NCBI RefSeq assembly: GCF_001618145.1
Contig: NZ_LQNF01000004.1
Coordinates: forward strand, 186,001 to 250,000
Source: Oceanobacillus damuensis
GTDB taxonomy: Bacteria; Bacillota; Bacilli; Bacillales; Amphibacillaceae
DNA: 64,000 bases
Reading direction: 5' to 3'
Shown here: positions 1-64,000 of the stretch, piece by piece
Position numbering within the stretch: the stretch's first letter is position 1
Layout of the letters: each line of letters opens with the position of its first letter
Made by a program: the position numbers and the translations under genes
Notes under the pieces: model-generated
What the model was told of the DNA's origin: nothing
What the model saw: only the letters and a program-made list of their open reading frames with translations
Database searches by the model: none

Positions 1-1
1 T

Positions 2-370
2 GAGGCACTATTAAATCGTGACATTGCCTTTCCTGAAAAAATAAAGCAAATTATATTCGATAAAAAGGAAGCCGCGAACCATATAAATGAGGAATTCTAC
101 AACCATGTAATGCAAGATTATTCATCAGGTATAAACTATATTGAGGAACTCTATGCAAGAGACATATTTCCAAAAATTCTTGAATTATTCAATGTAGGAA
201 GAGAGCAGGGCTATATTCGTCATGATATATCAAATGAGGCAATCTTGTTTTATATCCAGATGCTAAAGGAAGCAATGCAGAAGAAAGAGATTTATCAAAA
301 GGTGTTACCGATGACAGAAGATATTACAAAGCTAATATTTTATGGGATTATTGGAAATGAAAAGGAGTGA
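2..370 (+). CDS. TetR-family transcriptional regulator, C-terminal part (start outside window)
   Basis: The reading frame is open from base 2 to the stop at 370 and has no required start inside the window, so this is the 3' end of a gene that begins upstream. The visible 122 residues are all helical and lack the DNA-binding HTH. The pattern (phosphorylatable-looking linker, then a helix rich in Leu/Ile ending GREQGYIRHDIS) resembles the ligand-binding domain of TetR/AcrR repressors, where a 'G.I..D' turn is common. The ligand cannot be told. It lies 5' of the rib mini-operon in the same direction, separated by about 190 bases with its own promoter, so a regulatory link is possible but unproven. 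Confidence 0.6.
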   Translation, partial: EALLNRDIAFPEKIKQIIFDKKEAANHINEEFYNHVMQDYSSGINYIEELYARDIFPKILELFNVGREQGYIRHDISNEAILFYIQMLKEAMQKKEIYQKVLPMTEDITKLIFYGIIGNEKE

Positions 371-557
371 GTGGAGCTCTTTAGAAAGTGTTCCAGATCT
401 TACCACTTACTATCCACATCTGTTCCATATGTGAGTCCCCCTTTTATTTACGATACATTTCGCCTACACTAATAATGTAAGGAATGCATATTTATAATTC
501 GATCAACATAAAAGTATGCAGGAGTTTTACAATTATCACTTTTCCGAGAAAATAAAA

Positions 558-586
558 TTGATGATATATCAATTTTTAATTATACT
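558..586 (+). promoter_or_regulatory. SigA-type promoter with overlapping inverted repeat, rib mini-operon
   Basis: TTGATG (558-563) and TATACT (581-586) are separated by exactly 17 bases. Transcription would start near 593, downstream of the ATG at 590, which argues that translation begins at 614. TTGAT (558-562) and ATCAA (568-572) form an inverted repeat over the -35 box, a plausible operator. The predicted leader is only about 20 bases, too short for an FMN riboswitch. Confidence 0.55.
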
Positions 587-613
587 AAGATGAAAGTGAA
601 AGGGGATTATTCG

Positions 614-1369
614 ATGGGACAAATTAATCTGGAATCAAAAGTCTTTTCTATATTAAAAAACAAAATACAATTGATAAGATCTGAAGACCGTGCGATATAT
701 TTAGTTGGACCTATTCAGCTGCCTGTTAACTTATATGGGGAAACTACCATCTTCCAGTGGTACTGCTGGCTAAATTATGATGAGGTAACTGAGGATTATG
801 AAAAGATTATCGACAAATTGTCTTCCTCCAACCTGGCCGAATACCAGCAATCAAGTGTTTTAGTATATGGTGATTTCGAGAATGCAGAGGATGCCCTGAT
901 ACGCATGCATTCCATTTGCCATACTGGAGATATATTTGGAAGTAAGCGTTGTGATTGTGGTTTCCAACTGAAAGAATCCATGAAAAAAATTAAGGAACAT
1001 GGTACGGGCGCCTTGTTTTACCTGGCAAACCATGAAGGGCGAGGAATCGGCCTGTTCAGCAAGGCAATGGCCTATGTCCTCCAGGAAAATGGCTATGATA
1101 CAGTAGAAGCCAACGAAAGTCTCGGGTTTGTAAATGACTCCCGAAACTACGATGATGCGATTAACGTACTGAAACAATTACGAACAAAACCGGTAACCTT
1201 AATCACCAACAATCCAAAGAAACTGGAAGCACTGGAAGATTCCGGCATGCTTGTCTCCGGACGGACGCCACTATGGGGAGATGTTTCCGAGTACAATGAA
1301 AAATATCTGCAAACGAAAGTGATCAAGTCAGGTCATTTAAAGGAAGAAAGGACTTGTGACAATGACTAA
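614..1369 (+). CDS. ribA: GTP cyclohydrolase II (stand-alone RibA)
   Basis: This enzyme opens the GTP ring to give 2,5-diamino-6-ribosylamino-4(3H)-pyrimidinone 5'-phosphate, formate and pyrophosphate, the first riboflavin step. The zinc-site cysteines are visible as C-x10-C-D-C (about residues 102, 113, 115), followed by the HEGRGIGL motif and the C-terminal TNNPKK segment. I chose ATG 614 over 590: GAAAGGGG ends 8 bases before 614 and the mapped promoter would start RNA downstream of 590. The protein has about 60-90 residues before the core that are too short to be the DHBP synthase domain normally fused in Bacillus RibBA. Its stop overlaps the start of ribD. No FMN riboswitch is visible upstream. 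Confidence 0.88.
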   Translation: MGQINLESKVFSILKNKIQLIRSEDRAIYLVGPIQLPVNLYGETTIFQWYCWLNYDEVTEDYEKIIDKLSSSNLAEYQQSSVLVYGDFENAEDALIRMHSICHTGDIFGSKRCDCGFQLKESMKKIKEHGTGALFYLANHEGRGIGLFSKAMAYVLQENGYDTVEANESLGFVNDSRNYDDAINVLKQLRTKPVTLITNNPKKLEALEDSGMLVSGRTPLWGDVSEYNEKYLQTKVIKSGHLKEERTCDND

Positions 1370-2459
1370 CGATGCTTTTTACATGGACCTTGCTTTAATA
1401 AATGCACAAGCAGTAAAAGGGCAAACAGATCCTAATCCACTTGTAGGTGCCGTGATTGTCAATCATAACCGCATTGTTGGAGTCGGTGCACATTTAAAAG
1501 CAGGAGAACCACATGCTGAGGTTCATGCATTGCAAATGGCTGGAGAGAAGGCAAAAGGCGGGACAATCTATGTAACCTTGGAACCATGCTCACATCACGG
1601 ACGAACCGGCCCTTGTGCTGTGGCGATTGTAGAGGCTGGGATTAAAAAAGTGGTCATAGCAACACTGGACCCTAATCCAATTGTTGCAGGAAATGGTGTG
1701 AAAATTTTAAGAGACGCAGGAATTGAAGTAATTACTGGCGTTAAGGAGAACGAATCGATAGAGTTAAATGAAGTCTTCAACAAGTTTATTGTGGAAAAGA
1801 AGCCATTCGTCACATTAAAATCCGGTGTAACTTTGGATGGTAAGGTTGCATCCCATACGTTCAACAGCAAATGGATTACTTCAGAAGAGGCAAGACATGA
1901 TGTCCACCAGCTGAGAAATGAAAATATGGCAATTCTTGTAGGGATAAACACCGTTTTGAAAGATGACCCTGCATTAACAACGAGAATACCAAATGGCCGT
2001 CATCCAATCCGCATTATTATGGATTCCAGTTTGAAAATCCCTTTAGATGCACAGGTTATTACGGACAAGCAGGCAGATACATTGATTTTTACCAGTCAAA
2101 ACTATGATAAAGAAAAAAGAAAGTTACTTGAATCCTTAAACATTACCGTTATCGAAACTAGCGGAAGCGAACATACCGATCCAGTTGAAGTGGTCTCTCA
2201 ATTAGGTGAAAGAGACATCTCTTCCCTGTTGATTGAAGGTGGAGGAAATATTAATGCTTCTTTTCTGGAACATGGGCTTATAGATAAAGTGGTGCTTTAT
2301 TTTGCACCAAAGTTAATCGGTGGCAAGGATGCACCTACATTCCTTGAAGGCACAGGAATCGATATGATGAAGGACGCAATCGAACTGACAAATACAGATA
2401 TAAGCAGGGTCGGTCAGGACTTCAAATTTGTCGGATATCCGAGCTATCGCAATTCTTAA
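1362..2459 (+). CDS. ribD: Riboflavin-type deaminase/reductase RibD
   Basis: Bifunctional enzyme: the N-terminal zinc deaminase acts on the RibA product and the C-terminal DHFR-like reductase reduces the ribosyl chain, giving 5-amino-6-ribitylaminouracil 5'-phosphate. The deaminase shows HAE (about residue 50) and PC-x7-PC zinc motifs; the reductase begins near the KSGVTLDGK segment and contains LLIEGGG. Length (about 365 residues) is normal for full bifunctional RibD. ATG 1362 has GAAAGGA 9 bases upstream; a GTG at 1356 is the alternative. The start lies inside the ribA 3' end, indicating translational coupling. The usual partners ribE (ribC), ribBA and ribH are not adjacent. Confidence 0.9.
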   Translation: MTNDAFYMDLALINAQAVKGQTDPNPLVGAVIVNHNRIVGVGAHLKAGEPHAEVHALQMAGEKAKGGTIYVTLEPCSHHGRTGPCAVAIVEAGIKKVVIATLDPNPIVAGNGVKILRDAGIEVITGVKENESIELNEVFNKFIVEKKPFVTLKSGVTLDGKVASHTFNSKWITSEEARHDVHQLRNENMAILVGINTVLKDDPALTTRIPNGRHPIRIIMDSSLKIPLDAQVITDKQADTLIFTSQNYDKEKRKLLESLNITVIETSGSEHTDPVEVVSQLGERDISSLLIEGGGNINASFLEHGLIDKVVLYFAPKLIGGKDAPTFLEGTGIDMMKDAIELTNTDISRVGQDFKFVGYPSYRNS

Positions 2460-2476
2460 GATAATGAGGGAAGTTT

Positions 2477-3040
2477 ATGAAATTCGGTTTTGATATTGAT
2501 GATACATTAATTAACTTAAGAGAGCATGCTTTCCATATTTATAATAAAAAATTAAACAGAGATGTGGGAATCAACGTATTTAAAAATATCCAGCGCGTGG
2601 AAATCCATGAAGCTTTTGATATGTCTGAGGAACAAGGAAAGGAAATGTGGAATAACTCCCTTGAGGAGATTTACTATACATACTGCCCCCCATTTCCAGG
2701 CGCAGTGGAAACATTGCAGACACTTGAAGAAAAGGGCCACGAAATTTACTATATTACAGCCCGACCAAAAGAACATGGTGAAAGGTCAAAGGAATGGTTA
2801 AAGCAACGGGGATTTCCAGTAAATGATAAACGTTTTTTCTACGGGATGCGTGATGAAGAAAAACTGTATACCATCCAGAAACTGCAGCTTGATTATTATG
2901 TAGACGATAAACCCACTGTCCTTCACACATTGGCAGACAGCTCAATTAAATTATATGTAAAAGACCAGGCTTATAATCGAGACATGAAGGACATTCCAAG
3001 AATTGTGGAATGGACAGACTTTATAAATGAAATATTATAA
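2477..3040 (+). CDS. HAD-superfamily phosphatase, 5'-nucleotidase type C-like
   Basis: The protein starts with the HAD nucleophile motif FDIDDTL (Asp7 and Asp9), has the second motif Thr in YYITARP, and the third acidic motif in YYVDDKP. Length (187 residues) and layout resemble the NT5C/YqfW-like group of cytosolic deoxyribonucleotidases. It begins 17 bases after ribD with AGGGAAG as ribosome site and ends at a strong terminator, so it is the third gene of the operon. The family dephosphorylates small phosphometabolites. By context it is a good candidate for the phosphatase that turns the RibD product into free 5-amino-6-ribitylaminouracil, the step done in B. subtilis by other HAD proteins (YcsE, YwtE, YitU). 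That function is inference. Confidence 0.75.
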   Translation: MKFGFDIDDTLINLREHAFHIYNKKLNRDVGINVFKNIQRVEIHEAFDMSEEQGKEMWNNSLEEIYYTYCPPFPGAVETLQTLEEKGHEIYYITARPKEHGERSKEWLKQRGFPVNDKRFFYGMRDEEKLYTIQKLQLDYYVDDKPTVLHTLADSSIKLYVKDQAYNRDMKDIPRIVEWTDFINEIL

Positions 3041-3046
3041 GGTCAT

Positions 3047-3085
3047 AAGAAGGCTATTCCAACCTATTGGAATAGCCTTCTTTAC
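3047..3085 (+). terminator. Rho-independent terminator of rib mini-operon
   Basis: A 16-bp perfect stem (3047-3062 with 3067-3082, core GGCTATTCC/GGAATAGCC) with a 4-base loop follows the HAD gene by 7 bases and runs into T residues. Confidence 0.85.
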
Positions 3086-3358
3086 TGTTTGCTTTTTCCT
3101 GGAAGATTGGTACAGCGGGATTACACTTATCTAACCGAAAAAAACGGTTGTCATTGGCAAAAGATATGTTACCGCGTTTATGAATGTAAAAAAATTACAA
3201 AAGGAACTTTAATATTAAACGATAACTTATAATAGTTGTTTCTAATTTTAAGGATGAATACAAAAATCCTCCGCAATATATTACATATTTCATTAGTCCG
3301 TATTTTCATGTATACTTATTAACAATAGTTACTATTTTTCCAGGAAGGTGTGAATGTC

Positions 3359-4003
3359 TTGCCAATACCAACTGATCACTCCAAGCCAATTCGTTTATCA
3401 GCAAAGGAAAATGCGTATAATCAGCTTCAGCAATGGATTATTGACGGTACTTTACTGCCAGGTGAAAAGCTAAACGATACAGAACTCGCAAAAGCCCTGG
3501 GAGTCAGCAGAACACCCATACGGGAATCGTTACAATTACTGGAGTCCCAAGGATTTGTAAAAATGTATCCCGGAAAGGCAACACAAGTAACGGAAGTGGA
3601 AAAGGATTCCATTAAAGACCTTCTCCCTCCATTAGCCGTCATCCAAGCCTTATCTGCAGAATTGGCGATCCCCAATTTGACAGATGAAATTTTGGAACAG
3701 CTGAAAAAAACAAATGATCTTTTTTCGGATGCCATCCGAACTGAGAATTATTATTCCGCTTTAAAAGTTGATGAGCAGTTCCATAAAATAATAGTATCGG
3801 CCGCAAATAATAAATACATAGACGGAATATTGGAATCGCTACAGGCACATGTAAGAAGGCAATTTTTCCATAATTCAATTGCATTGACTGAAAAATCGGT
3901 CGATGACCACTGGGAGATCATCAACCTACTGGAGGCCGGGGATGTACAAGCTTTATCAACTGTTATGAAGGAAAACTGGGTACGGAACATTAATAAGTTT
4001 TAA
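3359..4003 (+). CDS. GntR-family transcriptional regulator, FadR/FCD subfamily
   Basis: The N-terminal winged helix is clear: a 'AYNQLQQWIIDGTLLPGEKL' type helix followed by TELAKALGVSRTPIRESLQLLESQGFV, the GntR recognition region (about residues 20-75). The remaining 140 residues are helical with a late histidine-containing segment, as in the metal-binding FCD effector domain that senses organic acids or sugars. TTG 3359 is preferred because AGGAAGG ends about 8 bases before it; the GTG at 3350 touches that ribosome site. The target is unknown; no metabolic gene is coupled to it, and a repeat region follows. Confidence 0.8.
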   Translation: MPIPTDHSKPIRLSAKENAYNQLQQWIIDGTLLPGEKLNDTELAKALGVSRTPIRESLQLLESQGFVKMYPGKATQVTEVEKDSIKDLLPPLAVIQALSAELAIPNLTDEILEQLKKTNDLFSDAIRTENYYSALKVDEQFHKIIVSAANNKYIDGILESLQAHVRRQFFHNSIALTEKSVDDHWEIINLLEAGDVQALSTVMKENWVRNINKF

Positions 4004-4249
4004 GCAATATCTAAACAAAGCTTTAGCAGAATAAAACCGGAAAATTCCCCTTGGTATAATTAGGAAATCTGGAGATATACTGCCTAAGTTCATAGCAGAT
4101 TAACTGTCATGTCTAAACAGCCTGAATACTTCTGGACGCTCTGCATTCGTTTTGTCAGGATCTAGTCGTATTTGATATAAAATGCGACGTAACTTCTAAT
4201 TGTGTTAGAACTTTAGCACGAATAATGGAAGCGAGATACTACGGCGACC

Positions 4250-4427
4250 GCTCTGGGAAATACACTGCGCGCATTCTAAGGCGGCTGGTGAGCCAACTTG
4301 CGCTAAAGCGCTGCGTTGTCTCACCTATGCCTCTGCTCCCGCAGAACAAGGAATGCTTCGACAGCGTTACATCGCACGCAGAAAATGCGGATGCATTTTC
4401 AAGGAGTCTCCGTGTATTTCCCAGAGC
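4250..4427 (-). repeat. Structured intergenic repeat, family A, copy 1 (inverted, with internal insertion)
   Basis: The ends are a perfect 16-bp inverted repeat (4250-4265 with 4412-4427, GCTCTGGGAAATACAC and its complement). Read on the minus strand it contains GGAGACTCC, GGCATAGGTGAGACA and GGCTCACCAGCCGCC in the same order as the copy at 4585-4700. Relative to that copy it carries about 60 extra bases between GGAGACTCC and the GGGAG segment, including an 8-bp hairpin (GAAAATGC/GCATTTTC). Similar structured repeats are common between genes in Bacillaceae. A 69-codon open frame across it is not a credible gene. Confidence 0.75.
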
Positions 4428-4584
4428 TAGTTAGAAGATTCCTGCTAATTATTATCCTTCCAATACTTAAAAATCACGAATGAATTTACGTCGTTTATTT
4501 AAAAATGCTTAGATGCACTGAAAGTAAATCAAACGTGTTGATTGTTCTTGAGCAAAATTATTTTTTTGATAAAACTCCATACAA

Positions 4585-4700
4585 GCAGCCCGTATACACG
4601 GAGACTCCAACGGGAGGAAAGGCATAGGTGAGACACTGAAATGCGCTAGCATGAAGGGGCTCACCAGCCGCCCGTGGAAAGCGAAGTGTATACGGGCTGC
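4585..4700 (+). repeat. Structured intergenic repeat, family A, copy 2
   Basis: The element is bounded by a perfect 15-bp inverted repeat (4585-4599 with 4686-4700, GCAGCCCGTATACAC and its complement). Inside are GGAGACTCC, an AGGTGAG...CTCACC stem and GCCGCCCG. It matches the copy at 4250-4427 in opposite orientation but the outer stem sequence differs. The rest of the 4004-4853 interval shows no gene. Confidence 0.75.
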
Positions 4701-4853
4701 GGTTGCCGAAGTTACTTGTTTCCATTACCAGGTTAGAGATCTAATAGTTGTTCATAGTTTACATAAAATACGAGGCTTATAAAGCAACAATAACCCGAAA
4801 ACCAGCCAAACTTTTGAACTTATTTATCAGTGCGGAAGTTGAGTAAACAAATG

Positions 4854-4896
4854 AAAAAACCGGCTTTCCTCTTTAACAGAGGGGAGCCGGTTTTTT
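4854..4896 (-). terminator. Terminator of brnQ
   Basis: An inverted repeat with A-run on the left and T-run on the right (AAAAAACCGGCT ... AGCCGGTTTTTT) lies directly after the brnQ stop; it could work in both directions. Confidence 0.85.
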
Positions 4897-4900
4897 CAAT

Positions 4901-6259
4901 TTATACTTCCTGTGGAGAACTTAAATTCTGCCATCTGGCAATTGCCCCAGTAACTACAATAACAATGACTGCCGGCAACAACCAGCCTAGCCCTTCATTA
5001 TAGAATGGAAGAACACTTTCAAAGAAGGACAAGAATGGTTTCATCCAGTTGAAATATTCAATCCCAAGTGAAGCACACAATGCTTTTAATCCATCAAAGA
5101 CAGCGATGATGAACGTTACCGCTGTAGTTGTCACATATACCAATCTCGCATGATTGAACAGTGGAGAAATAAATGTGAGTAACATCAGAACGATCGCCAG
5201 CGGATATAAGAACATTAAAACTGGTATAGAGAATGTGATAATATTGGCCAATCCGAAATTGGCAATGACAAATGTTAATACTGAGAAAAACACAACTAAT
5301 ACTTTATAGCTCAATTTTGGAAATAATGTATTGAAGTACTCCGCATTCGCTGTGATTAATCCAATTGCTGTCGTCAAACAAGCTATAATAATCACTAAAG
5401 CAAGCATTACCGATCCGAATGTTCCGAAGTAGTGGGACGCAGCGCCACTAAGTACCGGACCGCCTGTATCAAATAAACCTAAAGCAGAAGTACTCGTTGC
5501 ACCAAGGTAAGCAATTCCTACATAAATAATACCAAGCAGTGCAATTGCAATGAAACCTGATTTTGCTGTTGCAGAAAGGATTTCATTTTTTCCCGTAATT
5601 CCCATTGATCGAATAACATTGATTACAATTATACCGAACACAAGGGAAGCCAATGCATCCATAGTGTTATAACCTTCTAAAAATCCAGTCATAAACGCAC
5701 CACTCTGATACGCTTCCTCTGGTGATTGCAAGGATCCCATCGGATTAAACAAAGCGACAAGCAGCAGAACTGCCAACAGTACTACAAGTACCGGCGCCAA
5801 AAATTTCCCTACATTATCCACTATTTTAGCCGGATATAGTGAGAAAACAAGTGCAATGGCGAAGAAGATAACTGTGAAAATAAGCAGTGCCGGTTGCAAT
5901 GAACCTTCACTGACAAAAGGTGCAATTCCTACTTCAAATGCAACTGTTCCCGTTCTCGGTGCAGCAAAGAACGGTCCAATCGTCAGATAGAGTAATGCCG
6001 TAAAAAATATGCCATATATTGGATGAACTCTACTAGCCAGATCCTCCAGGTTTCTGCTTCCGGAAAAGCCCATCGCCAGTATTCCGAGCAAAGGCAGTCC
6101 TACTCCCGTAATCAGAAATCCAATTGCAGCCGGGCCGAGGTTTACCCCTGAATATTGACCCAATTGAGCTGGAAAAATCAGGTTTCCTGCTCCAAAAAAT
6201 AATGCGAACAACATAAATCCAATTGCTGCATAAGAAGATAATGATAGCTTGTTCTTCAT
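4901..6259 (-). CDS. brnQ: Branched-chain amino acid carrier BrnQ
   Basis: Sodium- or proton-coupled inner-membrane carrier for Leu, Ile and Val. The protein has about 12 hydrophobic segments and the family N-terminal signature FALFFGAGNLIFPAQLG followed by GFLITGVGLPLLG. Start chosen at 6259 (MKNKLSLSS): AGGGGGG sits 9 bases upstream, whereas the longer frame from 6322 has a non-membrane, poorly translated extension. Length about 452 residues is normal. It is monocistronic, divergent from the mtnE-type transaminase. An imperfect CodY-like box occurs in the shared upstream region (6406-6420), consistent with but not proof of CodY control. Confidence 0.9.
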   Translation of the reverse strand: MKNKLSLSSYAAIGFMLFALFFGAGNLIFPAQLGQYSGVNLGPAAIGFLITGVGLPLLGILAMGFSGSRNLEDLASRVHPIYGIFFTALLYLTIGPFFAAPRTGTVAFEVGIAPFVSEGSLQPALLIFTVIFFAIALVFSLYPAKIVDNVGKFLAPVLVVLLAVLLLVALFNPMGSLQSPEEAYQSGAFMTGFLEGYNTMDALASLVFGIIVINVIRSMGITGKNEILSATAKSGFIAIALLGIIYVGIAYLGATSTSALGLFDTGGPVLSGAASHYFGTFGSVMLALVIIIACLTTAIGLITANAEYFNTLFPKLSYKVLVVFFSVLTFVIANFGLANIITFSIPVLMFLYPLAIVLMLLTFISPLFNHARLVYVTTTAVTFIIAVFDGLKALCASLGIEYFNWMKPFLSFFESVLPFYNEGLGWLLPAVIVIVVTGAIARWQNLSSPQEV

Positions 6260-6405
6260 GATATAATTCCCCCCTCTTATTCTTAGCCCTATATATATTA
6301 TTAAATTTTTTGAATTCTCCAAGAGCTATAGTGCGATATATCAATGTTGATAATAATACTACCTCCGAACATAAAATGCAATATATTACAGAACATTTAT
6401 TAGAT

Positions 6406-6420
6406 AATTTTCGTAAAAAG
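6406..6420. promoter_or_regulatory. Weak CodY-box-like sequence
   Basis: AATTTTCGTAAAAAG matches the CodY consensus AATTTTCWGAAAATT at 11 of 15 positions and lies between brnQ and the transaminase, both amino-acid genes. AT-rich sequence makes chance matches easy. Confidence 0.25.
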
Positions 6421-6540
6421 ATGGATTTTTCTTATTTTAGTCAAAGTTATTTAGTTCTTATCATTTCTTCTATAGACATCCACATTAAAAGAATATAAGA
6501 TTTAGATAATAATTTTACTTAACTGCAAAAGAGGTTTTTT

Positions 6541-7707
6541 ATGATGGATTTTTCAAATCGCTTACAAAATTTACCTACTCAATTCTTTGCTACATTAGTG
6601 AAAAAGGTAGCTGCGGCTATCGCTGAAGGCAGAGATGTTATTAATTTGGGGCAAGGAAACCCGGACCAGCCTACACCACAACATATCGTGAAAGCAATGC
6701 AGGAGGCTGTTGAAAATCCAAATACGCATAAGTATTCCCCTTTTCGCGGCACAAATGAACTTAAACAGGCAGCTGCGGATTTCTACAAACGGGAATACAA
6801 TGTCGAACTCGATCCCGAATTGGAAGTCGCGATATTGTTCGGTACAAAAGCAGGCTTGGTTGAACTCCCGCTCGCTTTAATGAATGAAGGAGAATTATTA
6901 TTGCTTCCCGACCCAGGGTATCCCGATTACTTATCTGGCGCCGCCCTGGCGAATATCACTTATGACACGATGCCTTTACACCGTGCAAAAGGTTTTTTGC
7001 CCGACTATGAAGCGTTGACCAATGACCAGAAAGAAAAAGCGAAATTACTTTATTTAAACTATCCGAATAATCCTACTGGCGCTGTGGCAACGTCTAAATT
7101 TTTTGAAGAAACCGTTCGTGTAGGCAAGAAGCATGACATAGGCATTGTCCATGACTTTGCCTATGGTGCTATTGGTTTTGACGGGGAAAAACCAATCAGC
7201 TTTATGGAGACTGAAGGTGCCAAAGAAGTGGGAATTGAACTGTATACCTTATCCAAAACGTATAATATGGCAGGGTGGCGTGTAGGTTTTGCAGTTGGAA
7301 ACGCAAAAATGATTGAAGCTATTAATCTGCTGCAGGATCACTTGTTTGTAAGCATATTCCCGGCCGTGCAACACGCTGCAACTATCGCATTAACAGGAAA
7401 TCAGGATTGCGTAGATGAGCTGGTATCCTTATATGAAAGGCGCCGTAATACATTGATTAACGAGTGTAAGCGCATAGGATGGGAGGTAACTGCCCCAAAA
7501 GGGTCCTTTTTCGCATGGCTGCCAGTACCTGAAGGTTTTCAAAGTGAAGAATTCGCTGACCACTTACTTGAGAAAGCCGATGTTGCTGTAGCTGCTGGTG
7601 TCGGGTTCGGTTCTTATGGAGAAGGATACGTAAGGGTTGGACTTCTTGTGGATGAAGAACGGATTATAGAAGCCATATCCCGGATAGAAAAGTTAGATGT
7701 TTTTTAA
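6541..7707 (+). CDS. mtnE: Class I/II aminotransferase, MtnE-like (methionine salvage)
   Basis: PLP-dependent fold type I aminotransferase of 388 residues. It closely follows the B. subtilis MtnE pattern: INLGQGNPDQPTP near residue 35, YPNNPTGA (substrate/PLP asparagine), HDFAYG, and the PLP lysine in LSKTYNMAGWR, ending with GEGYVRVGLL. MtnE transaminates 2-keto-4-methylthiobutyrate to methionine, the last step of methylthioadenosine recycling. AAGAGGT precedes the tandem ATG ATG at 6541. Unlike Bacillus, it is not preceded by the S-box and the other mtn genes are absent here; instead an S-box and the methionine transporter follow it. Confidence 0.85.
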   Translation: MMDFSNRLQNLPTQFFATLVKKVAAAIAEGRDVINLGQGNPDQPTPQHIVKAMQEAVENPNTHKYSPFRGTNELKQAAADFYKREYNVELDPELEVAILFGTKAGLVELPLALMNEGELLLLPDPGYPDYLSGAALANITYDTMPLHRAKGFLPDYEALTNDQKEKAKLLYLNYPNNPTGAVATSKFFEETVRVGKKHDIGIVHDFAYGAIGFDGEKPISFMETEGAKEVGIELYTLSKTYNMAGWRVGFAVGNAKMIEAINLLQDHLFVSIFPAVQHAATIALTGNQDCVDELVSLYERRRNTLINECKRIGWEVTAPKGSFFAWLPVPEGFQSEEFADHLLEKADVAVAAGVGFGSYGEGYVRVGLLVDEERIIEAISRIEKLDVF

Positions 7708-7775
7708 AGTTAGGATTGACAGATTCTTTTATTTGCGTTAGTTTTAATAACAATATTGATAATTAAATAGATGAT

Positions 7776-7884
7776 CTCTTATCATGAGTAGCTGAGGGAC
7801 TGGCCCGATGAAGCTCGGCAACCTTTATGCATAAAGCATAATGGTGCTAAATCCTGCAAAACATTTTGTTTTGATAGATAAGAG
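7776..7884 (+). ncRNA. SAM-I (S-box) riboswitch
   Basis: P1 is CTCTTATC (7776-7783) pairing with GATAAGAG (7877-7884). Inside are the invariant S-box blocks: GCTGAGGGACTGGCCCGATGAAG, CGGCAACC and GGTGCTAA-TCCTGCA. The aptamer binds S-adenosylmethionine. The P1 3' strand can alternatively pair with 7906-7918, which is the 5' side of the terminator that follows, giving the usual SAM-ON terminator logic. The downstream genes are metN and metP, though 340 bases away. Confidence 0.95.
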
Positions 7885-7901
7885 GAGCCTGTAGCAAATA
7901 C

Positions 7902-7937
7902 AAGCCTCTCTTTCTTATAAAGTGAGGCTTTTTCTAT
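7902..7937 (+). terminator. S-box expression-platform terminator
   Basis: AAGCCTC (7902-7908) pairs with GAGGCTT (7924-7930), followed by TTTCTATT. Formation is expected when SAM stabilises P1 of the riboswitch just upstream. Confidence 0.85.
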
Positions 7938-8178
7938 TATCCTCACAAGTATTTATAAACATAGGCAGGAAATAAATACGGACTAATTTTATCATTCGTT
8001 TTATTGGTTGGGCATACTTAGTTCATGCAGAAATGAAACATCCAGAGCTTTACTAAGCGAAGATACATTTTTTATTGGAAAACAGCTGTGGAAAATCTAT
8101 TAATGCTTATCAATCAGAGGAGAAAAATGTATTTATTGAAGAAAAATTTTAATTGGTTTTAGTTGAATAAAGGTAAGA

Positions 8179-8220
8179 GAATGCTGTCTCTTGAAGCAGC
8201 ATTCCCTTTTGAAAGGAATG
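8179..8220 (+). promoter_or_regulatory. Alternative hairpins at the metN ribosome binding site
   Basis: GAATGCTG (8179-8186) pairs with CAGCATTC (8197-8204). The CATTC of that stem can instead pair, within 8200-8209, with AAAGGAATG (8212-8220), which contains the metN ribosome site. The two structures exclude each other. A 12-codon frame with a good ribosome site (8127-8162) lies upstream. Regulation by this switch is an inference; the interval 7938-8178 holds nothing else recognisable. Confidence 0.35.
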
Positions 8221-8227
8221 TACAACA

Positions 8228-9244
8228 ATGATTAAACTGGAAAGTATTTCAAAGGTGTTTCCTTCTAAAAATGGAGATGTCACAGCAGTAAATAATGTTA
8301 ATCTCCATGTAAAAAAAGGAGAAATCCACGGCGTTATCGGTTATAGTGGTGCAGGTAAAAGTACGTTGATCCGCCTTGTAAATTTACTGGAAAAACCGAC
8401 AAGTGGAAAAGTGTATATTAACGGTACTGAAATGACTTCCCTCCCACAAGAGAAATTACGCAAAACCAGGCAAAAAATCGGGATGATATTTCAACATTTT
8501 AATTTACTTAAAACTGCAACTGTGTATGACAACATAGCCATCCCGCTCAGACTTTTAGGTTATGATAAACAAGAGGTGAAAAAAAGGGTAGAGAAATATT
8601 TATCGATTGTGGATTTATCCGAAAAGCAGGACACCTACCCTGCCCAGTTATCAGGTGGGCAAAAGCAGCGGGTCGCTATCGCAAGAGCATTATCCCAGGA
8701 ACCTGAAGTATTACTTAGTGATGAGGCGACAAGTGCACTTGACCCTGAAACAACGGATTCCATACTGGAACTTCTATTAAAAATCAATGAAGAACTTGGG
8801 ATAACTATTTTGCTAATTACACATGAAATGAACGTTATACAAAAAATATGCGACTATGTTTATGTGCTTGAACATGGGGACGTTATTGAACATGGATCAG
8901 CCATCCAGCTTTTCACAAATCCTCGCGAAAACACGACAAAGAAATTTTTAAACACAATTTCGCAACGTAAATTATCACCGTCCCTTGTCTCTCAATTGAA
9001 ATTGAAGGGTACTGTTACTCGTCTGACATTTATTGGAGAAAATACAGGGCAACCTTTACTTGCCCAAGTAAGCCAGAGATTCCAAGTAGTGCCCAATATC
9101 CTGACGGCAAATATTATTGAACTAAAAAATGGTATTGTAGGGAACTTGGTAATTCATCTGGTTGGAGAAAAAGAGCAAATTGATGCCTCCTTGAAGTTTC
9201 TCGATAATCAAGGTGTCGGTATAGAAGAATTGGAGGGAAACTAG
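8228..9244 (+). CDS. metN: Methionine ABC transporter, ATP-binding subunit MetN
   Basis: ATPase that powers import of methionine and its derivatives through the MetP permease. Walker A GYSGAGKST (about residue 38), Q-loop, signature LSGGQKQRVAIARAL and Walker B VLLSDEATSALD are all intact. The last 80 residues form a NIL-type regulatory domain (from about residue 255), which senses internal methionine in this family. Length 338 matches MetN. It is followed after 1 base by the permease gene. Expression is likely controlled by the S-box leader upstream. Confidence 0.93.
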   Translation: MIKLESISKVFPSKNGDVTAVNNVNLHVKKGEIHGVIGYSGAGKSTLIRLVNLLEKPTSGKVYINGTEMTSLPQEKLRKTRQKIGMIFQHFNLLKTATVYDNIAIPLRLLGYDKQEVKKRVEKYLSIVDLSEKQDTYPAQLSGGQKQRVAIARALSQEPEVLLSDEATSALDPETTDSILELLLKINEELGITILLITHEMNVIQKICDYVYVLEHGDVIEHGSAIQLFTNPRENTTKKFLNTISQRKLSPSLVSQLKLKGTVTRLTFIGENTGQPLLAQVSQRFQVVPNILTANIIELKNGIVGNLVIHLVGEKEQIDASLKFLDNQGVGIEELEGN

Positions 9245-9245
9245 A

Positions 9246-9908
9246 ATGGAAATGTTTATCCAGCAATGGCTGCCTATTATAGGCGAATCCGTAATTGAAA
9301 CTTTCCAAATGGTAACTGTGTCTCTCTTTTTCGCTATCATTATTGGTTTTCCATTAGGGATTTTAGTTGTACTCACCCGCCCGGGGCAATCATTAGAAAA
9401 TAAATTTGTCTATCAAATACTAAATTTATTAATCAATATCGTAAGGTCAATTCCTTTTATCATCTTGTTATTCTTTATTTTGCCATTTACTAAAATTATA
9501 GTTGGAACAACCATAGGAGTGAAAGGCGTAATTGTCCCACTTGTCGTTTACACAGCACCATATATCGCCAGATTACTGGAATCTTCCTTATTAGATGTTG
9601 AAAATGGTGTAATTGAAGCATATAAAGCAATGGGAATCAAAACAAGGCAAATTATTTGGAACGTGATGCTGAGAGAAGCTCGCCCATCCATTGTTTTAGG
9701 TTTGACCATTGCAACCGTGGGATTAATCGGTGCTACGGCAATGGCCGGACTTGTCGGTGCAGGTGGTGTCGGAGATCTGGCATACCGGTTTGGGCATTTA
9801 AGATACGAAGTGGATGTTATGTATGCAACTGTCCTTATTCTGATTATCATCGTGCAAGGGATACAAACAATAGGAAACAGACTCGCAGCGCGACTGAAAA
9901 AAGACTAA
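9246..9908 (+). CDS. metP: Methionine ABC transporter permease MetP (MetI)
   Basis: Integral membrane protein of 220 residues with five hydrophobic segments and the permease coupling motif EAYKAMGIKTRQIIWNVMLREARP (EAA loop) near residues 120-140. It forms the channel with MetN. It starts one base after the metN stop. In most Bacillaceae metQ, the lipoprotein that delivers methionine, comes next; here metQ is missing and only a short stub of another gene follows. Confidence 0.92.
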   Translation: MEMFIQQWLPIIGESVIETFQMVTVSLFFAIIIGFPLGILVVLTRPGQSLENKFVYQILNLLINIVRSIPFIILLFFILPFTKIIVGTTIGVKGVIVPLVVYTAPYIARLLESSLLDVENGVIEAYKAMGIKTRQIIWNVMLREARPSIVLGLTIATVGLIGATAMAGLVGAGGVGDLAYRFGHLRYEVDVMYATVLILIIIVQGIQTIGNRLAARLKKD

Positions 9909-9921
9909 GTTGTGGGGCGGC

Positions 9922-9984
9922 ATGACAGATGAGCTTTCCATTAAAATAGAGGGGAATATCGCAATAATCCTTACAAATCATTAG
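9922..9984 (+). pseudogene. Possible truncated enoyl-CoA hydratase-like remnant
   Basis: ATG 9922, 14 bases after metP and behind a GGGG-rich ribosome site, opens a 20-codon frame reading MTDELSIKIEGNIAIILTNH then stop. The 'IEGNIAII' stretch is how many crotonase-family proteins begin, just before the usual 'TLNRP' strand. The frame stops there and the repeat block at 9992 follows immediately, so this looks like a gene lost from its 5' end onward. Short length makes chance resemblance possible. Confidence 0.35.
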
Positions 9985-9991
9985 AAAACTT

Positions 9992-10066
9992 GGTTGTCAC
10001 CAAGCCTTTCGGTGACAGCCTTAGTTGCACTTATGCAGATAGGAAGTTTTATACTTTCCTATCTGC
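9992..10066. repeat. Dispersed hairpin repeat, family R2, copy 1
   Basis: Two hairpins in a row: GGTTGTCACC/GGTGACAGCC (9992-10001 with 10011-10020) and GCAGATAGGAAG/CTTTCCTATCTGC ending at 10066, separated by TTAGTTGCACTTAT. The same arrangement recurs at 47355-47421. The first hairpin could end metNP transcripts. Confidence 0.65.
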
Positions 10067-10182
10067 GAACAAAAGCGCAAGCGCCTTGAACACCCCCGAC
10101 AAGCGTAAGTAGAAAGTATCAGTGGCGTTTTTTGCCACAGATACTTTCTACTTACGACCTCGAGGGGGTAGTCCGCTTTCGC
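10067..10182. repeat. Dispersed palindromic repeat, family R1, copy 1
   Basis: Flank GAACAAAAGCGCAAGCGCC, then ACCCCC and GACAAGC, then a perfect 16-bp stem (10105-10120 with 10140-10155, GTAAGTAGAAAGTATC), an inner GTGGC/GCCAC stem, then GACCTCGAGGGGGT. It is fused directly to the R2 repeat. A 76-codon minus-strand frame here is an artefact of the repeat. Confidence 0.75.
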
Positions 10183-10334
10183 TTGTTTGCAGCAAGTGAT
10201 CCAAACTATTATGAAAACTGAGATGGTTGTCATTTCGGCTCTCGTCCTCAAATACTATAGGTCAGCCGACTATACAGAAGGCAGCCAAGCTTTTTCTAAA
10301 AAGGTAACCAATTTCCCATAAAGGTGTGATTCTC

Positions 10335-11477
10335 TTGCCAGCAGTAAATAACAGTGATTCATTTATCGAAAGTATCGTAACCTCAGAATCTTTTCCATTC
10401 AACGCTGAGGAATTAGAAGCTGCCGCTAAAAAGAATATGTCAACTGCGGCATTTGGCTATACGAGATCTGGAGCAGGCGGTGAAGAAACACTTAGAAAAA
10501 ACACGTCCTCTTTTAAAAAATATTCTATTGTGCCAAAATACTTAAATGATGTTTCAGTTGCAGATACAAGTATAGAATTGTTTGGTCGTATATTTCCGCA
10601 CCCCTTCCTCCTTGCACCTGTAGGAATGTTGAAATTGTCACACGAGGATGCAGATATTGCAGTGGCAAAAGCTGCAGCAAGATATCATATACCATTTATT
10701 CAAAGTACTGTTTCCAGCTACTCCATTGAAGATGTTGCTGAAGCTTCCGGAAACAGTCCAAAATGGTTCCAGCTTTATTGGTCCAATAACGAAAACATCT
10801 CCTACAATATGGTGAGGCGAGCCGAAAAAGCTGGATATGAAGCAATTGTATTGACTGTTGATACATTTATGTTCGGATGGCGGGAAGAAGATATGCGCAA
10901 TCACTTCTCTCCGTTGAAAGAAGGTTATGGAAAAGCGAACTATATTACAGATGAAGTCTTCCAGTCAACACTTCAGAATGAATCTGAAGAATCCGTCATA
11001 CAGGGAATCTTAAATAATATTTACCATCCCACTTTAAACTGGAAGCATGTTAAGGAATTGAAGAAGCGAACGTCCTTACCGATTCTATTAAAAGGTGTGC
11101 TCCACCCTGAAGATGCCAGGCTTGCAATCGAAAGCGGAATTGATGGAATTATTGTATCCAACCATGGCGGGCGTCAATTGGATGGAGTAATTTCAAGCAT
11201 CGACGCACTGCCCGCTATTGCTAAAGAAGTTAACGGACAAGTCCCGGTCTTGGTCGATAGTGGAATCCGTCGCGGAGCGGATGTCGTAAAAGCCCTTGCC
11301 TTAGGAGCAGATGCAGTACTGTACGGCAGACCTTATGTATATGGCTTGGCCATTGCTGGTCAGGAAGGTGTCGAAAAAGTTTTGGCTAATTTCATTCAGG
11401 AGACGAAGGTTTCCCTTGCATTATCCGGAGCAGTGAATATAAAGGCCACCAGGGAAATTCAAATAGTCAAGGAATGA
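10335..11477 (+). CDS. FMN-dependent alpha-hydroxy-acid oxidase, lactate 2-monooxygenase-like
   Basis: TIM-barrel flavoenzyme of about 380 residues that oxidises an L-2-hydroxy acid using FMN and oxygen. FMN/substrate motifs are present: APVGM near residue 95, WFQLYW, LTVDTFMFGWREEDMRN, KGVLHPEDA with the FMN lysine, and the catalytic histidine in SNHGGRQLDG, then LVDSGIRRGADVVKALALGA and YGRPY. The insertion and N-terminal 'AFGYTRSGAGGEET' resemble lactate 2-monooxygenase more than glycolate oxidase, but the substrate is not certain. TTG 10335 is 8 bases after AAAGGTG; GTG 10326 is a poorer choice. It is monocistronic, with a terminator shared with glgP. Confidence 0.85.
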   Translation: MPAVNNSDSFIESIVTSESFPFNAEELEAAAKKNMSTAAFGYTRSGAGGEETLRKNTSSFKKYSIVPKYLNDVSVADTSIELFGRIFPHPFLLAPVGMLKLSHEDADIAVAKAAARYHIPFIQSTVSSYSIEDVAEASGNSPKWFQLYWSNNENISYNMVRRAEKAGYEAIVLTVDTFMFGWREEDMRNHFSPLKEGYGKANYITDEVFQSTLQNESEESVIQGILNNIYHPTLNWKHVKELKKRTSLPILLKGVLHPEDARLAIESGIDGIIVSNHGGRQLDGVISSIDALPAIAKEVNGQVPVLVDSGIRRGADVVKALALGADAVLYGRPYVYGLAIAGQEGVEKVLANFIQETKVSLALSGAVNIKATREIQIVKE

Positions 11478-11517
11478 TCCTTTACTAAATTAAGATAGAT
11501 TTTGATGCCCATATCCT

Positions 11518-11550
11518 AAAAAATGCACCTAAATTAAAGGTGCATTTTTT
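11518..11550. terminator. Bidirectional terminator between hydroxy-acid oxidase and glgP
   Basis: AAAAAATGCACCT and AGGTGCATTTTTT form a 13-bp stem with A-run and T-run on either side, between convergent genes. Confidence 0.88.
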
Positions 11551-11599
11551 ACTGGTGTAAACATATGTTTTTCGATCGGTAACGGAACAGCATTATTTT

Positions 11600-14029
11600 C
11601 TATACACGTTTTATTTTCCATATATCTGCAGCATACTCCTGAATCGTTTGGTCACTGGAAAATTTCCCGGAGTAGGCGATATTTGTCACACTCATATTCA
11701 ACCAGGTCATTCGATCACGGTAGGCACGCTCAGCCAGTTCATGTGTTTCCAGATAAGCTTCAAAGTCCTTCAGTACAAAATATGGATCATTATGGTACAG
11801 GATATTGTAATATATATCTTTAAATTCGATATTATGGATTCCAAATTCCCCTTGATTCAATTGGTCCAAAATGCGTTTGACGCGATCGTCAGTATTATAA
11901 ATATCCCTTGCATGATAACCGCCATGCTGATAATAATGCAATACCTCTTCAGCTGATAAGCCGAAAATAAACATGTTTTGATCGCCGACTAAATCATGAA
12001 TTTCTATGTTGGCACCATCCATTGTTCCAAGGGTCAGGGCCCCATTCATCATCATTTTCATATTCCCTGTCCCGGATGCTTCCTTACTGGCTGTTGAGAT
12101 TTGTTCACTAATATCAGCTGCAGGAATAATCTTTTCCGCGAGACTGACATTATAGTTTTCCAGAAAAATAACTTTTAACCGGTCTTTTACATCTGGATCA
12201 TAGTTCACAATCGATGCCACTGTATTGATTAATTTAATGACCTCTTTTGCCAGGTGATAGCTCGGTGCAGCTTTCGCCCCGAAAATATAGGTGCGTGGTG
12301 TCATATCCTGATTTGGATTTTCTTTCAATTCATTGTAGAGATAGATGACATGAAAAATATTCAAAAGCTGACGCTTATACTCATGAAGCCGTTTAATCTG
12401 TACATCAAATATCGATTTTTCATCGATTGTAATTCCCATTTGCTGATGAATATAGTTAGCCAATCGTTTCTTATTTTCATGCTTTACCTGATCGAATCTT
12501 TCCAGTAATGCACTGTCATTGGAATATTTCAGAAGACTGATCAGCTTCTTTGGGCGTTTAATCCATTGAGGCCCAATAACATCCGTTACCAAGCTCGCCA
12601 ATTTGGGATTTGCCTGCAACAGCCACCGTCGATGGGTGATTCCATTTGTTTTGTTATTGAATTTATCCGGAAAAAGGGTATAGAATGTTTTCATCTCCTT
12701 TTTCTTCAAAATTCCCGTGTGAATACGTGCAACACCATTTACACTGAAACTGCCGACAATTGCCAATCTTGCCATATGGACCCGATCATACGCAATGATT
12801 GCAAGCTCCGGAATTTTCTCCCTTAATTCCTCCTCATCCAACCAAATCCCTTTACAAAACCTTTCATTAATTTCATTGATAATCATAAAGATCCTTGGCA
12901 GTAAATGCTGCATCATTTTTGTGGGCCATGTTTCCAATGCTTCACTTAAGGTTGTGTGATTGGTATAGGCAAAGACACTTGTCGTCACTTCCCAGGCTTT
13001 TTCCCAGCTGAATCCTTCGTCATCCATCAATATTCGCATCAACTCGGGAATGGCGAGACTTGGATGGGTATCGTTTATCTGGATAACTACTTTTTCAGCC
13101 AATCTGCTTAGGGACATTTTATGATTCAACTTAAAATGCTTAAGTATATTTTGGATACTGGCAGAAACAAGAAAGTACTGTTGTTTAAGACGGAGTTCCT
13201 TTCCCTCATAGCTGGAGTCATCCGGATATAAAAAACCTGAAATTTGTTCAATGGAATGTTCATGATCCAGATCTCTATAAAATTGCTTATTTTCTTCCAA
13301 GGTATCGCCACGATTTTGGAAAATCGATTCCGCACTCCATAACCTTAATGTATTGACCGTATCGTTTTCATATCCCACTATAGGTATATCGTAAGGAACT
13401 GCCATTACTTTATCTGTATTTTGGTATTCGAATTCAAGTGTGCCATCATTTCGCTTGAACATATGTACATCACCGTGGAATTGAATAACAACTGACTCTT
13501 CCTCTTTTCTCATTTCCCATGGATAGGGGTCTGTCAGCCAATAGTCTGGAAGTTCAACCTGATTACCGTGAATAATTCTCTGTTCAAAGAGACCATACCG
13601 GTATCTGATTCCAAAACCGTGCCCCGGGTAGTTCAATGAAGCCAACGAATCGAGGAAGCATGCTGCAAGTCTACCGAGGCCTCCGTTCCCCAGTCCGGCA
13701 TCATGCTCCTGTTCAAATACCTCGTGAGGGTCAAAACCCAGCTGTTCCAACGCTTCCTTAGCTTCATCGAGCATGCCGCAGTTTAAGAGATTGCTTTCCA
13801 ACAGTCGACCAATTAAAAATTCCATGGATAAATAATAGACTTCTTTATATCTCTCGTCTTTGCTCTTTTTACGGGTCTGAAACCATTGTTGTTTCACTTC
13901 TTCATTTACAATTGAGGCGAGTACATAAAAAATATCTCTGGACGTTGCTTCCTTAACTTCGCGTCCTTTATCGGTAATAAGTCTCTTCAGAATCTGTTCT
14001 TTCAGCATATTGACTGTAACTTGCGTCAA
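11600..14029 (-). CDS. glgP: Glycogen phosphorylase
   Basis: PLP enzyme that releases glucose-1-phosphate from glycogen chains. The 809-residue length is normal. Visible signatures are the N-terminal EVYYLSMEFLIGR, GLGNGGLGRLAACF, INDTHP, KRLHEYKRQ and the PLP-lysine region ASGTGNMKMMMNGALTLGTMDGANIEI. The start is TTG 14029 with AGGAGT 6 bases upstream. It is the last gene of the glgBCDAP operon, 15 bases after glgA. Confidence 0.95.
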   Translation of the reverse strand: MTQVTVNMLKEQILKRLITDKGREVKEATSRDIFYVLASIVNEEVKQQWFQTRKKSKDERYKEVYYLSMEFLIGRLLESNLLNCGMLDEAKEALEQLGFDPHEVFEQEHDAGLGNGGLGRLAACFLDSLASLNYPGHGFGIRYRYGLFEQRIIHGNQVELPDYWLTDPYPWEMRKEEESVVIQFHGDVHMFKRNDGTLEFEYQNTDKVMAVPYDIPIVGYENDTVNTLRLWSAESIFQNRGDTLEENKQFYRDLDHEHSIEQISGFLYPDDSSYEGKELRLKQQYFLVSASIQNILKHFKLNHKMSLSRLAEKVVIQINDTHPSLAIPELMRILMDDEGFSWEKAWEVTTSVFAYTNHTTLSEALETWPTKMMQHLLPRIFMIINEINERFCKGIWLDEEELREKIPELAIIAYDRVHMARLAIVGSFSVNGVARIHTGILKKKEMKTFYTLFPDKFNNKTNGITHRRWLLQANPKLASLVTDVIGPQWIKRPKKLISLLKYSNDSALLERFDQVKHENKKRLANYIHQQMGITIDEKSIFDVQIKRLHEYKRQLLNIFHVIYLYNELKENPNQDMTPRTYIFGAKAAPSYHLAKEVIKLINTVASIVNYDPDVKDRLKVIFLENYNVSLAEKIIPAADISEQISTASKEASGTGNMKMMMNGALTLGTMDGANIEIHDLVGDQNMFIFGLSAEEVLHYYQHGGYHARDIYNTDDRVKRILDQLNQGEFGIHNIEFKDIYYNILYHNDPYFVLKDFEAYLETHELAERAYRDRMTWLNMSVTNIAYSGKFSSDQTIQEYAADIWKIKRV

Positions 14030-14044
14030 GGAAATACTCCTCCC

Positions 14045-15475
14045 TTATCCATAGACTAATTCTCTTGATAAGCTTTCATAGATTGTTACGTATTGATGTG
14101 CTGAATCTTTCCAACTGAACTGGCTTTTTGTCACATTTTTATATAGCTTTTGCCATTCAGCAGGATTGTTGTAGATTTCCAAAGAATAATCCAGCACATT
14201 CAGAAGCTCATGTGCATTATAATTCGCAAAGCTGAACCCATTCCCCTCACCCGTCAACACATTATAAGGGGAAATCGTGTCTTTCAATCCACCCGTCTCT
14301 CTAACAATGGGCACGGTCTTATATTGCAGTGCAATAAGCTGTGATAGCCCGCAAGGTTCAAACTTTGAAGGCATAATGAAGAAGTCGGCACTTGCATATA
14401 ACTGGCGGGCAAGTGTTTCATCAAAGGTTATTAATGCCGCTGCTTTATCAGGATAACGATGCTGGAGAGCCGAAAAATAGCCTTCAAATTCAGCATCTCC
14501 GGTACCTAATACAATAAATTGGACATCCTTCTCCAGGAATTCATCCATTATATGTTGGACAAGGTGTAAGCCTTTTTGTTCGACAAGACGGGTAACAATA
14601 ATATACAACGGGCTTTCCTCTTTATAAGGCAGCCCAATCTTTTGCTGCAGCTTTAATCTGTTCTCCTTTTTCTTTGAACGTGCAGAGCGATAATTCACAA
14701 AAAGGGATGGGTCTGAGGATGGATTATATTCTCGTATATCGATTCCATTTATGACACCGACCAAGTCTTCCGATCTGTTTTCCAGCATTTGATGAAGCCC
14801 TTCACTGTAGTAGGGATTTTTGATTTCCTCTGCATAGCTTGGGCTGACTGTTGTAATTTTATCTGCATGGAAAAGGGCACTCTTTAGGCAATTAAGCATC
14901 CGGTTCCATTCCATTCCGCTAATATGTTCTCTTCCGATATGGAAGAAATCCTCGTAAATATCCAAAGGCATAACCCCTTGGTATTGTATATTGTGAATAG
15001 TAAAAACCGTCTTCATCCCGTCAATCGGCTTTAAAATATTTGCCAGCGCAATGGCCATCCCCGCCTGCCAGTCATGTCCATGAAGTATCTGCGGTTTGAA
15101 GTCGAGATGCTTTAACGCTTCAATGACAGCTTGACTGAAAAATACAAACCTCTCACCATCATCGTAATAACCATAAATACCTTTTCTGGTAAAGTAATAA
15201 TCGTTGGAGATGAAATAATAAATAATCTGATTATATGTCAAAGTTAAAATATGCGCTTCCTGTGTGCGCCAGCCAAGTTCAACATCAAATGATCCAATAT
15301 ATTCCAGTTTATTCTTCCAATTTTCGTCCATTTCATCATACAGTGGCAGAATAACACGCACTTCTTGCTTCTCATACTGTTTAAGTGCTTGCGGAAGCGA
15401 TCCGACTACGTCTGCAAGCCCCCCTGTTTTAATAAATGGTGCACATTCAGAGGCGACAAATAATATATTATTCAT
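14045..15475 (-). CDS. glgA: Glycogen synthase (ADP-glucose)
   Basis: GT5 glycosyltransferase that extends alpha-1,4 glucan from ADP-glucose. The ADP-glucose motif KTGGLADVVGSLP lies at residues 16-28, HGHDWQAG in the N-domain, and the C-domain holds the FEPCGLSQLIALQY region and RETGGLKDT. Length 476 is standard. AAGGAGAG precedes ATG 15475. It sits between glgD (71-base gap) and glgP. Confidence 0.95.
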   Translation of the reverse strand: MNNILFVASECAPFIKTGGLADVVGSLPQALKQYEKQEVRVILPLYDEMDENWKNKLEYIGSFDVELGWRTQEAHILTLTYNQIIYYFISNDYYFTRKGIYGYYDDGERFVFFSQAVIEALKHLDFKPQILHGHDWQAGMAIALANILKPIDGMKTVFTIHNIQYQGVMPLDIYEDFFHIGREHISGMEWNRMLNCLKSALFHADKITTVSPSYAEEIKNPYYSEGLHQMLENRSEDLVGVINGIDIREYNPSSDPSLFVNYRSARSKKKENRLKLQQKIGLPYKEESPLYIIVTRLVEQKGLHLVQHIMDEFLEKDVQFIVLGTGDAEFEGYFSALQHRYPDKAAALITFDETLARQLYASADFFIMPSKFEPCGLSQLIALQYKTVPIVRETGGLKDTISPYNVLTGEGNGFSFANYNAHELLNVLDYSLEIYNNPAEWQKLYKNVTKSQFSWKDSAHQYVTIYESLSRELVYG

Positions 15476-15546
15476 TCATATCTCTCCTTCCTTAATTTAT
15501 TAGCGTACGCAGGATGACCAATAATCTTTTGAATGTATCATTCGAT

Positions 15547-16653
15547 TTATATAACTTGCCTTTTGGCTACAACATATGGTTTTTCTTTAGACCCAATAAA
15601 CATCTGGTCTTTGGTTACATGGACGTCCTTATCAAGAATCACGTTCTCCAGATAGACCCCCTCTTCAATCGTACACCTTTGCATGATAATGGAATTTTTT
15701 ACAGTTGCACCCGACTTCACTTTAACGCCACGGAAAAGCATACTTCCTTCAACTGTTCCATCAACTACACAGCCGTTTGCCAGCAAGGAATGGTTCACCA
15801 AGGATCCTTCACAATATTTGGCTGGTGGATTGTTGGATATTTTTGTCCGGACTAAATTTCTATTGAAAAATAAATCGCGATAATTTTCTTCCTGCAAAAG
15901 GTTCATATTCTGTTTGTAAAAGCTCTCAATCGTATTGACAAAGGCACTATAGCCCTCATGATCGTATTTTTGCACCTTTAGATTTTTTAACTTTTCCTTA
16001 ATGCCGCACACGAAGAAATTATCTTTATTGTATGCAATACATTCGTCAACCAAATCCATGAGCAGTGCTTTATTAATAATATAAACCCCTGTAAATAGCT
16101 CCGAATTTTTCTGGTCATTTGTTATATTGATCACCCATCCCGATTCGTCCGCCTCTATCCGGAAATAAGGATAATGTTCACTCTCCACTTTATCTACGTG
16201 AGCGCTGATCAGTGTAACATCTGCCTTCCTTTCCAGATGGAACTTAAAGGCATTTTTATAGTCTGTATTGGAAATAAATTGGCTGCCACTAATCAGGACA
16301 TATTGTGATTTTCCACGATGGAAGTAATCCCGGTTATTATGAAAAAAACGAAGATCTCCAATTGACCTGTCGGAAGGATCATTCCAATCCGGGGGAAGGA
16401 TAAACAATCCGCCATTTCTTCGGTCAAGCTCCCAGTTTTCTCCTGTTCCTATATGATCCAAAAGCGAGCGGTATTTATTCCTTACGAAAATCGCAACTTC
16501 GTTTATATCTGAATTGACCATATTGGAAAGGGCAAAATCGATCATTCGGTATCGACCACCAAATGGCAACGAAGCATTATTACGGAAATAGGCCAATTCA
16601 TTAAAAACATGGTGCTCATGATCCAGGTTTATAAGTCCCATCATTCTGTCCAT
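15547..16653 (-). CDS. glgD: GlgD, non-catalytic partner of glucose-1-phosphate adenylyltransferase
   Basis: The protein is a GlgC homologue (nucleotidyltransferase-like fold, left-handed beta-helix at the C-terminus) but where GlgC has the nucleotide loop [11 protein letters not shown] this protein reads INLDHEHHVFNELAYF, so the phosphate-binding residues are gone. GGRYRMIDFALSNMVNS is kept. In Bacillus, GlgD pairs with GlgC and raises its activity. The start overlaps the glgC stop by one base (TAATG), so the two are made together, as expected for subunits. Confidence 0.92.
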   Translation of the reverse strand: MDRMMGLINLDHEHHVFNELAYFRNNASLPFGGRYRMIDFALSNMVNSDINEVAIFVRNKYRSLLDHIGTGENWELDRRNGGLFILPPDWNDPSDRSIGDLRFFHNNRDYFHRGKSQYVLISGSQFISNTDYKNAFKFHLERKADVTLISAHVDKVESEHYPYFRIEADESGWVINITNDQKNSELFTGVYIINKALLMDLVDECIAYNKDNFFVCGIKEKLKNLKVQKYDHEGYSAFVNTIESFYKQNMNLLQEENYRDLFFNRNLVRTKISNNPPAKYCEGSLVNHSLLANGCVVDGTVEGSMLFRGVKVKSGATVKNSIIMQRCTIEEGVYLENVILDKDVHVTKDQMFIGSKEKPYVVAKRQVI

Positions 16654-17810
16654 TATTTTCCACCCCCTGCAGGCGTCAGCATTGCACCCAATATATCTTC
16701 ATTAATGACAAGCGGTTCTTCATCTTCACTTCGTTGAAGGATAGTGCCTTCTGGAATAACTGTATTTTCCATTACAATTACCCGATCCAATATACAATTT
16801 GCTGCAATGCTTGCCTCCGAATGAATGATGGACTGCCTGACGGTGCTTCCTTTTTCTATTCTCACATTTTTAAACAGGACGGAATTCTCGACATTCCCGT
16901 AGATGAAGCACCCCGAGTTTACTAAAGAATTGGTAACAGTAGCATGTTGACTGACATATTGTGGTGGAAGGTTCGAATCGTTTGTATAGATTCTCCAATT
17001 TTCATCATTCAAGATTGATCCTGTCTTTTCTTGGAGAATATCCATATTAGCCTCCCAATAACTTTGGAGTGTTCCTACATCCTTCCAGTAGCCACTAAAA
17101 CGATAGGCAAACATTCTACAATTAGTCTGAAGCATGGAGGGAATGATATCTTTCCCAAAATCATGACTGGATGCTTTATTATTGGCATCCTCCAATAAAT
17201 AGGCTTTCAGTTTATCCCATGTGAAAATATATATGCCCATCGACGCAAGGTTGCTTTGCGGATTTGCGGGCTTTTCTTCAAATTCATAGATTCGGTGGTT
17301 TTCCGATACACTCAATACACCAAATCTGGATGCTTCTTTCCAAGGGACTTCAATTACGGAAACTGTTGCGTCTGCCTCCGTCTCTTTATGCTGTTCAAGC
17401 ATTTTCTCATAATCCATTTGATAAATATGATCTCCTGAAATGACCAGTACATAGTCCGGATCATATTGATCGATAAAGTGGATATTTTGATAAATGGCAT
17501 CAGCTGTACCCGAATACCAGTCACCACCTGTTTTACCCGTATACGGAGAAAGAACAGTCACCCCGCCGTATTGTCGATTCATATCCCATGGCTTTCCGTT
17601 TCCAATATGCTTATTCAATTCAAGGGGTGAATATTGTGTTAAGACACCTAAAGTTTGGATGCCCGAATTGGTGCAATTACTTAATGTAAAGTCAATGATT
17701 CTATATTTGCCGCCAAATGGCACCGCCGGCTTTGCTCCGTTATGAGTTAACGCACCTAAGCGCTTACCTTCTCCTCCTGCTAGTAACATGCCAACACATT
17801 CTTTCATCAT
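16653..17810 (-). CDS. glgC: Glucose-1-phosphate adenylyltransferase catalytic subunit
   Basis: Makes ADP-glucose from ATP and glucose-1-phosphate, the committed step of glycogen synthesis. Nucleotide loop [14 protein letters not shown] at residues 9-22, then [40 protein letters not shown] and the sugar-phosphate motif FEEKP. The C-terminal half is a beta-helix typical of allosteric AGPase. It overlaps glgB by 4 bases (ATGA) and glgD by 1 base. Confidence 0.95.
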
Positions 17811-19720
17811 GAACCCTCCTCATCCAGCTGATTAAATTTGAAGATCGTGATGCCTAACGGTGGAACTGTTATTTTTATATGCTGAGGCAATCCATGCCAC
17901 TTTTGGGAAACACTGGAATGTTCAGGGCCATTTAACTGGCCTGCCCCCCCAAATTCCTCCAAATCAGAGTTAAACACTTCTCGATATGTCCCAGCAAATG
18001 GAACACCCACTTTGTATTCATAATGAGTATTTGGCGTAAAATTGCATACGATTATCAATTCATCGTCAGGTTGCTTATTCTTCCTTCTGAAGGCAATAAT
18101 GCTTTGATCGATATGATGAGGATCGATCCATTCAAAACCTTTGTTGTCATGATCCAGTTCAAACAGTTGTGAATTTTCGGTATAGAAATGATTCAGTTCG
18201 CCAATGTAATGGTAAATTCCCCGGTGTAGTGGATAATCCAGCAAGTGCCAGTCTAATTGCTCCTTATCCTTCCACTCTGCGTACTGGGCGAGTTCCCCTC
18301 CCATAAATAAAAGTTTCTTTCCAGGGTGGGCAAACATATAACCATATAAAAGCCTGAGATTGGCAAACTGCTGCCATTGGTCTCCCGGCATCTTGTCCAG
18401 TAAGGATTTCTTTCCGTGAACAACCTCGTCATGGGAGAGCGGTAACAAAAAATTTTCGGAATAGGTATACATGAATGAGAAGGTAAGCAGATTATGGTGC
18501 CATTTTCGATTACCAGTGTCTTCTTCCATATATTTCAACATGTCATTCATCCAGCCCATATTCCATTTAAAATTAAAGCCAAGTCCTCCTGAATATGTCG
18601 GTGCTGTGACAAGAGGCAGGTCTGAACTGTCCTCGGCCATCATTAGCGTATTCGGTTGATATGAAAAGACCACTTCATTTAACTTGCGAATAAATGCATA
18701 TGCTTCAAGATTTTGTTCCCCGCCAAAAGAATTATAGATTTTATCCTCCCCATCCTGTCTGTCAAAATTAAGGTACAGCATACTTGCTACGGCATCAACC
18801 CGGATTCCATCAATATGATATTCCTCCAGCCAGAAGACAGCATTGGATACAAGGAAACTCTGAACCTCTGGCCTGCCAAAATCAAATACCAATGTCCCCC
18901 AGGATTTCTTTTCCGCTTTAAGAGGGTCTCTATATTCGTATAAAGCGTCTCCATCAAACTGTCGGAGGGCAAAATCATCCTTGCAAAAGTGGCCTGGAAC
19001 CCAATCCATTATCACACCAATATGATTTCGGTGGCACTGGTCAACGAAATACTTGAAATCATTACGTGAACCGTAACGAGAGGTAACAGCATAATAACCT
19101 GTTATCTGATAACCCCATGAAAGATCGAAAGGATGTTCAGCCAAAGGCAGTAATTCGATATGTGTATAGCCGAGAGACTTCACGTACGGGACAAGTTCAT
19201 CTGCAAGCTCCAGATATGTATAAAATTCCCCTGAGTCTTTCTTCTTCCACGAACCGAGATGTACTTCATAAATAGATATGGGGGATGAATATGGATGAAA
19301 GGTTTTTTTCTTTTCCTTCCATTCCTGATCATTCCATTCATAGGTGGGATCTTCTGTAGGAGTCAACGATGCAGTTTTAGGTCGAAGTTCTGATTGAAGT
19401 GCATATGGGTCTGCTTTTAACAATACTCGATGATCTGCAGCCATAATTTCATATTTGTAGGTGGAATCGCCTGGAACATCTGTAAAAAAGCCGATCCATA
19501 TTCCTTCACTGGTTACCTTTTCCAGTGGATGGGAAATACCATTCCAGTTATTAAAATCACCAGCAAGGCGAACTTCACGTGCATTGGGTGCCCAAACCGC
19601 AAATCGGTATCCCTTTTCACCCTCCCATTCCATTTTATGGCAGCCAAGCATTTTATAGCTCTGATAGTTCGTACCTTGGTGGAATAAATATATATCCTGT
19701 TCCGAGATGTTATATTTCAA
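17807..19720 (-). CDS. glgB: 1,4-alpha-glucan branching enzyme
   Basis: GH13 enzyme that introduces alpha-1,6 branches. Order: CBM48 domain ([17 protein letters not shown] near residue 45), (beta/alpha)8 barrel with DWVPGHF, nucleophile Asp in [12 protein letters not shown], Glu in MMAEDS, and [13 protein letters not shown], then an all-beta C-domain. Length 637 is normal. First gene of the glg operon; its promoter must lie in 19721-20053, shared with divergent pulA. Confidence 0.95.
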
Positions 19721-19890
19721 TAAATGATGCCCTCCTTAAAATATATTCAAGTTACCGAGAAAATATATACTATCGCACTCCCTTATTTGAATATAGTTTA
19801 TTATAGATATAAAAATGAAAGAATTCAACATAGTTATCAGAAAATTCCTCCGACAATTATTTGCGGAATCCAGTATTTATTGTCGAACCT

Positions 19891-19906
19891 TGAAAGCGAT
19901 TGTGAT
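19891..19906. promoter_or_regulatory. Possible cre half-matching CcpA site between glgB and pulA
   Basis: TGAAAGCGATTGTGAT matches the left half of a catabolite-responsive element well but the right half poorly (8 of 11 fixed positions). The 333-base divergent interval also contains a TACCCG/CGGGTA hairpin (19989-20006) followed by TATACT, 38 bases before pulA; no clean -35 box is seen. Confidence 0.25.
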
Positions 19907-20053
19907 AATATCCGGTTTAGAGCATAGTTATGTTTAATTATGGTAAATATGGTAAAGAAATAATTAAATTAAATCGTTTGTGTAAACTACCCGTAAAGGC
20001 GGGTATAACATATACTGTAGCAGTTAAGCGTCAGTTGAAGAGGGGTAGCCATT

Positions 20054-22216
20054 ATGAAAAAGAATATTGCCTGGATAGATGACGTGCATTTGCTCACTGT
20101 CATCATCGATCATATAAATAACTCACCTGCTTACCATAAGGAGGACCCTGTCCTTTTTTTGGAAAAAAAACAAAAGTACTTTACGGTTTCTTTTCGTGAA
20201 AAGATGGATGATTGTACATTTCTCCTCGAAAATAAGGAAGAACTGCCTATTGGAGAAGAGCTAGTTCTTCGGTGGGGTAATCAGGAAATACCTGTTTATC
20301 CGCGTGCAATTGTACGTACCGAATGGTTTGATCAGCATTATGCTGCACCAGAGATGGAGTTTGGAGCAATATGTACCGATGACTCTACAATATTTACCGT
20401 TTGGTCTCCAACAGCAACTGCCATAAATCTTGTTTTGAATTCAGAAATGTATGCGATGGATAAGTCTGAAAAAGGGGTTTGGCGTATCGATTTGGAAGGG
20501 GACTGGCACGGTTTTGCTTACGAATATGAAATTACGATAAATGGGGTCACCCAGCTGGTAAATGACCCATATGCAAAATCAATGCTTGCCAACAGCAAAA
20601 AAGGAGTTGTCGTCAACTTTTCCAGAGCAGATCAGGCAGTCAGTACAAGGAACCGTCCTGCCATCAGTAACTTACAGGATGCAATCATTTATGAACTGCA
20701 TGTAAGGGATGCAACCATTCAACGTGAAAGCGGGGTTTTGAACCGTGGTAAATTTCTTGGACTTGCAGAAAAAGATACTGCTACCCCTAATGGATTCTCC
20801 ACAGGCCTCTCGTATCTGAAAGAGCTTGGATGTACACATGTACAGTTATTACCGATTAACGACTTTGCCCGTGTGGATGAACTCCAACCGGAGAAACAGT
20901 ACAATTGGGGATATGATCCACTATATTTCCAGGTCCCTGAGGGCAGTTATTCCGTACTGCCTGAAAAACCGATGGCGAGAATGAACGAATTTAAAGCAAT
21001 GATTCAAGCTTTTCATCGGGAGGGAATTTCCGTAATTATTGATGTTGTTTATAACCATGTATTTATTATGGAAGAATCACCGTTTGAGAAACTTGTACCT
21101 GGATATTACTTCAGATATCACCAAAATGGGCAACTGAGTAACGGAACCGGTGTCGGAAACGATATGGCCACCGAAAGAAAAATGACGAGAAAATTCATTC
21201 TTGATACGATAGACTTTATGCTGCAGGAATACCAAGTAGACGGGTTCCGTTTCGACCTTATGGGAGCAATCGATATCGAGACAATGCGTCAAATTGAAGC
21301 CCGCTGTAAAACAGAGGATACACCAATCATGCTGCTTGGCGAGGGTTGGGATTTACCGACAGCAATTCCTTCTGAGGTAAAAGCAACGAGCTTCAATTCC
21401 CATCGATTACAAGGAATTCGTTTTTTCAATGACTTTTTCCGGGATTCCATTAAAGGAAACCTATTTAATGACCAAGATTTAGGCTACATTAATGGTGAAG
21501 GCCGCTTCCTGGAGAGAATGCCTAAATTGATGTCCGGTTCTGCACTGGAAGAATACGGTGATCCCTTCGTATCTGACGTAAACCAGACCGTTAACTATGT
21601 TGAATGCCATGATAATCATACGTTATGGGATCGGCTGCAGCTGACAAATAAGCATATAGATGAGCAGGAACGAAAAAAAATGCATCAATTGGCTACCGGA
21701 ATTGTCTTGTTGAGCCAAGGTGTACCTTTCATCCATGCTGGGCAGGAATGGTTCCGAAGCAAGCAAGGGCATGAAAACAGCTACATCTCCGGGGATCATA
21801 TCAATCAACTGGATTGGAATAAACGTGAGCTGGAAAAAGACAATATTGAATTTGTAAAAGCACTGATCGCATTAAGGAAAAAATATAATGTTTTTCGGAT
21901 GACATCAAAACAGGAAATCCGGAGAAGGTTCCACGTTATTGGAGCACCTCATCCGGTATTTGGATTTGCATTATTGGGGGAGAGAAATGATTTTACCATC
22001 TATATTAATCCAACGAGCAACAAATTCGATCTTCACCTCCCTTCCTCAGGAAAGTGGAATGTAGCGGTGACAAACAATATCCCTCCAAAAATCGGGGCAC
22101 AGGAAATTACCGGGGAATTTACATTTATTAATGCCTATGAACTACTTGTTTTGCAGAAGACAAGGAAGCCAGCTGCACAGGAAGTAGATGTAGTAAGTAC
22201 TGGCACAGCGTTCTAA
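20054..22216 (+). CDS. pulA: Type I pullulanase (debranching enzyme)
   Basis: GH13_14 enzyme that hydrolyses alpha-1,6 links in branched glucans. The type I signature YNWGYDP is near residue 295, preceded by a CBM48 domain (FTVWSPTATAINLVL); barrel motifs VVYNHV, GFRFDLMGAID (nucleophile Asp), LLGEGWD (acid Glu) and VECHDNHTLWDRL follow. There is no signal peptide, so it acts in the cytoplasm, presumably on glycogen limit dextrin left by GlgP, like B. subtilis AmyX. It is divergent from the glg operon. GAAGAGGGG precedes ATG 20054. Length 720 is typical. Confidence 0.92.
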   Translation: MKKNIAWIDDVHLLTVIIDHINNSPAYHKEDPVLFLEKKQKYFTVSFREKMDDCTFLLENKEELPIGEELVLRWGNQEIPVYPRAIVRTEWFDQHYAAPEMEFGAICTDDSTIFTVWSPTATAINLVLNSEMYAMDKSEKGVWRIDLEGDWHGFAYEYEITINGVTQLVNDPYAKSMLANSKKGVVVNFSRADQAVSTRNRPAISNLQDAIIYELHVRDATIQRESGVLNRGKFLGLAEKDTATPNGFSTGLSYLKELGCTHVQLLPINDFARVDELQPEKQYNWGYDPLYFQVPEGSYSVLPEKPMARMNEFKAMIQAFHREGISVIIDVVYNHVFIMEESPFEKLVPGYYFRYHQNGQLSNGTGVGNDMATERKMTRKFILDTIDFMLQEYQVDGFRFDLMGAIDIETMRQIEARCKTEDTPIMLLGEGWDLPTAIPSEVKATSFNSHRLQGIRFFNDFFRDSIKGNLFNDQDLGYINGEGRFLERMPKLMSGSALEEYGDPFVSDVNQTVNYVECHDNHTLWDRLQLTNKHIDEQERKKMHQLATGIVLLSQGVPFIHAGQEWFRSKQGHENSYISGDHINQLDWNKRELEKDNIEFVKALIALRKKYNVFRMTSKQEIRRRFHVIGAPHPVFGFALLGERNDFTIYINPTSNKFDLHLPSSGKWNVAVTNNIPPKIGAQEITGEFTFINAYELLVLQKTRKPAAQEVDVVSTGTAF

Positions 22217-22334
22217 ATTGGCTGCATTTCATTAATTGCCAAAGGAATATCCAAATTGGAAGTGGGCTTTCCTATGGCTTTTAGAGTTGTTCAAACAACT
22301 CCTGTCGATATAACTGATCCACGTACTGCTGCCC

Positions 22335-22410
22335 AAGCAGAAACTATCTGTGGCGTGCCTTGCCACAGATAGTTTCTGTTTAATAAGAGGGGAGGCGCTG
22401 GGGCCGGACA
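22335..22410. repeat. Dispersed palindromic repeat, family R1, copy 2
   Basis: A 20-bp stem with one G-T pair (22335-22354 with 22362-22381, core CAGAAACTATCTGTGGC) and a 7-base loop, then GGGGAGGCGCTGGGGCCGG as in the R1 right flank. The left flank is degraded. It may end pulA transcripts. Confidence 0.65.
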
Positions 22411-22417
22411 TAAAAGA

Positions 22418-22442
22418 AAATCGGAGCTGTACTCTCCGATTT
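22418..22442 (-). terminator. Terminator of cadCA
   Basis: AAATCGGAG (22418-22426) pairs with CTCCGATTT (22434-22442); on the minus strand it is followed by TCTTTTATG after GATTT. It lies 26 bases beyond the cadA stop. Confidence 0.7.
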
Positions 22443-22467
22443 CTATTTCATTCTGATATGCCAATTC

Positions 22468-24615
22468 CTAATCTTTTACTTTGAGAAGTCGTAAGCCATT
22501 TGCTGTCACCAACAGGGTCGCACCCATATCGGCTATGATTGCGATCCAAAGGGTTAACCAGCCTGGAATGACAAGTAATAGAGCTATCACTTTAATGGCA
22601 ATGGAGAATGTGATGTTTTGCTTAATAATCGCTAATGCCTTCCGACTTAACTTAACAGCGAAAGGAAGTTTCGTTAAATCATCGCTCATTAATGCTACAT
22701 CTGCAGTTTCCAAAGCCGTGTCCGTACCCGCTCCCCCCATTGCTATTCCGACTGTGGAGGCCGCTAAAGCCGGGGCGTCATTGACACCATCACCGATCAT
22801 GGATACATGGCCATAGTCAGCTCTTAATTTCTTTATAACGTTTAGCTTACCTTCCGGCAACAGTTCGGACTCCACGTCTGTCACATCCACTAACTGTGCT
22901 ATAGCCTGTGCAGTTTGGTTGTTATCACCCGTTAACATAATTGTCTTTTTTATCCCAAGCTGATACAGCTTTTGAATAACCTCTTTACTTGTTTCCCGGA
23001 CTTCATCTGCTGCTGCTATCACGGCAATGATTTCTTTTTCAGTACCCAATACCATCGCAGTTTTCCCCTGTTCCTGCAATAAGGTCACCTTATCCTCTAT
23101 AACGTGTTCAACACCAAGTTCACGAAAGAGTCCTGGACTGCCAATATAATAAGTTGTTCCATTTATGTCCCCTCTAATACCCTTACCAGTAATCGAAGAA
23201 AAATTTTCAACCACAATATTGGCATAATTGATATTGTCCTGTTCAGCCTTTTTAATAATTGCCGATGCCAATGGATGCTGTGAACGATTTTCCAGGGCCG
23301 CAAGAGTAGAAAAAACCTGGTCCGGCTGAGCCTGGTTGTTTATTATTTCAAAATCCGTGACAACCGGAATGCCTTTTGTCAGTGTACCAGTTTTATCAAA
23401 GGCAATTGCTTTTAGCGCACCCAATTCTTCCAGATAAACGCCGCCTTTAACAAGCACCCCATTTTTCGCTGCATTTCCGATCGCTGTCACAATGGACACA
23501 GGGGTGGAAATAACTAGTGCACATGGACATCCAACTACCAATACGGCTAACCCCTGATAAACCCATGTTTCCCAGCTGGCCGCAAAGACAAGTGGAGGAA
23601 TTATTGCAACCAATGCTGCAATGATCATAATCAAAGGAGTATAATACTTTGCAAACTTATCAATAAATGCTTGGGAAGGGGCGCGCTCTGCCTGAGCTTC
23701 CTCAACAAGATGAATAATTTTGGAAAGTGTCGTATCCTCTGCCAATTTAGTTACGCTGACCTCAAGCAAGCCTTCTTCATTAAGTGTTCCGGCGAATACT
23801 TCATCATCGATTGCCTTCCCGACAGGAACCGATTCACCTGTAATGGTTGCTTGGTTTACTGCGGAATATCCATTAACAACGATACCATCCATTGCAATCT
23901 TCTGCCCCGGTTTAATGATCATAATATCGCCGATTAGAATATCATCCACGTGTATTTTCGTTTCCTGGCCATTTCTTCTGACAATCGCCTCATGAGGTGC
24001 AATATCCATTAAAGAACGGATTGATTGTCTGGCACGGTCCATTGAAAATCTTTCGAGTGCCTCACTGATCGCAAAAAGAATAACAACTATTGCCCCTTCT
24101 GCCCACTCCCCAATAAGTGCCGCTCCAATAACAGCTACAGTCATCAGTGTTTTCATGTCAAAATCCAGCCTGATTAAATTCTGCAAACCAACCTTGAAAA
24201 GCGAGTAACCACCAATTACAATCGCTGCAGCAAACAGGGAAATGGTAATAATATTTCCTTCTCCATTTGCGAGCATGGATAGATATCCAATATTAATTAG
24301 CAAAACGGAATACAGAATATTTCCATGTTTCTTTATAAATGACTCCTTTGATTTTATTTTTTCAGAATCCGTATTAGATTTTTGTTTTTTTTCAGGCTCT
24401 ACTTTTAGGTTTTCAAACGCACCTGCCTTCTCCAAATCTTCAATTGAGGTGGCGCCGTAAACAGAGATCTTTGAAGCGCCAAAATTTACTTTAGCATCCT
24501 GAACACCTGGGATTTGTTTAACATTCTTCTCAAATTTACCTGCACAATTTGCACATGAGAATCCCTGTACGCGATAGACGTTTTTTTCATCTTCCCATTT
24601 CTCCAGTTCACCCAA
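22468..24615 (-). CDS. cadA: Cadmium/zinc-exporting P1B-type ATPase
   Basis: Pumps Cd2+/Zn2+ (and probably Pb2+) out of the cell. One N-terminal HMA domain with Cys21-x-x-Cys24, then membrane helices, TGES actuator loop, the CPC metal site in [13 protein letters not shown], phosphorylation DKTGTLT, HP motif in QHPLASA and [10 protein letters not shown] hinge. The start is TTG 24615: AAGGAGGTGG ends 6 bases upstream and the codon overlaps the cadC stop (ATTGGGTGA). A longer frame to 24648 would run deep into cadC and has no ribosome site. Length about 715 fits CadA. Confidence 0.92.
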
Positions 24616-24973
24616 TTTCTTCCACCTCCTTTTGATGAGCGAATGCAATTTGAATCAGTTCCTTGACATGATTGTCATCCAAAGAATAGTAAACCAGCTT
24701 TCCTTCTTTCCGATATTTCGCCAATCCAATATTCTTCAGCAATCTTAAATGATGGGAAGCTGTCGCTGTAGATGAACCGATAATATTGGCTATATCACAT
24801 ACACATAGTTCATTTTCTATAGAAAGTGAGTACGCAATCTTTATCCTTGTCTCATCTGACAAGGCTTTAAATATTTTCGCAACTTCCATTGGATTTTGTT
24901 TCTCAAGTATATTTTTAACATCTGTCACTTTTCCTTCATCAACACATGTTATTTCACAAACATCCTTAGCCAA
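24608..24973 (-). CDS. cadC: Cd/Zn/Pb-responsive ArsR-family repressor CadC
   Basis: Winged-helix metal sensor that represses cadCA. The thiolate metal site is complete: Cys6 and Cys10 in the N-terminal arm (VCEITC) and Cys57 and Cys59 in ELCVCD; the HTH reads [21 protein letters not shown] 24973 is chosen because GAGGGTG stands 6 bases upstream and gives an N-terminus that aligns with S. aureus CadC; longer starts (24979, 24988) have no spaced ribosome site. Coupled to cadA by overlap. Two CadC-like operators lie upstream. Confidence 0.9.
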
Positions 24974-25034
24974 TTCAATCACCCTCAATTTAGTTTTAAC
25001 TTTAAGATTATTTTATATTACTATATTCAAACAA

Positions 25035-25050
25035 TCAAATAATCGTTTGA
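25035..25050. promoter_or_regulatory. CadC operator (proximal)
   Basis: TCAAATAATCGTTTGA: an inverted repeat TCAAA-N6-TTTGA 62 bases upstream of cadC, within a longer TCAAAC...GTTTGA symmetry. It resembles known CadC sites. Confidence 0.6.
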
Positions 25051-25197
25051 GTAATTTTTAAAGAAAAAGGAATTCCTCCGAATTGGAACCCCTATTTTTT
25101 ACTAATTACTTTCCGGACTTAATTGTCATGTAACCATTTATATTTCCTTTTCCTATCCTGAATTTTAGGCTATATCCGCCATTTGCAGCCATTATTT

Positions 25198-25213
25198 TCA
25201 AATAAACGTTTGA
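25198..25213. promoter_or_regulatory. Second CadC-like operator (distal)
   Basis: TCAAATAAACGTTTGA repeats the proximal box with two changes in the centre, 163 bases further upstream and just beyond the GNAT gene stop at 25254. Confidence 0.45.
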
Positions 25214-25253
25214 TCTAATCTAAGTTTCTGAAATCATAGTTTATCCGGCTTGC

Positions 25254-26009
25254 TTAATCATTAAAAATTTTTAGGATCTCATAATTAAATCCATGGTATT
25301 TGTAGTTTTGTTTACGATACATCTCCCTTGCTGTATCTTCACCATCGGCAACCAGAATTATTGTTTTATCATGAAATGCTTCCATCACGAATTTTTGCAG
25401 CCTGCTGCCTATTCCTATTCTGCGAAGTGATTCATTCACATCTAAGCTGTCAATTTCAGCCGTCTCCTTTTTAATGATTACATCAACCGAACCTGCTGGC
25501 TCACCTTTATAATATGCGATAATTTGCATGACTCCTGAGTCGTCAAACAAACGTTTACTTAATTTTCTCTTATGCTTTGCGAACGCTTCACCGAATTTCA
25601 AATCCTGCTCATATTTTAGAGAAAGAAACGTTTCAAGGTTTTTTTCTGTCACAGATTCAATTTCGATATCTGGGCTTTTCTCTATATGTGGAAACAGGTT
25701 GGGCTCAATAGAATATAATTCGAGAAAGCCAATCTCATATTCATTTTCTTTGAAATGAATTGACAGCTCCGTTGAAGGCTTTTTATTTTCAGGCAAGTAA
25801 AATTTTATGTGATTCTGACCTTTACTCTTATGAAAACCTGTTAAATAATCAACGGTCTCCTCAAATTCAGTCAGTGTTGGCATCCGTTTAAACTTAATGA
25901 AATTACTGTCATGCCGAATTAACATTTCCGGATAGTGAAAATGTTTATACAGATTATTTTCATTTACAATGTGTCCCATTATATCGATATTTTCAAATGT
26001 TATCTTCAC
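25254..26009 (-). CDS. GNAT-family N-acetyltransferase with N-terminal extra domain
   Basis: The C-terminal 130 residues form a GNAT fold: an acyl-CoA loop variant in SLDVNESLRRIGIGSRLQ (R-x-x-G-I-G-S, about residues 195-210) and the closing ARE-MYRKQNYKYHGF strand. The first 115 residues are a separate domain without a motif I recognise, as in several Bacillus two-part GNAT proteins. The acceptor is unknown. It lies upstream of cadC on the same strand, but the intervening 280 bases carry cad operators, so it is a separate unit. Confidence 0.75.
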   Translation of the reverse strand: MKITFENIDIMGHIVNENNLYKHFHYPEMLIRHDSNFIKFKRMPTLTEFEETVDYLTGFHKSKGQNHIKFYLPENKKPSTELSIHFKENEYEIGFLELYSIEPNLFPHIEKSPDIEIESVTEKNLETFLSLKYEQDLKFGEAFAKHKRKLSKRLFDDSGVMQIIAYYKGEPAGSVDVIIKKETAEIDSLDVNESLRRIGIGSRLQKFVMEAFHDKTIILVADGEDTAREMYRKQNYKYHGFNYEILKIFND

Positions 26010-26298
26010 TGGTAATCCCCCTTAAGGAGCTTGCTCCCCAAGCATATCTTACCAAACTTTTTTGAATTAAGTAATTATTTATCACTCAAGTTTCATAGAG
26101 TGAACATGACTTAGGGAACGTCCTCAACCAACGGCCGGCCGTAAACCACTTTGCGGGCCTACGTACCTTTAGACAAGGAAGATATTAGTGGCTTTCTAAG
26201 TTACTCCGTTAAACGTTAGATCTTACTTTATTTGTGTGAAAATTGCGCTTCTTATATAATTAAACATAATACATCAAATAAGATAAGAGAGGTTAGTT

Positions 26299-27240
26299 AT
26301 GAAAACAATTAAGAATGTATCATTAATAGGCTTGGGAGCAATTGGTGCAGCCTATGGAAGCAGATTGCAAACACTGCTTGGAGACTCATTACAAGTTGTT
26401 GCCAACGAGCAGCGAATCAACAAATACCAATCAGCCGGGCTTGAAGTAGATGGTACTATATATCATTTTAATTACAAGCTCCCTCAGACTGAGGCAGAAC
26501 CAGCAGATCTCGTTATCTTTGCAGTAAAGAACGCAGAACTTTCCCAGGCTATTTCAGATATGAGGCATCATATCGGTCCGGATACAATCATTCTTTCCTT
26601 GTTAAATGGTATATCCAGTGAAGAGGAGATTTCTGAAGCAACAGCCAATTCAAATATCCTTTATAGTATGTGTGTTGGTATTGACGCAGTAAGAACAAAT
26701 AATAAAATCCGCTTTTCAAGTATCGGTAAAATATGTTACGGGGAAAAGAATCAAACCGTTTCCGAAAATGTCCTGATGGTTAAGGATCTATTGGAAAGGG
26801 CAGGAATCCCTTATGAAATACCAGAAAATATATGGCACACAATTTGGGCCAAGTTTATGTTTAATGTAGGGATTAATCAGACCTCTGCCGTGTTGCGGGC
26901 ATCTTATAGATCTTTTCAGGAAATACCTGCACTTCATAATTGGATGGAGCAGGCCATGTATGAAGTTGTTGCCATTTCTGAGAGGGTCGGAGTCAACTTA
27001 ACAGAGGAAGATGTGCATCATTACAGACCTATCTTAATGAAACTGTCACCGGACGGTCAGACATCGATGCTCCAGGATGTGGAGGCAAAACGTAAAACAG
27101 AGGTTGAATATTTTGCAGGTAAAGTATGTGAACTTGGAAAAAAACACGGTATTCCAACACCTGTTAACGACCAGTTATATAAAATGATACTGATTATGGA
27201 GAAAATGGCGAAGTTAGAAGCAGTATCGATTCAAAAATGA
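26299..27240 (+). CDS. 2-dehydropantoate 2-reductase (PanE/ApbA family)
   Basis: NADP-dependent reductase; the family makes pantoate for CoA or reduces related 2-keto acids. The Rossmann motif GLGAIGAAYGSRL is at residues 11-23, then VIFAVKNAEL, LLNGI (substrate loop), the catalytic lysine in IWAKFMFNVGINQTSA, and a C-terminal helical domain ending with the conserved EVEYFAGKVCELGKKHGIPTPVN block. Length 313 is normal. It stands alone, away from panB/panC, so a role on another keto acid is possible. AGAGAGG lies 8-9 bases before ATG. Confidence 0.85.
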   Translation: MKTIKNVSLIGLGAIGAAYGSRLQTLLGDSLQVVANEQRINKYQSAGLEVDGTIYHFNYKLPQTEAEPADLVIFAVKNAELSQAISDMRHHIGPDTIILSLLNGISSEEEISEATANSNILYSMCVGIDAVRTNNKIRFSSIGKICYGEKNQTVSENVLMVKDLLERAGIPYEIPENIWHTIWAKFMFNVGINQTSAVLRASYRSFQEIPALHNWMEQAMYEVVAISERVGVNLTEEDVHHYRPILMKLSPDGQTSMLQDVEAKRKTEVEYFAGKVCELGKKHGIPTPVNDQLYKMILIMEKMAKLEAVSIQK

Positions 27241-27267
27241 TGCTCCAATATAAAGTGCAACTTAAAT

Positions 27268-27294
27268 CATTGGGAGTCCTTTCATCTCCCAATG
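27268..27294 (+). terminator. Hairpin after the PanE-like gene
   Basis: CATTGGGAG pairs with CTCCCAATG across a 9-base loop, 28 bases after the stop; no clear T-run follows, so termination may be weak. Confidence 0.5.
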
Positions 27295-27398
27295 GTTGTC
27301 AGCACCAAAAGGTATAATCTGAAGGCCCTTGAAAAGAACAGGTCATTTGGATCATTTTAAGTCCATTCCTGGATACACTTACCATGGCAGATTAATGG

Positions 27399-27430
27399 CT
27401 ATCAAGAGTAAATCTTGATGGTTTTCATTT
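27399..27430 (+). terminator. Terminator-like hairpin upstream of BCCT gene
   Basis: A 9-bp stem (27399-27407 with 27413-27421, ATCAAGA/TCTTGAT core) followed by TTTTCATTTCTTT. The remaining 190 bases to the BCCT start show no clear element. Confidence 0.55.
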
Positions 27431-27626
27431 CTTTGTGTTTTCGCTCGGAGGATTAACTGCCTGCAAACCCTATGTCAATTTTTTATTCTCCCACTTTCTT
27501 TAAGTATAATTTCCATTAAAAATTCAAATCATAATCCTGTCTGCGGAAGTTTTTGCTTCCCATTTTTATCCACTTAAGAGACTATATATCTCACATGTAT
27601 CACTACATCTAAGCGGGGGGATTTAC

Positions 27627-29123
27627 TTGAAGAAAGTTTCTAATGTTTTTTACATCACAATCGCTCTAGTCATTATATTTGTATTACTTGGTGCACTCAT
27701 GCCAGTTCAATTTGAGGAAGCTACATCCTATCTGAACGCTTTTATATCGTCAAACTTTGGATGGTATTACATGTGGCTGATGGTTGCACTAATCATCCTA
27801 TCTATTTTTGTCATTGTCAGTCCCTACGGTAAAATTCGCTTGGGAAAAGATAATGAAAGGCCAGACTTTTCTACCCCTACGTGGATTGCTATGTTATTCT
27901 CGGCTGGGCTGGGTATTGGCCTTGTGTTCTACGGTGCTGCCGAGCCTCTATTTCATGGTTTTTTAGATGCACCTCTATCAGAAGAAGGCTCAGACCTGGC
28001 ATTTAAGGAAGGTCTTTCATTGACCTATTTCCACTGGGGTTTCCATGGATGGGCTATGTATGGTGTCGTTGCTCTCGCATTGGCCTTTTTCCAATTCCGA
28101 AAAGGGGAACGCGGCTTGATTTCAGCGACGCTAAAGCCACTATTTGGCGATAGAATGACGGGTCCATTAGGAATTATGATTGACGTGCTTGCAGCATATG
28201 CAACGATATTCGGTGTTGCAACCTCCCTTGGGTTAGGAGCAATGCAAATTAATGGGGGGTTAAATCATCTTTTTGGAGTTGATGTAACTTTTGCTTCCCA
28301 GTTTATTATTGTGGCGGTGGTAACCGTCTTATTTCTAGCTTCATCCTGGTCAGGCCTAAGCAAGGGAATTAAATATTTGTCGAATACCAATATGGTGCTG
28401 GCGATTTTATTATTTTTTTCTTTACTATTTATAGGTCCAACCCTGCTAATCCTTAATATGTTCACGGAAACTTTTGGATTGTACATCCAGAACCTTATAC
28501 AATGGAGTTTTCGCTCAGCACCGCTTGAAGGGGATAATCGCGGCTGGGTAGATGCGTGGACCATTTTCTACTGGGCATGGTGGATTTCCTGGGCACCGTT
28601 TGTAGGTATGTTCATCGCTCGTGTATCTCGGGGAAGAACCATTCGGGAATTTATGATTGGTGTAATGATAATACCTACATTCATCAGTGCCATTTGGTTC
28701 GCGACATTTGGAACAACTGCTGGCGAGATTCAAAGGCGTGGAGTTATTGACCTAACCCAATTTTCAACAGAATTGGTTACCTTTAATATGTATGATCAAT
28801 TACCTTTCCCATTCATTTTATCTATCTTATCCATATTACTGCTTAGCACATTTTTCATTACTTCCGCAGATTCAGCTACATTCGTACTTGGAATCCAAAC
28901 AACCCACGGTTCATTGACACCCCCAAATGGTGTAAAAATCATCATGGGTGTGGCACAATCTGCAGTCGCTTTGATTTTGCTGTATGTAGGCGGGTTGACA
29001 GCACTGCAAAATACGATTATTGCTGCAGCGCTCCCCTTTTCGTTCGTAGTAATATTAATGATGTTCTCATTGGTGAAAGCACTTCAACAGGAAAGAAAGA
29101 GAATAGCAAGGGGGAAAAAATAA
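27627..29123 (+). CDS. BCCT-family betaine/choline/carnitine transporter
   Basis: Sodium-coupled uptake of compatible solutes such as glycine betaine; 498 residues with 12 membrane segments. Family motifs: FSAGLGIGLVFYGAAEPLFH near residue 95, YFHWGFHGWAMYGVVALALAFF, and the substrate-site tryptophans in the WTIFYWAWWISWAPFVGMFIARVSRGRTIREF segment. It is like OpuD/BetL; the exact substrate cannot be told. Start is TTG 27627, with GGGGGGA 5-6 bases upstream. Monocistronic; its presence fits an osmotically challenged habitat. Confidence 0.9.
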   Translation: MKKVSNVFYITIALVIIFVLLGALMPVQFEEATSYLNAFISSNFGWYYMWLMVALIILSIFVIVSPYGKIRLGKDNERPDFSTPTWIAMLFSAGLGIGLVFYGAAEPLFHGFLDAPLSEEGSDLAFKEGLSLTYFHWGFHGWAMYGVVALALAFFQFRKGERGLISATLKPLFGDRMTGPLGIMIDVLAAYATIFGVATSLGLGAMQINGGLNHLFGVDVTFASQFIIVAVVTVLFLASSWSGLSKGIKYLSNTNMVLAILLFFSLLFIGPTLLILNMFTETFGLYIQNLIQWSFRSAPLEGDNRGWVDAWTIFYWAWWISWAPFVGMFIARVSRGRTIREFMIGVMIIPTFISAIWFATFGTTAGEIQRRGVIDLTQFSTELVTFNMYDQLPFPFILSILSILLLSTFFITSADSATFVLGIQTTHGSLTPPNGVKIIMGVAQSAVALILLYVGGLTALQNTIIAAALPFSFVVILMMFSLVKALQQERKRIARGKK

Positions 29124-29134
29124 CCCCATTAATT

Positions 29135-29174
29135 AAAACGCACACTTTGGCTAAATTGCCTATGTGTGCGTTTT
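29135..29174. terminator. Terminator between BCCT gene and methyltransferase
   Basis: AAAACGCACAC (29135-29145) pairs with GTGTGCGTTTT (29164-29174) between convergent genes. Confidence 0.75.
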
Positions 29175-29184
29175 ACACTGTCAT

Positions 29185-29796
29185 CTAAAATACTAAACGG
29201 TAAATCAGGAAACGCTCGTCAGGGTTTTTCTCATACAATCCTTGTAATGGGACTTCCTTCTTTAATTCAAAGGAAGTATTGTTCTCAAGGAAATAAATAT
29301 AATCTTCATGGGGGTAATACAATATCAATTCCACTTCCCTTTCAGCTTTTTCTGCAGAGCGTAAAATGTTATGAATGACTTTTCTAAAAATGATAACCGA
29401 AAAAGGATTAAAGAAATAGAAACGATTATCATTTGGTTCTACCCTATACTCCTCTGCCAGACAGCAGAAGAATTCAATGGTGTTCTCTTTTTTGTTTGTA
29501 TATTTTAAATAACTTCGCTGGTTATCAATTGCCTTCTGATAGGCGTTTTCATCCATTTCTATCCCTTTGGCCGAAACACCGAAAAAGTAATGGATATAAA
29601 AGTTCAGCCTACCTTTACCACATCCGTAATCAACTACTTGATCATTTTCCCCTAATTTATAATGCTGGAACAGGATTTCCAATGCATCATACGGTGTAGG
29701 TTCATATGGATTGTATTGGACCGAATCCGGATAGGACACCTTCTTTTCTGCCCCTGTACGGATGTGCATTAATTTATCAAATTTATATTCGTTCAT
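29185..29796 (-). CDS. Class I SAM-dependent methyltransferase
   Basis: Motif I is VVDYGCGKGRLNF (about residues 55-67), followed by the acidic end of strand 2 (GIEMDENAY) and a catalytic-looking FFNPFS motif in the position of NPPY/NPPF, which in other families is typical of N-methylation. Length 203. The substrate is unknown. It is monocistronic, convergent with the BCCT gene. The 321 bases upstream (29797-30117) contain only a TTACCAT/ATGGTAA inverted repeat (29839-29863) and the YugN start region. Confidence 0.75.
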   Translation of the reverse strand: MNEYKFDKLMHIRTGAEKKVSYPDSVQYNPYEPTPYDALEILFQHYKLGENDQVVDYGCGKGRLNFYIHYFFGVSAKGIEMDENAYQKAIDNQRSYLKYTNKKENTIEFFCCLAEEYRVEPNDNRFYFFNPFSVIIFRKVIHNILRSAEKAEREVELILYYPHEDYIYFLENNTSFELKKEVPLQGLYEKNPDERFLIYRLVF

Positions 29797-30117
29797 CGTA
29801 TCGTCCTTTAAAATTTTTTCAGAATCGGAAAATCAATTACCATCACATTCTGTAATGGTAAGTCAATTTTAACATAATCGCGCGTTTACAAGAAGGAGAC
29901 CTTACTCATTCTCAGCTGACTACCCGCTGCAAACTGTCTATAAACCAGCCAAACAAGAGAAAATAACATATCATGGGAAAATGGGTGTGAGCCACCATTA
30001 AATGCCTCAGCCCTTTTTACTATCATCCTTTACCGCACCCTTGCATCTATTTTAAATGTATTTATATTCCATTTTTGGGAAGGATAATAACTAATCTAAT
30101 TTAGGAGTGTATAGAGG

Positions 30118-30540
30118 ATGATAGAACTACATACAGAGATTGAGGGAAAAAGAACAACCTTTGGCCAAATGCAATCCGGTCTGAAGTCCTTAGGTTATTG
30201 CTTATGCGGAAATTGGCAATATGACAGAGGTTTTTTTGATGGTATCCTGTCACGCGAAGGAGGCGAGACAATATATATCCGACTCCCCTTTCACGTCATT
30301 ACCGGTCAGCTGGATCATAGCGATGCTGTTATCGAGTTTCAAACACCTTTTGTTATCAAACATGTTGTTAATGTCGGTTTGGACAAAAGTGGATCATCGC
30401 TCCTTACAGCTACAGGATTTAGCCAATTTCAAAAGCCTTTGGATACGGATGGAAATATAAAACATAAAAATAAGTGGGAAGAAATTGGTGAGAGGTCCAT
30501 AGACCAGGTAATGCAATATATTTCGATGAATGTGTCTTGA
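30118..30540 (+). CDS. YugN-like protein of unknown function
   Basis: A 140-residue cytosolic protein without membrane segments. The pattern 'LGYCLCGNWQYDRGFFDG' followed by a beta-rich 'YIRLPFHVITGQLD' and 'FQTPFVIKHV' agrees with the YugN family of Bacillaceae, whose function is not known. AGGAGTGTATAGAGG precedes ATG 30118. It stands next to the DUF1992 gene but with a 110-base gap. Confidence 0.6.
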   Translation: MIELHTEIEGKRTTFGQMQSGLKSLGYCLCGNWQYDRGFFDGILSREGGETIYIRLPFHVITGQLDHSDAVIEFQTPFVIKHVVNVGLDKSGSSLLTATGFSQFQKPLDTDGNIKHKNKWEEIGERSIDQVMQYISMNVS

Positions 30541-30652
30541 CCAATTTCCATATTCTCTTGATTTCCCCCGGAGTTTTGCCCATACTTATTGATAAGAATT
30601 GTTACCTTAAGACGTAATTCTTTTTATATATATGGGCAAGGAGGATAGTGTC

Positions 30653-31003
30653 ATGTATATTTTCGTTGAAGAAAAGATTAAAGAGTCCATCGAAAATGGT
30701 GAATTCGATAATCTTCCCGGAAAAGGGAAACCGCTCGATTTAAAAGATGAATTTTCCGGTATGCCCCAGGACCTGAAACAAGCCTATCGAATATTAAAAA
30801 ATGCAGGATATATTACTGAAGAAGTTGAAAATAAAAGAGACTCAATCTCCCAGGATGATTTGCTGACAAGCGCAACGGATGGGAATGTAAGTAGAGATCA
30901 ACATAAAAGAAAGCAGTTTGATACGTTTATTGAAGAAAGGAAATTGCATACCAACTCCAGATTTGCAGCCTATGCAAAGAAGATTTATAGGAAGCTGTTT
31001 TAA
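30653..31003 (+). CDS. DUF1992 (DnaJ-related domain) protein
   Basis: Small 116-residue protein. The hallmark VEEKIKESIENGEFDNLPGKGKPL at its N-terminus, then DLKQAYRILKNAGYITEE, defines DUF1992, also found in animal DNAJC28; no J-domain is present. Function is not established. Start placed at ATG 30653 because AAGGAGGAT ends 6 bases upstream; the ATG at 30632 precedes that site. Ends at a strong bidirectional terminator shared with arsC. Confidence 0.78.
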   Translation: MYIFVEEKIKESIENGEFDNLPGKGKPLDLKDEFSGMPQDLKQAYRILKNAGYITEEVENKRDSISQDDLLTSATDGNVSRDQHKRKQFDTFIEERKLHTNSRFAAYAKKIYRKLF

Positions 31004-31018
31004 TTCAATTTATAAAGC

Positions 31019-31063
31019 AAATGAGCCGTACATCCATTCCTTCGCAGGGTGTACGGCTCATTT
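31019..31063. terminator. Bidirectional terminator between DUF1992 gene and arsC
   Basis: A 14-bp perfect stem (31019-31032 with 31050-31063, GAGCCGTACA core) between convergent genes. Confidence 0.88.
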
Positions 31064-31078
31064 CAGTAAGGTGATTTA

Positions 31079-31498
31079 TTATTTTCCCGTTTCTGCAAAT
31101 TGTTTTATCCGGGCGCCAATTTCATCACGGACACGCCTGAACACTTCCCACACTTCTTCTTCGGTGCCTTCTGCTTTTGCCGGATCATCAAATCCCCAAT
31201 GTTCGCGTTTTACGTGGGGAGGTGTCATAGGACATTTGTCTGCAGCATCTCCACAAAGCGTAACAGCCAATGTAGCATTGTTCAAATAGTCCATATCAAT
31301 CATTTCCGATTTCTGTTCTGAAATATCCACCCCTGCTTCATCCATCGCTTTTACAGCTTTGGGATTTAAGCCATGTGCTTCAATGCCTGCACTTCTGACT
31401 TCCCATTCTTCTCCGAGATATTTTTTGGCCCATCCCTCCGCCATTTGGCTTCTGCAGGAATTTCCAGTGCATAAAAAGTAAAGTGTTTTTTTAGACAT
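31079..31498 (-). CDS. arsC: Arsenate reductase, thioredoxin-coupled
   Basis: Reduces arsenate to arsenite for export by ArsB. Low-molecular-weight phosphatase fold with the P-loop C10-TGNSC15-R and the redox pair Cys82 and Cys89 (LCGDAADKC), the three-cysteine relay of the thioredoxin-dependent family of B. subtilis and S. aureus. Length 139 is exact for the family. Last gene of arsRBC, 16 bases after arsB. Confidence 0.95.
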
Positions 31499-31514
31499 GT
31501 ATTCATCTCTCCTT

Positions 31515-32813
31515 TTATAGAATTATTAATGTTAAATAGAGTCCTAATAGTGTAATAAACAGGATCGGAACAGTTAAGACAATCCCAATTTTAAAATAGG
31601 TTCCCCATGAAATTTTAAATCCTTTTTTGGATAAGACATGGAGCCATACTAATGTGGCTAGTGAACCAATTGGCGTAATCTTCGGTCCTAAGTCTGAACC
31701 AACTACATTCGCATAAATCAGCGCTTCGCGAATGACACCAGAAGTATCCGTTTCCGCAATGGCCAGGGCGTCAATCATAACTGTTGGCATATTATTCATG
31801 ATCGATGACAGAAACGCTGCAATGAATCCCATTGCCATTGTCGCTGCGAAAAGTCCTTGTTCTGCTGCTGCCTGAATAACGGTGGCAAGTGCACTAGTAA
31901 GCCCCGCATTGCCCAATCCATAAACAACGACATACATACCAAGGGAGAAAAATACAATATTCCATGGTGCTCCCTTAATAACTGCCCTTGTGTCCACAGC
32001 ATTGCTTTTTCTCGCCATCAGCAAGAAGAATATCGCTATAATGCCTGCAACAATGGAAACCGGCAAGTTAATAAACTCACTGACAAAATAGCCAATAAGT
32101 AGTATGCCGAGTACATACCAAGATAAACGAAACATTTTAGGGTCTCTTATTGCATCTACAGGTTGACTTAACTTGGAAACCTCATAGGACCTCGGAATGC
32201 TTTTTCTAAAGTAAATCAATAATACGGCAATTGTTGCTGTCAGCGCGAACAGATTTGGAATAATCATTCTCGATGCATATTCCACAAAACCAATGCCAAA
32301 GAAATCCGCAGAGACAATATTAACCAGGTTACTTACTACAAACGGTAATGATGTTGTATCAGCAATAAACCCACTCGCCATAATGAATGGGAAAATCATT
32401 TTTTCGGAGAAATTTAAATTCCGAACCATTGCAAGTACAATCGGTGTCAGTATAAGTGCAGCCCCATCATTCGCAAAGAAGGCGGCTACAATCGCACCCA
32501 AAATACTTATGTAGACAAACATCTTGATTCCATTACCTTGCGCAACTCTTGCCATATGCAAAGCTGCCCATTCAAACAATCCAATTTCATCTAATATTAA
32601 CGAAATAAGAATAATGGCAACAAAAGCAAGCGTTGCGTTCCATACGATATCGGTAACTTCGATAACATCACTGAAATCAACTACCCCTACCACCAGAGCG
32701 ACCAGAGCGCCACCGATGGCAGACCATCCAATTGACAATCCTTTAGGCTGCCATATAACTAAAATAAGTGTGACAAAGAAAATTAAAATTGCTAGCATAA
32801 GCGTTGTTGACAA
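31515..32813 (-). CDS. arsB: Arsenite efflux permease ArsB
   Basis: Membrane carrier that exports arsenite and antimonite. About 12 hydrophobic segments; ArsB/NhaD-type motifs include [18 protein letters not shown] and [13 protein letters not shown], and the C-terminal [22 protein letters not shown]. The start is placed at TTG 32813, 7 bases after GGGGGT; the earlier TTG 32828 lies immediately after the arsR stop and upstream of that ribosome site. Length about 432 fits ArsB. Confidence 0.92.
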
Positions 32814-32828
32814 AATAGTTACCCCCAA

Positions 32829-33173
32829 TTAGCAACAAGTGATTCGTGTACCTTGTTTTTCCAATTCTTTTAATTTATAACTCTGATCAGGTAATTGCTC
32901 GAGAATCTTGCCGATAAATGGATAGTACTCACTATTTTGGTTTACAGAGTAAAATATCCATTGGCCTCTCCGATCTTCCTTAACCAGTCCAACATCCCTC
33001 AATTTACGAAGGTGCTGACTTATGGATGGTTGACTTGCTTTAAAAATTTCCACGAATTCGCAAACACAACAGTCGTTGTCATCCAATATTTTCAGCATGG
33101 ACAATCTCGTTTTATCACCCAATAACTTTAAGATTACCGCTGCTTTATCCATTTCAATCGCAGTTTGCAGCAT
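32829..33173 (-). CDS. arsR: Arsenic-responsive repressor ArsR
   Basis: Winged-helix ArsR/SmtB repressor of 114 residues. The arsenite-binding cysteines appear in DCCVCE (Cys35, 36, 38) on the first HTH helix, followed by SQPSISQHLRKLRDVGLV. It ends with two further cysteines, as in many Bacillus ArsR proteins. AAAGGTGGTG precedes ATG 33173. First gene of the operon; a 9-bp inverted repeat operator lies 30 bases upstream. Confidence 0.92.
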   Translation of the reverse strand: MLQTAIEMDKAAVILKLLGDKTRLSMLKILDDNDCCVCEFVEIFKASQPSISQHLRKLRDVGLVKEDRRGQWIFYSVNQNSEYYPFIGKILEQLPDQSYKLKELEKQGTRITCC

Positions 33174-33202
33174 CCCTTAACACCACCTTTTATTCTTTCA
33201 TA

Positions 33203-33228
33203 ATTATATAACGATTTGCTTATATAAT
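33203..33228. promoter_or_regulatory. ArsR operator
   Basis: Perfect 9-bp inverted repeat ATTATATAA (33203-33211) and TTATATAAT (33220-33228) around an 8-base spacer, just upstream of arsR. Confidence 0.65.
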
Positions 33229-33272
33229 CAACCAACTAAGATTTCTTTTACAAATCTTTAATAAATCAACTA

Positions 33273-34118
33273 CTAAAATAAATCCATCTGCCTTGGAGCC
33301 AAACCTTCATATTCAATACCTAGTATGTTTTGGAGCTCCTTCGCATTAACTGCTGCCTCTTTGCCGGAATTATTGTTAAATAAAACAATAATATCCTTTG
33401 TCGATTTGGCAAGCTCGGTGATGGTGTTTTTTAAATCTGTCAGTTCCTGCTGATTATATCTATATAAGTAACGGACTTCACGCCAATTAACATTTCCTGA
33501 CTTATTCCAACCATGAATATTCCTTCCATGCATACGAATTAACGTCACATCAGGATTGGTCACAATCGGCACTAACGGAATCGATCCCTTTCCGGCCTGT
33601 GGTTCATCTGCAATGGAATGGATCCATCCATCTTCTTTCATAAAAGAAAGTGTTCCATCGCGAAAACGTGCATCAAACCAAGACTGATGCCTGAATTCAA
33701 GGGCGACTGGAATATTCCCCATCATTTTCTTACAGTATCTCAAATAAGTTACATTTTCCTTCCGGCAATCAAACCAAGGTGGGAATTGGAACAGAACCAT
33801 CGCCAGCTTCTTTGCATCCAGGTACGGTTTTAAAGAGTCCCTGAACGCCTTGAACATTTCTTTTTTGGATTCAAAAGGGGTATTTCCACGCTGATGTCCC
33901 GTCATAGCTTGATAAGCTTTTACGATAAACCGGAAATTTTCCGGTGTTTGCTTCACCCACTTTTCAGCATTGCGAACAGGCTGGATGGCATAAAAGGAGG
34001 CATCGACCTCCACAACCGGGAAATGACTGCTGTATTCGGTTAATTTATCTTTTGGCTTTATATAATCTGGATACAGAGAATCATGGTCCCCCCATCCTGT
34101 TAAACCTATTTGAATCAT
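33273..34118 (-). CDS. DUF72 family protein (YunF-like)
   Basis: TIM-barrel-like protein of 281 residues of unknown activity. The DUF72 pattern is clear: N-terminal IGLTGWGDHDSLYP, then YSSHFPVVEVDASFYAIQP, FRFIVKAYQAMTGH, VALEFRHQSWF, and C-terminal DIIVLFNNNSGKEAAVNA. Start placed at ATG 34118 with TGGAGG 6-7 bases upstream instead of the 16-codon longer frame. Upstream of arsR on the same strand is its stop, but 100 bases and the ars operator separate them. Confidence 0.82.
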   Translation of the reverse strand: MIQIGLTGWGDHDSLYPDYIKPKDKLTEYSSHFPVVEVDASFYAIQPVRNAEKWVKQTPENFRFIVKAYQAMTGHQRGNTPFESKKEMFKAFRDSLKPYLDAKKLAMVLFQFPPWFDCRKENVTYLRYCKKMMGNIPVALEFRHQSWFDARFRDGTLSFMKEDGWIHSIADEPQAGKGSIPLVPIVTNPDVTLIRMHGRNIHGWNKSGNVNWREVRYLYRYNQQELTDLKNTITELAKSTKDIIVLFNNNSGKEAAVNAKELQNILGIEYEGLAPRQMDLF

Positions 34119-34408
34119 ATTATTTCCTCCAGAAAATAATTCGTGCAGAATTGCGATCTGTATCAAGGGTAGTTCACAAGTACATTAATACGTGCGTTCT
34201 CCTATTTTACAACTCTAACAGAGCCCCAACCCGAACAAGTCTTTGTAGAAGGATACCATCTATCAATTTCTACGAGTTGCTTTCCATTATATCGTTTTTG
34301 TTCGATTCCTTAAAATGATAAATCTCTTTATTACGCGCCCCGTTACCGATTATACTTCTTTCTTTATGGGTAGATAACAATATCTGATAAATATAAGGAG
34401 CTGATAAA

Positions 34409-35134
34409 ATGAAAGATATGAAGCAAATCCATATGTACATCGCATTTGTCCTCATGATTGCAGTAAATGCCATGGCGAATATGTTTACCCTCAAGGGATA
34501 CACAACAGGTGAAATTTCCAATATGTATACGGTCTATTTCACCCCGGCAAGCTATACATTCAGTATATGGACGCTGATTTATATTGCTCTTTTCTTATGG
34601 CTGCTCAGTTTCAGTCTCAAAATGCAGAAGTTGGGCAATTCGCAGTATTGGGGATTTCTGCTGACTTGTCTTTTTAACGTTCTATGGATTATTTCCTGGC
34701 ATTTTCTTCTCGATGGAGTTGCCCTGATTATAATACTCATGCATTTCCTTACAATTCTATATCTGTATCACGCACAGCGCAGTCAAAACAAATCCATCAA
34801 ATTCCTGGCTCCGATTTCATTATATGTGGGCTGGATTACAGTGGCTTCCTTAATAAATATACTTTATTGGTTGGTAGCAAGTATTGAAATCAACACGGAT
34901 GTACAGATGATATTAACTTATCTGGCTGTCGCAATTGTTCTCATTCTCGGATTTGCAGTAATGTTTCTATTGCGGGATTGGGTTATTATCCTTGTATTCA
35001 TCTGGGCCATAATCGGTATATTTGTAATGAACTTCCCTGATCAATGGCTGCTTGCCATTGTCACAATCAGTATAGCGATATTTTTGGCAGTTCTATCGGT
35101 ACTTTACTGGATTCGGACAAGACATACCTCATAA
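34409..35134 (+). CDS. TspO/MBR-related membrane protein
   Basis: Very hydrophobic 241-residue protein with seven or so membrane segments. It carries pieces of the tryptophan-rich TspO pattern: 'TPASYTFSIWTLIYIALFLW', 'LFNVLWIISWHFLL' and 'YVGWITVASLINILYW'. TspO proteins bind porphyrins and are about 160 residues with five helices; this longer form has two or more additional helices. The ligand is unknown. AAGGAGC lies 8 bases before ATG 34409. Monocistronic, followed by an R1 repeat. Confidence 0.7.
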   Translation: MKDMKQIHMYIAFVLMIAVNAMANMFTLKGYTTGEISNMYTVYFTPASYTFSIWTLIYIALFLWLLSFSLKMQKLGNSQYWGFLLTCLFNVLWIISWHFLLDGVALIIILMHFLTILYLYHAQRSQNKSIKFLAPISLYVGWITVASLINILYWLVASIEINTDVQMILTYLAVAIVLILGFAVMFLLRDWVIILVFIWAIIGIFVMNFPDQWLLAIVTISIAIFLAVLSVLYWIRTRHTS

Positions 35135-35159
35135 ATAAAACAGACGGATGAGTGACCGT

Positions 35160-35335
35160 GAACAAAAGCGCAAGCGCCTTGATCACCCCCGACAAGCTTA
35201 AGTAGAAACTACCAGTGGCGTTCTTTGCCACAGGTAGTTTCTACTTAAGACCTCAAGGGGGGTAGGCGCTGGAGCTGGCCGTGGCCGTTTATGTGTAAGA
35301 ATTAAATGCTGCCAAAATCTTATACTTTCTTACCC
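35160..35335. repeat. Dispersed palindromic repeat, family R1, copy 3 (most complete)
   Basis: Nested pairing: AGCGCC with GGCGCT, ACCCCC with GGGGGT, then a perfect 17-bp stem (35197-35213 with 35233-35249, CTTAAGTAGAAACTACC) and inner GTGGC/GCCAC. It shares flank GAACAAAAGCGCAAGCGCCTT with copy 1 and the tail GGAGCTGG...TAAGAATTAA.TGCTGCC with the copy near 51090. Confidence 0.78.
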
Positions 35336-35336
35336 G

Positions 35337-35374
35337 TTTAAAAAGGGACAAGCACCATGTATGGCACTCATCCC
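35337..35374 (-). terminator. Terminator of the flavin monooxygenase operon
   Basis: On the minus strand a 14-bp stem including G-T pairs (35361-35374 with 35345-35358) with a 2-base loop is followed by TTTTT, 27 bases beyond the reductase stop. Confidence 0.7.
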
Positions 35375-35400
35375 CCCTTATACCTTAATATCATAGCGTA

Positions 35401-35967
35401 TCAAAATCCATAATCAGCTTCTTTAGCTTTACGAATCTCCGTAAATGTTTTCGTCAAAACGACGGTATCTTCCACCAAACGGTCAATACGGAATAATACA
35501 TCATCATTAACGATTTCTTTCCGATGAAAATCCTTTTCCTCGATAAATACATATGTCTGTACAAGTTGGGCCTTCATGTAGGAAAGAATCGGTTTTAATT
35601 GCTGATCGACCATTAAATAATGCTTTGGTGACCCTGCAGTGACAAACATGCCGACAATTTTATCCAAAAATGCCTTCTCGGGCAGCAGGTCAAAGATGTT
35701 TTTCAATGTAGCTGGTATCGATGCCTGAAATACAGGGGTTCCTATAATTATTGCATCGGCTTCCATAATGGTTTTCGTAACATATCCGGTGTCGCCTTCA
35801 TACTCCAGGTAGTTACGGCCATCACTAAACTGCACATCATATTCGGCTAAATCGATTAATGTCACCTCAATATCCGGATACTTATCTTTGATAATCTTAA
35901 CTGTATAGTCCATCGCTGTTCTCGTTTTCGAACCGACCTTCGAACCAGATAATCCCACGATTTTCAT
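35401..35967 (-). CDS. NAD(P)H-dependent FMN reductase
   Basis: Flavodoxin-like enzyme of 188 residues supplying reduced FMN. The phosphate-binding loop is GLSGSKVGSKTRTAMDY at the N-terminus and the isoalloxazine loop is GTPVFQASIPATLKNIFDLLP near residue 78; family close to MsuE/SsuE type reductases. It starts 12 bases after the LLM monooxygenase gene, so the two make a two-component monooxygenase. The substrate is unknown; sulfonates or other small organics are handled by such pairs. Confidence 0.85.
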   Translation of the reverse strand: MKIVGLSGSKVGSKTRTAMDYTVKIIKDKYPDIEVTLIDLAEYDVQFSDGRNYLEYEGDTGYVTKTIMEADAIIIGTPVFQASIPATLKNIFDLLPEKAFLDKIVGMFVTAGSPKHYLMVDQQLKPILSYMKAQLVQTYVFIEEKDFHRKEIVNDDVLFRIDRLVEDTVVLTKTFTEIRKAKEADYGF

Positions 35968-35979
35968 ATTTCCATCTCC

Positions 35980-37038
35980 CTAGTTCTTTGCTGTATATTT
36001 TTTGATTGCCGGTAAAATTTCTGTTCCGATCAACTCAATGTTTTTCTTTAATTTATCAAATGGAACACCACCGAAATCCATTTGTGCGATATAGCGCTGA
36101 TGTCCAAATTGTTCATGCTGGTAAAGAATTTTCTCAATGATTTGCTGAGTACTGCCGACATTCATAACATCCCTTGTATCTGCACCTTGAGCAAATTGCT
36201 GCTTCGGATAGCCTCTTCCGTTAATCAGCTGCAAACCTTGATTAACATGTGGGTATATTTCTTTTTGCGCCTGTTGTGTCGTTTCCGCAGCATAGAAAAA
36301 TCCGGCAGTTGATATCGGAAGCTCGGATGGGTCAAATCCATTTTGCTTTGCGGCCTCACGATATGCATCAATGGAATACTTAAAGCTTGTAGCAGGCCCG
36401 CCCAAAGTCGCGATAAACATTGGAACCCCTGCATAACCCGCTTTAATGGCACTGGCAGGAGGACCGCCAACTGCACGCCAGATTGGAATGGTTCCGTTTT
36501 TTGGACGAGGAATAACTTCTGCATTCTTTAACGGTGCACGGAACTGTCCGCTCCAGTTGACAACTTCCTCTTTGGCAATCTTCAGCAACAGTTCGAACTT
36601 TTCTTCAAACAGTTCTTCATAGTCACGCACATTATAGCCTAACAGATCGAAAAGCCCGATTCGTGAAGCACGTCCAGCAATGAGTTCCGCCCGCCCTTTT
36701 GAAATCAGGTCAATGGTGGCAAAATCCTCAAAAACTCGTACAGGATCGGATGTACTAATAATTGTTGAAGAACTGGCTATTTTTATTTTTTCTGTTGCTT
36801 GAGCAATAGCGGCCAGGACAACAGAATGCGCCTGGGTAGTGAAATATTCCTGATGACTTTCTCCAACACTGAAGAAATCAATCCCGGCCTGTTCCGCCAG
36901 CTGGGCCAGTTCAATGATTTCATGGATGCGCTGCTCTGCGGAAATCCTCTCTCCTGTATGGGGATCCGGTATGTGGTCTCCAAGTGTATAAAGACCAAAT
37001 TCCATTCCTTGACTTGGATCAATACGATATTTTTCCAT
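35980..37038 (-). CDS. LLM-class flavin-dependent monooxygenase (luciferase-like)
   Basis: Bacterial-luciferase-fold enzyme of 352 residues that uses reduced FMN and oxygen. Typical blocks: AEQAGIDFFSVGESHQEYF, IKIASSSTIISTSDPVRVFEDFATIDLISKGRAELIAGRAS and IWRAVGGPPASAIKAG. It is of the 'alkanal monooxygenase-like' group annotated only in general terms. First gene of the operon with the FMN reductase and divergent from hxlR-type regulator at 37212; this arrangement in Bacilli often answers electrophiles such as quinones or aldehydes (inference). Confidence 0.85.
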   Translation of the reverse strand: MEKYRIDPSQGMEFGLYTLGDHIPDPHTGERISAEQRIHEIIELAQLAEQAGIDFFSVGESHQEYFTTQAHSVVLAAIAQATEKIKIASSSTIISTSDPVRVFEDFATIDLISKGRAELIAGRASRIGLFDLLGYNVRDYEELFEEKFELLLKIAKEEVVNWSGQFRAPLKNAEVIPRPKNGTIPIWRAVGGPPASAIKAGYAGVPMFIATLGGPATSFKYSIDAYREAAKQNGFDPSELPISTAGFFYAAETTQQAQKEIYPHVNQGLQLINGRGYPKQQFAQGADTRDVMNVGSTQQIIEKILYQHEQFGHQRYIAQMDFGGVPFDKLKKNIELIGTEILPAIKKYTAKN

Positions 37039-37155
37039 ATATTTGTCAGCCTCACTTATATTATATTTGATTATTGATTTTTTGTTGCGTTACAACCATT
37101 GCTTCTTTCCATAACATCTTCTTGGTGCTAGTATAGAATATAATGAGATATTATG

Positions 37156-37198
37156 TAAGTACGCACTTAAAGGCAACCTAGTATGCAAAAAGATACTA
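37156..37198. promoter_or_regulatory. Two inverted repeats between LLM gene and HxlR regulator
   Basis: TAAGTACGCACTTA (37156-37169) is a perfect palindrome of 5-bp arms; TAGTAT (37179-37184) and ATACTA (37193-37198) form a second one with 8-base spacer. Both sit in the 173-base divergent region and resemble HxlR/YodB-type operators. Confidence 0.5.
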
Positions 37199-37211
37199 AG
37201 GAGAATGTTAA

Positions 37212-37559
37212 ATGGAAAAGATACCTGAATTTTGTCGTGTAGAGGATGCATTGGGTATATTGGTCGGTAAATGGAAACCGATTATTTTACTGCATTTATT
37301 GCAAGAAGGTACGAAACGTTTTAGTGAGCTTAAACGCAGCATGCCCGGAATCACACAAAAGGTGCTGACAAAACAATTACGGGAACTGGAAGACGAAGAT
37401 ATTGTTGCACGTGTTGTATATCCCCAGGTTCCACCCAAAGTGGAGTATTCGATTACCGAATATGGCAGAAGCTTGGAACCTATTCTGGAAGCAATGCACG
37501 AATGGGGCACGAACCATACTTTGCATAAAATGAAGAAGAGGAATGAAAAGAGCCTTTAA
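37212..37559 (+). CDS. HxlR-family transcriptional regulator
   Basis: Compact winged-helix regulator of 115 residues: [53 protein letters not shown] and [16 protein letters not shown] are the HxlR family blocks. A cysteine at residue 9 lies before the first helix, the position of the redox or electrophile-sensing cysteine in YodB, HypR and related proteins, so thiol-based sensing is possible. AAGGAGA precedes ATG 37212. Divergent from the flavin monooxygenase operon, which is its likely target. Confidence 0.88.
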
Positions 37560-37561
37560 CT

Positions 37562-37599
37562 AAAAATCCCTTTAGGCAAAAAAATCTAAAGGGATTTTT
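37562..37599. terminator. Bidirectional terminator between HxlR gene and nucleoside hydrolase
   Basis: AAAAATCCCTTTAG (37562-37575) pairs with CTAAAGGGATTTTT (37586-37599), between convergent genes. Confidence 0.9.
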
Positions 37600-37640
37600 A
37601 GCAGTACTGCTTACATGTTCTGTATTTTAAAAACTAACGT

Positions 37641-38576
37641 TTATTGTCCCGCTAAATCAGTGATATAGTTAAAAAAACGATCCCTGTCCGCTTCATAAAC
37701 CAGCTGAACAGCTCGTCCATCATCGGACTTCTCCGTTTTCCCTTGACTTGGTCCATCTTCATGAACGATGCTTCTCACTTCCTTTTTCTTTACAAGGTCT
37801 TCCCTCCCTATCGTCGCTGTTGTCAATACGTCCCAAAGGAAATATGTCGAATTTGTCTGGAAGTGGACAAGCGGTGGAACCATGGCATAGCATTGACCAA
37901 GGAAATCAATCCCCAAGTCTCTTCGTTCAGAAGCCCATCTGTTACGGACATCCAATGTAAGAGGTACCATGTTTGTACTTTCGAGTGCCACTAAATCAAT
38001 TCGAATATTGGAGTCCCACACGACTTTAACTGCTTCCGGATCCCAGAAAGCGTTCCACTCAGCGGTCCCATCATGCTCGGGTTCTTCCACATTGCCCTTT
38101 TCCAAAAAGGTACCACCCATCCATGCCAGTTTTTCAATCTTATCTTCTATATCCGGAGCTTCCTTCAGCGCCCGCGCCAAATCTGTTAACGGTCCGACGA
38201 ATAATAAGGTCACTTTCTCATCACTCTTACGCAAAGATTCGACCAAATGTTGATGTGCGGGTAAATCTGCCTCTTTCGTTTTGACCGGTAAAAATTCATT
38301 TAATATCGGCAAGGCATCGACTAAAAAGGCATGCATTCGCCAGTCCTTTGGAAAAGGATTTTTCCCACGTGAATTAGAGGGTGCTACTTCAATTTCCTTC
38401 CCCTTACCAAATCGATCGATAATTTTTCTGCTGGCAGACACCGCCGGTTCCAAATAACAATCTGCAGGAATTACTCCAACACCGATCAGCTCCACATCTT
38501 CCATTTGCAATAACAGGAACAGCGAAACTAAATCATCCACACCACCATCATGGTTAAGGTATACTTTTGTTGCCAT
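37641..38576 (-). CDS. Inosine-uridine preferring nucleoside hydrolase-family protein
   Basis: Calcium-dependent family that splits N-glycosidic bonds of nucleosides. The N-terminal Ca/ribose motif is NHDGGVDD where typical members read DxDPGxDD, so the first aspartate is Asn and the proline is Gly; later family blocks are present (LLFVGPLTDLARAL, MGGTF, AEWNAFWDPEAVKVV). Length 311 is usual. ATG 38576 has AAAGGAAG 8 bases upstream. The altered motif leaves catalytic competence or substrate class uncertain. Monocistronic. Confidence 0.82.
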   Translation of the reverse strand: MATKVYLNHDGGVDDLVSLFLLLQMEDVELIGVGVIPADCYLEPAVSASRKIIDRFGKGKEIEVAPSNSRGKNPFPKDWRMHAFLVDALPILNEFLPVKTKEADLPAHQHLVESLRKSDEKVTLLFVGPLTDLARALKEAPDIEDKIEKLAWMGGTFLEKGNVEEPEHDGTAEWNAFWDPEAVKVVWDSNIRIDLVALESTNMVPLTLDVRNRWASERRDLGIDFLGQCYAMVPPLVHFQTNSTYFLWDVLTTATIGREDLVKKKEVRSIVHEDGPSQGKTEKSDDGRAVQLVYEADRDRFFNYITDLAGQ

Positions 38577-38873
38577 TGACTGCACTTCCTTTCATGCTGT
38601 AGATTCACACTCTTGTTAGTATACTTCATTTTCATAGCTCATTCATAATTTCTTATCTTTAATTTTCATGACCCGCAATGCTCAGCCATAATGCATGGTA
38701 TAAAGAAAACCTCTTGCATCAACTTTTTTCTTTATCAGTATTGCGATTCCCCGCAAAAAGTCCTGGTTATTTTGTACGTAAATTATTCATACAAAATTAT
38801 TTCTAAATTAATCCTTCCTATACATTCTTTCTCTATACTTTACTTTGCAGAAAGATGGAGAAGGAGGAGAAAA

Positions 38874-40709
38874 ATGTTGGAAAAAGACAGATTAGGAAAC
38901 TATGTAGCTATCACTGTAAGTATTGTACTATTATGTATGTTGTTGCCTCTCCAAACTAGTCAGGCATCATCAGTTGAAAATGTTGCATCAAGTGAAACTG
39001 GAGGAGCTTTAGCACATTGGAAGTTTTCTAAGGAATATGTGAAATCAGGTTCCATCGAAACGGGGGATCTGGTGATAGAAGATGCTAGTGGCAACGGGAA
39101 TAATTTAATTCTGGAAACGGTAGGAGATGCTTCCTCTGAGGAAACTGAAGGTATGGTTAGATGGTCTGAGGATGATTATGCAAACGAGGATTCTACCCAA
39201 AGTATAGAATTTGGAAACTATAAACAAGCGCCAGTTGGGCGATATTTTAGAACAACAGATGATGCTCCCATTAACTCAGAAAAGTTTAAAGATGGATTTA
39301 CGATAGAAGTTATCATGAAAATGCCTCAAGACTTTGCGCCTGAAAAACATTCTTGGATGGGAATTCTAACTCGGCAAGGACAAGCTGCAGATTTAAATAA
39401 AACAGAAGGCGAAAAAGAAATTCTTTCCACACTTTCTGTTTCCAATTTGAAGGAATTGCAATGGACAAGCCATCCGACTAACTTAAATTATAATCAGACA
39501 AACTGGTCTTTCTCATTGGATAGTAAAGAAGATTGGTATCATGTTGCCATAGTAAATGATGGTAATCATACAAAGTTATATGTGAATGGTGTTACTGATT
39601 TTCGTAATACAGAAGAAGTAATGAATGGTATTGACGCGATTCAAGAAAAGGGTTGGAATATAGGTGCTTCTGAATGGGAAAATGAGATAGATGCCTTATT
39701 TGCCGGAAAAATTCAAGAAATTCGAATGAGCGATCAAGCACTTAATCAGGAAGATTGGTTAGTTGATGGACCTCAAGAAAGTCATGTGGAATATGGAACC
39801 AATGAGGATATCCCTTTATTAACCGATAAAGACAACTACAACTTTGTTTTTGTACCAGATCCACAAAAGACGGTTCGTTACCAGGATGAAATCTTTTATG
39901 AGCAAATGAAATGGATTGCAACGAATAAAAATAGTCACCACATCGCTATGACAGCTTTTGTTGGCGATATGGTTGACAGGAGCAATAGCTTAGATGAATG
40001 GACTGCTTCTGATAAAGGTGTGGACTTACTTGATAGGCATCGGGTTCCTTATCTTGTTACTGCTGGCAACCACGATTACGGAATCGATGACCCTTACTTG
40101 GATTATTACAGTGAGCAACGCTTTGCTGATAAAGAATATTTTAAAGAAAGTTCTCCATCTGGATATAGTTCTTACGGTATCATAAAGGCTGGAAACTATA
40201 GTTATCTATTTTTGATGGTCGATATGAAACATGTTGAAGAAGATAGTGATTGGGCAAAACAGGTATTAAACAACCATCCTAATTTGCCTACCATACTAGT
40301 ATCACATGAAATACTTGCCGTTTCAGGGGACGGTAATTCAGCAGCGGATACAGCCCGTGGGAATCTTATTTGGGATGAGTTGGTTGATGACCATAACCAA
40401 GTATTTATGACAGTAAGCGGCCACCATCACGGTGCACTGCAGCGCATTAAGCAAAATGCAACAGGAAATGACGTCATTCAAATACTTGTAGACTATCAAT
40501 CCAGCTTTGCTGGAGGAAATGGATGGATGCGTTTTGCAGAATTTGACGAGCAAGAGAATCAAATTAATTTTAAAACCTATTCTCCTTGGGTTGAGAAGTT
40601 ACCAAAACCACAACGCACCTATTTCGATGTGAAATATTTAAATTCGGAAAATGATCAGTTTGAAATTGATTTTAATTTTGAAGAACGTTTCAGTTTTTAT
40701 GGTGAATAA
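38874..40709 (+). CDS. Secreted LamG-like/calcineurin-type phosphoesterase
   Basis: Start at ATG 38874 with AAGGAGGA 6 bases upstream; the open frame extends 61 codons further but without signal peptide logic. Residues 1-33 form a signal peptide with a hydrophobic stretch ending TSQASS, so the protein is exported. Residues about 45-235 look like a concanavalin/LamG jelly roll (ALAHWKFS..., WYHVAIVNDGNHTKLYVNG). Residues about 260-550 are a metallophosphatase: GDMVDR, AGNHDYG, LVSHEIL and SGHHHGALQ; the first motif is VPDPQ, lacking the usual His. Likely a cell-surface or secreted phosphodiesterase; substrate unknown. Confidence 0.78.
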   Translation: MLEKDRLGNYVAITVSIVLLCMLLPLQTSQASSVENVASSETGGALAHWKFSKEYVKSGSIETGDLVIEDASGNGNNLILETVGDASSEETEGMVRWSEDDYANEDSTQSIEFGNYKQAPVGRYFRTTDDAPINSEKFKDGFTIEVIMKMPQDFAPEKHSWMGILTRQGQAADLNKTEGEKEILSTLSVSNLKELQWTSHPTNLNYNQTNWSFSLDSKEDWYHVAIVNDGNHTKLYVNGVTDFRNTEEVMNGIDAIQEKGWNIGASEWENEIDALFAGKIQEIRMSDQALNQEDWLVDGPQESHVEYGTNEDIPLLTDKDNYNFVFVPDPQKTVRYQDEIFYEQMKWIATNKNSHHIAMTAFVGDMVDRSNSLDEWTASDKGVDLLDRHRVPYLVTAGNHDYGIDDPYLDYYSEQRFADKEYFKESSPSGYSSYGIIKAGNYSYLFLMVDMKHVEEDSDWAKQVLNNHPNLPTILVSHEILAVSGDGNSAADTARGNLIWDELVDDHNQVFMTVSGHHHGALQRIKQNATGNDVIQILVDYQSSFAGGNGWMRFAEFDEQENQINFKTYSPWVEKLPKPQRTYFDVKYLNSENDQFEIDFNFEERFSFYGE

Positions 40710-40733
40710 TAATCGGAATTAAACGCATGATTA

Positions 40734-40766
40734 AAACGCCCTGGATTTTTTCTGGGGCGTTTTAAA
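40734..40766 (+). terminator. Terminator of exported phosphoesterase gene
   Basis: AAAACGCCC (40734-40742) pairs with GGGCGTTTT ending at 40764, with a 12-base loop. Confidence 0.8.
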
Positions 40767-40820
40767 GTTATAAAACTACTTAGGAGGGGGTATTATAAAG
40801 CGAAATTCAAAGAAATCCCA

Positions 40821-41834
40821 TTAAATACACTCTATAACAGTATCCCCGAACTCCCTGATATCCGATAAATAGTCATACCCTGGAGTGGAACCAAAACTAT
40901 TCAACATACGAACTGCTACTATATCATGCTTGGGAATCACCAATAAGGCAACATTCGTATATCCTAAAATCTGAAAAGAGCCTTTAGGTACACGTTCACC
41001 AATTTCCGTTTTCTTTGCAGGCAAGTCCTTCACAAACCATAAAAAACCGTTTTGAGGTAGATCCTTATTCAATAAGTTCGGTGCCTGAAGGGATGCAGCC
41101 ATCTTGAGGATGTCTTTTGAAATCGCTTGTTTTCCACTTACAAATCCCTGTTTCAAATGGATATATCCCCAATATGCAAGCTCTCTAGTAGATACATACA
41201 TATTCTTCTTATTCCCATCCGTACCTTTACTTGTTGACCAAAATCTATTATCTGGCTCTCTAATAACTTGTACTAGGTTTTCATTTGGTTCATCATGCCA
41301 TCCAGTTTCCTTAAACTCTAAAGGTTTAAATACTTGTTCTTTAAGGATTTGAGCAATAGTTTTTCCAGTAGCCAGTTTGACAACCTGTGACAATAGCTCA
41401 CTGCCTATATCACGATATGCCCAGCTTTGTCCTGGTGCAAATTCTCGAATTAGTTTTCCCTCTGTTGTGTTTAAACCGTGTGTATGTGTTAGCAAGTTTC
41501 TGATCGTTATCTGTTTAAAAATATCAGTGCTAACTGCAGACAGATATTTAGTGACTTCATCGTCGATAGACTCTATGTAGCCATAATGTACTGCATATGC
41601 AACCGCAAATCCAATATAGCTTTTTCGAACAGAAGCTACATGAAACTGTGAGTCTTTCTGAATAGGTTTTGCATCAGGAGCTTTTGAATGATTCCCCCAA
41701 TAAACCTCCGTGACGATTTTATTGTTGTGAATAACCATCACGCTTGCACCTGAGCAATCTACCGTTTGAGAAGTTTCTTTTACCTGTGATACTAAAGAGC
41801 TAAATTGGCTGTTTAACTTTCTCTCTATAACCAT
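40821..41834 (-). CDS. Serine hydrolase, beta-lactamase class C/penicillin-binding-like family
   Basis: Cytoplasmic-looking 337-residue protein without signal peptide. The SxxK nucleophile motif is SVRKS (about residues 68-72), the second motif is YRD in SWAYRDIGSELL, in place of Y-x-N, and NLLTHTHGL is the usual third block of esterase EstB/AmpC-like proteins. Such proteins are esterases, peptidases or of unknown role; activity as beta-lactamase is not implied. Monocistronic. Confidence 0.78.
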   Translation of the reverse strand: MVIERKLNSQFSSLVSQVKETSQTVDCSGASVMVIHNNKIVTEVYWGNHSKAPDAKPIQKDSQFHVASVRKSYIGFAVAYAVHYGYIESIDDEVTKYLSAVSTDIFKQITIRNLLTHTHGLNTTEGKLIREFAPGQSWAYRDIGSELLSQVVKLATGKTIAQILKEQVFKPLEFKETGWHDEPNENLVQVIREPDNRFWSTSKGTDGNKKNMYVSTRELAYWGYIHLKQGFVSGKQAISKDILKMAASLQAPNLLNKDLPQNGFLWFVKDLPAKKTEIGERVPKGSFQILGYTNVALLVIPKHDIVAVRMLNSFGSTPGYDYLSDIREFGDTVIECI

Positions 41835-42136
41835 ATTTTCTCCTTTCGAAAGACATTTTTAGAATAGGCAGGAAAGTAATGGGGTCTTAATTATAGCAGT
41901 TCAGAGTTATAATAGAATTTGGTTATTGTCTTTTAAGTATACAACAGATAGTTTAATTGTATTTATTCAAAAGATTTTTTATGGATACAAAATAAAGGAT
42001 AAACTACATGATACTTTTTAAAAACAAAATGAGTTACTTTAAATAGAACACCAACTAATACTTTATCTCCTCATGCAGATTTGTTTTTCTATTTGATTTA
42101 AAACACTCTCTAAACTGTTGTTTTACGGCAAATAAA

Positions 42137-42186
42137 AGAATCCATTTCGAAAAAAGATCAATCAAAATGGATTCTACAATTTTTTA
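42137..42186 (+). terminator. Orphan terminator-like hairpin
   Basis: AGAATCCATTT (42137-42147) pairs perfectly with AAATGGATTCT (42165-42175), followed by a T-run at 42180-42185. No gene ends nearby on either strand in 41835-42300, which otherwise shows nothing I can support. Confidence 0.55.
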
Positions 42187-42298
42187 CAGATAAAATTTTC
42201 ATAAAAGAGTTTGACCATTTTAGAATGCGTTTTGTGGACATGTGCAACTTTTAGTTAACTTGTCCTTTACTTGCTGAGACTCGTCATGGTAGCATATA

Positions 42299-42327
42299 GT
42301 TTGAATTCTGATTATTTATGGTATAAT
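42299..42327 (+). promoter_or_regulatory. Promoter of antitoxin RNA
   Basis: A consensus -10 TATAAT (42322-42327) with a -35-like GTTTGA (42299-42304, 17-base spacer) or TTGAAT (42301-42306, 15-base spacer). Transcription should start near 42334. Confidence 0.6.
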
Positions 42328-42333
42328 GAAAGT

Positions 42334-42484
42334 AATAACATACAATAATAAAAAGACCGCCAGCGTTACAGCGCTGACGATCTGATGCATTAGCATGATT
42401 CCCTGCAAGGGGGATTGGCTGTATAGGTCTAAAAAATAAGCACCCACAGGAGCCGTCAACTCAATGGGGGGGCTTATTTTTTTT
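42334..42484 (+). ncRNA. Antitoxin RNA of type I toxin-antitoxin module
   Basis: Starting at the promoter above and ending at the terminator AAAATAAGC...GCTTATTTTTTTT (from about 42431 to 42484), this 150-base RNA contains no convincing open frame. It is highly structured: a closing AGACC...GGTCT helix, CAGCG/CGCTG, ATGC/GCAT and TCCC/GGGA hairpins. It converges on and overlaps the 3' end of the toxin gene on the minus strand through the shared terminator, the arrangement of txpA/RatA and bsrG/SR4. By this geometry it would pair with the 3' part of the toxin message and promote decay or block translation (inference). Confidence 0.72.
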
Positions 42485-42557
42485 GGTTAAATGACAGCAT
42501 AGCTACAATCAACATTCCGAAAGTTAAAGCTAACATCAATGCTTCGAATACTGCCAT
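42474..42557 (-). CDS. Small hydrophobic holin-like type I toxin (27 aa)
   Basis: The 27-residue peptide begins MAVFEALMLAL, has one membrane-spanning stretch rich in Leu, Met and Val, and ends with a short polar tail NQKK, matching the putative holin-like toxin (Hol-Tox/TxpA-related) family in which 'FEALMLM' is the signature. Such peptides damage the membrane when overproduced. An unusually strong ribosome site AAAGGAGGTG lies 5-6 bases before ATG 42557 but is buried in a hairpin. The stop codon lies inside the bidirectional terminator stem. An extended -10 promoter at 42628-42633 would start the message. Too short for ordinary ORF lists. Confidence 0.78.
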   Translation of the reverse strand: MAVFEALMLALTFGMLIVAMLSFNQKK

Positions 42558-42593
42558 TGGCACCACCTCCTTTCTATCGGAGATGAATGCCAA
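42557..42593 (-). promoter_or_regulatory. Hairpin sequestering the toxin ribosome binding site
   Basis: In the toxin mRNA, TTGGCA (42593-42588) pairs with TGCCAA (42562-42557) and CATCTCC (42585-42579) with GGAGGTG (42570-42564), including one G-T pair, leaving an 8-base loop. The ribosome site and the bases just before the ATG are thus double-stranded. Confidence 0.65.
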
Positions 42594-42627
42594 CCCGCCC
42601 ATGAGTTTATCAAACTATTGTTCTTCC

Positions 42628-42636
42628 ATTATAACA
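42628..42636 (-). promoter_or_regulatory. Extended -10 promoter of toxin gene
   Basis: On the minus strand TGTTATAAT is a perfect extended -10; no good -35 is needed or seen. Transcription would start near 42621, giving a leader of about 64 bases. Confidence 0.55.
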
Positions 42637-42756
42637 TTTCATCAAAATTAACGTCTCCAACAAACAATTCATGTTACATCAGGTTTCCGATTGATAGGAT
42701 AGATCTCATTAAGTTTTAAAATATTGAACTAGTATTGGAAATCAGCACATTATCCC

Positions 42757-42800
42757 AGACCTTGAATTTCAAATTAATTCAGGGTCTAGGATTTTCTCTT
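42757..42800 (+). terminator. Orphan hairpin right of toxin locus
   Basis: AGACCTTGAATT (42757-42768) pairs with AATTCAGGGTCT (42776-42787) with one T-G pair, followed by AGGATTTTCTCTT. No adjacent gene ends here; the remainder of 42660-42910 shows nothing else. Confidence 0.4.
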
Positions 42801-42910
42801 CTTCATGACACATTAAACAATGCTAGTTGACGTGGGTCTTCTTAGGACGTGAGTGGTCGGTTCGACAAACGCTGTGGTAAAGCCAATTTTTTGTACTTTC
42901 TTATCTATTT

Positions 42911-42955
42911 AAAAAACAACCCTATACGAACGTACTATCGTAAAGGGTTGTTTTT
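42911..42955 (-). terminator. Terminator of glmS
   Basis: AAAAAACAACCC...TACGA pairs with TCGTA...GGGTTGTTTTT; on the minus strand the stem is followed by a T-run, 50 bases beyond the glmS stop. Confidence 0.82.
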
Positions 42956-43003
42956 ATCAAACTTTATTTCAAAGCTACATTAATTCAATGACACAACAAA
43001 ATA

Positions 43004-44806
43004 TTATTCAACTGTCACTGACTTAGCCAGGTTGCGTGGTTTATCCACATCACATCCACGGTGCAATGCTGCATAATAGGAAAGCAATTGCATTGGAATA
43101 ACACTTACAAGCGGTGTCAGTAATTCATGGACATGTGGTAATACAAAGGCGTCGTCATCCTGCTCCAGCCCTTTCAGACTGATAACCATTGCATTTGCGC
43201 CACGGGCAACAACTTCCTGTACGTTACCACGAATAGAGTAGTTTACGTTTTCCTGTGTTGCGAGAGCAATAACAGGAGTCCCTTCTTCAATTAAAGCAAT
43301 AGTACCATGCTTCAATTCTCCTCCGGCAAACCCTTCTGCCTGAATATAGGAAATCTCTTTCAGCTTCAGTGCCGCTTCAAGGGAAACATTATAATCGCTG
43401 CTTCTGCCAATGAAGAAAGCATTGCGTGTCGTTGCAAAATAATCTCTTGCAAGCTGTTCAAATTCCTCTTTCTGATCTGTTAATACTTCCATCGCATTTG
43501 CAACAATTGCAAGCTCTTGCATTGGATCAAAGTCCAGCTCAAGACCCTTTGCGTTCGCTGTATCGACTGCCAGAATTGCCAAGACGGCGATTTGAGCAGT
43601 ATATGCTTTTGTTGATGCTACCGCGATTTCCGGTCCTGCATATAAGTGCAGTGTATAATCTGCTTCACGAGAAAGGGTCGATCCTGGCACATTTGTAATT
43701 GTAAGTGCCGGATATCCCATTTTTTTAATTTTCACCAATACGGATCTGCTGTCAGCAGTTTCCCCACTTTGTGAAATGAACACAAATAATGGTTTTTCTG
43801 ACAGTATTGGCATATTATATGAAAATTCACTTGCAACATGGACTTCTACTGGGATTTTTGCTAATTTTTCCAGGAACTCTTTACCGACAAGACCTGCATG
43901 GTAGCTTGTTCCTGCTGCAATGATATAAATACGGTCTGCTGCTTTCATTGCCTTACGAATATCCGCAGCAAGCTTCAATTCGTTGTTCTCATTTTGATAT
44001 TCATTGATGATTTTACGCATGACAATCGGCTGTTCATCAATTTCTTTAAGCATAAAGTGTGGGTACGTACCTTTTTCGGTATCACTCGCATCGATTTCAG
44101 CAGTGTACGGCTTACGCTCTACAGCTGTTCCTTCCAGTGTTTGTACTTCAACATAATTACGATTCACAAGTACAATTTCCTTATCGAAAATTTCCACATA
44201 CTGATCCGTTTCCTTCAACGTTGCCATCGCATCACTTGCAACTAGGTTGAATCCATCGCCTAGGCCTACTAATAGCGGGCTTTTATTTTTGGAAACATAC
44301 AACGTATCAGGATCTTCCGCATCAATCAGGCCAATTGCATAAGATCCCTTTAATAGACCCATCACTTCACGAAATGCTTCCGTTGTATCCTGATGTTTTT
44401 GATAAAGCTTTTCAATCAGCTGTACGATTACTTCTGTATCTGTATCACTAACGAAATTTACATCACTTAGATATTCTTTTTTCAGGTCGTTGTAATTTTC
44501 AATAACACCATTATGAACAATCGTAAATCTTCCAGACACGCTTTGATGAGGATGTGCATTAATGATGCTTGGCACACCATGTGTCGCCCAGCGGGTGTGG
44601 CCGATTCCCATTGTTGCATGTACAGATTTATCAACACTTTCTCGCAGAGCTGCAATACGACCCTTTACTTTTGTCAGATTGACTCCTTCATCATTCAGGA
44701 TAGCAATTCCTGCAGAATCATAACCTCTATATTCCAGTTTTTCCAGTCCATTCAATAAAATCTCTTTTGTATCGTTTTGTCCGATATAACCTACTATTCC
44801 GCACAT
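43004..44806 (-). CDS. glmS: Glutamine-fructose-6-phosphate aminotransferase (isomerizing)
   Basis: Makes glucosamine-6-phosphate, the entry to cell-wall amino sugars. N-terminal class II glutaminase with the nucleophile Cys2 (MCGIVGYIG) and GHTRWATHG; two SIS isomerase domains follow, with [19 protein letters not shown] and [19 protein letters not shown], and the conserved C-terminus [13 protein letters not shown]. Length 600 is exact. Its message carries the self-cleaving glmS ribozyme. It shares the pathway with glmM 2.6 kb away; the S9 peptidase gene separates them. Confidence 0.97.
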
Positions 44807-44861
44807 TTCAATGTCCTCCTAATGAAGGGGCAGACAAACGAACCTTTACTTATATTCCAGG

Positions 44862-44881
44862 GGCGCTTGCTTGCCCCTTTC
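44862..44881 (-). other. Small hairpin between ribozyme and glmS start
   Basis: On the minus strand AGGGGC and GCCCCT pair across an 8-base loop, about 55 bases before the glmS ATG. Role unknown. Confidence 0.35.
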
Positions 44882-44902
44882 TCGTGTGTTTTTATTTGAA
44901 CA

Positions 44903-45058
44903 TCTTTCTATACCCTTTTGTCCAATAAGTCGCCTTATTGTTTTTGGGGTAAAGCTAAACGACTGAGATATCCAGCCGGGAGGCATCCGCCGAAACCCTC
45001 GATAACCTCCACCTCGTCAACTATTTCTCGCCACCGATCGGAAAAATAGTCCTGGCGC
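44903..45058 (-). ncRNA. glmS ribozyme (glucosamine-6-phosphate responsive)
   Basis: The minus strand shows the hallmark AGCGCC at the cleavage site (scission just before G at 45058), GACGAGGTGGAGGTTATCGAG, TTTCGGCGGATGCCTCCCGG, then the P3-P4 region with AAGGCGACTTATTGGACAAA. It cuts its own mRNA when glucosamine-6-phosphate is high, lowering GlmS. All core segments are present, so it should be active. Confidence 0.97.
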
Positions 45059-45166
45059 TTTTATTTCATTAATAACCTCGATGCCCCTTTCCACCCTAGA
45101 ATCAACCTCAGCTCTATTTATATACCTCATTCAAAAAAAGTTAAACATACCCAAAGAGCTCACTAT

Positions 45167-45196
45167 ATTGTAACCGAGAAAGCGTAAACAGGTCAA
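45167..45196 (-). promoter_or_regulatory. SigA promoter of glmS
   Basis: On the minus strand TTGACC (45196-45191) and TACAAT (45172-45167) are 18 bases apart; transcripts would start about 100 bases before the ribozyme cleavage site. Confidence 0.55.
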
Positions 45197-45292
45197 TACT
45201 TATTAATGAGCAGCTTTTATTTAGTTTATGATATCTAAGCTCTTCTTGTTCATGCTTTCTAGATATCACTCAGCTTTTAACACCCTCCAGAG

Positions 45293-45326
45293 AGAGGAGC
45301 TCTTCTGCAAATGGAAGAGCTCCTCT
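45293..45326 (-). terminator. Strong hairpin after the S9 peptidase gene
   Basis: A perfect 13-bp stem AGAGGAGCTCTTC/GAAGAGCTCCTCT with an 8-base loop lies 35 bases beyond the peptidase stop. A T-run is lacking on the minus strand, so termination strength is unclear. Confidence 0.55.
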
Positions 45327-45360
45327 AATAGTTCTAATTGTCATTTTAATTTGCGATACC

Positions 45361-47154
45361 TTAATCCTGATGCCTCTCCATAAAATCCAGCATTAAAGAA
45401 TACACCTTAATTTCATTTTCCTTTTTCGAGAAGCCATGTCCCTCATCTTCCAGGACTAGATATTCTACATCCCGTCCTTTTTCTTTCAACTTTGCAACGA
45501 TTTGATCTGACTCTTCTTTGACAACTCGCGGGTCCTTAGCTCCCTGGATCACGAGCATAGGCTTCGTCATCGTTTCCAAATAGGTTACCGGTGAATCTTT
45601 AATAAACCGCTCCTTGTCACGTTCCGGGTTTCCAATCCAACGTTCCATAATTGGCTTCCAATGGGTTGGTACCGAATTTACAAACGTAAACAGATCTGAG
45701 GGGCCGAATATATCGATTACTGCTTTAAAATATTCAGGATGACGACCATGTAGAAGCAGGGCCATATATCCACCATAACTTCCACCGACAAGAAATAGTT
45801 TCTCCCGATCGGTAATGCCATTTTCAAAAAGCCACTCAATTCCTGCAACATTATCTAGACGGGGACCATGCCCCCAATCCTGCTCGACCATTTTCACAAA
45901 GGAGGCCCCGTATCCTGTACTGCCACGGAAGTTCGGAGCAAAAATGGTATAGCCCCGATTAAGGAAGCTTTGGAACATGGATCGAAAATATTCCCGCTCT
46001 GCAGCCTGTGGGCCACCATGCGGCCAGAAAATGGTATAGCCATTGTCATTTTCTGGTTTTGCTTTAAATAAAAGTGCCTCAATCTCCATGTCATCAAATG
46101 ATTTATAGGAAACGACCTCAGGATCTACCATATCCTCCTCACTTACTCCAAGAACACGATTATCCGTCAAGGATTCCCAATCGATGCCATTTTGGGAATG
46201 GAAAATGTTGTGCGGAATTGTTGCACTTCTGCCCAACACAAACAAATTACCCGTCTCCGTAATAACCAGCTGTTCTACAAGACTTGTGGGGGCCGTCAAT
46301 TGCTCAAGTTTCCGGGAGCGTGCTTCATAACGATACAGCCTATCTGTCACGCCTTTCTCTGTGACCAGGTAGAATGCTTTGTTTGTTTTATTCCATTTTA
46401 ATGTAGTGATGCTTTCGTTCTCAATAGTTAATACGTTTGCAAATTCCTTTGTTTCCAGGTCAAATTTGGCAACATAACTGTACTCACTCTCGTAATCAGT
46501 TAAAAAATAAATGGTTTTGTCGTCTGTGAAAACCGGCTCAAATGAAACATGGACTTTCTCCGGATCAGGGGTTAAAGGGTATGTATCTTCACCTTTTTTA
46601 ACAAACCCTGTCACATATGTATTAGCAAAAGAACGCAAATAAACAAAGGCATCTTCGTTCTCGGATACAGCAGCTAGTTGCGTTGGTGAAACTTCCCCTT
46701 CATTCAATAAGGTATCTGTTCCATCCTCTAGGTTTCTGACCTTTGTATTTAGCATGGATGGATTACCTTCCGAAGTGACATAATAGACGCGTTTTCCATC
46801 TTTGCTTAAATGTGCAAAGTAATATTTCTCCTGAGGATCACCAGTAATTAGTGGCTGAGGAAGTCCTCCATTAAATGGCAATGCGTATATTTGGTAATTT
46901 TCATCGCCATCCTTGTCATACCCGGTAAGTACATATCGATTTTCCGGGTCGAACTTAATAAAATTCGCCGATTCATCGTGATGGGCAAATAAATAAGGAA
47001 AACTCGATTTATCCAGGTCGATCGCCCATAAGTTAACCTTGCCGTTTAAATTGGAAATAAAGGCAAGCCTCTTCTCATCCTTGCTTACTGCAAATCCGCC
47101 AATCACGTAAGTACGGAAAAATTGCTCCACTGTCGGCTTTGGAAATTGTATCAT
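45361..47154 (-). CDS. S9 family (prolyl oligopeptidase-like) serine peptidase
   Basis: Cytosolic 597-residue protein with an N-terminal beta-propeller (repeating 'YFLTDYESEY...' type blades, residues about 20-340) and a C-terminal alpha/beta hydrolase. Catalytic Ser in GGSYGGYM, Asp in GAKDPRV, His in EDEGHGF. It resembles acylaminoacyl-peptidase/YuxL-like enzymes that trim short peptides. Start at ATG 47154 with TAGGAGG 6 bases upstream; longer frames overlap the ribosome site. Its promoter overlaps a 28-bp palindrome, suggesting control by a TetR-like regulator encoded elsewhere. Confidence 0.87.
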   Translation of the reverse strand: MIQFPKPTVEQFFRTYVIGGFAVSKDEKRLAFISNLNGKVNLWAIDLDKSSFPYLFAHHDESANFIKFDPENRYVLTGYDKDGDENYQIYALPFNGGLPQPLITGDPQEKYYFAHLSKDGKRVYYVTSEGNPSMLNTKVRNLEDGTDTLLNEGEVSPTQLAAVSENEDAFVYLRSFANTYVTGFVKKGEDTYPLTPDPEKVHVSFEPVFTDDKTIYFLTDYESEYSYVAKFDLETKEFANVLTIENESITTLKWNKTNKAFYLVTEKGVTDRLYRYEARSRKLEQLTAPTSLVEQLVITETGNLFVLGRSATIPHNIFHSQNGIDWESLTDNRVLGVSEEDMVDPEVVSYKSFDDMEIEALLFKAKPENDNGYTIFWPHGGPQAAEREYFRSMFQSFLNRGYTIFAPNFRGSTGYGASFVKMVEQDWGHGPRLDNVAGIEWLFENGITDREKLFLVGGSYGGYMALLLHGRHPEYFKAVIDIFGPSDLFTFVNSVPTHWKPIMERWIGNPERDKERFIKDSPVTYLETMTKPMLVIQGAKDPRVVKEESDQIVAKLKEKGRDVEYLVLEDEGHGFSKKENEIKVYSLMLDFMERHQD

Positions 47155-47228
47155 AATCATCCTCCTATTTTTTCCTGCATCATTTGTATGCATTTTGATG
47201 ATTGGATTTTTTGTTTGTTACACCATTA

Positions 47229-47261
47229 ATTATAAACTATTCTGACTAGTCAGGATAGTTT
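47229..47261 (-). promoter_or_regulatory. -10 box with adjoining 28-bp palindrome (putative TetR-type operator)
   Basis: Positions 47234-47261 read AAACTATTCTGACTAG and continue as the mirror image, with a single mismatched pair, centred on GACTAGTC. On the minus strand a perfect TATAAT (47234-47229) follows directly, so a bound protein would cover the -35 region of the S9 peptidase promoter. Confidence 0.55.
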
Positions 47262-47354
47262 GGTGATCATGAGGGTTAGCTATATGTTAATTGAAGAAAA
47301 CTTTCCAACTTAGGACTGAGCAGGCGCACCCGATAACAGGTTTTAGAATACTAG

Positions 47355-47421
47355 GTCTGTCACCAGGTGACAGACTTAGTCGCACTTATGCAGGTAGGAA
47401 AGTTAAAACTTTCTTAGCTGC
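47355..47421. repeat. Dispersed hairpin repeat, family R2, copy 2
   Basis: A perfect inverted repeat with 10-bp arms (GTCTGTCACC, 47355-47364, and its complement to 47375) followed by TTAGTCGCACTTATGCAG and a second imperfect hairpin ending GCTGC at 47421. About three quarters of the 46-base tail matches the copy at 9992-10066. Confidence 0.65.
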
Positions 47422-47425
47422 CAAA

Positions 47426-47455
47426 AAGAGCTGATTCTTAGGAGAATCAGCTCTT
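47426..47455 (-). terminator. Terminator of the cdaA-cdaR-glmM operon
   Basis: AAGAGCTGATTCT pairs with AGAATCAGCTCTT; on the minus strand it runs into TTTTTGG, 10 bases after the glmM stop. Confidence 0.88.
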
Positions 47456-47465
47456 CATTGGTTGT

Positions 47466-48806
47466 TTAAATGCCAAGCAATCTTTCGATAACGCCGACTA
47501 CTTGGTCCGCATATTTTTCACATTCTTCCTTTGTAGGTGCTTCTACCATTACTCGAACAAGCGGCTCCGTACCGGAAGGTCTTACCAATACGCGTCCTTG
47601 GTCACCCAATTCACGCTCCACTGCAGCTACTTCATCTAAAATGGCTGTATTGCTTAGTGCTTCATTTTTATCAGATACTCTGACATTTTTTAATACTTGC
47701 GGGAAAATCCTCATCTCACCAGCAAGTTCAGACAATGGTTTGCCTGTTTCTTTCATAACATTTATAAGCTGCAATGCAGACAACATTCCGTCACCGGTAG
47801 TAATATAATCGAGGAAGATGATATGCCCGGATTGTTCTCCACCAAGATTGTAACCGCCTTTGCGCATTTCCTCCATCACATAACGGTCACCAACTGCTGT
47901 TTTATCACTGCGCATGCCATTTGCTTCAATTGCTTTATAGAAGCCGATATTGCTCATCACAGTTGAAACTACTGTATTTTGTTTGAGCAATCCTTTTTCA
48001 TTCATATATTTAGCACAGATATACATAATTTGGTCGCCATCAACGATGTTACCTTTCTCATCTACTGCGATCAGGCGATCTCCGTCCCCGTCAAAAGCAA
48101 GACCAATATCAGCACCTTTTTCTGCAACAAAGGCTTGTAATGTTTCTGGATGTGTTGATCCTACCCCAGCATTGATATTTAACCCATCCGGTGTCGAACC
48201 GATTGTAAAGGTGTCCGCTTCGAGATCCGCAAACAGATGTGTTGCAAGACTTGAGGTAGCGCCATGAGCACAATCTATCGCAATTTGTATTCCTTCAAAA
48301 TCATTATCGATTGTATCCTTCAGGTAGGATAAATATTTCTGGCCACCTTCAAAGTAATCATTGACAATGCCTATATCTCCGCCTATCGGACGTGGCAAAT
48401 TATCTTCACCATCCATCAGCTCTTCAATTGCAGCTTCCTGTTCATCTGTTAATTTAAAACCATCAGGACCGAAGAACTTTATACCGTTATCTTCTACAGG
48501 ATTATGGGACGCAGAGATCATTACACCCGCTTGGGCGCTGGTAGCTTTCGTCAAATACGCTACACCTGGTGTTGATAAAACACCAAGACGCATCACCTCT
48601 GCCCCAATTGACAACAGACCAGCTAATAGAGCTCCTTCAAGCATATGACCTGAAATCCGTGTGTCACGGCCGATAAGGACACGTGGTTTTTCCATATCCT
48701 TTGTCAGTACGTGGCCTCCACAACGTCCAAGTTTATATGCTAGCTCTGGTGTTAACCCTTCATTGGCAACTCCTCTGACGCCATCTGTCCCAAAATATTT
48801 TCCCAT
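47466..48806 (-). CDS. glmM: Phosphoglucosamine mutase
   Basis: Interconverts glucosamine-6-phosphate and glucosamine-1-phosphate. GTDGVRG at the N-terminus, phosphoserine loop [17 protein letters not shown] near residue 100, magnesium loop [22 protein letters not shown] and the C-terminal [15 protein letters not shown]. Length 446 is exact. Third gene of the conserved cdaA-cdaR-glmM operon; in Firmicutes GlmM binds CdaA and tunes c-di-AMP synthesis. Confidence 0.97.
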
Positions 48807-48869
48807 TATTACATCTCCTTTAACTACATCCGATTCAACTGTACTTCCATACGATTCGTTCTGCGAAAG

Positions 48870-50096
48870 TCAGTTGATTTCAATAAATATTTCTTCAAAT
48901 TCAGGTGAAATAGTAATATCCTCAAGTTCAGGTCCTTCAATTGTTATCGGTACACGATGTTCACCCTGCTCCAGTCCGCGCAGATTTATGAATACAAGAA
49001 AATCAGCAGCAGTCAGTTCACCAATATCCGCTTCATTACCTGTGACAGTCAAATCCATCATTGGTGTTTCAGGTTCATTATAATTGATATCCATTCCTTC
49101 TTCCAACTCTTCTTCCGTAATTGGTACGTCTTCAAAGACACGAGTCTGTTCAACATCGATCGTTACTTCAATTGTTTCCATTTCTGAAGCATTTACACCA
49201 TCCGGCAATGACAGTTCCGCTTCTATCGTACCTGACTCAGTTATTTCGGATAAGTCTATTGCTTCCGTGCTGACTTCAGATATACCTTCCAGAATATCAC
49301 TTGTTGAGTATACCTCAACTTCTTCTACATTAGCAGAAATTGAATTCATTGAATAGCCCTCCGGCAGCTCTCCTGTGGTTTCAACACTTAGAGGTACTGA
49401 CTTGCTAGGATTATCTATTTCAGCAGAGACTTGTACATTTTCAGGCTGGACCCTCACGTTTAACTCGTTACCTTGGGTATCATAAACATTTACAGGGACT
49501 TCCCTGTTATTGATGGAGCCATCCAATCCTTCCAAATCGACATACACTTTAACAATTCCGATTTGGTCAATTACAGATTTTGAACTTGTGATCATGACTG
49601 ATGAAGGTTCTAACTGATAATCTACTAGTTCATACCCTTCAGCCATTCCCTCACTGTTAATAAAATCAGCAACTACGCTAAATTCCCCACTGGCCCTTTC
49701 TTCAATCGTAACTGCGATTGATTTTGGCTCAATGAATACTCTAACATCATTGTTTATTGTATGCTGCAGTTCTACAATATGCTCTCCTTCACCAAGCCCC
49801 TCCAAATCCACATAGACGTCGAAATTACGCTGAAAGGATAAGGGGGTCACACTGCCCGGAGATCCTTGGAGACCAACTGTTACAGTTTCGGGGACACCGC
49901 TCACAACATAGTTTTCTTCATCGATTCTTATTTCCACAGGTACATCCTCAAGCATATGTGATTGGTCCGTAACACCTGTGAAGGTAGATTCGGATTGTGA
50001 CGTATTAATAGTAACATTGACGAATGTATATAAAAATACGGCGAAGGCTAATGAAATGATACGTACAAACCATTTGCTCTTAAACCAGTTATCCAT
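48870..50096 (-). CDS. cdaR: CdaR (YbbR) regulator of diadenylate cyclase
   Basis: One N-terminal membrane helix (IISLAFAVFLYTFVNVTI, residues about 12-30) followed by four extracellular YbbR-type beta repeats, visible as recurring 'VPVEIRIDEENYVVSG', 'EFSVVADF', 'VPVNVYDTQGNE' and 'VPITEEEL' blocks. It modulates CdaA at the membrane. Start at ATG 50096 with AGGGGGGAT upstream; it overlaps the cdaA 3' end by 8 bases, so the longer frame from 50144 is unnecessary. The protein is very acidic (many Glu, Asp), as often seen in salt-tolerant species. Confidence 0.9.
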   Translation of the reverse strand: MDNWFKSKWFVRIISLAFAVFLYTFVNVTINTSQSESTFTGVTDQSHMLEDVPVEIRIDEENYVVSGVPETVTVGLQGSPGSVTPLSFQRNFDVYVDLEGLGEGEHIVELQHTINNDVRVFIEPKSIAVTIEERASGEFSVVADFINSEGMAEGYELVDYQLEPSSVMITSSKSVIDQIGIVKVYVDLEGLDGSINNREVPVNVYDTQGNELNVRVQPENVQVSAEIDNPSKSVPLSVETTGELPEGYSMNSISANVEEVEVYSTSDILEGISEVSTEAIDLSEITESGTIEAELSLPDGVNASEMETIEVTIDVEQTRVFEDVPITEEELEEGMDINYNEPETPMMDLTVTGNEADIGELTAADFLVFINLRGLEQGEHRVPITIEGPELEDITISPEFEEIFIEIN

Positions 50097-50916
50097 TCTT
50101 ATCCCCCCTCTGTTTCCATGGTCTCTTTTCAGAGGATTTTTCAATTAAGGATAAATGTGCACCCAGCATATCACGAAGATTCTCCTGATCCAGATCTCTA
50201 TGCAGTTCCCCGTTTTTTGTACAGGAAACAGCTCCAGTCTCTTCAGAAACAACGATTGTCAAAGCGTCGGTAACTTCACTGATTCCCATCGCAGCTCGAT
50301 GCCTTGTTCCTAGTTCCTTCGAGATGAAAGGACTTTCCGATAGAGGAAGGTAACAGGCTGCTGCCGATATTTCGCCTTCCTTTATAATTACAGCACCATC
50401 ATGAAGCGGTGTGTTCGGCGTGAAGATATTCGTCAATAGCTGGTGTGATAATTTCGCATTGATTGCAATGCCCGTTTCCGCGTATTCACCAATGCCAGTC
50501 TCCCGTTCAATGGAAATTAAAGCGCCAATTCTCCTTTTTGCCATGTAGCTGCATGACTGAATAATTGCATCGATTTCCTGTTGAATGAGTTCTTCTTCCG
50601 ATTTTGCACTCCGAGAAAAAAGATTCCCTCGGCCAAGTTGTTCCAATGCCCTTCTCAATTCTGGCTGAAATAAAATAATAATTACGATTAACCCCCAGGA
50701 AATAGCCTGGTTTGTCAGCCATTGCATCGTTTGAAGATTCAGTATGATGCTTAATGCCCAAACCACCAAAACCACTGCAATCCCTTTTAAAAGCTGGATT
50801 GCTTTAGTACCTCTGATTAACATCATTAATTTATATAATACATACCAGACGAGAGCTATATCTACGCCTATTCTAAGCAGATCCATAAAATCAAATGCCC
50901 CATCAAGCATGCTCAC
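50089..50916 (-). CDS. cdaA: Diadenylate cyclase CdaA
   Basis: Makes cyclic di-AMP from two ATP, a second messenger for potassium and cell-wall balance. Three N-terminal membrane helices (residues about 10-85), then the DAC domain with the catalytic motifs LHDGAVII and GTRHRAAMGISE. Length 275 is standard. First gene of cdaA-cdaR-glmM. A TATAAT box occurs at 51041-51046 on the minus strand as probable promoter, and no c-di-AMP riboswitch is visible. Confidence 0.95.
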   Translation of the reverse strand: MSMLDGAFDFMDLLRIGVDIALVWYVLYKLMMLIRGTKAIQLLKGIAVVLVVWALSIILNLQTMQWLTNQAISWGLIVIIILFQPELRRALEQLGRGNLFSRSAKSEEELIQQEIDAIIQSCSYMAKRRIGALISIERETGIGEYAETGIAINAKLSHQLLTNIFTPNTPLHDGAVIIKEGEISAAACYLPLSESPFISKELGTRHRAAMGISEVTDALTIVVSEETGAVSCTKNGELHRDLDQENLRDMLGAHLSLIEKSSEKRPWKQRGDKNG

Positions 50917-51094
50917 ACATCCTTTTGCTGTAAAAATTTATTTATTTGTGTCCAAAAAGTTCTCAGCCATACTTGGTAAGGAAATATGGGCATATCTTCC
51001 CGAACAACATCTATATTTTATATAGATAGTAACGATATTTATTATAACATAATTTTCCGTAAACACATGTCTGGAGCAAATTTGATTTTTCCAA

Positions 51095-51260
51095 TCAAAA
51101 GCGCAGGTGACTGTTTAGAAACTCAACGCTAGCAAGGGACTGGAAAGCGCATGGTTTTCGCGCTTGGAATGTCCATTGCTTATTCATGCTTTACTATTAA
51201 CCGGAGCTGGACCCGGCTGTCTATGTAAGAATTAATTTGCTGCCAGCACATATACTTTGT
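51095..51260. repeat. Dispersed repeat, family R1-like, copy 4 (divergent)
   Basis: AATCAAAAGCGCAGG at the left and GGAGCTGGACCCGGCTG...TAAGAATTAATTTGCTGCC at the right match R1 flanks, but the central stem is different: AGCAAgGGAC...AAGCGC (51131-51150) with GCGCTT...GTCCaTTGCT (51160-51180). Confidence 0.5.
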
Positions 51261-51267
51261 TATTCCC

Positions 51268-51307
51268 AAAAAAACCCGGACAAGTCAATTCCCTTATCCG
51301 GATTTTT
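51268..51307 (-). terminator. Terminator of sigW-rsiW
   Basis: CCGGA-CAAG pairs with CTT-TCCGG with flanking A-run and T-run, 12 bases beyond the rsiW stop. Confidence 0.7.
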
Positions 51308-51318
51308 GAAACCTATGA

Positions 51319-51954
51319 TTAAAAAGAAAAAATACCTTTAACAAAATTTTTCAGCTGAAACCAGATCCACTCAAACATTCGATCCACGGTCTCAAGTTCA
51401 CCGGTCACTCCACCAGCGGAGGCCATAAGCTCCTGACCACCAATTGGCCGATCGTCTATCAGCTTCCCGTTCACCAATGTTACGTCCCCATCGATGGTTC
51501 CCTTAATAATCAGATTACCATTTTTAACAAGGACATCCCCAGGTACGATTACTCCTTCCGGTACAATTACCGTGTCTCCTTCGATAACCAGCTCCTCCTG
51601 TTTTGAGACGACTAATTCACTTTCTGTATTCCAGGCAGAAAACATTCCTGTCATCATTAAAACAAAAAATATCGCTGCAGCTGTTAATACAGGATGAACT
51701 TTGAACCAGCGCGTATATTTAACTCTTTTCTTTTCATTTGGCAGGTTTTCCATAACCTTTTGCGTAAAATCGACCGGGGCAGAAAAGTTCTCTGCACTTT
51801 TAATCAATGTAATCGTACGCTTTAATTCATGAAAATGTTGCTGGCAATCCTCACAGTTATCCAAGTGTGTGCGCAGATTACACTCTTCCTGCTTTGTGAG
51901 GTCTCCATCCAAATATTTATGCATTAGATCTATCGTCTCTTTATTACACTCCAT
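51319..51954 (-). CDS. rsiW: Anti-sigma-W factor RsiW
   Basis: Single-pass membrane anti-sigma factor. The zinc anti-sigma motif is H-x3-C-x2-C (HLDNCEDC, about residues 30-37), then a membrane helix ([17 protein letters not shown], about 92-110) and an extracytoplasmic tail with beta-repeats ([18 protein letters not shown]). Regulated proteolysis releases SigW on envelope stress. ATG 51954 is assumed; a GTG at 51963 lies closer to the AAAGGAG. It follows sigW by 15 bases. Confidence 0.88.
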
Positions 51955-51969
51955 ATTGCACACACTCCT

Positions 51970-52533
51970 TTACACATGACGAAGTCTTTTTCTTAAAGCC
52001 TCTCTTCCACGATGAATTCTGGTTTTGACAGTTCCTAAAGGAATATCCAGAATTTCGCTTATTTCCTGAAGAGAAAATTCCTCCAAATAACGCAGCATGA
52101 TTATGCTTCTGTACTTTGGTGGCAGTTGTGATATCTCATGATGAATATAGCGCTGCAATTCCAGACTTTCCACTTCTTCCCCCGGAAGCATCGCCTCACT
52201 CGCCAATTGAGAATACATGTCTAATCCGTCCGTTCCTCTTATTTCCGCATCCAAGTAATAGTCTGGCTTTCTTTTGCGAATCCTATCTATCGTTAAGTTC
52301 GTAGCAATCCGGTAAAGCCAGGTAGAAAACTTCCTGCGGTCATCGAACGAATGAATATTGACATACGCACGTATAAATGACTCCTGTGCTATATCCTCCG
52401 CTTCGTGTGTATTTCCTAGCAATCTTAAGCAATGCTGGTAAATTTTATCCTGATAAAAGGAAACCACATCCTCAAATGAAGACTGATCACCTTTTTTCAC
52501 TTCTTTGATTTTTTCTCTGATAAATTGATCCAT
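51970..52533 (-). CDS. sigW: ECF sigma factor SigW
   Basis: Envelope-stress sigma factor of 187 residues. Region 2: DIAQESFIRAYVNIHSFDDRRKFSTWLYRIATNLTIDRIRKRKPDYYLDAEI, nearly the same as B. subtilis SigW; region 4: LQEISEILDIPLGTVKTRIHRGREALRKRLR. The start at ATG 52533 (MDQFIREKIKEVKKGDQ) matches the known N-terminus and has GGAGG in front; the frame open to 52644 is untranslated leader. An autoregulatory SigW promoter lies within that leader. Confidence 0.93.
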   Translation of the reverse strand: MDQFIREKIKEVKKGDQSSFEDVVSFYQDKIYQHCLRLLGNTHEAEDIAQESFIRAYVNIHSFDDRRKFSTWLYRIATNLTIDRIRKRKPDYYLDAEIRGTDGLDMYSQLASEAMLPGEEVESLELQRYIHHEISQLPPKYRSIIMLRYLEEFSLQEISEILDIPLGTVKTRIHRGREALRKRLRHV

Positions 52534-52567
52534 CACGTTACCTCCGCTTACCATGCGGTAATTGTTA

Positions 52568-52594
52568 TACGAATATGTAATACAAAAGGTTCCA
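52568..52594 (-). promoter_or_regulatory. SigW-type autoregulatory promoter
   Basis: On the minus strand TGGAAC (52594-52589) is followed by 17 bases and CGTA (52571-52568), close to the SigW consensus TGAAAC-N16-CGTA, 35 bases before the sigW start. Confidence 0.7.
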
Positions 52595-52674
52595 AACTTT
52601 TCCCTGGATTTTTCGCATTCCGGATAATTTTTCATTCCCGCCACAAAATATTCACATTATTTTGTTGTTTAAGA

Positions 52675-52703
52675 TTGATTTAAATTGGGTATTTTTCTAT
52701 TAT
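52675..52703 (+). promoter_or_regulatory. Promoter of Spo0E-like gene
   Basis: TTGATT (52675-52680) and TATTAT (52698-52703) are 17 bases apart; a second -10-like TATACT is at 52706-52711. Confidence 0.45.
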
Positions 52704-52729
52704 AGTATACTAGATAGGAGGAAAGTTTT

Positions 52730-52882
52730 GTGACAAAAAATATTTTAAAAGAAAAAATAGAAGAATGCCGCGAAGAAATGATTGTATTATCCTACACACA
52801 TGACCTGACTTCTGAAGCCGTTATCTCATCTAGCGTTAAACTTGATCAATTAATTAATGAGTATCAAAAATATACCCAATAA
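52730..52882 (+). CDS. Spo0E-like aspartyl-phosphate phosphatase
   Basis: A 50-residue protein, too short for most ORF lists. GTG 52730 has AGGAGG 8 bases upstream. Two helices are predicted with a connecting turn and the family signature S-x-x-L-D in SSVKLDQLINEYQK, as in Spo0E, YisI and YnzD. These remove the phosphate from Spo0A~P and delay sporulation. It lies between sigW and the mevalonate operon, in its own transcription unit with a terminator. The presence of such a gene supports a spore-former. Confidence 0.83.
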   Translation: MTKNILKEKIEECREEMIVLSYTHDLTSEAVISSSVKLDQLINEYQKYTQ

Positions 52883-52897
52883 TGATAAATAAATAGT

Positions 52898-52942
52898 AAA
52901 AGACATCATTTTCCGGGAGCCCCAGAAAATAATGTCTTTTTT
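52898..52942. terminator. Bidirectional terminator between Spo0E-like gene and mvaK2
   Basis: AAAAGACAT-ATTTTC pairs with GAAAAT-ATGTCTTTT around CGGGAGCCCCA, between convergent genes. Confidence 0.85.
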
Positions 52943-52948
52943 GCATCC

Positions 52949-54052
52949 TTAAATACATATTGCCCCATGTGAATTAGGCTGGAGCGTCAATGGCTTGATA
53001 CCGGCTTTTTCCCATAATTTCATTAACTCATCTGCTTTTTCCTGTGTTGGCATAAACGCTATGCCGCAATCGCCTCCGCCAGCTCCGGAAGGCTTCCCTG
53101 CCCCACCTAATGATTCAGCCAAATCACACAGCTTGCTTAAAAGAGGTGTTTCAATTGGAGTGTTTGCATCTTTGCCCACGGTAGACAATGCCTGTCTGTT
53201 CTTTCTTACACCCTTCAAGAGCAGCTCAACATTTTCCTCTTCCATTCCCGTCAGAAAATCACCGACAGCATTTTCGCTGTTTTTTAGAAAACTGTCAAAC
53301 GCTGCAAAGTTATCCGACTTTAATTGCAGAATTTTATCGACAAGCTTCGCAGTAGATGCTGGCTTACCTGTCCAACCAACACAAAAATAAATATTTTTAG
53401 GCATTTTAATCGGCTTCGATGAGTAATAAACCCAATCCATTTCCAGTAATTCCATTATGGAATCACTATGTAAATAAGCATCCCTTAACCATTCTGCCTG
53501 GAAAGAGGAGTATTGCAGTAAACCACCGTATGAGGAAGCCGCCACATCAGCACCAGATCCGTTCCCCTGTGTTTTCACATGTGATATTGCCGCCAATCTG
53601 AAGATAAGTTCCTGGGAAGGAGCTTCGGCCAAAAATTTCTTTAAAATCGCAGCCACAACAGAGGTAACTACCGCTGCACTTGAGCCTAACCCATACTTAT
53701 TGCCTGATTCGTCATCAAGCTCACTGTTGATGGACAGATGGATAGGTTCGGTACCGACTTTTTTCTCCTTCAAATATGTATAGGCGGTGGTCATCGCATC
53801 AGAAACGAAGCGAACTCTTTTATCCTCTGTGTGGACAGTAACGCTGTTCTCATAAGCCCAATCCAAATTGTTCAGGTTAAAATCATGTAAGGTGAGCTTG
53901 TTTTCTTCACTTTTTTCAATTGTTGCATAAACAAAACGATCTATCGCCATTACAGCCAGACTACGGTGGGGTTCCAAAACAGCAAACTCTCCTGCAATCA
54001 TTAATTTTCCTGGTACCTTGATGGTCATCGATGAATTATTCAAGACGTTCAA
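52949..54052 (-). CDS. mvaK2: Phosphomevalonate kinase
   Basis: GHMP kinase that converts phosphomevalonate to diphosphomevalonate. IKVPGKLMIAGEFAVLEP at the N-terminus, ATP loop in KYGLGSSAAVVTSVVAAIL, and C-terminal SGAGGGDCGIAF. The 367 residues and the 'VGWTGKPASTAKLV' block fit bacterial phosphomevalonate kinase. Last gene of the mva operon, 3 bases after mvaD. Confidence 0.92.
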   Translation of the reverse strand: MNVLNNSSMTIKVPGKLMIAGEFAVLEPHRSLAVMAIDRFVYATIEKSEENKLTLHDFNLNNLDWAYENSVTVHTEDKRVRFVSDAMTTAYTYLKEKKVGTEPIHLSINSELDDESGNKYGLGSSAAVVTSVVAAILKKFLAEAPSQELIFRLAAISHVKTQGNGSGADVAASSYGGLLQYSSFQAEWLRDAYLHSDSIMELLEMDWVYYSSKPIKMPKNIYFCVGWTGKPASTAKLVDKILQLKSDNFAAFDSFLKNSENAVGDFLTGMEEENVELLLKGVRKNRQALSTVGKDANTPIETPLLSKLCDLAESLGGAGKPSGAGGGDCGIAFMPTQEKADELMKLWEKAGIKPLTLQPNSHGAICI

Positions 54053-54055
54053 CCC

Positions 54056-55033
54056 CTAAATATAGCTTATTCCCTGGCCCGGTTTACTTAAAATTACATC
54101 AGATACACCAGGTATGCTGCGAAGCTTAGTTTCAATATTTTTTTCATTTTCCGGCAGATAGAGTACTTTTACATTAGGACCTGCGTCAATGGTGAAATAT
54201 GCAGGGATGCCGTTTTCCCTCATCTCCTGAACCGTCTGCATAACACGAATTGTCGTATCATGCCAATACGTGAACGGAGGATTCGCAGCCAGTGTGGTTG
54301 CATGCATTTTCAAGCAGTTAGCTTCAGCTATGCTTCCCGTCTTATCAAAATCCTTTGCATGTATAGCTTGCTTTATTTCATTCAAGTCTTGTGGAATGGT
54401 GTCAATCCAGCCTGAATAGAAGGGAGATGTCTCGACCGTTCTCTTCATACCTGCACGGCTCGACACCTTTTTCATTGTAGACGAAAGCACAACCGCCGCC
54501 ACGCGAATATCCCAATGCTCTGCCGGTGCTACTGGAACAGCAAAAGAATCCGAACCGTCTGTCTCACTTCCCATTTCCCATTCTGCAAAGCCGCCAAAGA
54601 TAGAGCGACAGGCTGAACCCGATCCCTGCCTGGTAAGTCTGGACAGCTCCTGATTGCCTAAGTCCAATCCGATGGCTTTCGTTCCTGCTGCAGCAAGTGC
54701 AGCAAAACCGGAAGCGGATGAGGCGAAACCTGCAGCGGTAGGAACATCATTTTTAGAATGAATATCGGCAAAGAGATTTTCTTTTCCAGCTAACTGGCGA
54801 ACTAAGTCAAGAAATTTTGTCACACGCCGATATGCTTCGCCTTCCACCGGCTGGTCATCAAGCATGAACCGATCCTTTGTTAGGTCTGCCCGAAAGTCCA
54901 CCGTTGTAGTTGTGCAGAAACCATCCAATGTTAAGGAAAGACTGCTGTTCGTTGGTAAGATAAGCGCTTCATCCCGCTTCCCCCAATATTTTATTAAGGC
55001 AATGTTTGTATGCGCTTTGGCTGTAGCTTTCAT
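54056..55033 (-). CDS. mvaD: Diphosphomevalonate decarboxylase
   Basis: ATP-dependent decarboxylation to isopentenyl diphosphate. KAHTNIALIKYWGKRD at the N-terminus, NDVPTAAGFASSASGFAALA ATP loop near residue 98, SGSACRSIFGGFAEW, and FTIDAGPNVKVLY. Start placed at the second of two tandem ATGs (55033), 7 bases after AGGGAG; 55036 is equally possible. Between mvaK1 and mvaK2. Confidence 0.95.
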   Translation of the reverse strand: MKATAKAHTNIALIKYWGKRDEALILPTNSSLSLTLDGFCTTTTVDFRADLTKDRFMLDDQPVEGEAYRRVTKFLDLVRQLAGKENLFADIHSKNDVPTAAGFASSASGFAALAAAGTKAIGLDLGNQELSRLTRQGSGSACRSIFGGFAEWEMGSETDGSDSFAVPVAPAEHWDIRVAAVVLSSTMKKVSSRAGMKRTVETSPFYSGWIDTIPQDLNEIKQAIHAKDFDKTGSIAEANCLKMHATTLAANPPFTYWHDTTIRVMQTVQEMRENGIPAYFTIDAGPNVKVLYLPENEKNIETKLRSIPGVSDVILSKPGQGISYI

Positions 55034-55066
55034 CATATAACTCCCTTTTTCCGCTCTCTTTTCTCT

Positions 55067-56029
55067 CTAACCCTGCTTTTTTAAAACAAATGGCCATACG
55101 GAGCTAGCTCCATACTTCCTAAGCTTTTCTGCAAGCTGTTTGGAATGCACCTCATTTTGAGCAAGTGCTATGATACAGCCGCCATTACCTCCACCGGTAA
55201 GTTTCGCTCCAAGCGCCCCTTCTTTACGGGCAAAATAAATCAGTTTATTCAACCCGGCATCACTTACACCAAGCGCCTCCAATTCCTTTTGAGCTTCATT
55301 CAGAAGTTGTCCAAGGAACTGCTTACTTGCCTTTTCCAACGCATTCTTTGCATGGTGGGTCAGCTCACCAATCCGGTCAATTTTCCTTTGAATACGTTTT
55401 GGGGCGGATTTCAATAAATGCGCCACCGATTCAACGGATGTCCGGGTATCACCAACCCTGCCGGAATCTGCGACAATAAAATGAAAATCCTCTCCAAGAT
55501 CGATATAATCAATAGGATTCTCTTTCTCATACCATATTGGTGTCTTTGATGTAATCGTAAGGGTGTCAATGCCGCTTGGTGCCCCATGTGCATATGTTTC
55601 TGCAACATTTGCAAGCATTAATAGTTCCGGTTCGGTACAATCCCTTTCAGCATAATCAAACAATGATCTGATTACGGAAATGGCAACAGATGCACTTGAG
55701 CCCAATCCTTTACCCGGTGGTATGGATGAATTAATCCTGATCAGCAAATCTTCTGATGGGATATCCAGGTATTCAAGTGTTTCCTCTATACAGTTAACAA
55801 TTCCCTGCAAAGATTCCGGAGCCAATTGCAGTGGGCCGTGATAAAATGTGCTGTCAATTTTTACCAAGCCTGGCACGCGTTCAATAACTGTTTCAACACC
55901 AATTAATGGAAAAGGGATAGCGATTGCCGGTTGTCCGTGCACAACTGCATGCTCTCCAATTAAAATTAGCTTACTATGAGCTATACCTATAGCTGTTTTT
56001 TCTGAAGTTGTTACTTTTTCTGCACTCAT
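55067..56029 (-). CDS. mvaK1: Mevalonate kinase
   Basis: GHMP kinase that phosphorylates mevalonate. KLILIGEHAVVHGQPAIAIPF, ATP loop PPGKGLGSSASVAISVI, PSGIDTLTIT, and KLTGGGNGGCIIAL are the standard blocks in order. Length 320. Its ATG overlaps the mvaA stop by 4 bases (ATGA), showing tight coupling. Confidence 0.95.
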   Translation of the reverse strand: MSAEKVTTSEKTAIGIAHSKLILIGEHAVVHGQPAIAIPFPLIGVETVIERVPGLVKIDSTFYHGPLQLAPESLQGIVNCIEETLEYLDIPSEDLLIRINSSIPPGKGLGSSASVAISVIRSLFDYAERDCTEPELLMLANVAETYAHGAPSGIDTLTITSKTPIWYEKENPIDYIDLGEDFHFIVADSGRVGDTRTSVESVAHLLKSAPKRIQRKIDRIGELTHHAKNALEKASKQFLGQLLNEAQKELEALGVSDAGLNKLIYFARKEGALGAKLTGGGNGGCIIALAQNEVHSKQLAEKLRKYGASSVWPFVLKKQG

Positions 56030-57315
56030 TTTTTATACTGTTCCACCAATTCTTTAGCTTTTCCGACACGGATTTGTTTTTGTTCGATCAGTTTTTCTGC
56101 AATGATATCAATCATCTCCCCTGAAGCTCCTGCTGCAATGGCAACAGAGCGAGAATGTAGAGCCATATGGCCTTTTTGAATACCATCTGTAGCTAATGCC
56201 TTCAAAGCTCCGAGATTTTGTGCCAATCCAACTGCCACAATTACCTGGGCAAGTTCCTTGGCAGATTCTATATTCATGATGGATAGGGAAAGCCCCGCCA
56301 AAGGATGGACACGGGTCGCTCCACCGACCGTTCCAAGTGACATCGGCAATTCAATTTCCCCTACCAAGTTTTCATTTTCGTCTTTAGACCAAGTTGTCAT
56401 GGATCCGTAGCTTCCATGTCGGGAAGCATATGCATGTGCACCTGCTTCCACCGCACGCCAATCATTGCCGGTCGCAATCACTACCGGATCAATGCCATTC
56501 ATTATTCCCTTGTTATGGGTTACTGCACGGTAAGGATCAGAAGCCGCAAATTCGTAAGCATGTATAACCCCATCACGCACTTCTTCACCGGAATAATCTC
56601 CAGTGATCAACATTTCGGGGGGAATCACACACCGCGCCCGCGCCAGGCATTTATCAGCATAGTTCGATAAAATCCGCAAATAAACCTTACCTTCAGTAAT
56701 TTCCTCGACAACAGGGGCGATTGATTCAACCATTGTATTGATTATATTTGCCCCCATCGCATCGCGAGTATCGACATAAATATGGAGGACAAGCATCTGG
56801 CCATATTTCGAATCAGATTCTTCATTGAGGATACGCACTTCCAAATCCTCTGCTCCCCCACCACGATTGACAATGCTCGGATATGCTGCATTTGCAGCAT
56901 TAATTAATGATTCTTTTTCATTTAATAAAGCTTGCTTCGCCAATTGAAAATCCGGACAGCCCACAACCTGGATTTGTCCAATCATTACTCTTTCGGTTGC
57001 TTCCGTTTGAAATCCACCAGCACTTCTGACAATTTTAGCTATATGACTAGCTGAAGCAACAACAGACGCCTCTTCAATTGCCATAGGTATTACATATTCT
57101 TTCCCGTTTATAAGGAAATTCAATCCTAAACCTAAAGGAAGTTGAAATGTACCAATAACATTTTCGATCATTTTATCTGCGGTATCGATGGAAAGAGGTT
57201 CATTTATATAAAGATCGTCCAATTCCTCCGAAGAGAAATCAATTGCCTTTTTCAGCAGGTCCCGTCTTTGTTCAACAGACATATTATAAAAACCGGGGAT
57301 TCTGGAAGACTTCAT
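56026..57315 (-). CDS. mvaA: Hydroxymethylglutaryl-CoA reductase, class II
   Basis: Soluble class II enzyme converting HMG-CoA to mevalonate. ENVIGTFQLPLGLGLNFLINGKEYVIPMAIEEASVVASAS holds the HMG-CoA site and catalytic Glu; the NKGIMNGIDPVVIATGNDWRA block contains the catalytic Lys and Asp; the C-terminal flap holds the ALHSRSVAIAAGA segment. Length 429 is usual for bacterial HMGR. First gene of the operon; AAAGGA lies 9 bases before ATG. HMG-CoA synthase (mvaS) and IPP isomerase are not in the window. Confidence 0.95.
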   Translation of the reverse strand: MKSSRIPGFYNMSVEQRRDLLKKAIDFSSEELDDLYINEPLSIDTADKMIENVIGTFQLPLGLGLNFLINGKEYVIPMAIEEASVVASASHIAKIVRSAGGFQTEATERVMIGQIQVVGCPDFQLAKQALLNEKESLINAANAAYPSIVNRGGGAEDLEVRILNEESDSKYGQMLVLHIYVDTRDAMGANIINTMVESIAPVVEEITEGKVYLRILSNYADKCLARARCVIPPEMLITGDYSGEEVRDGVIHAYEFAASDPYRAVTHNKGIMNGIDPVVIATGNDWRAVEAGAHAYASRHGSYGSMTTWSKDENENLVGEIELPMSLGTVGGATRVHPLAGLSLSIMNIESAKELAQVIVAVGLAQNLGALKALATDGIQKGHMALHSRSVAIAAGASGEMIDIIAEKLIEQKQIRVGKAKELVEQYKK

Positions 57316-57556
57316 CCTGGATCATCCTTTAGTAAAAAAATTATATATGGAAATATTATATTATTGACAATTTAAATTAAATAAATTATAACATGAAACC
57401 TGCTTTTTTTTCATTAGAAGTATCTGCCTATAGGATAGAGCACATAAAAATCATTGTATCTATTATGTGAAAATTCCTCTTAAAATGCAAATAAACAAGG
57501 TTGTATGTTGCCATAACGACCTTGTTTATTTGTCTGCTATATTCTGATTTAAGGGA

Positions 57557-57629
57557 TGAGCCATGAAGGATTCGAACCTTCGACCCTTTGATTAAAAGTC
57601 AAATGCTCTACCAACTGAGCTAATGGCTC
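57557..57629 (-). tRNA. tRNA-Lys (TTT)
   Basis: On the minus strand GAGCCATTAGCTCAGTTGGT, anticodon loop CTTTTAA and T-arm GGTTCGAATCC fold as a cloverleaf; discriminator A; CCA not encoded. Confidence 0.95.
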
Positions 57630-57809
57630 ATATAATATAAATGTTCCTGCCAAGCAAATGCACATAACAACGTACACATCGTTTTAAAGGAACCTTATAA
57701 AGTTGCACTCCCCAGAGGACTGCCTCTATTAGATATTTTCATTCATGCTTGCGGACAACTAACGGTTTTTAATATCACGGAATAAATTGCCCCATAAATA
57801 AAAAAATGG

Positions 57810-57881
57810 CTGGGCCACCAGGATTCGAACCTGGGGTACACGGGATCAAAACCCGATGCCTTACCGCTTGGCTATAGCCCA
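57810..57881 (-). tRNA. tRNA-Gln (TTG)
   Basis: TGGGCTATAGCCAAGCGGTA at the 5' end, anticodon loop TTTTGAT, T-arm GGTTCGAATCC, acceptor TGGCCCA with discriminator G. Confidence 0.95.
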
Positions 57882-57891
57882 ACAATAGTAA

Positions 57892-57976
57892 TGGTGGAGG
57901 GGGGCAGATTCGAACTGCCGAACCCTGAGGGAGCGGCTTTACAGTCCGCCGCGTTTAGCCACTTCGCTACCCCTCC
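57892..57976 (-). tRNA. tRNA-Tyr (GTA)
   Basis: GGAGGGGTAGCGAAGTGGCT start, anticodon loop CTGTAAA, a long variable arm as in bacterial tRNA-Tyr, and encoded CCA. Confidence 0.95.
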
Positions 57977-58018
57977 GTACATATTGTTAACTATACATAT
58001 GAAATTATTCAAAAAAAA

Positions 58019-58094
<76 letters not shown>

Positions 58095-58307
58095 TTATAG
58101 AAGTTAGTTAGCTTATGCTTATTACTGCGTTAATCTAGTATGCTCGTCGTGTTGCAAGGCTATTCGGTGAAGTTGCACTCCTCGCAAGCCTGCACATGGT
58201 AGCATATTCGATGAAGTAAACGGCTAGTTACCTCTGCTTCTTCTAGTTAAATCAAAGAAGTTAATGCATCGAGGTTACTTGTAGCTTATTCGGTAGATGT
58301 ATTGCTC

Positions 58308-58335
58308 GTTGCTCTACCAATTGAGCTAGGCCGGC
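58308..58335 (-). pseudogene. Duplicated 5' fragment of tRNA-Thr
   Basis: These 28 bases are identical to 58067-58094, i.e. the acceptor 5' strand, D-arm and start of the anticodon stem of tRNA-Thr. The frame then departs; no anticodon, T-arm or 3' acceptor follows. It sits just before tRNA-Val in the same orientation. The 213 bases between the two copies contain no gene I recognise. Confidence 0.85.
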
Positions 58336-58343
58336 AAAAGAAA

Positions 58344-58419
58344 TGGTGGAGGATGCAGGGCTCGAACCTGCGACCCCCTGCTTGTAAGGCAGGTGCTCTC
58401 CCAGCTGAGCTAATCCTCC
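58344..58419 (-). tRNA. tRNA-Val (TAC)
   Basis: GGAGGATTAGCTCAGCTGGG start, anticodon loop CTTACAA, T-arm GGTTCGAGCCC, encoded CCA. Confidence 0.95.
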
Positions 58420-58423
58420 ATAT

Positions 58424-58498
58424 TGGTGACCCGTACGGGATTCGAACCCGTGTTACCGCCGTGAAAGGGCGGTGTCTTAACCGCTTGACCAACGGGCC
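58424..58498 (-). tRNA. tRNA-Glu (TTC)
   Basis: GGCCCGTTGGTCAAGCGGTT start, anticodon loop CTTTCAC, T-arm GGTTCGAATCC, encoded CCA. First tRNA of the transcript. Confidence 0.95.
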
Positions 58499-58566
58499 AT
58501 AACTTGCGTTGGAATGCCTCTGATTTAGAGGTCTTTGCAACAGCCTGTCGCAGACTGACGAATTTT

Positions 58567-58595
58567 ATTATAACTAGGATAATAAAGTTTGTAAA
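58567..58595 (-). promoter_or_regulatory. Promoter of the tRNA operon
   Basis: On the minus strand TTTACA (58595-58590), 17 bases, TATAAT (58572-58567), about 60 bases before tRNA-Glu. Confidence 0.75.
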
Positions 58596-58759
58596 GGGGA
58601 AAATGAAACATTTATTACATTTTTTTAATAAAACCTTAAAAACCTTATTATATCAGCATCCTCAAAGGATATTCGCAATATTAGAAACTAATACTCTCCC
58701 TGGAATATTCTTTTATATTAAAAAACTGCTAGAAAATTTCCTTTTCAAGATTATGGTTT

Positions 58760-58786
58760 CATTACCAGGTCTTAATAGGTTATAAT
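58760..58786 (+). promoter_or_regulatory. FapR-like box overlapping the fabI promoter
   Basis: TTACCAGGTCTTAATAGG at 58762-58779 resembles the FapR site known from fatty-acid genes of Bacillus (TTAGTACCTAGTCTTAAT). A perfect -10 TATAAT follows at 58781-58786, so bound FapR would block fabI. Confidence 0.6.
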
Positions 58787-58818
58787 ATAAAAAAAGAAAT
58801 AAATTCTGGAGGTAAACT

Positions 58819-59595
58819 ATGGCTGGACTATTGCAAGGAAAGAACGTCGTAATAATGGGCGTTGCAAATGAAAGAAGTATCGCTTGGGGCATAACAAAGT
58901 CATTACATAATGCAGGGGCAAACCTGATTTTTACAAATAGACAGGAAAGATCTTACCAAAAGTTAGTAAAATTATTAGAGAAACATGAAATCGAAGCAAA
59001 ATTAATCGTTGCCTGTGATGTTGCTAGTGATGAAAGTATTCAACAAGCATTCAATGAAATCAAAGAAAAAGCAGGCGTTATTCACGGGCTTATCCATTCT
59101 GTAGCTTTCGCTAACCGTGATGAACTGCAAGGTGAATATGCCGATACGTCACGTGAAGGCTTTTTATTGGCTCAGGAAATCAGCGCCTATTCACTTGTTG
59201 CAGTTACAAAAGCAGCGAAAGATGTTATGACGGAAGGCGGAAGCATCGTTACACAAACATACTTAGGATCGGAGCGGGTTATTCCTAATTACAATGTTAT
59301 GGGAGTAGCAAAAGCTTCTCTTGAGGCGAGCGTAAGGTATTTAGCTGAAGATGTAGGCAAATATGGTATACGTGTCAATGCAATCTCCGCAGGCCCAATC
59401 CGCACGTTATCCGCTAAAGGCGTGTCCGGTTTTAACGATAAAGCAAATGTCATTGTGGAAAAAGCTCCACTTCGACGTAATGTCGACCAGGACCAGGTCG
59501 GCGACGCTACCTTATTTTTCATAAGCGACCTATCACGTGGTGTTACTGGTGAAGTAATGCACGTTGACTCTGGCTACCATATTATTGGTGGATAA
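58819..59595 (+). CDS. fabI: Enoyl-ACP reductase (NADH), FabI
   Basis: Last reduction step of each fatty-acid elongation cycle; triclosan-type target. SDR fold of 258 residues with the FabI-specific cofactor loop GVANERSIAWGI (residues 14-25), LIHSVAFA, TYLGSERVIPNYNVMGVAK with the catalytic Tyr and Lys, and RVNAISAGPIRTLSAKGVSGF. TGGAGG lies 8 bases before ATG. Monocistronic; the FapR-like box suggests malonyl-CoA control. Confidence 0.96.
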   Translation: MAGLLQGKNVVIMGVANERSIAWGITKSLHNAGANLIFTNRQERSYQKLVKLLEKHEIEAKLIVACDVASDESIQQAFNEIKEKAGVIHGLIHSVAFANRDELQGEYADTSREGFLLAQEISAYSLVAVTKAAKDVMTEGGSIVTQTYLGSERVIPNYNVMGVAKASLEASVRYLAEDVGKYGIRVNAISAGPIRTLSAKGVSGFNDKANVIVEKAPLRRNVDQDQVGDATLFFISDLSRGVTGEVMHVDSGYHIIGG

Positions 59596-59609
59596 GAAAA
59601 TTAAAATTA

Positions 59610-59649
59610 GGGAGGCCATGTTGTTTATCAACATGGCCTCCCCTTTTCC
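59610..59649. terminator. Bidirectional terminator between fabI and the subtilase
   Basis: GGGAGGCCATGTTG (59610-59623) pairs with CAACATGGCCTCCC (59629-59642) across TTTAT, followed by CTTTTCC. Confidence 0.88.
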
Positions 59650-59651
59650 TG

Positions 59652-62102
59652 CTAATTAAAAAATGCATTGTAATAGCGCGTAAATGCTACTGCAAAATCT
59701 CCTCGCTTCACATTTTGATTAGGAGATACCGCTGCTGTAATGGTTGGTTTTAAATCATATGGTCCTTGTTCCACATCGAAATTTGCATTTATGATATTTA
59801 AATCCAGTGCTAACTGTACATATCCTTTATATTCCTCCGGGACATCAGCTGCATCCTCAACAGCAATACGTTCATTTTCATATTGAACAGTAATATCTCC
59901 TTCGAAATCCTCTGCCATATTCTGCAACCCTAAACTTTGTACAAGTGAATATGCTAATTCGGCCTTATTCACATTCCCGTTCGAGTTAAATTCCCCTGCC
60001 GATTTTGCCAACATCACACCATTTTGCACATGTTTTGTATCTTTTAATGCCGCCCCCTGTTGGAGAACTGCTGTTACAAATGGGGAGTTGCCACCTTCAT
60101 CAGGCGAAGATTGGCGTATTCCTGCACCCATCACTAAGTATTGGGCCAATTCACCTCGTGTTAGATCACTATCCGGCTTAAATTTAGCGTTTTTATAACC
60201 ATCAACAAGCCTTTCCTTTACCCCTATTTGAATAGCTCCAGCAGCAGGATGTCCATCAATATCATCTAATCCAGAAAAACCACTGACCTCCGTGAAGGAT
60301 AATGTACCCTGGACGTTTTCAGGTAATGCACTACCAATTGGGTTCTCTTCAACCCCTCTAAGCCCTCTGATTTCAGCTTTCCAAGTTCCAGGCATAGGTG
60401 TATTTACGGAAACTACACGATCCCAATATAAAGGAAACAATAAATTTATACCTGAGCTATATTCCGTGCCATCTGGTGAAATTAAAATTAAATTAATTGG
60501 GTTACCTGTTTCTTCAAGCAGACCCTTACCATCCACTTTTGCTACTAAACTGCTTAATCCCTCTTTCACTTCGAATGAATATTGATTAGCAGACTGAAGT
60601 GTCAGCGGATTATAATCCACTTCAAAATTTTGTCGGACTGTGTTTGATTCGACATCACTATGAAATGACTGAAACATATTAACTGTACTTCCATACTCTT
60701 TTGAAGTGTCAAACGCTGCATCAACTGCTGCATGAGCATTCACATACCCTGCACCAGCTTCCCATGTTTCATAGCCTGGCATGTTTGTTGCTGTTTGCTG
60801 TAATGTTTCCTTCACCTCGTCTGGCGATAATATTGGATTCGCCTCAAGCATTAAGGCAACGATGCCTGCAACGTGTGGAGTAGCCATGGATGTCCCGCTC
60901 ATTGTTGTGTAAAAAGGGATGTGAGCAGGATCAATCAACTCTGCATCCTGATCTGCCCCTAGTAATGATACTGGTGCGATTACCCTTGTAGATATAATAT
61001 CAACCCCAGGAGCAGTAATCGTTGGCTCATCCTTCCATGTCCATGATTCGCCATCCATTTCAAATGTTCCACCTACATCCGCTGTACCACGTGATGAAAA
61101 GTCAGCCAATGTCCCATCCTTCACACCGGCAGCAACAGAAATTACCCATGGGGCTTTTGCGTATGGGTTATGGGTATCTTCACCAGGCCCTGAATTACCA
61201 GCGGCAAATAAAACCGTAATCCCACGATCATATGCTTTTTTACTTGCAATATTCACAGGATTATCCGGATCAAAATCGCCTGAAGATCCCCATGAATTTG
61301 TAATAACACGAATGTCATATTCTGATTGATGTGAAATGGCATAATCAAAGCCGCCAACAGCATCTAAAATGAACAATGCTGCACCTGAACCGTATCCAAT
61401 CAAATCAGCACCAGGGGCAACACCTTCATACTTGCCAGAAGACATCTCGCCTGTTCCACCAACTGTACCGGCTACGTGTGTACCATGCCCGGAGTTCGTA
61501 TCGGTATTGGGAACATTTTCTACATACGTAATTGGCAGTAATTCTGGTTGCAAGCTATTTAAATTTATATTTGCCATTACATTTTGCACAAGGTTTTTGC
61601 CAAATTCATGATCCTGATGTGTTCCATCTACACCACTATCGTTCACTACTACACCAATTCCATTACCTGTTACAGGAAGTCCTCCGTTTTGTTTACGCAT
61701 GTTATCATCTGTGCGAACTTTATCAACACCTGTTATATCTGTAGAATCCTCATTAAAATACTCCAGCTCACTATTTAAATAGATAGAGCGAACACTCTCA
61801 TTGGATTGTAATATTTCAATTTGTTCCTTGGTTGCTACTGTGGCAACCATTGGGAGAGATGCCAATGAAACCCCTTTCGTGATGCCTGATTGCTCTAAAA
61901 GATTTAAATCCTCAGTTGTTGGTTCCTCATCCCCATGAAATGTCACGATAACCTGAAATTCATTTCCTCCTTCTGTGATAGCTTCTTTTAATAATGGATC
62001 TATTGAAGCGGACTGTGAAAAAGCATCTGCGTTAGTAAAACTAATGCTTAAAAGGAATAATAAAACACCGAACATGACTGTACATCTGGTAAATTTCTTC
62101 AC
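59652..62102 (-). CDS. Secreted S8 subtilisin-like protease with C-terminal SLH-type repeats
   Basis: Signal peptide (residues 1-27), propeptide inhibitor I9-like segment (about 48-115, 'FQVIVTFHGDEEP'), then an S8 catalytic domain: Asp155 in VNDSGVDGTH, His206 in SGHGTHVAG, Asn303 in AAGNSG and Ser405 in SGTSMATPH. After a beta-rich region (about 470-620) come three S-layer-homology-like modules (FKPDSDLTRGELAQYL, GNVNKAELAYSL, VKRGDFAVAFTRYY), likely to hold it on the wall. Length 816. Upstream on the same strand lies a response-regulator/kinase pair that may control it. No paralogue nearby. Confidence 0.9.
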   Translation of the reverse strand: MKKFTRCTVMFGVLLFLLSISFTNADAFSQSASIDPLLKEAITEGGNEFQVIVTFHGDEEPTTEDLNLLEQSGITKGVSLASLPMVATVATKEQIEILQSNESVRSIYLNSELEYFNEDSTDITGVDKVRTDDNMRKQNGGLPVTGNGIGVVVNDSGVDGTHQDHEFGKNLVQNVMANINLNSLQPELLPITYVENVPNTDTNSGHGTHVAGTVGGTGEMSSGKYEGVAPGADLIGYGSGAALFILDAVGGFDYAISHQSEYDIRVITNSWGSSGDFDPDNPVNIASKKAYDRGITVLFAAGNSGPGEDTHNPYAKAPWVISVAAGVKDGTLADFSSRGTADVGGTFEMDGESWTWKDEPTITAPGVDIISTRVIAPVSLLGADQDAELIDPAHIPFYTTMSGTSMATPHVAGIVALMLEANPILSPDEVKETLQQTATNMPGYETWEAGAGYVNAHAAVDAAFDTSKEYGSTVNMFQSFHSDVESNTVRQNFEVDYNPLTLQSANQYSFEVKEGLSSLVAKVDGKGLLEETGNPINLILISPDGTEYSSGINLLFPLYWDRVVSVNTPMPGTWKAEIRGLRGVEENPIGSALPENVQGTLSFTEVSGFSGLDDIDGHPAAGAIQIGVKERLVDGYKNAKFKPDSDLTRGELAQYLVMGAGIRQSSPDEGGNSPFVTAVLQQGAALKDTKHVQNGVMLAKSAGEFNSNGNVNKAELAYSLVQSLGLQNMAEDFEGDITVQYENERIAVEDAADVPEEYKGYVQLALDLNIINANFDVEQGPYDLKPTITAAVSPNQNVKRGDFAVAFTRYYNAFFN

Positions 62103-62316
62103 TAGTTTCCCCCCTGGTTTTAATGGAATTTTCTTTCAATTTAATTATGAACGACGCCAGATTCCTTTACTATTGAGCAAAGGTTCTAAAAGTGTTGCGC
62201 GAAGTACTATTTAACGGCTATACAAAAGTAGTATAGGATTTAGTCCTCTTCTCCCGTATATCGGTCGAAATCCCCACTGATTGAAGCTCCACTTTATGCA
62301 GCAATCTCGCAGCCGT

Positions 62317-62967
62317 TTATATTTTTGGTAAAGGTACAAGCTGATTTTTTACAGCATAAATAATAACCTGTGATCTGCTTTTTACATTAAACTTTTTAAA
62401 GATTTTACTTACATGGATTTTTACAGTTTTATCACTAATAAAAAGCTTTTCAGCAATTTCCTTATTACTTAATCCTTCCACTAGACACATTAGCACTTCT
62501 TTTTCCCGGATACTTAGTTCATTTGAATCCTCTGCCCCAAATTCACTTTTCTGCTGGTGATAGGATAACAGCTTTTTTGTCATGGATGGGTGAATTACCG
62601 ATTCTCCTTTTGCTATCGTACGAATTGCCTCAATGACCTGTTCGGATGGAGCATCTTTCAATAAATAACCATCTGCTCCTTCACGGATAGCGGCCATAAG
62701 ATATTCATCATGACTATACATGGTTAAGATGCAAACTTTTATTTCAGGTAAACTATCCTTTATAATTCGGGTTACCTCGATTCCATTTGTATTCGGCATA
62801 TTGATATCCATCAATACAAGATTCGGTTTATACTGTTTGATTTTTGTTAATGCCTCATTACCGTTAACCGCTTCGCCAACTACCTTTAGGCCCTCTTCAA
62901 GCCCCAAAATGTTCTTCAGCCCATCACGTAAAACAGCATGATCATCGACTATCATGACATTTATCAT
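62317..62967 (-). CDS. NarL/LuxR-type response regulator
   Basis: Receiver domain with acidic pocket DDH (residues 8-10), phospho-acceptor Asp54 in LVLMDINMP, Thr near 82 and Lys104 in YLLKDAP; LuxR HTH at residues 150-205 (LSIREKEVLMCLVEGLSNKEIAEKLFISDKTVKIHVSKIFKKF). Length 216 is standard. ATG 62967 lies inside the 3' end of the kinase gene (26-base overlap), with GAGAGGAT upstream. Target unknown; the subtilase gene 215 bases downstream is a candidate. Confidence 0.93.
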   Translation of the reverse strand: MINVMIVDDHAVLRDGLKNILGLEEGLKVVGEAVNGNEALTKIKQYKPNLVLMDINMPNTNGIEVTRIIKDSLPEIKVCILTMYSHDEYLMAAIREGADGYLLKDAPSEQVIEAIRTIAKGESVIHPSMTKKLLSYHQQKSEFGAEDSNELSIREKEVLMCLVEGLSNKEIAEKLFISDKTVKIHVSKIFKKFNVKSRSQVIIYAVKNQLVPLPKI

Positions 62968-64000
62968 GTCTATCCTCTCCCCCTAATCCTATTTTAGGAA
63001 TCATAACGGATACTTTAGTGCCTTCTCCTTCTTTACTGTCAATTTGTAATGAACCATTAATCGTTTCGATTGATTCATTCATATTTAAAATTCCAAAATG
63101 GGACGTATCTTTAGCTTTGATCATCTCATGAAATAAAGAAAAGCCAATACCGTAATCTTTCACGCGTAATACTATTTGTTCAGATTGATAGCTTAATAAC
63201 ACATCTACCGAAGCTGTTCCACTATGTTTTATACTATTGGCAATGCTTTCCTGAAAAACATCAAATAAAACCCTTTCCATCATGGTGCTTAGCTCCTCCT
63301 CTTTCCCATGAATTTCAAAGTGAACTAAAACACCATATTCTTCCATCACATCATTTATTTTTTTCCTTAACGCTGCTATTAATCCTACCCGTTCTGTAGG
63401 ATAGGGTCGTAAAGCATAGATGGATTCCCTGACTTCCTTCAAACTCTCACGCAATTTTAAAATACTGCTGGATACGATATGTAATGTTTCCTCCGGATTA
63501 ATCCTGAATTTACGTTCAGCTGTTTCTAAGCTCATTACCGCACCTGCAAGAGATTGGGCGACACCATCATGGATTTCTCTTGCTATTCGGTTTCTCTCCT
63601 CTAAAATTAATCGCTTTTCTTTTTCCTGTATAAGTGCACGTGTTTTTAGCACTATAGCTAGTTGATTGGCAAAAGTTGCAATAGACCTTATATCGTCTTC
63701 TTCAACAAAGCTTTTTGTCCTGCTTCTAGCAAAAATAAACATTCCAATCAGCTCTTTCTCAATAATCAGCGGTGCATAAACAAAAGATTTGAGATTATTC
63801 CCAAAACACAATGATGCAATTCCAATATCTTCTTTGCGATTATTGATCACTATTGGACTTGTTATTGTTTCAAATAATTGATCGATTTCTTTTGATAAAA
63901 TTCTCTCTTTATGTATGTCACCTTGCATATAATGCAGATTCCATATATCTCCTTCCTTTATCCATAAAGCTTCTGCATCTGCGTCGATAAAATCGGGAAA
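62942..64000 (-). CDS. Sensor histidine kinase, GAF + HisKA_3 (5' end outside window)
   Basis: The frame remains open to the window edge, so the N-terminus is missing. The visible protein has a GAF-like sensor part, then the dimerisation box IAREIHDGVAQSLAGAVMSLETA with the phospho-His, and an HATPase_c domain with NSIKHSG (N-box), VKDYGIGF (G1) and GEGTKVSVMIP. No membrane helices are visible in the portion present, consistent with a cytosolic or still-unseen sensor. It pairs with the overlapping response-regulator gene (NreB/LiaS/DegS-like class). Confidence 0.88.
   Translation of the reverse strand, partial: FPDFIDADAEALWIKEGDIWNLHYMQGDIHKERILSKEIDQLFETITSPIVINNRKEDIGIASLCFGNNLKSFVYAPLIIEKELIGMFIFARSRTKSFVEEDDIRSIATFANQLAIVLKTRALIQEKEKRLILEERNRIAREIHDGVAQSLAGAVMSLETAERKFRINPEETLHIVSSSILKLRESLKEVRESIYALRPYPTERVGLIAALRKKINDVMEEYGVLVHFEIHGKEEELSTMMERVLFDVFQESIANSIKHSGTASVDVLLSYQSEQIVLRVKDYGIGFSLFHEMIKAKDTSHFGILNMNESIETINGSLQIDSKEGEGTKVSVMIPKIGLGGEDRHDKCHDSR

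Follow-up and report, generated by a model that had tools for sequence, protein, structure and literature searches.

What is encoded in the 1169 bp that separate a beta-lactamase-family gene (40821-41834) from glmS (43004-44806), both on the minus strand, in the 64-kb stretch of DNA analysed here (the window), which lies on contig C3 of a 4.1-Mb Oceanobacillus genome? An earlier note had placed a type I toxin-antitoxin locus in this interval and described it as gene-poor; the interval between the two large ORFs is as described, and the identity of the locus is supported by an Rfam match, a Pfam match, the conserved position of a promoter and covariation. Judged from its sequence and modelled folds, the cassette is very probably a chromosomal type I toxin-antitoxin locus of the BsrG/TxpA type, in which a toxin mRNA of approximately 270 nt and an antisense RNA of approximately 150 nt would form a duplex of approximately 135 nt, and a hairpin would act in cis on the Shine-Dalgarno (SD) sequence. 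It is one further member of a family well known from Bacillus subtilis; the locus is well supported as such and its toxin activity is putative. The features are:

42296-42636, no strand: cassette, 86% identical to a copy at an unrelated site in G001, a second species of the genus (blastn, promoter to promoter)
42301-42327, plus strand: antitoxin promoter, TTGAAT, 15-bp spacer and extended -10 TGGTATAAT at 42319-42327 (sequence; conserved -10 position)
42334-42484, plus strand: antisense antitoxin RNA, about 150 nt, SR4/SR5-like, predicted ends (fold, conserved -10, T-run)
42431-42484, plus strand: antitoxin terminator, whose 3' arm and U-tract complement the toxin stop and Lys-Lys codons (sequence, T-run count, covariation)
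42350-42622, minus strand: toxin mRNA, about 270 nt, predicted ends (Rfam match and terminator-like site)
42354-42383, minus strand: the toxin mRNA's own intrinsic terminator (terminator scan; covariation)
42474-42557, minus strand: ORF of the 27-aa putative toxin peptide, Hol_Tox (Pfam)
42557-42593, minus strand: predicted SD hairpin abutting the start codon, 14 bp in the local fold and 12 bp in the full-length fold (helix 3)
42566-42573, minus strand: SD sequence AAAGGAGG
42628-42636, minus strand: toxin promoter, extended -10 TGTTATAAT, no good -35 (sequence)

Genomic setting

Family scans of the genes around the cassette, which lies downstream of glmS, gave metabolic or transport functions or no assignment. 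The ten proteins beside further copies on contigs C2, C20 and C10 of the same genome are metabolic, transport-related or without a family, plus one transposase-type helix-turn-helix gene (C10), and no phage families were found among the genes scanned near the window copy and near the copies on these three contigs. On C10 (110000-129999) two copies with 37-aa toxins lie approximately 13 kb apart, each near a gene with a 5'-nucleotidase C-terminal domain, and a transposase-type helix-turn-helix gene is found approximately 3 kb from one of them.

Among 56 loci with named records, the closest GlmS to that of the window, at 93% identity, comes from Oceanobacillus massiliensis. The heavy-metal ATPase gene of the window has a DNA match (approximately 70% identity) in O. 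massiliensis, located approximately 2 kb downstream of glmS; in the window itself 18 kb separate this gene from glmS (24650-43000), and genes for an arsenite pump and a BCCT transporter lie in between, as does the beta-lactamase-family gene. If the O. massiliensis match is the same gene, the stretch of the window between the heavy-metal ATPase gene and glmS is extra or rearranged. Two other RNA elements in the window also exceed their Rfam cut-offs, a glmS ribozyme upstream of glmS (44898-45070) and a SAM riboswitch (7776-7884).

The putative toxin gene

The minus-strand ORF (42557-42474) has 27 codons, encodes MAVFEALMLALTFGMLIVAMLSFNQKK and carries its SD 8 nt upstream; its Hol_Tox match (PF16935) reaches 30.4 bits against a cut-off of 23.3, and ORF, SD and Pfam match together confirm the 27-residue peptide reported previously on this strand, for which "holin-like" is only the name of the Pfam family. 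The RNA around it was matched by the Rfam BsrG family (RF01412, gathering score 55 bits) from 42622 to 42358 on the minus strand, over the entire model (1-259 of 259), with 84.5 bits and an E value of 3.3e-18 in the 64-kb window. It also has a better fold than any of 200 shuffles (z -5.0), and toxin -10 boxes are present in relatives too. Two other coding arrangements were considered and set aside: a separate 47-aa peptide downstream on the toxin mRNA (42459-42316), the ORF of which crosses the terminator and gave only a DUF3187 match below the cut-off (E 0.22), and an in-frame upstream start at 42602 (42 aa), which is disfavoured by the lack of an SD on inspection by eye.

Relatives of the peptide were found on plasmids (29 records) and phages (19 records, 15 of them Brevibacillus phages). 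The suggestion that the locus is small enough to be missed by usual gene calling is plausible; among 20 of the 29 matching plasmid records that were listed, three carry the annotation "putative holin-like toxin", 16 "none" and one record is without annotation, in a gene table which is itself incomplete.

The peptide resembles ComI, the competence inhibitor of plasmid pBS32, in its shortness and in residues 1-23. An alternative reading is that it is a regulatory membrane peptide under antisense control and no toxin at all. ComI is the sole NCBIfam match of the peptide (NF052249, 22.1 bits, E 9.2e-5). However, this score is far below the ComI cut-off of 55 bits and the Hol_Tox and BsrG matches exceed theirs, so that a purely regulatory role appears unlikely. 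Both readings may nevertheless be compatible, as a B. subtilis plasmid peptide which is 70% identical to the window toxin also sits in an RF01412 match (69.9 bits).

The predicted antisense RNA and the promoters

By sequence, a convergent antisense gene is predicted, with a promoter of its own beyond the 3' end of the toxin RNA. The perfect TATAAT that had been claimed for each RNA is present, and in both cases it belongs to an extended -10 box, TGnTATAAT, at 42319-42327 (plus) and 42636-42628 (minus); the entire 64-kb window has just eight such sites, both strands counted, and these are two of them. A good -35 is wanting at both promoters, neither of which was listed by a -35/-10 consensus scan, and by the same scan the region is not enriched in promoters (5 found vs 7.3±2.7 in shuffles). 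None of 200 shuffles reached the folding energy of the plus-strand RNA (z -3.6), in keeping with the earlier description of this RNA as structured.

The conservation of the antisense promoter was analysed using 37 loci (8 from the own genome and 29 others), which are best-match cut-outs and represent a subset of all matches. Thirty-three of these are full-length matches with whole flanks, the window copy included; L008 and L099 (partial matches) and L089 and L097 (contig ends) were left aside. An antisense -10 box with at least 5/6 matches was found at +27 to +38 from the match end in 29 of the 33 loci and was missing from this bin in four, counts which do not represent independent events as the loci are related. 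Shuffles gave far fewer, 7.1±2.4 with a maximum of 15 (500 dinucleotide shuffles), and at most 17 when the best bin was freely chosen (200 shuffles). With the filter used, an SD-preceded peptide was missing in 4/33 loci. The bsrG gene of SPbeta, which served as a positive control, scored 210.4 bits in RF01412 and displayed the 5' to 3' fold-back, with a hairpin upstream that takes up the SD (P 0.80). The first perfect antisense -10 box in this control does not occur until +43, which falls beyond the +27 to +38 bin, and its ORF escaped the SD pattern used.

Perfect complementarity of the window antitoxin extends over 125 nt for its own mRNA and over at most 10 nt for the six other full-length copies of the genome, a result largely to be expected of an antisense RNA. 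From this difference in complementarity, cross-control among the genomic copies would be unlikely.

Predicted terminators and overlap of the two RNAs

The plus-strand hairpin, which together with its eight T spans 42431-42484, was absent from the list of the terminator scan because its loop is too long for the scan. The toxin stop codon (42476-42474) lies in the 3' arm of this hairpin, and thus inside a terminator stem as the earlier note had it; that note also had both messages ending at this one bidirectional terminator and overlapping only there, and here the results point elsewhere. In such an arrangement control would be exerted by termination or collision with no long duplex, and the window hairpin does have a T-run on both strands. 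However, when a T-run was defined as at least six T in the next nine bases, the antitoxin side of the shared hairpin carried one in 22/22 relatives and the toxin side in just 4/22 (the window copy being among the 22 and among the 4). The distal site of the toxin RNA (42383-42354, minus), recognized as terminator-like by the scan, covaries with double-sided changes in 7/8 pairs and is followed by a T-run in 14/22 relatives, as counted from the end of the Rfam model, 2-3 bases before the T-run. Furthermore, the Rfam match extends approximately 70 nt past the shared hairpin, to 42358.

On the T-run counts and the covariation of the distal terminator, a shared bidirectional terminator was rejected as the architecture of the family, and an overlap restricted to the hairpin is, all evidence considered, a very improbable account of the window copy. 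The two RNAs probably do not share a single terminator; as the window copy has T-runs on both sides, partial termination of the toxin RNA at the shared hairpin is possible there. The 3' end of the toxin RNA is most likely located at about 42350, and the predicted ends give a 3'-3' overlap of approximately 135 nt, within the 100-140 bp stated for B. subtilis systems in PMC6562991.

The T-run on the antitoxin side overlaps Lys codons, so that its conservation could partly reflect the peptide and is no proof by itself. The two final AAA codons of the Lys-Lys-stop sequence (42474-42484) are complementary to the U-tract of the antitoxin. When the four sense codons before the stop were counted in the 29 toxins that passed the filter in the 33 loci (and are not independent of each other), Lys was encoded 52 times by AAA and 8 times by AAG, compared to 234:123 in 12 ORFs of the window (binomial p 3e-4). 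This preference fits selection on the U-tract as well as on the basic tail of the peptide. In G001 the A run is shorter and the C-terminal tail of the toxin differs. The joint constraint on the last codons of the toxin and the terminator of the antitoxin presents a small, testable case of two-strand coding.

Fold of the toxin mRNA

A consensus structure was derived from an alignment of 22 of the 37 loci, hand-picked for their closeness to the short-toxin type of the window (the short-toxin loci L089 and L098-L102 were left out). Of its 34 pairs, 16 show double-sided changes, and 94.5% of the cells are paired, figures obtained on the same alignment from which the structure was predicted, which favours it over the slid controls (40-61% paired). 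None of 500 shuffles reached any of five measures; the sequences are related and include the window copy, so these controls flatter the structure. Helices 1 and 2 join the 5' leader with the 3' UTR, helix 3 is the SD hairpin, helix 4 is formed between the codons that follow the start and others close to the ORF end, and helices 5 and 6 are the antitoxin-terminator hairpin and the toxin terminator, respectively. Double-sided changes are mostly found in helices 5 and 6, and changes in helices 1 and 3 are mostly one-sided.

By prediction the SD is sequestered in the toxin mRNA itself. The GGAGG of the window is paired in the upstream hairpin with P 1.00 (0.80 one base upstream), and in 20/22 relatives upstream pairing of the SD has a P of at least 0.65; the exceptions are L096, with weak sequestration (0.40), and L080, with none upstream (0.05). 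As the modelled SD helix reaches 12-14 bp with no antitoxin present, translation control of the SR4 kind may be dispensable; alternatively, translation may require prior refolding of the mRNA.

Distribution, change of site and decay

At E values up to 1, the own genome contains 12 RF01412 matches, two of which exceed the cut-off, and 10 Hol_Tox matches, seven of which do so. RF01412 matches were found in 28/28 genomes of the genus (E up to 0.01; cut-off passed in 21) and in 107/150 genomes of the order (E up to 0.001; cut-off passed in 63), the own genome being included in both. A literature search for type I toxin-antitoxin systems in Oceanobacillus found nothing.

The nearest relative of the window cassette is the copy of G001 (L122, 4400-4737), which is 86% identical with the similarity confined to 42296-42636 and unrelated flanks; the next best in the genus, in G027, is 79% identical over about half of the cassette. 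The G001 cassette lies between a TPP riboswitch with an apparent thiY-type operon and an apparent proline-dehydrogenase gene, the operon and the gene being read from ORFs. DNA readings upstream of the thiY-like gene in two further genomes revealed only the part with the cassette 3' end and antitoxin promoter in G004 (L108/L133), and a toxin part with an early in-frame stop in G027 (L106/L135). In G018, which has the thiY-like gene, blastn found no cassette within 1.5 kb upstream. The thiY-like protein itself gave no match in the window genome (E up to 1e-60).

The window cassette gave no blastn match at the 56 named glmS loci (E up to 1e-3), and the 37 cut-out loci, one of which is the copy of the window, gave two weak matches, one of L097 in L027, where it lies approximately 2 kb downstream of glmS, and one of L100 in L038, at a site far upstream. 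A conserved position downstream of glmS was not found by this search, from which diverged copies could escape and in which several contigs end early. Taken together, the unrelated flanks in G001, the lack of a match to the thiY-like protein in the window genome and the 56 glmS loci without the cassette indicate, from sequence comparison, that the cassette has changed site; it decays where it is not kept. No target-site duplications were seen by eye at the cassette edges.

That the window cassette is itself a decaying, non-functional copy is hardly likely: loss does happen, as seen from the clearly decayed copies at the thiY-like site in two species of the genus, but the window copy retains an open frame, the fold, the SD and the -10 box and terminator of each RNA, ranks second by score among the 12 RF01412 matches of its genome, and differs from G001 in codons 2-25 by substitutions skewed to synonymous ones (5 at 16 synonymous vs 3 at 56 nonsynonymous sites; Fisher p 0.011).

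A bolder proposal is that the cassette of this genus is a self-contained unit, promoter to promoter, which needs no prophage to move from one ordinary chromosomal site to another and which decays where it sits, and the mRNA of which carries a translation lock independent of the antitoxin; as a whole this is speculative and would more probably fail than hold. Should the lock of 12-14-bp SD hairpin and fold-back be true, the toxin mRNA would need refolding or processing before synthesis of the toxin. Two features are worth following, the location of the cassette at different sites in two species and the strong SD hairpin predicted to act in cis. As a cassette of this kind is found here among metabolic and transport genes, at different sites in two species and with family matches in 28/28 genomes of the genus, the retention of chromosomal type I toxin-antitoxin loci can be studied on a comparative set.

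Proposed mechanism and comparison with known systems

The sequences, the predicted folds and their conservation were established in this study; transcription of both RNAs, duplex formation, decay by RNase III and toxicity are carried over from bsrG/SR4, bsrE/SR5 and txpA/RatA. For the type I reading preferred here, the minus strand would give rise to an mRNA of approximately 270 nt for a 27-residue membrane peptide, and the plus strand to an antisense RNA of approximately 150 nt which starts just past the 3' end of the mRNA and stops at the toxin stop codon. By analogy, the antisense RNA would pair with the 3' half of the toxin mRNA over approximately 135 nt, and RNase III would cut the duplex and so remove the toxin mRNA. 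The 12-14-bp hairpin is predicted to bury the SD in cis, keeping basal translation low independently of the antitoxin, and toxin would be made solely when the mRNA outruns the antitoxin, with harm to the cell envelope as the presumed outcome.

The verified type I systems of B. subtilis are mostly located in prophages or phage remnants, according to PMC7430163. Of these, bsrG/SR4 of prophage SPbeta shares with the window its Rfam family, the fold-back of the mRNA from 5' to 3', an SD in an upstream hairpin and convergent RNAs which overlap at their 3' ends (PMC7430163); however, BsrG has 38 aa as compared to the 27 aa of the window toxin, and the bsrG SD is described as held by 4 bp, lengthened to 8 bp by SR4 (PMC7430163), whereas the hairpin predicted for the window has 12-14 bp with no antitoxin. 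The 3' ends also overlap in txpA/RatA of the skin element, by approximately 120 nt (PMC7430163). TxpA and BsrG are placed in one family in PMC6562991; the same source gives 59 aa for TxpA, in contrast to the 27 aa of the window toxin and the 35-37 aa of longer copies in its genome.

Similar sizes are given for bsrE/SR5 and bsrH/as-bsrH of the B. subtilis P6 and skin elements, with toxins of approximately 30 aa, toxin RNAs of 255-285 nt and antitoxins of 163-200 nt (PMC6562991). For bsrE/SR5 the figures set out there, a toxin RNA of 255-260 nt, an antitoxin of 163 nt and a peptide of 30 aa, agree with the RNA and peptide sizes of the window cassette. This likeness is one of sizes, and both B. 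subtilis pairs are described on prophage elements (PMC6562991), whereas the window copy resides among metabolic and transport genes.
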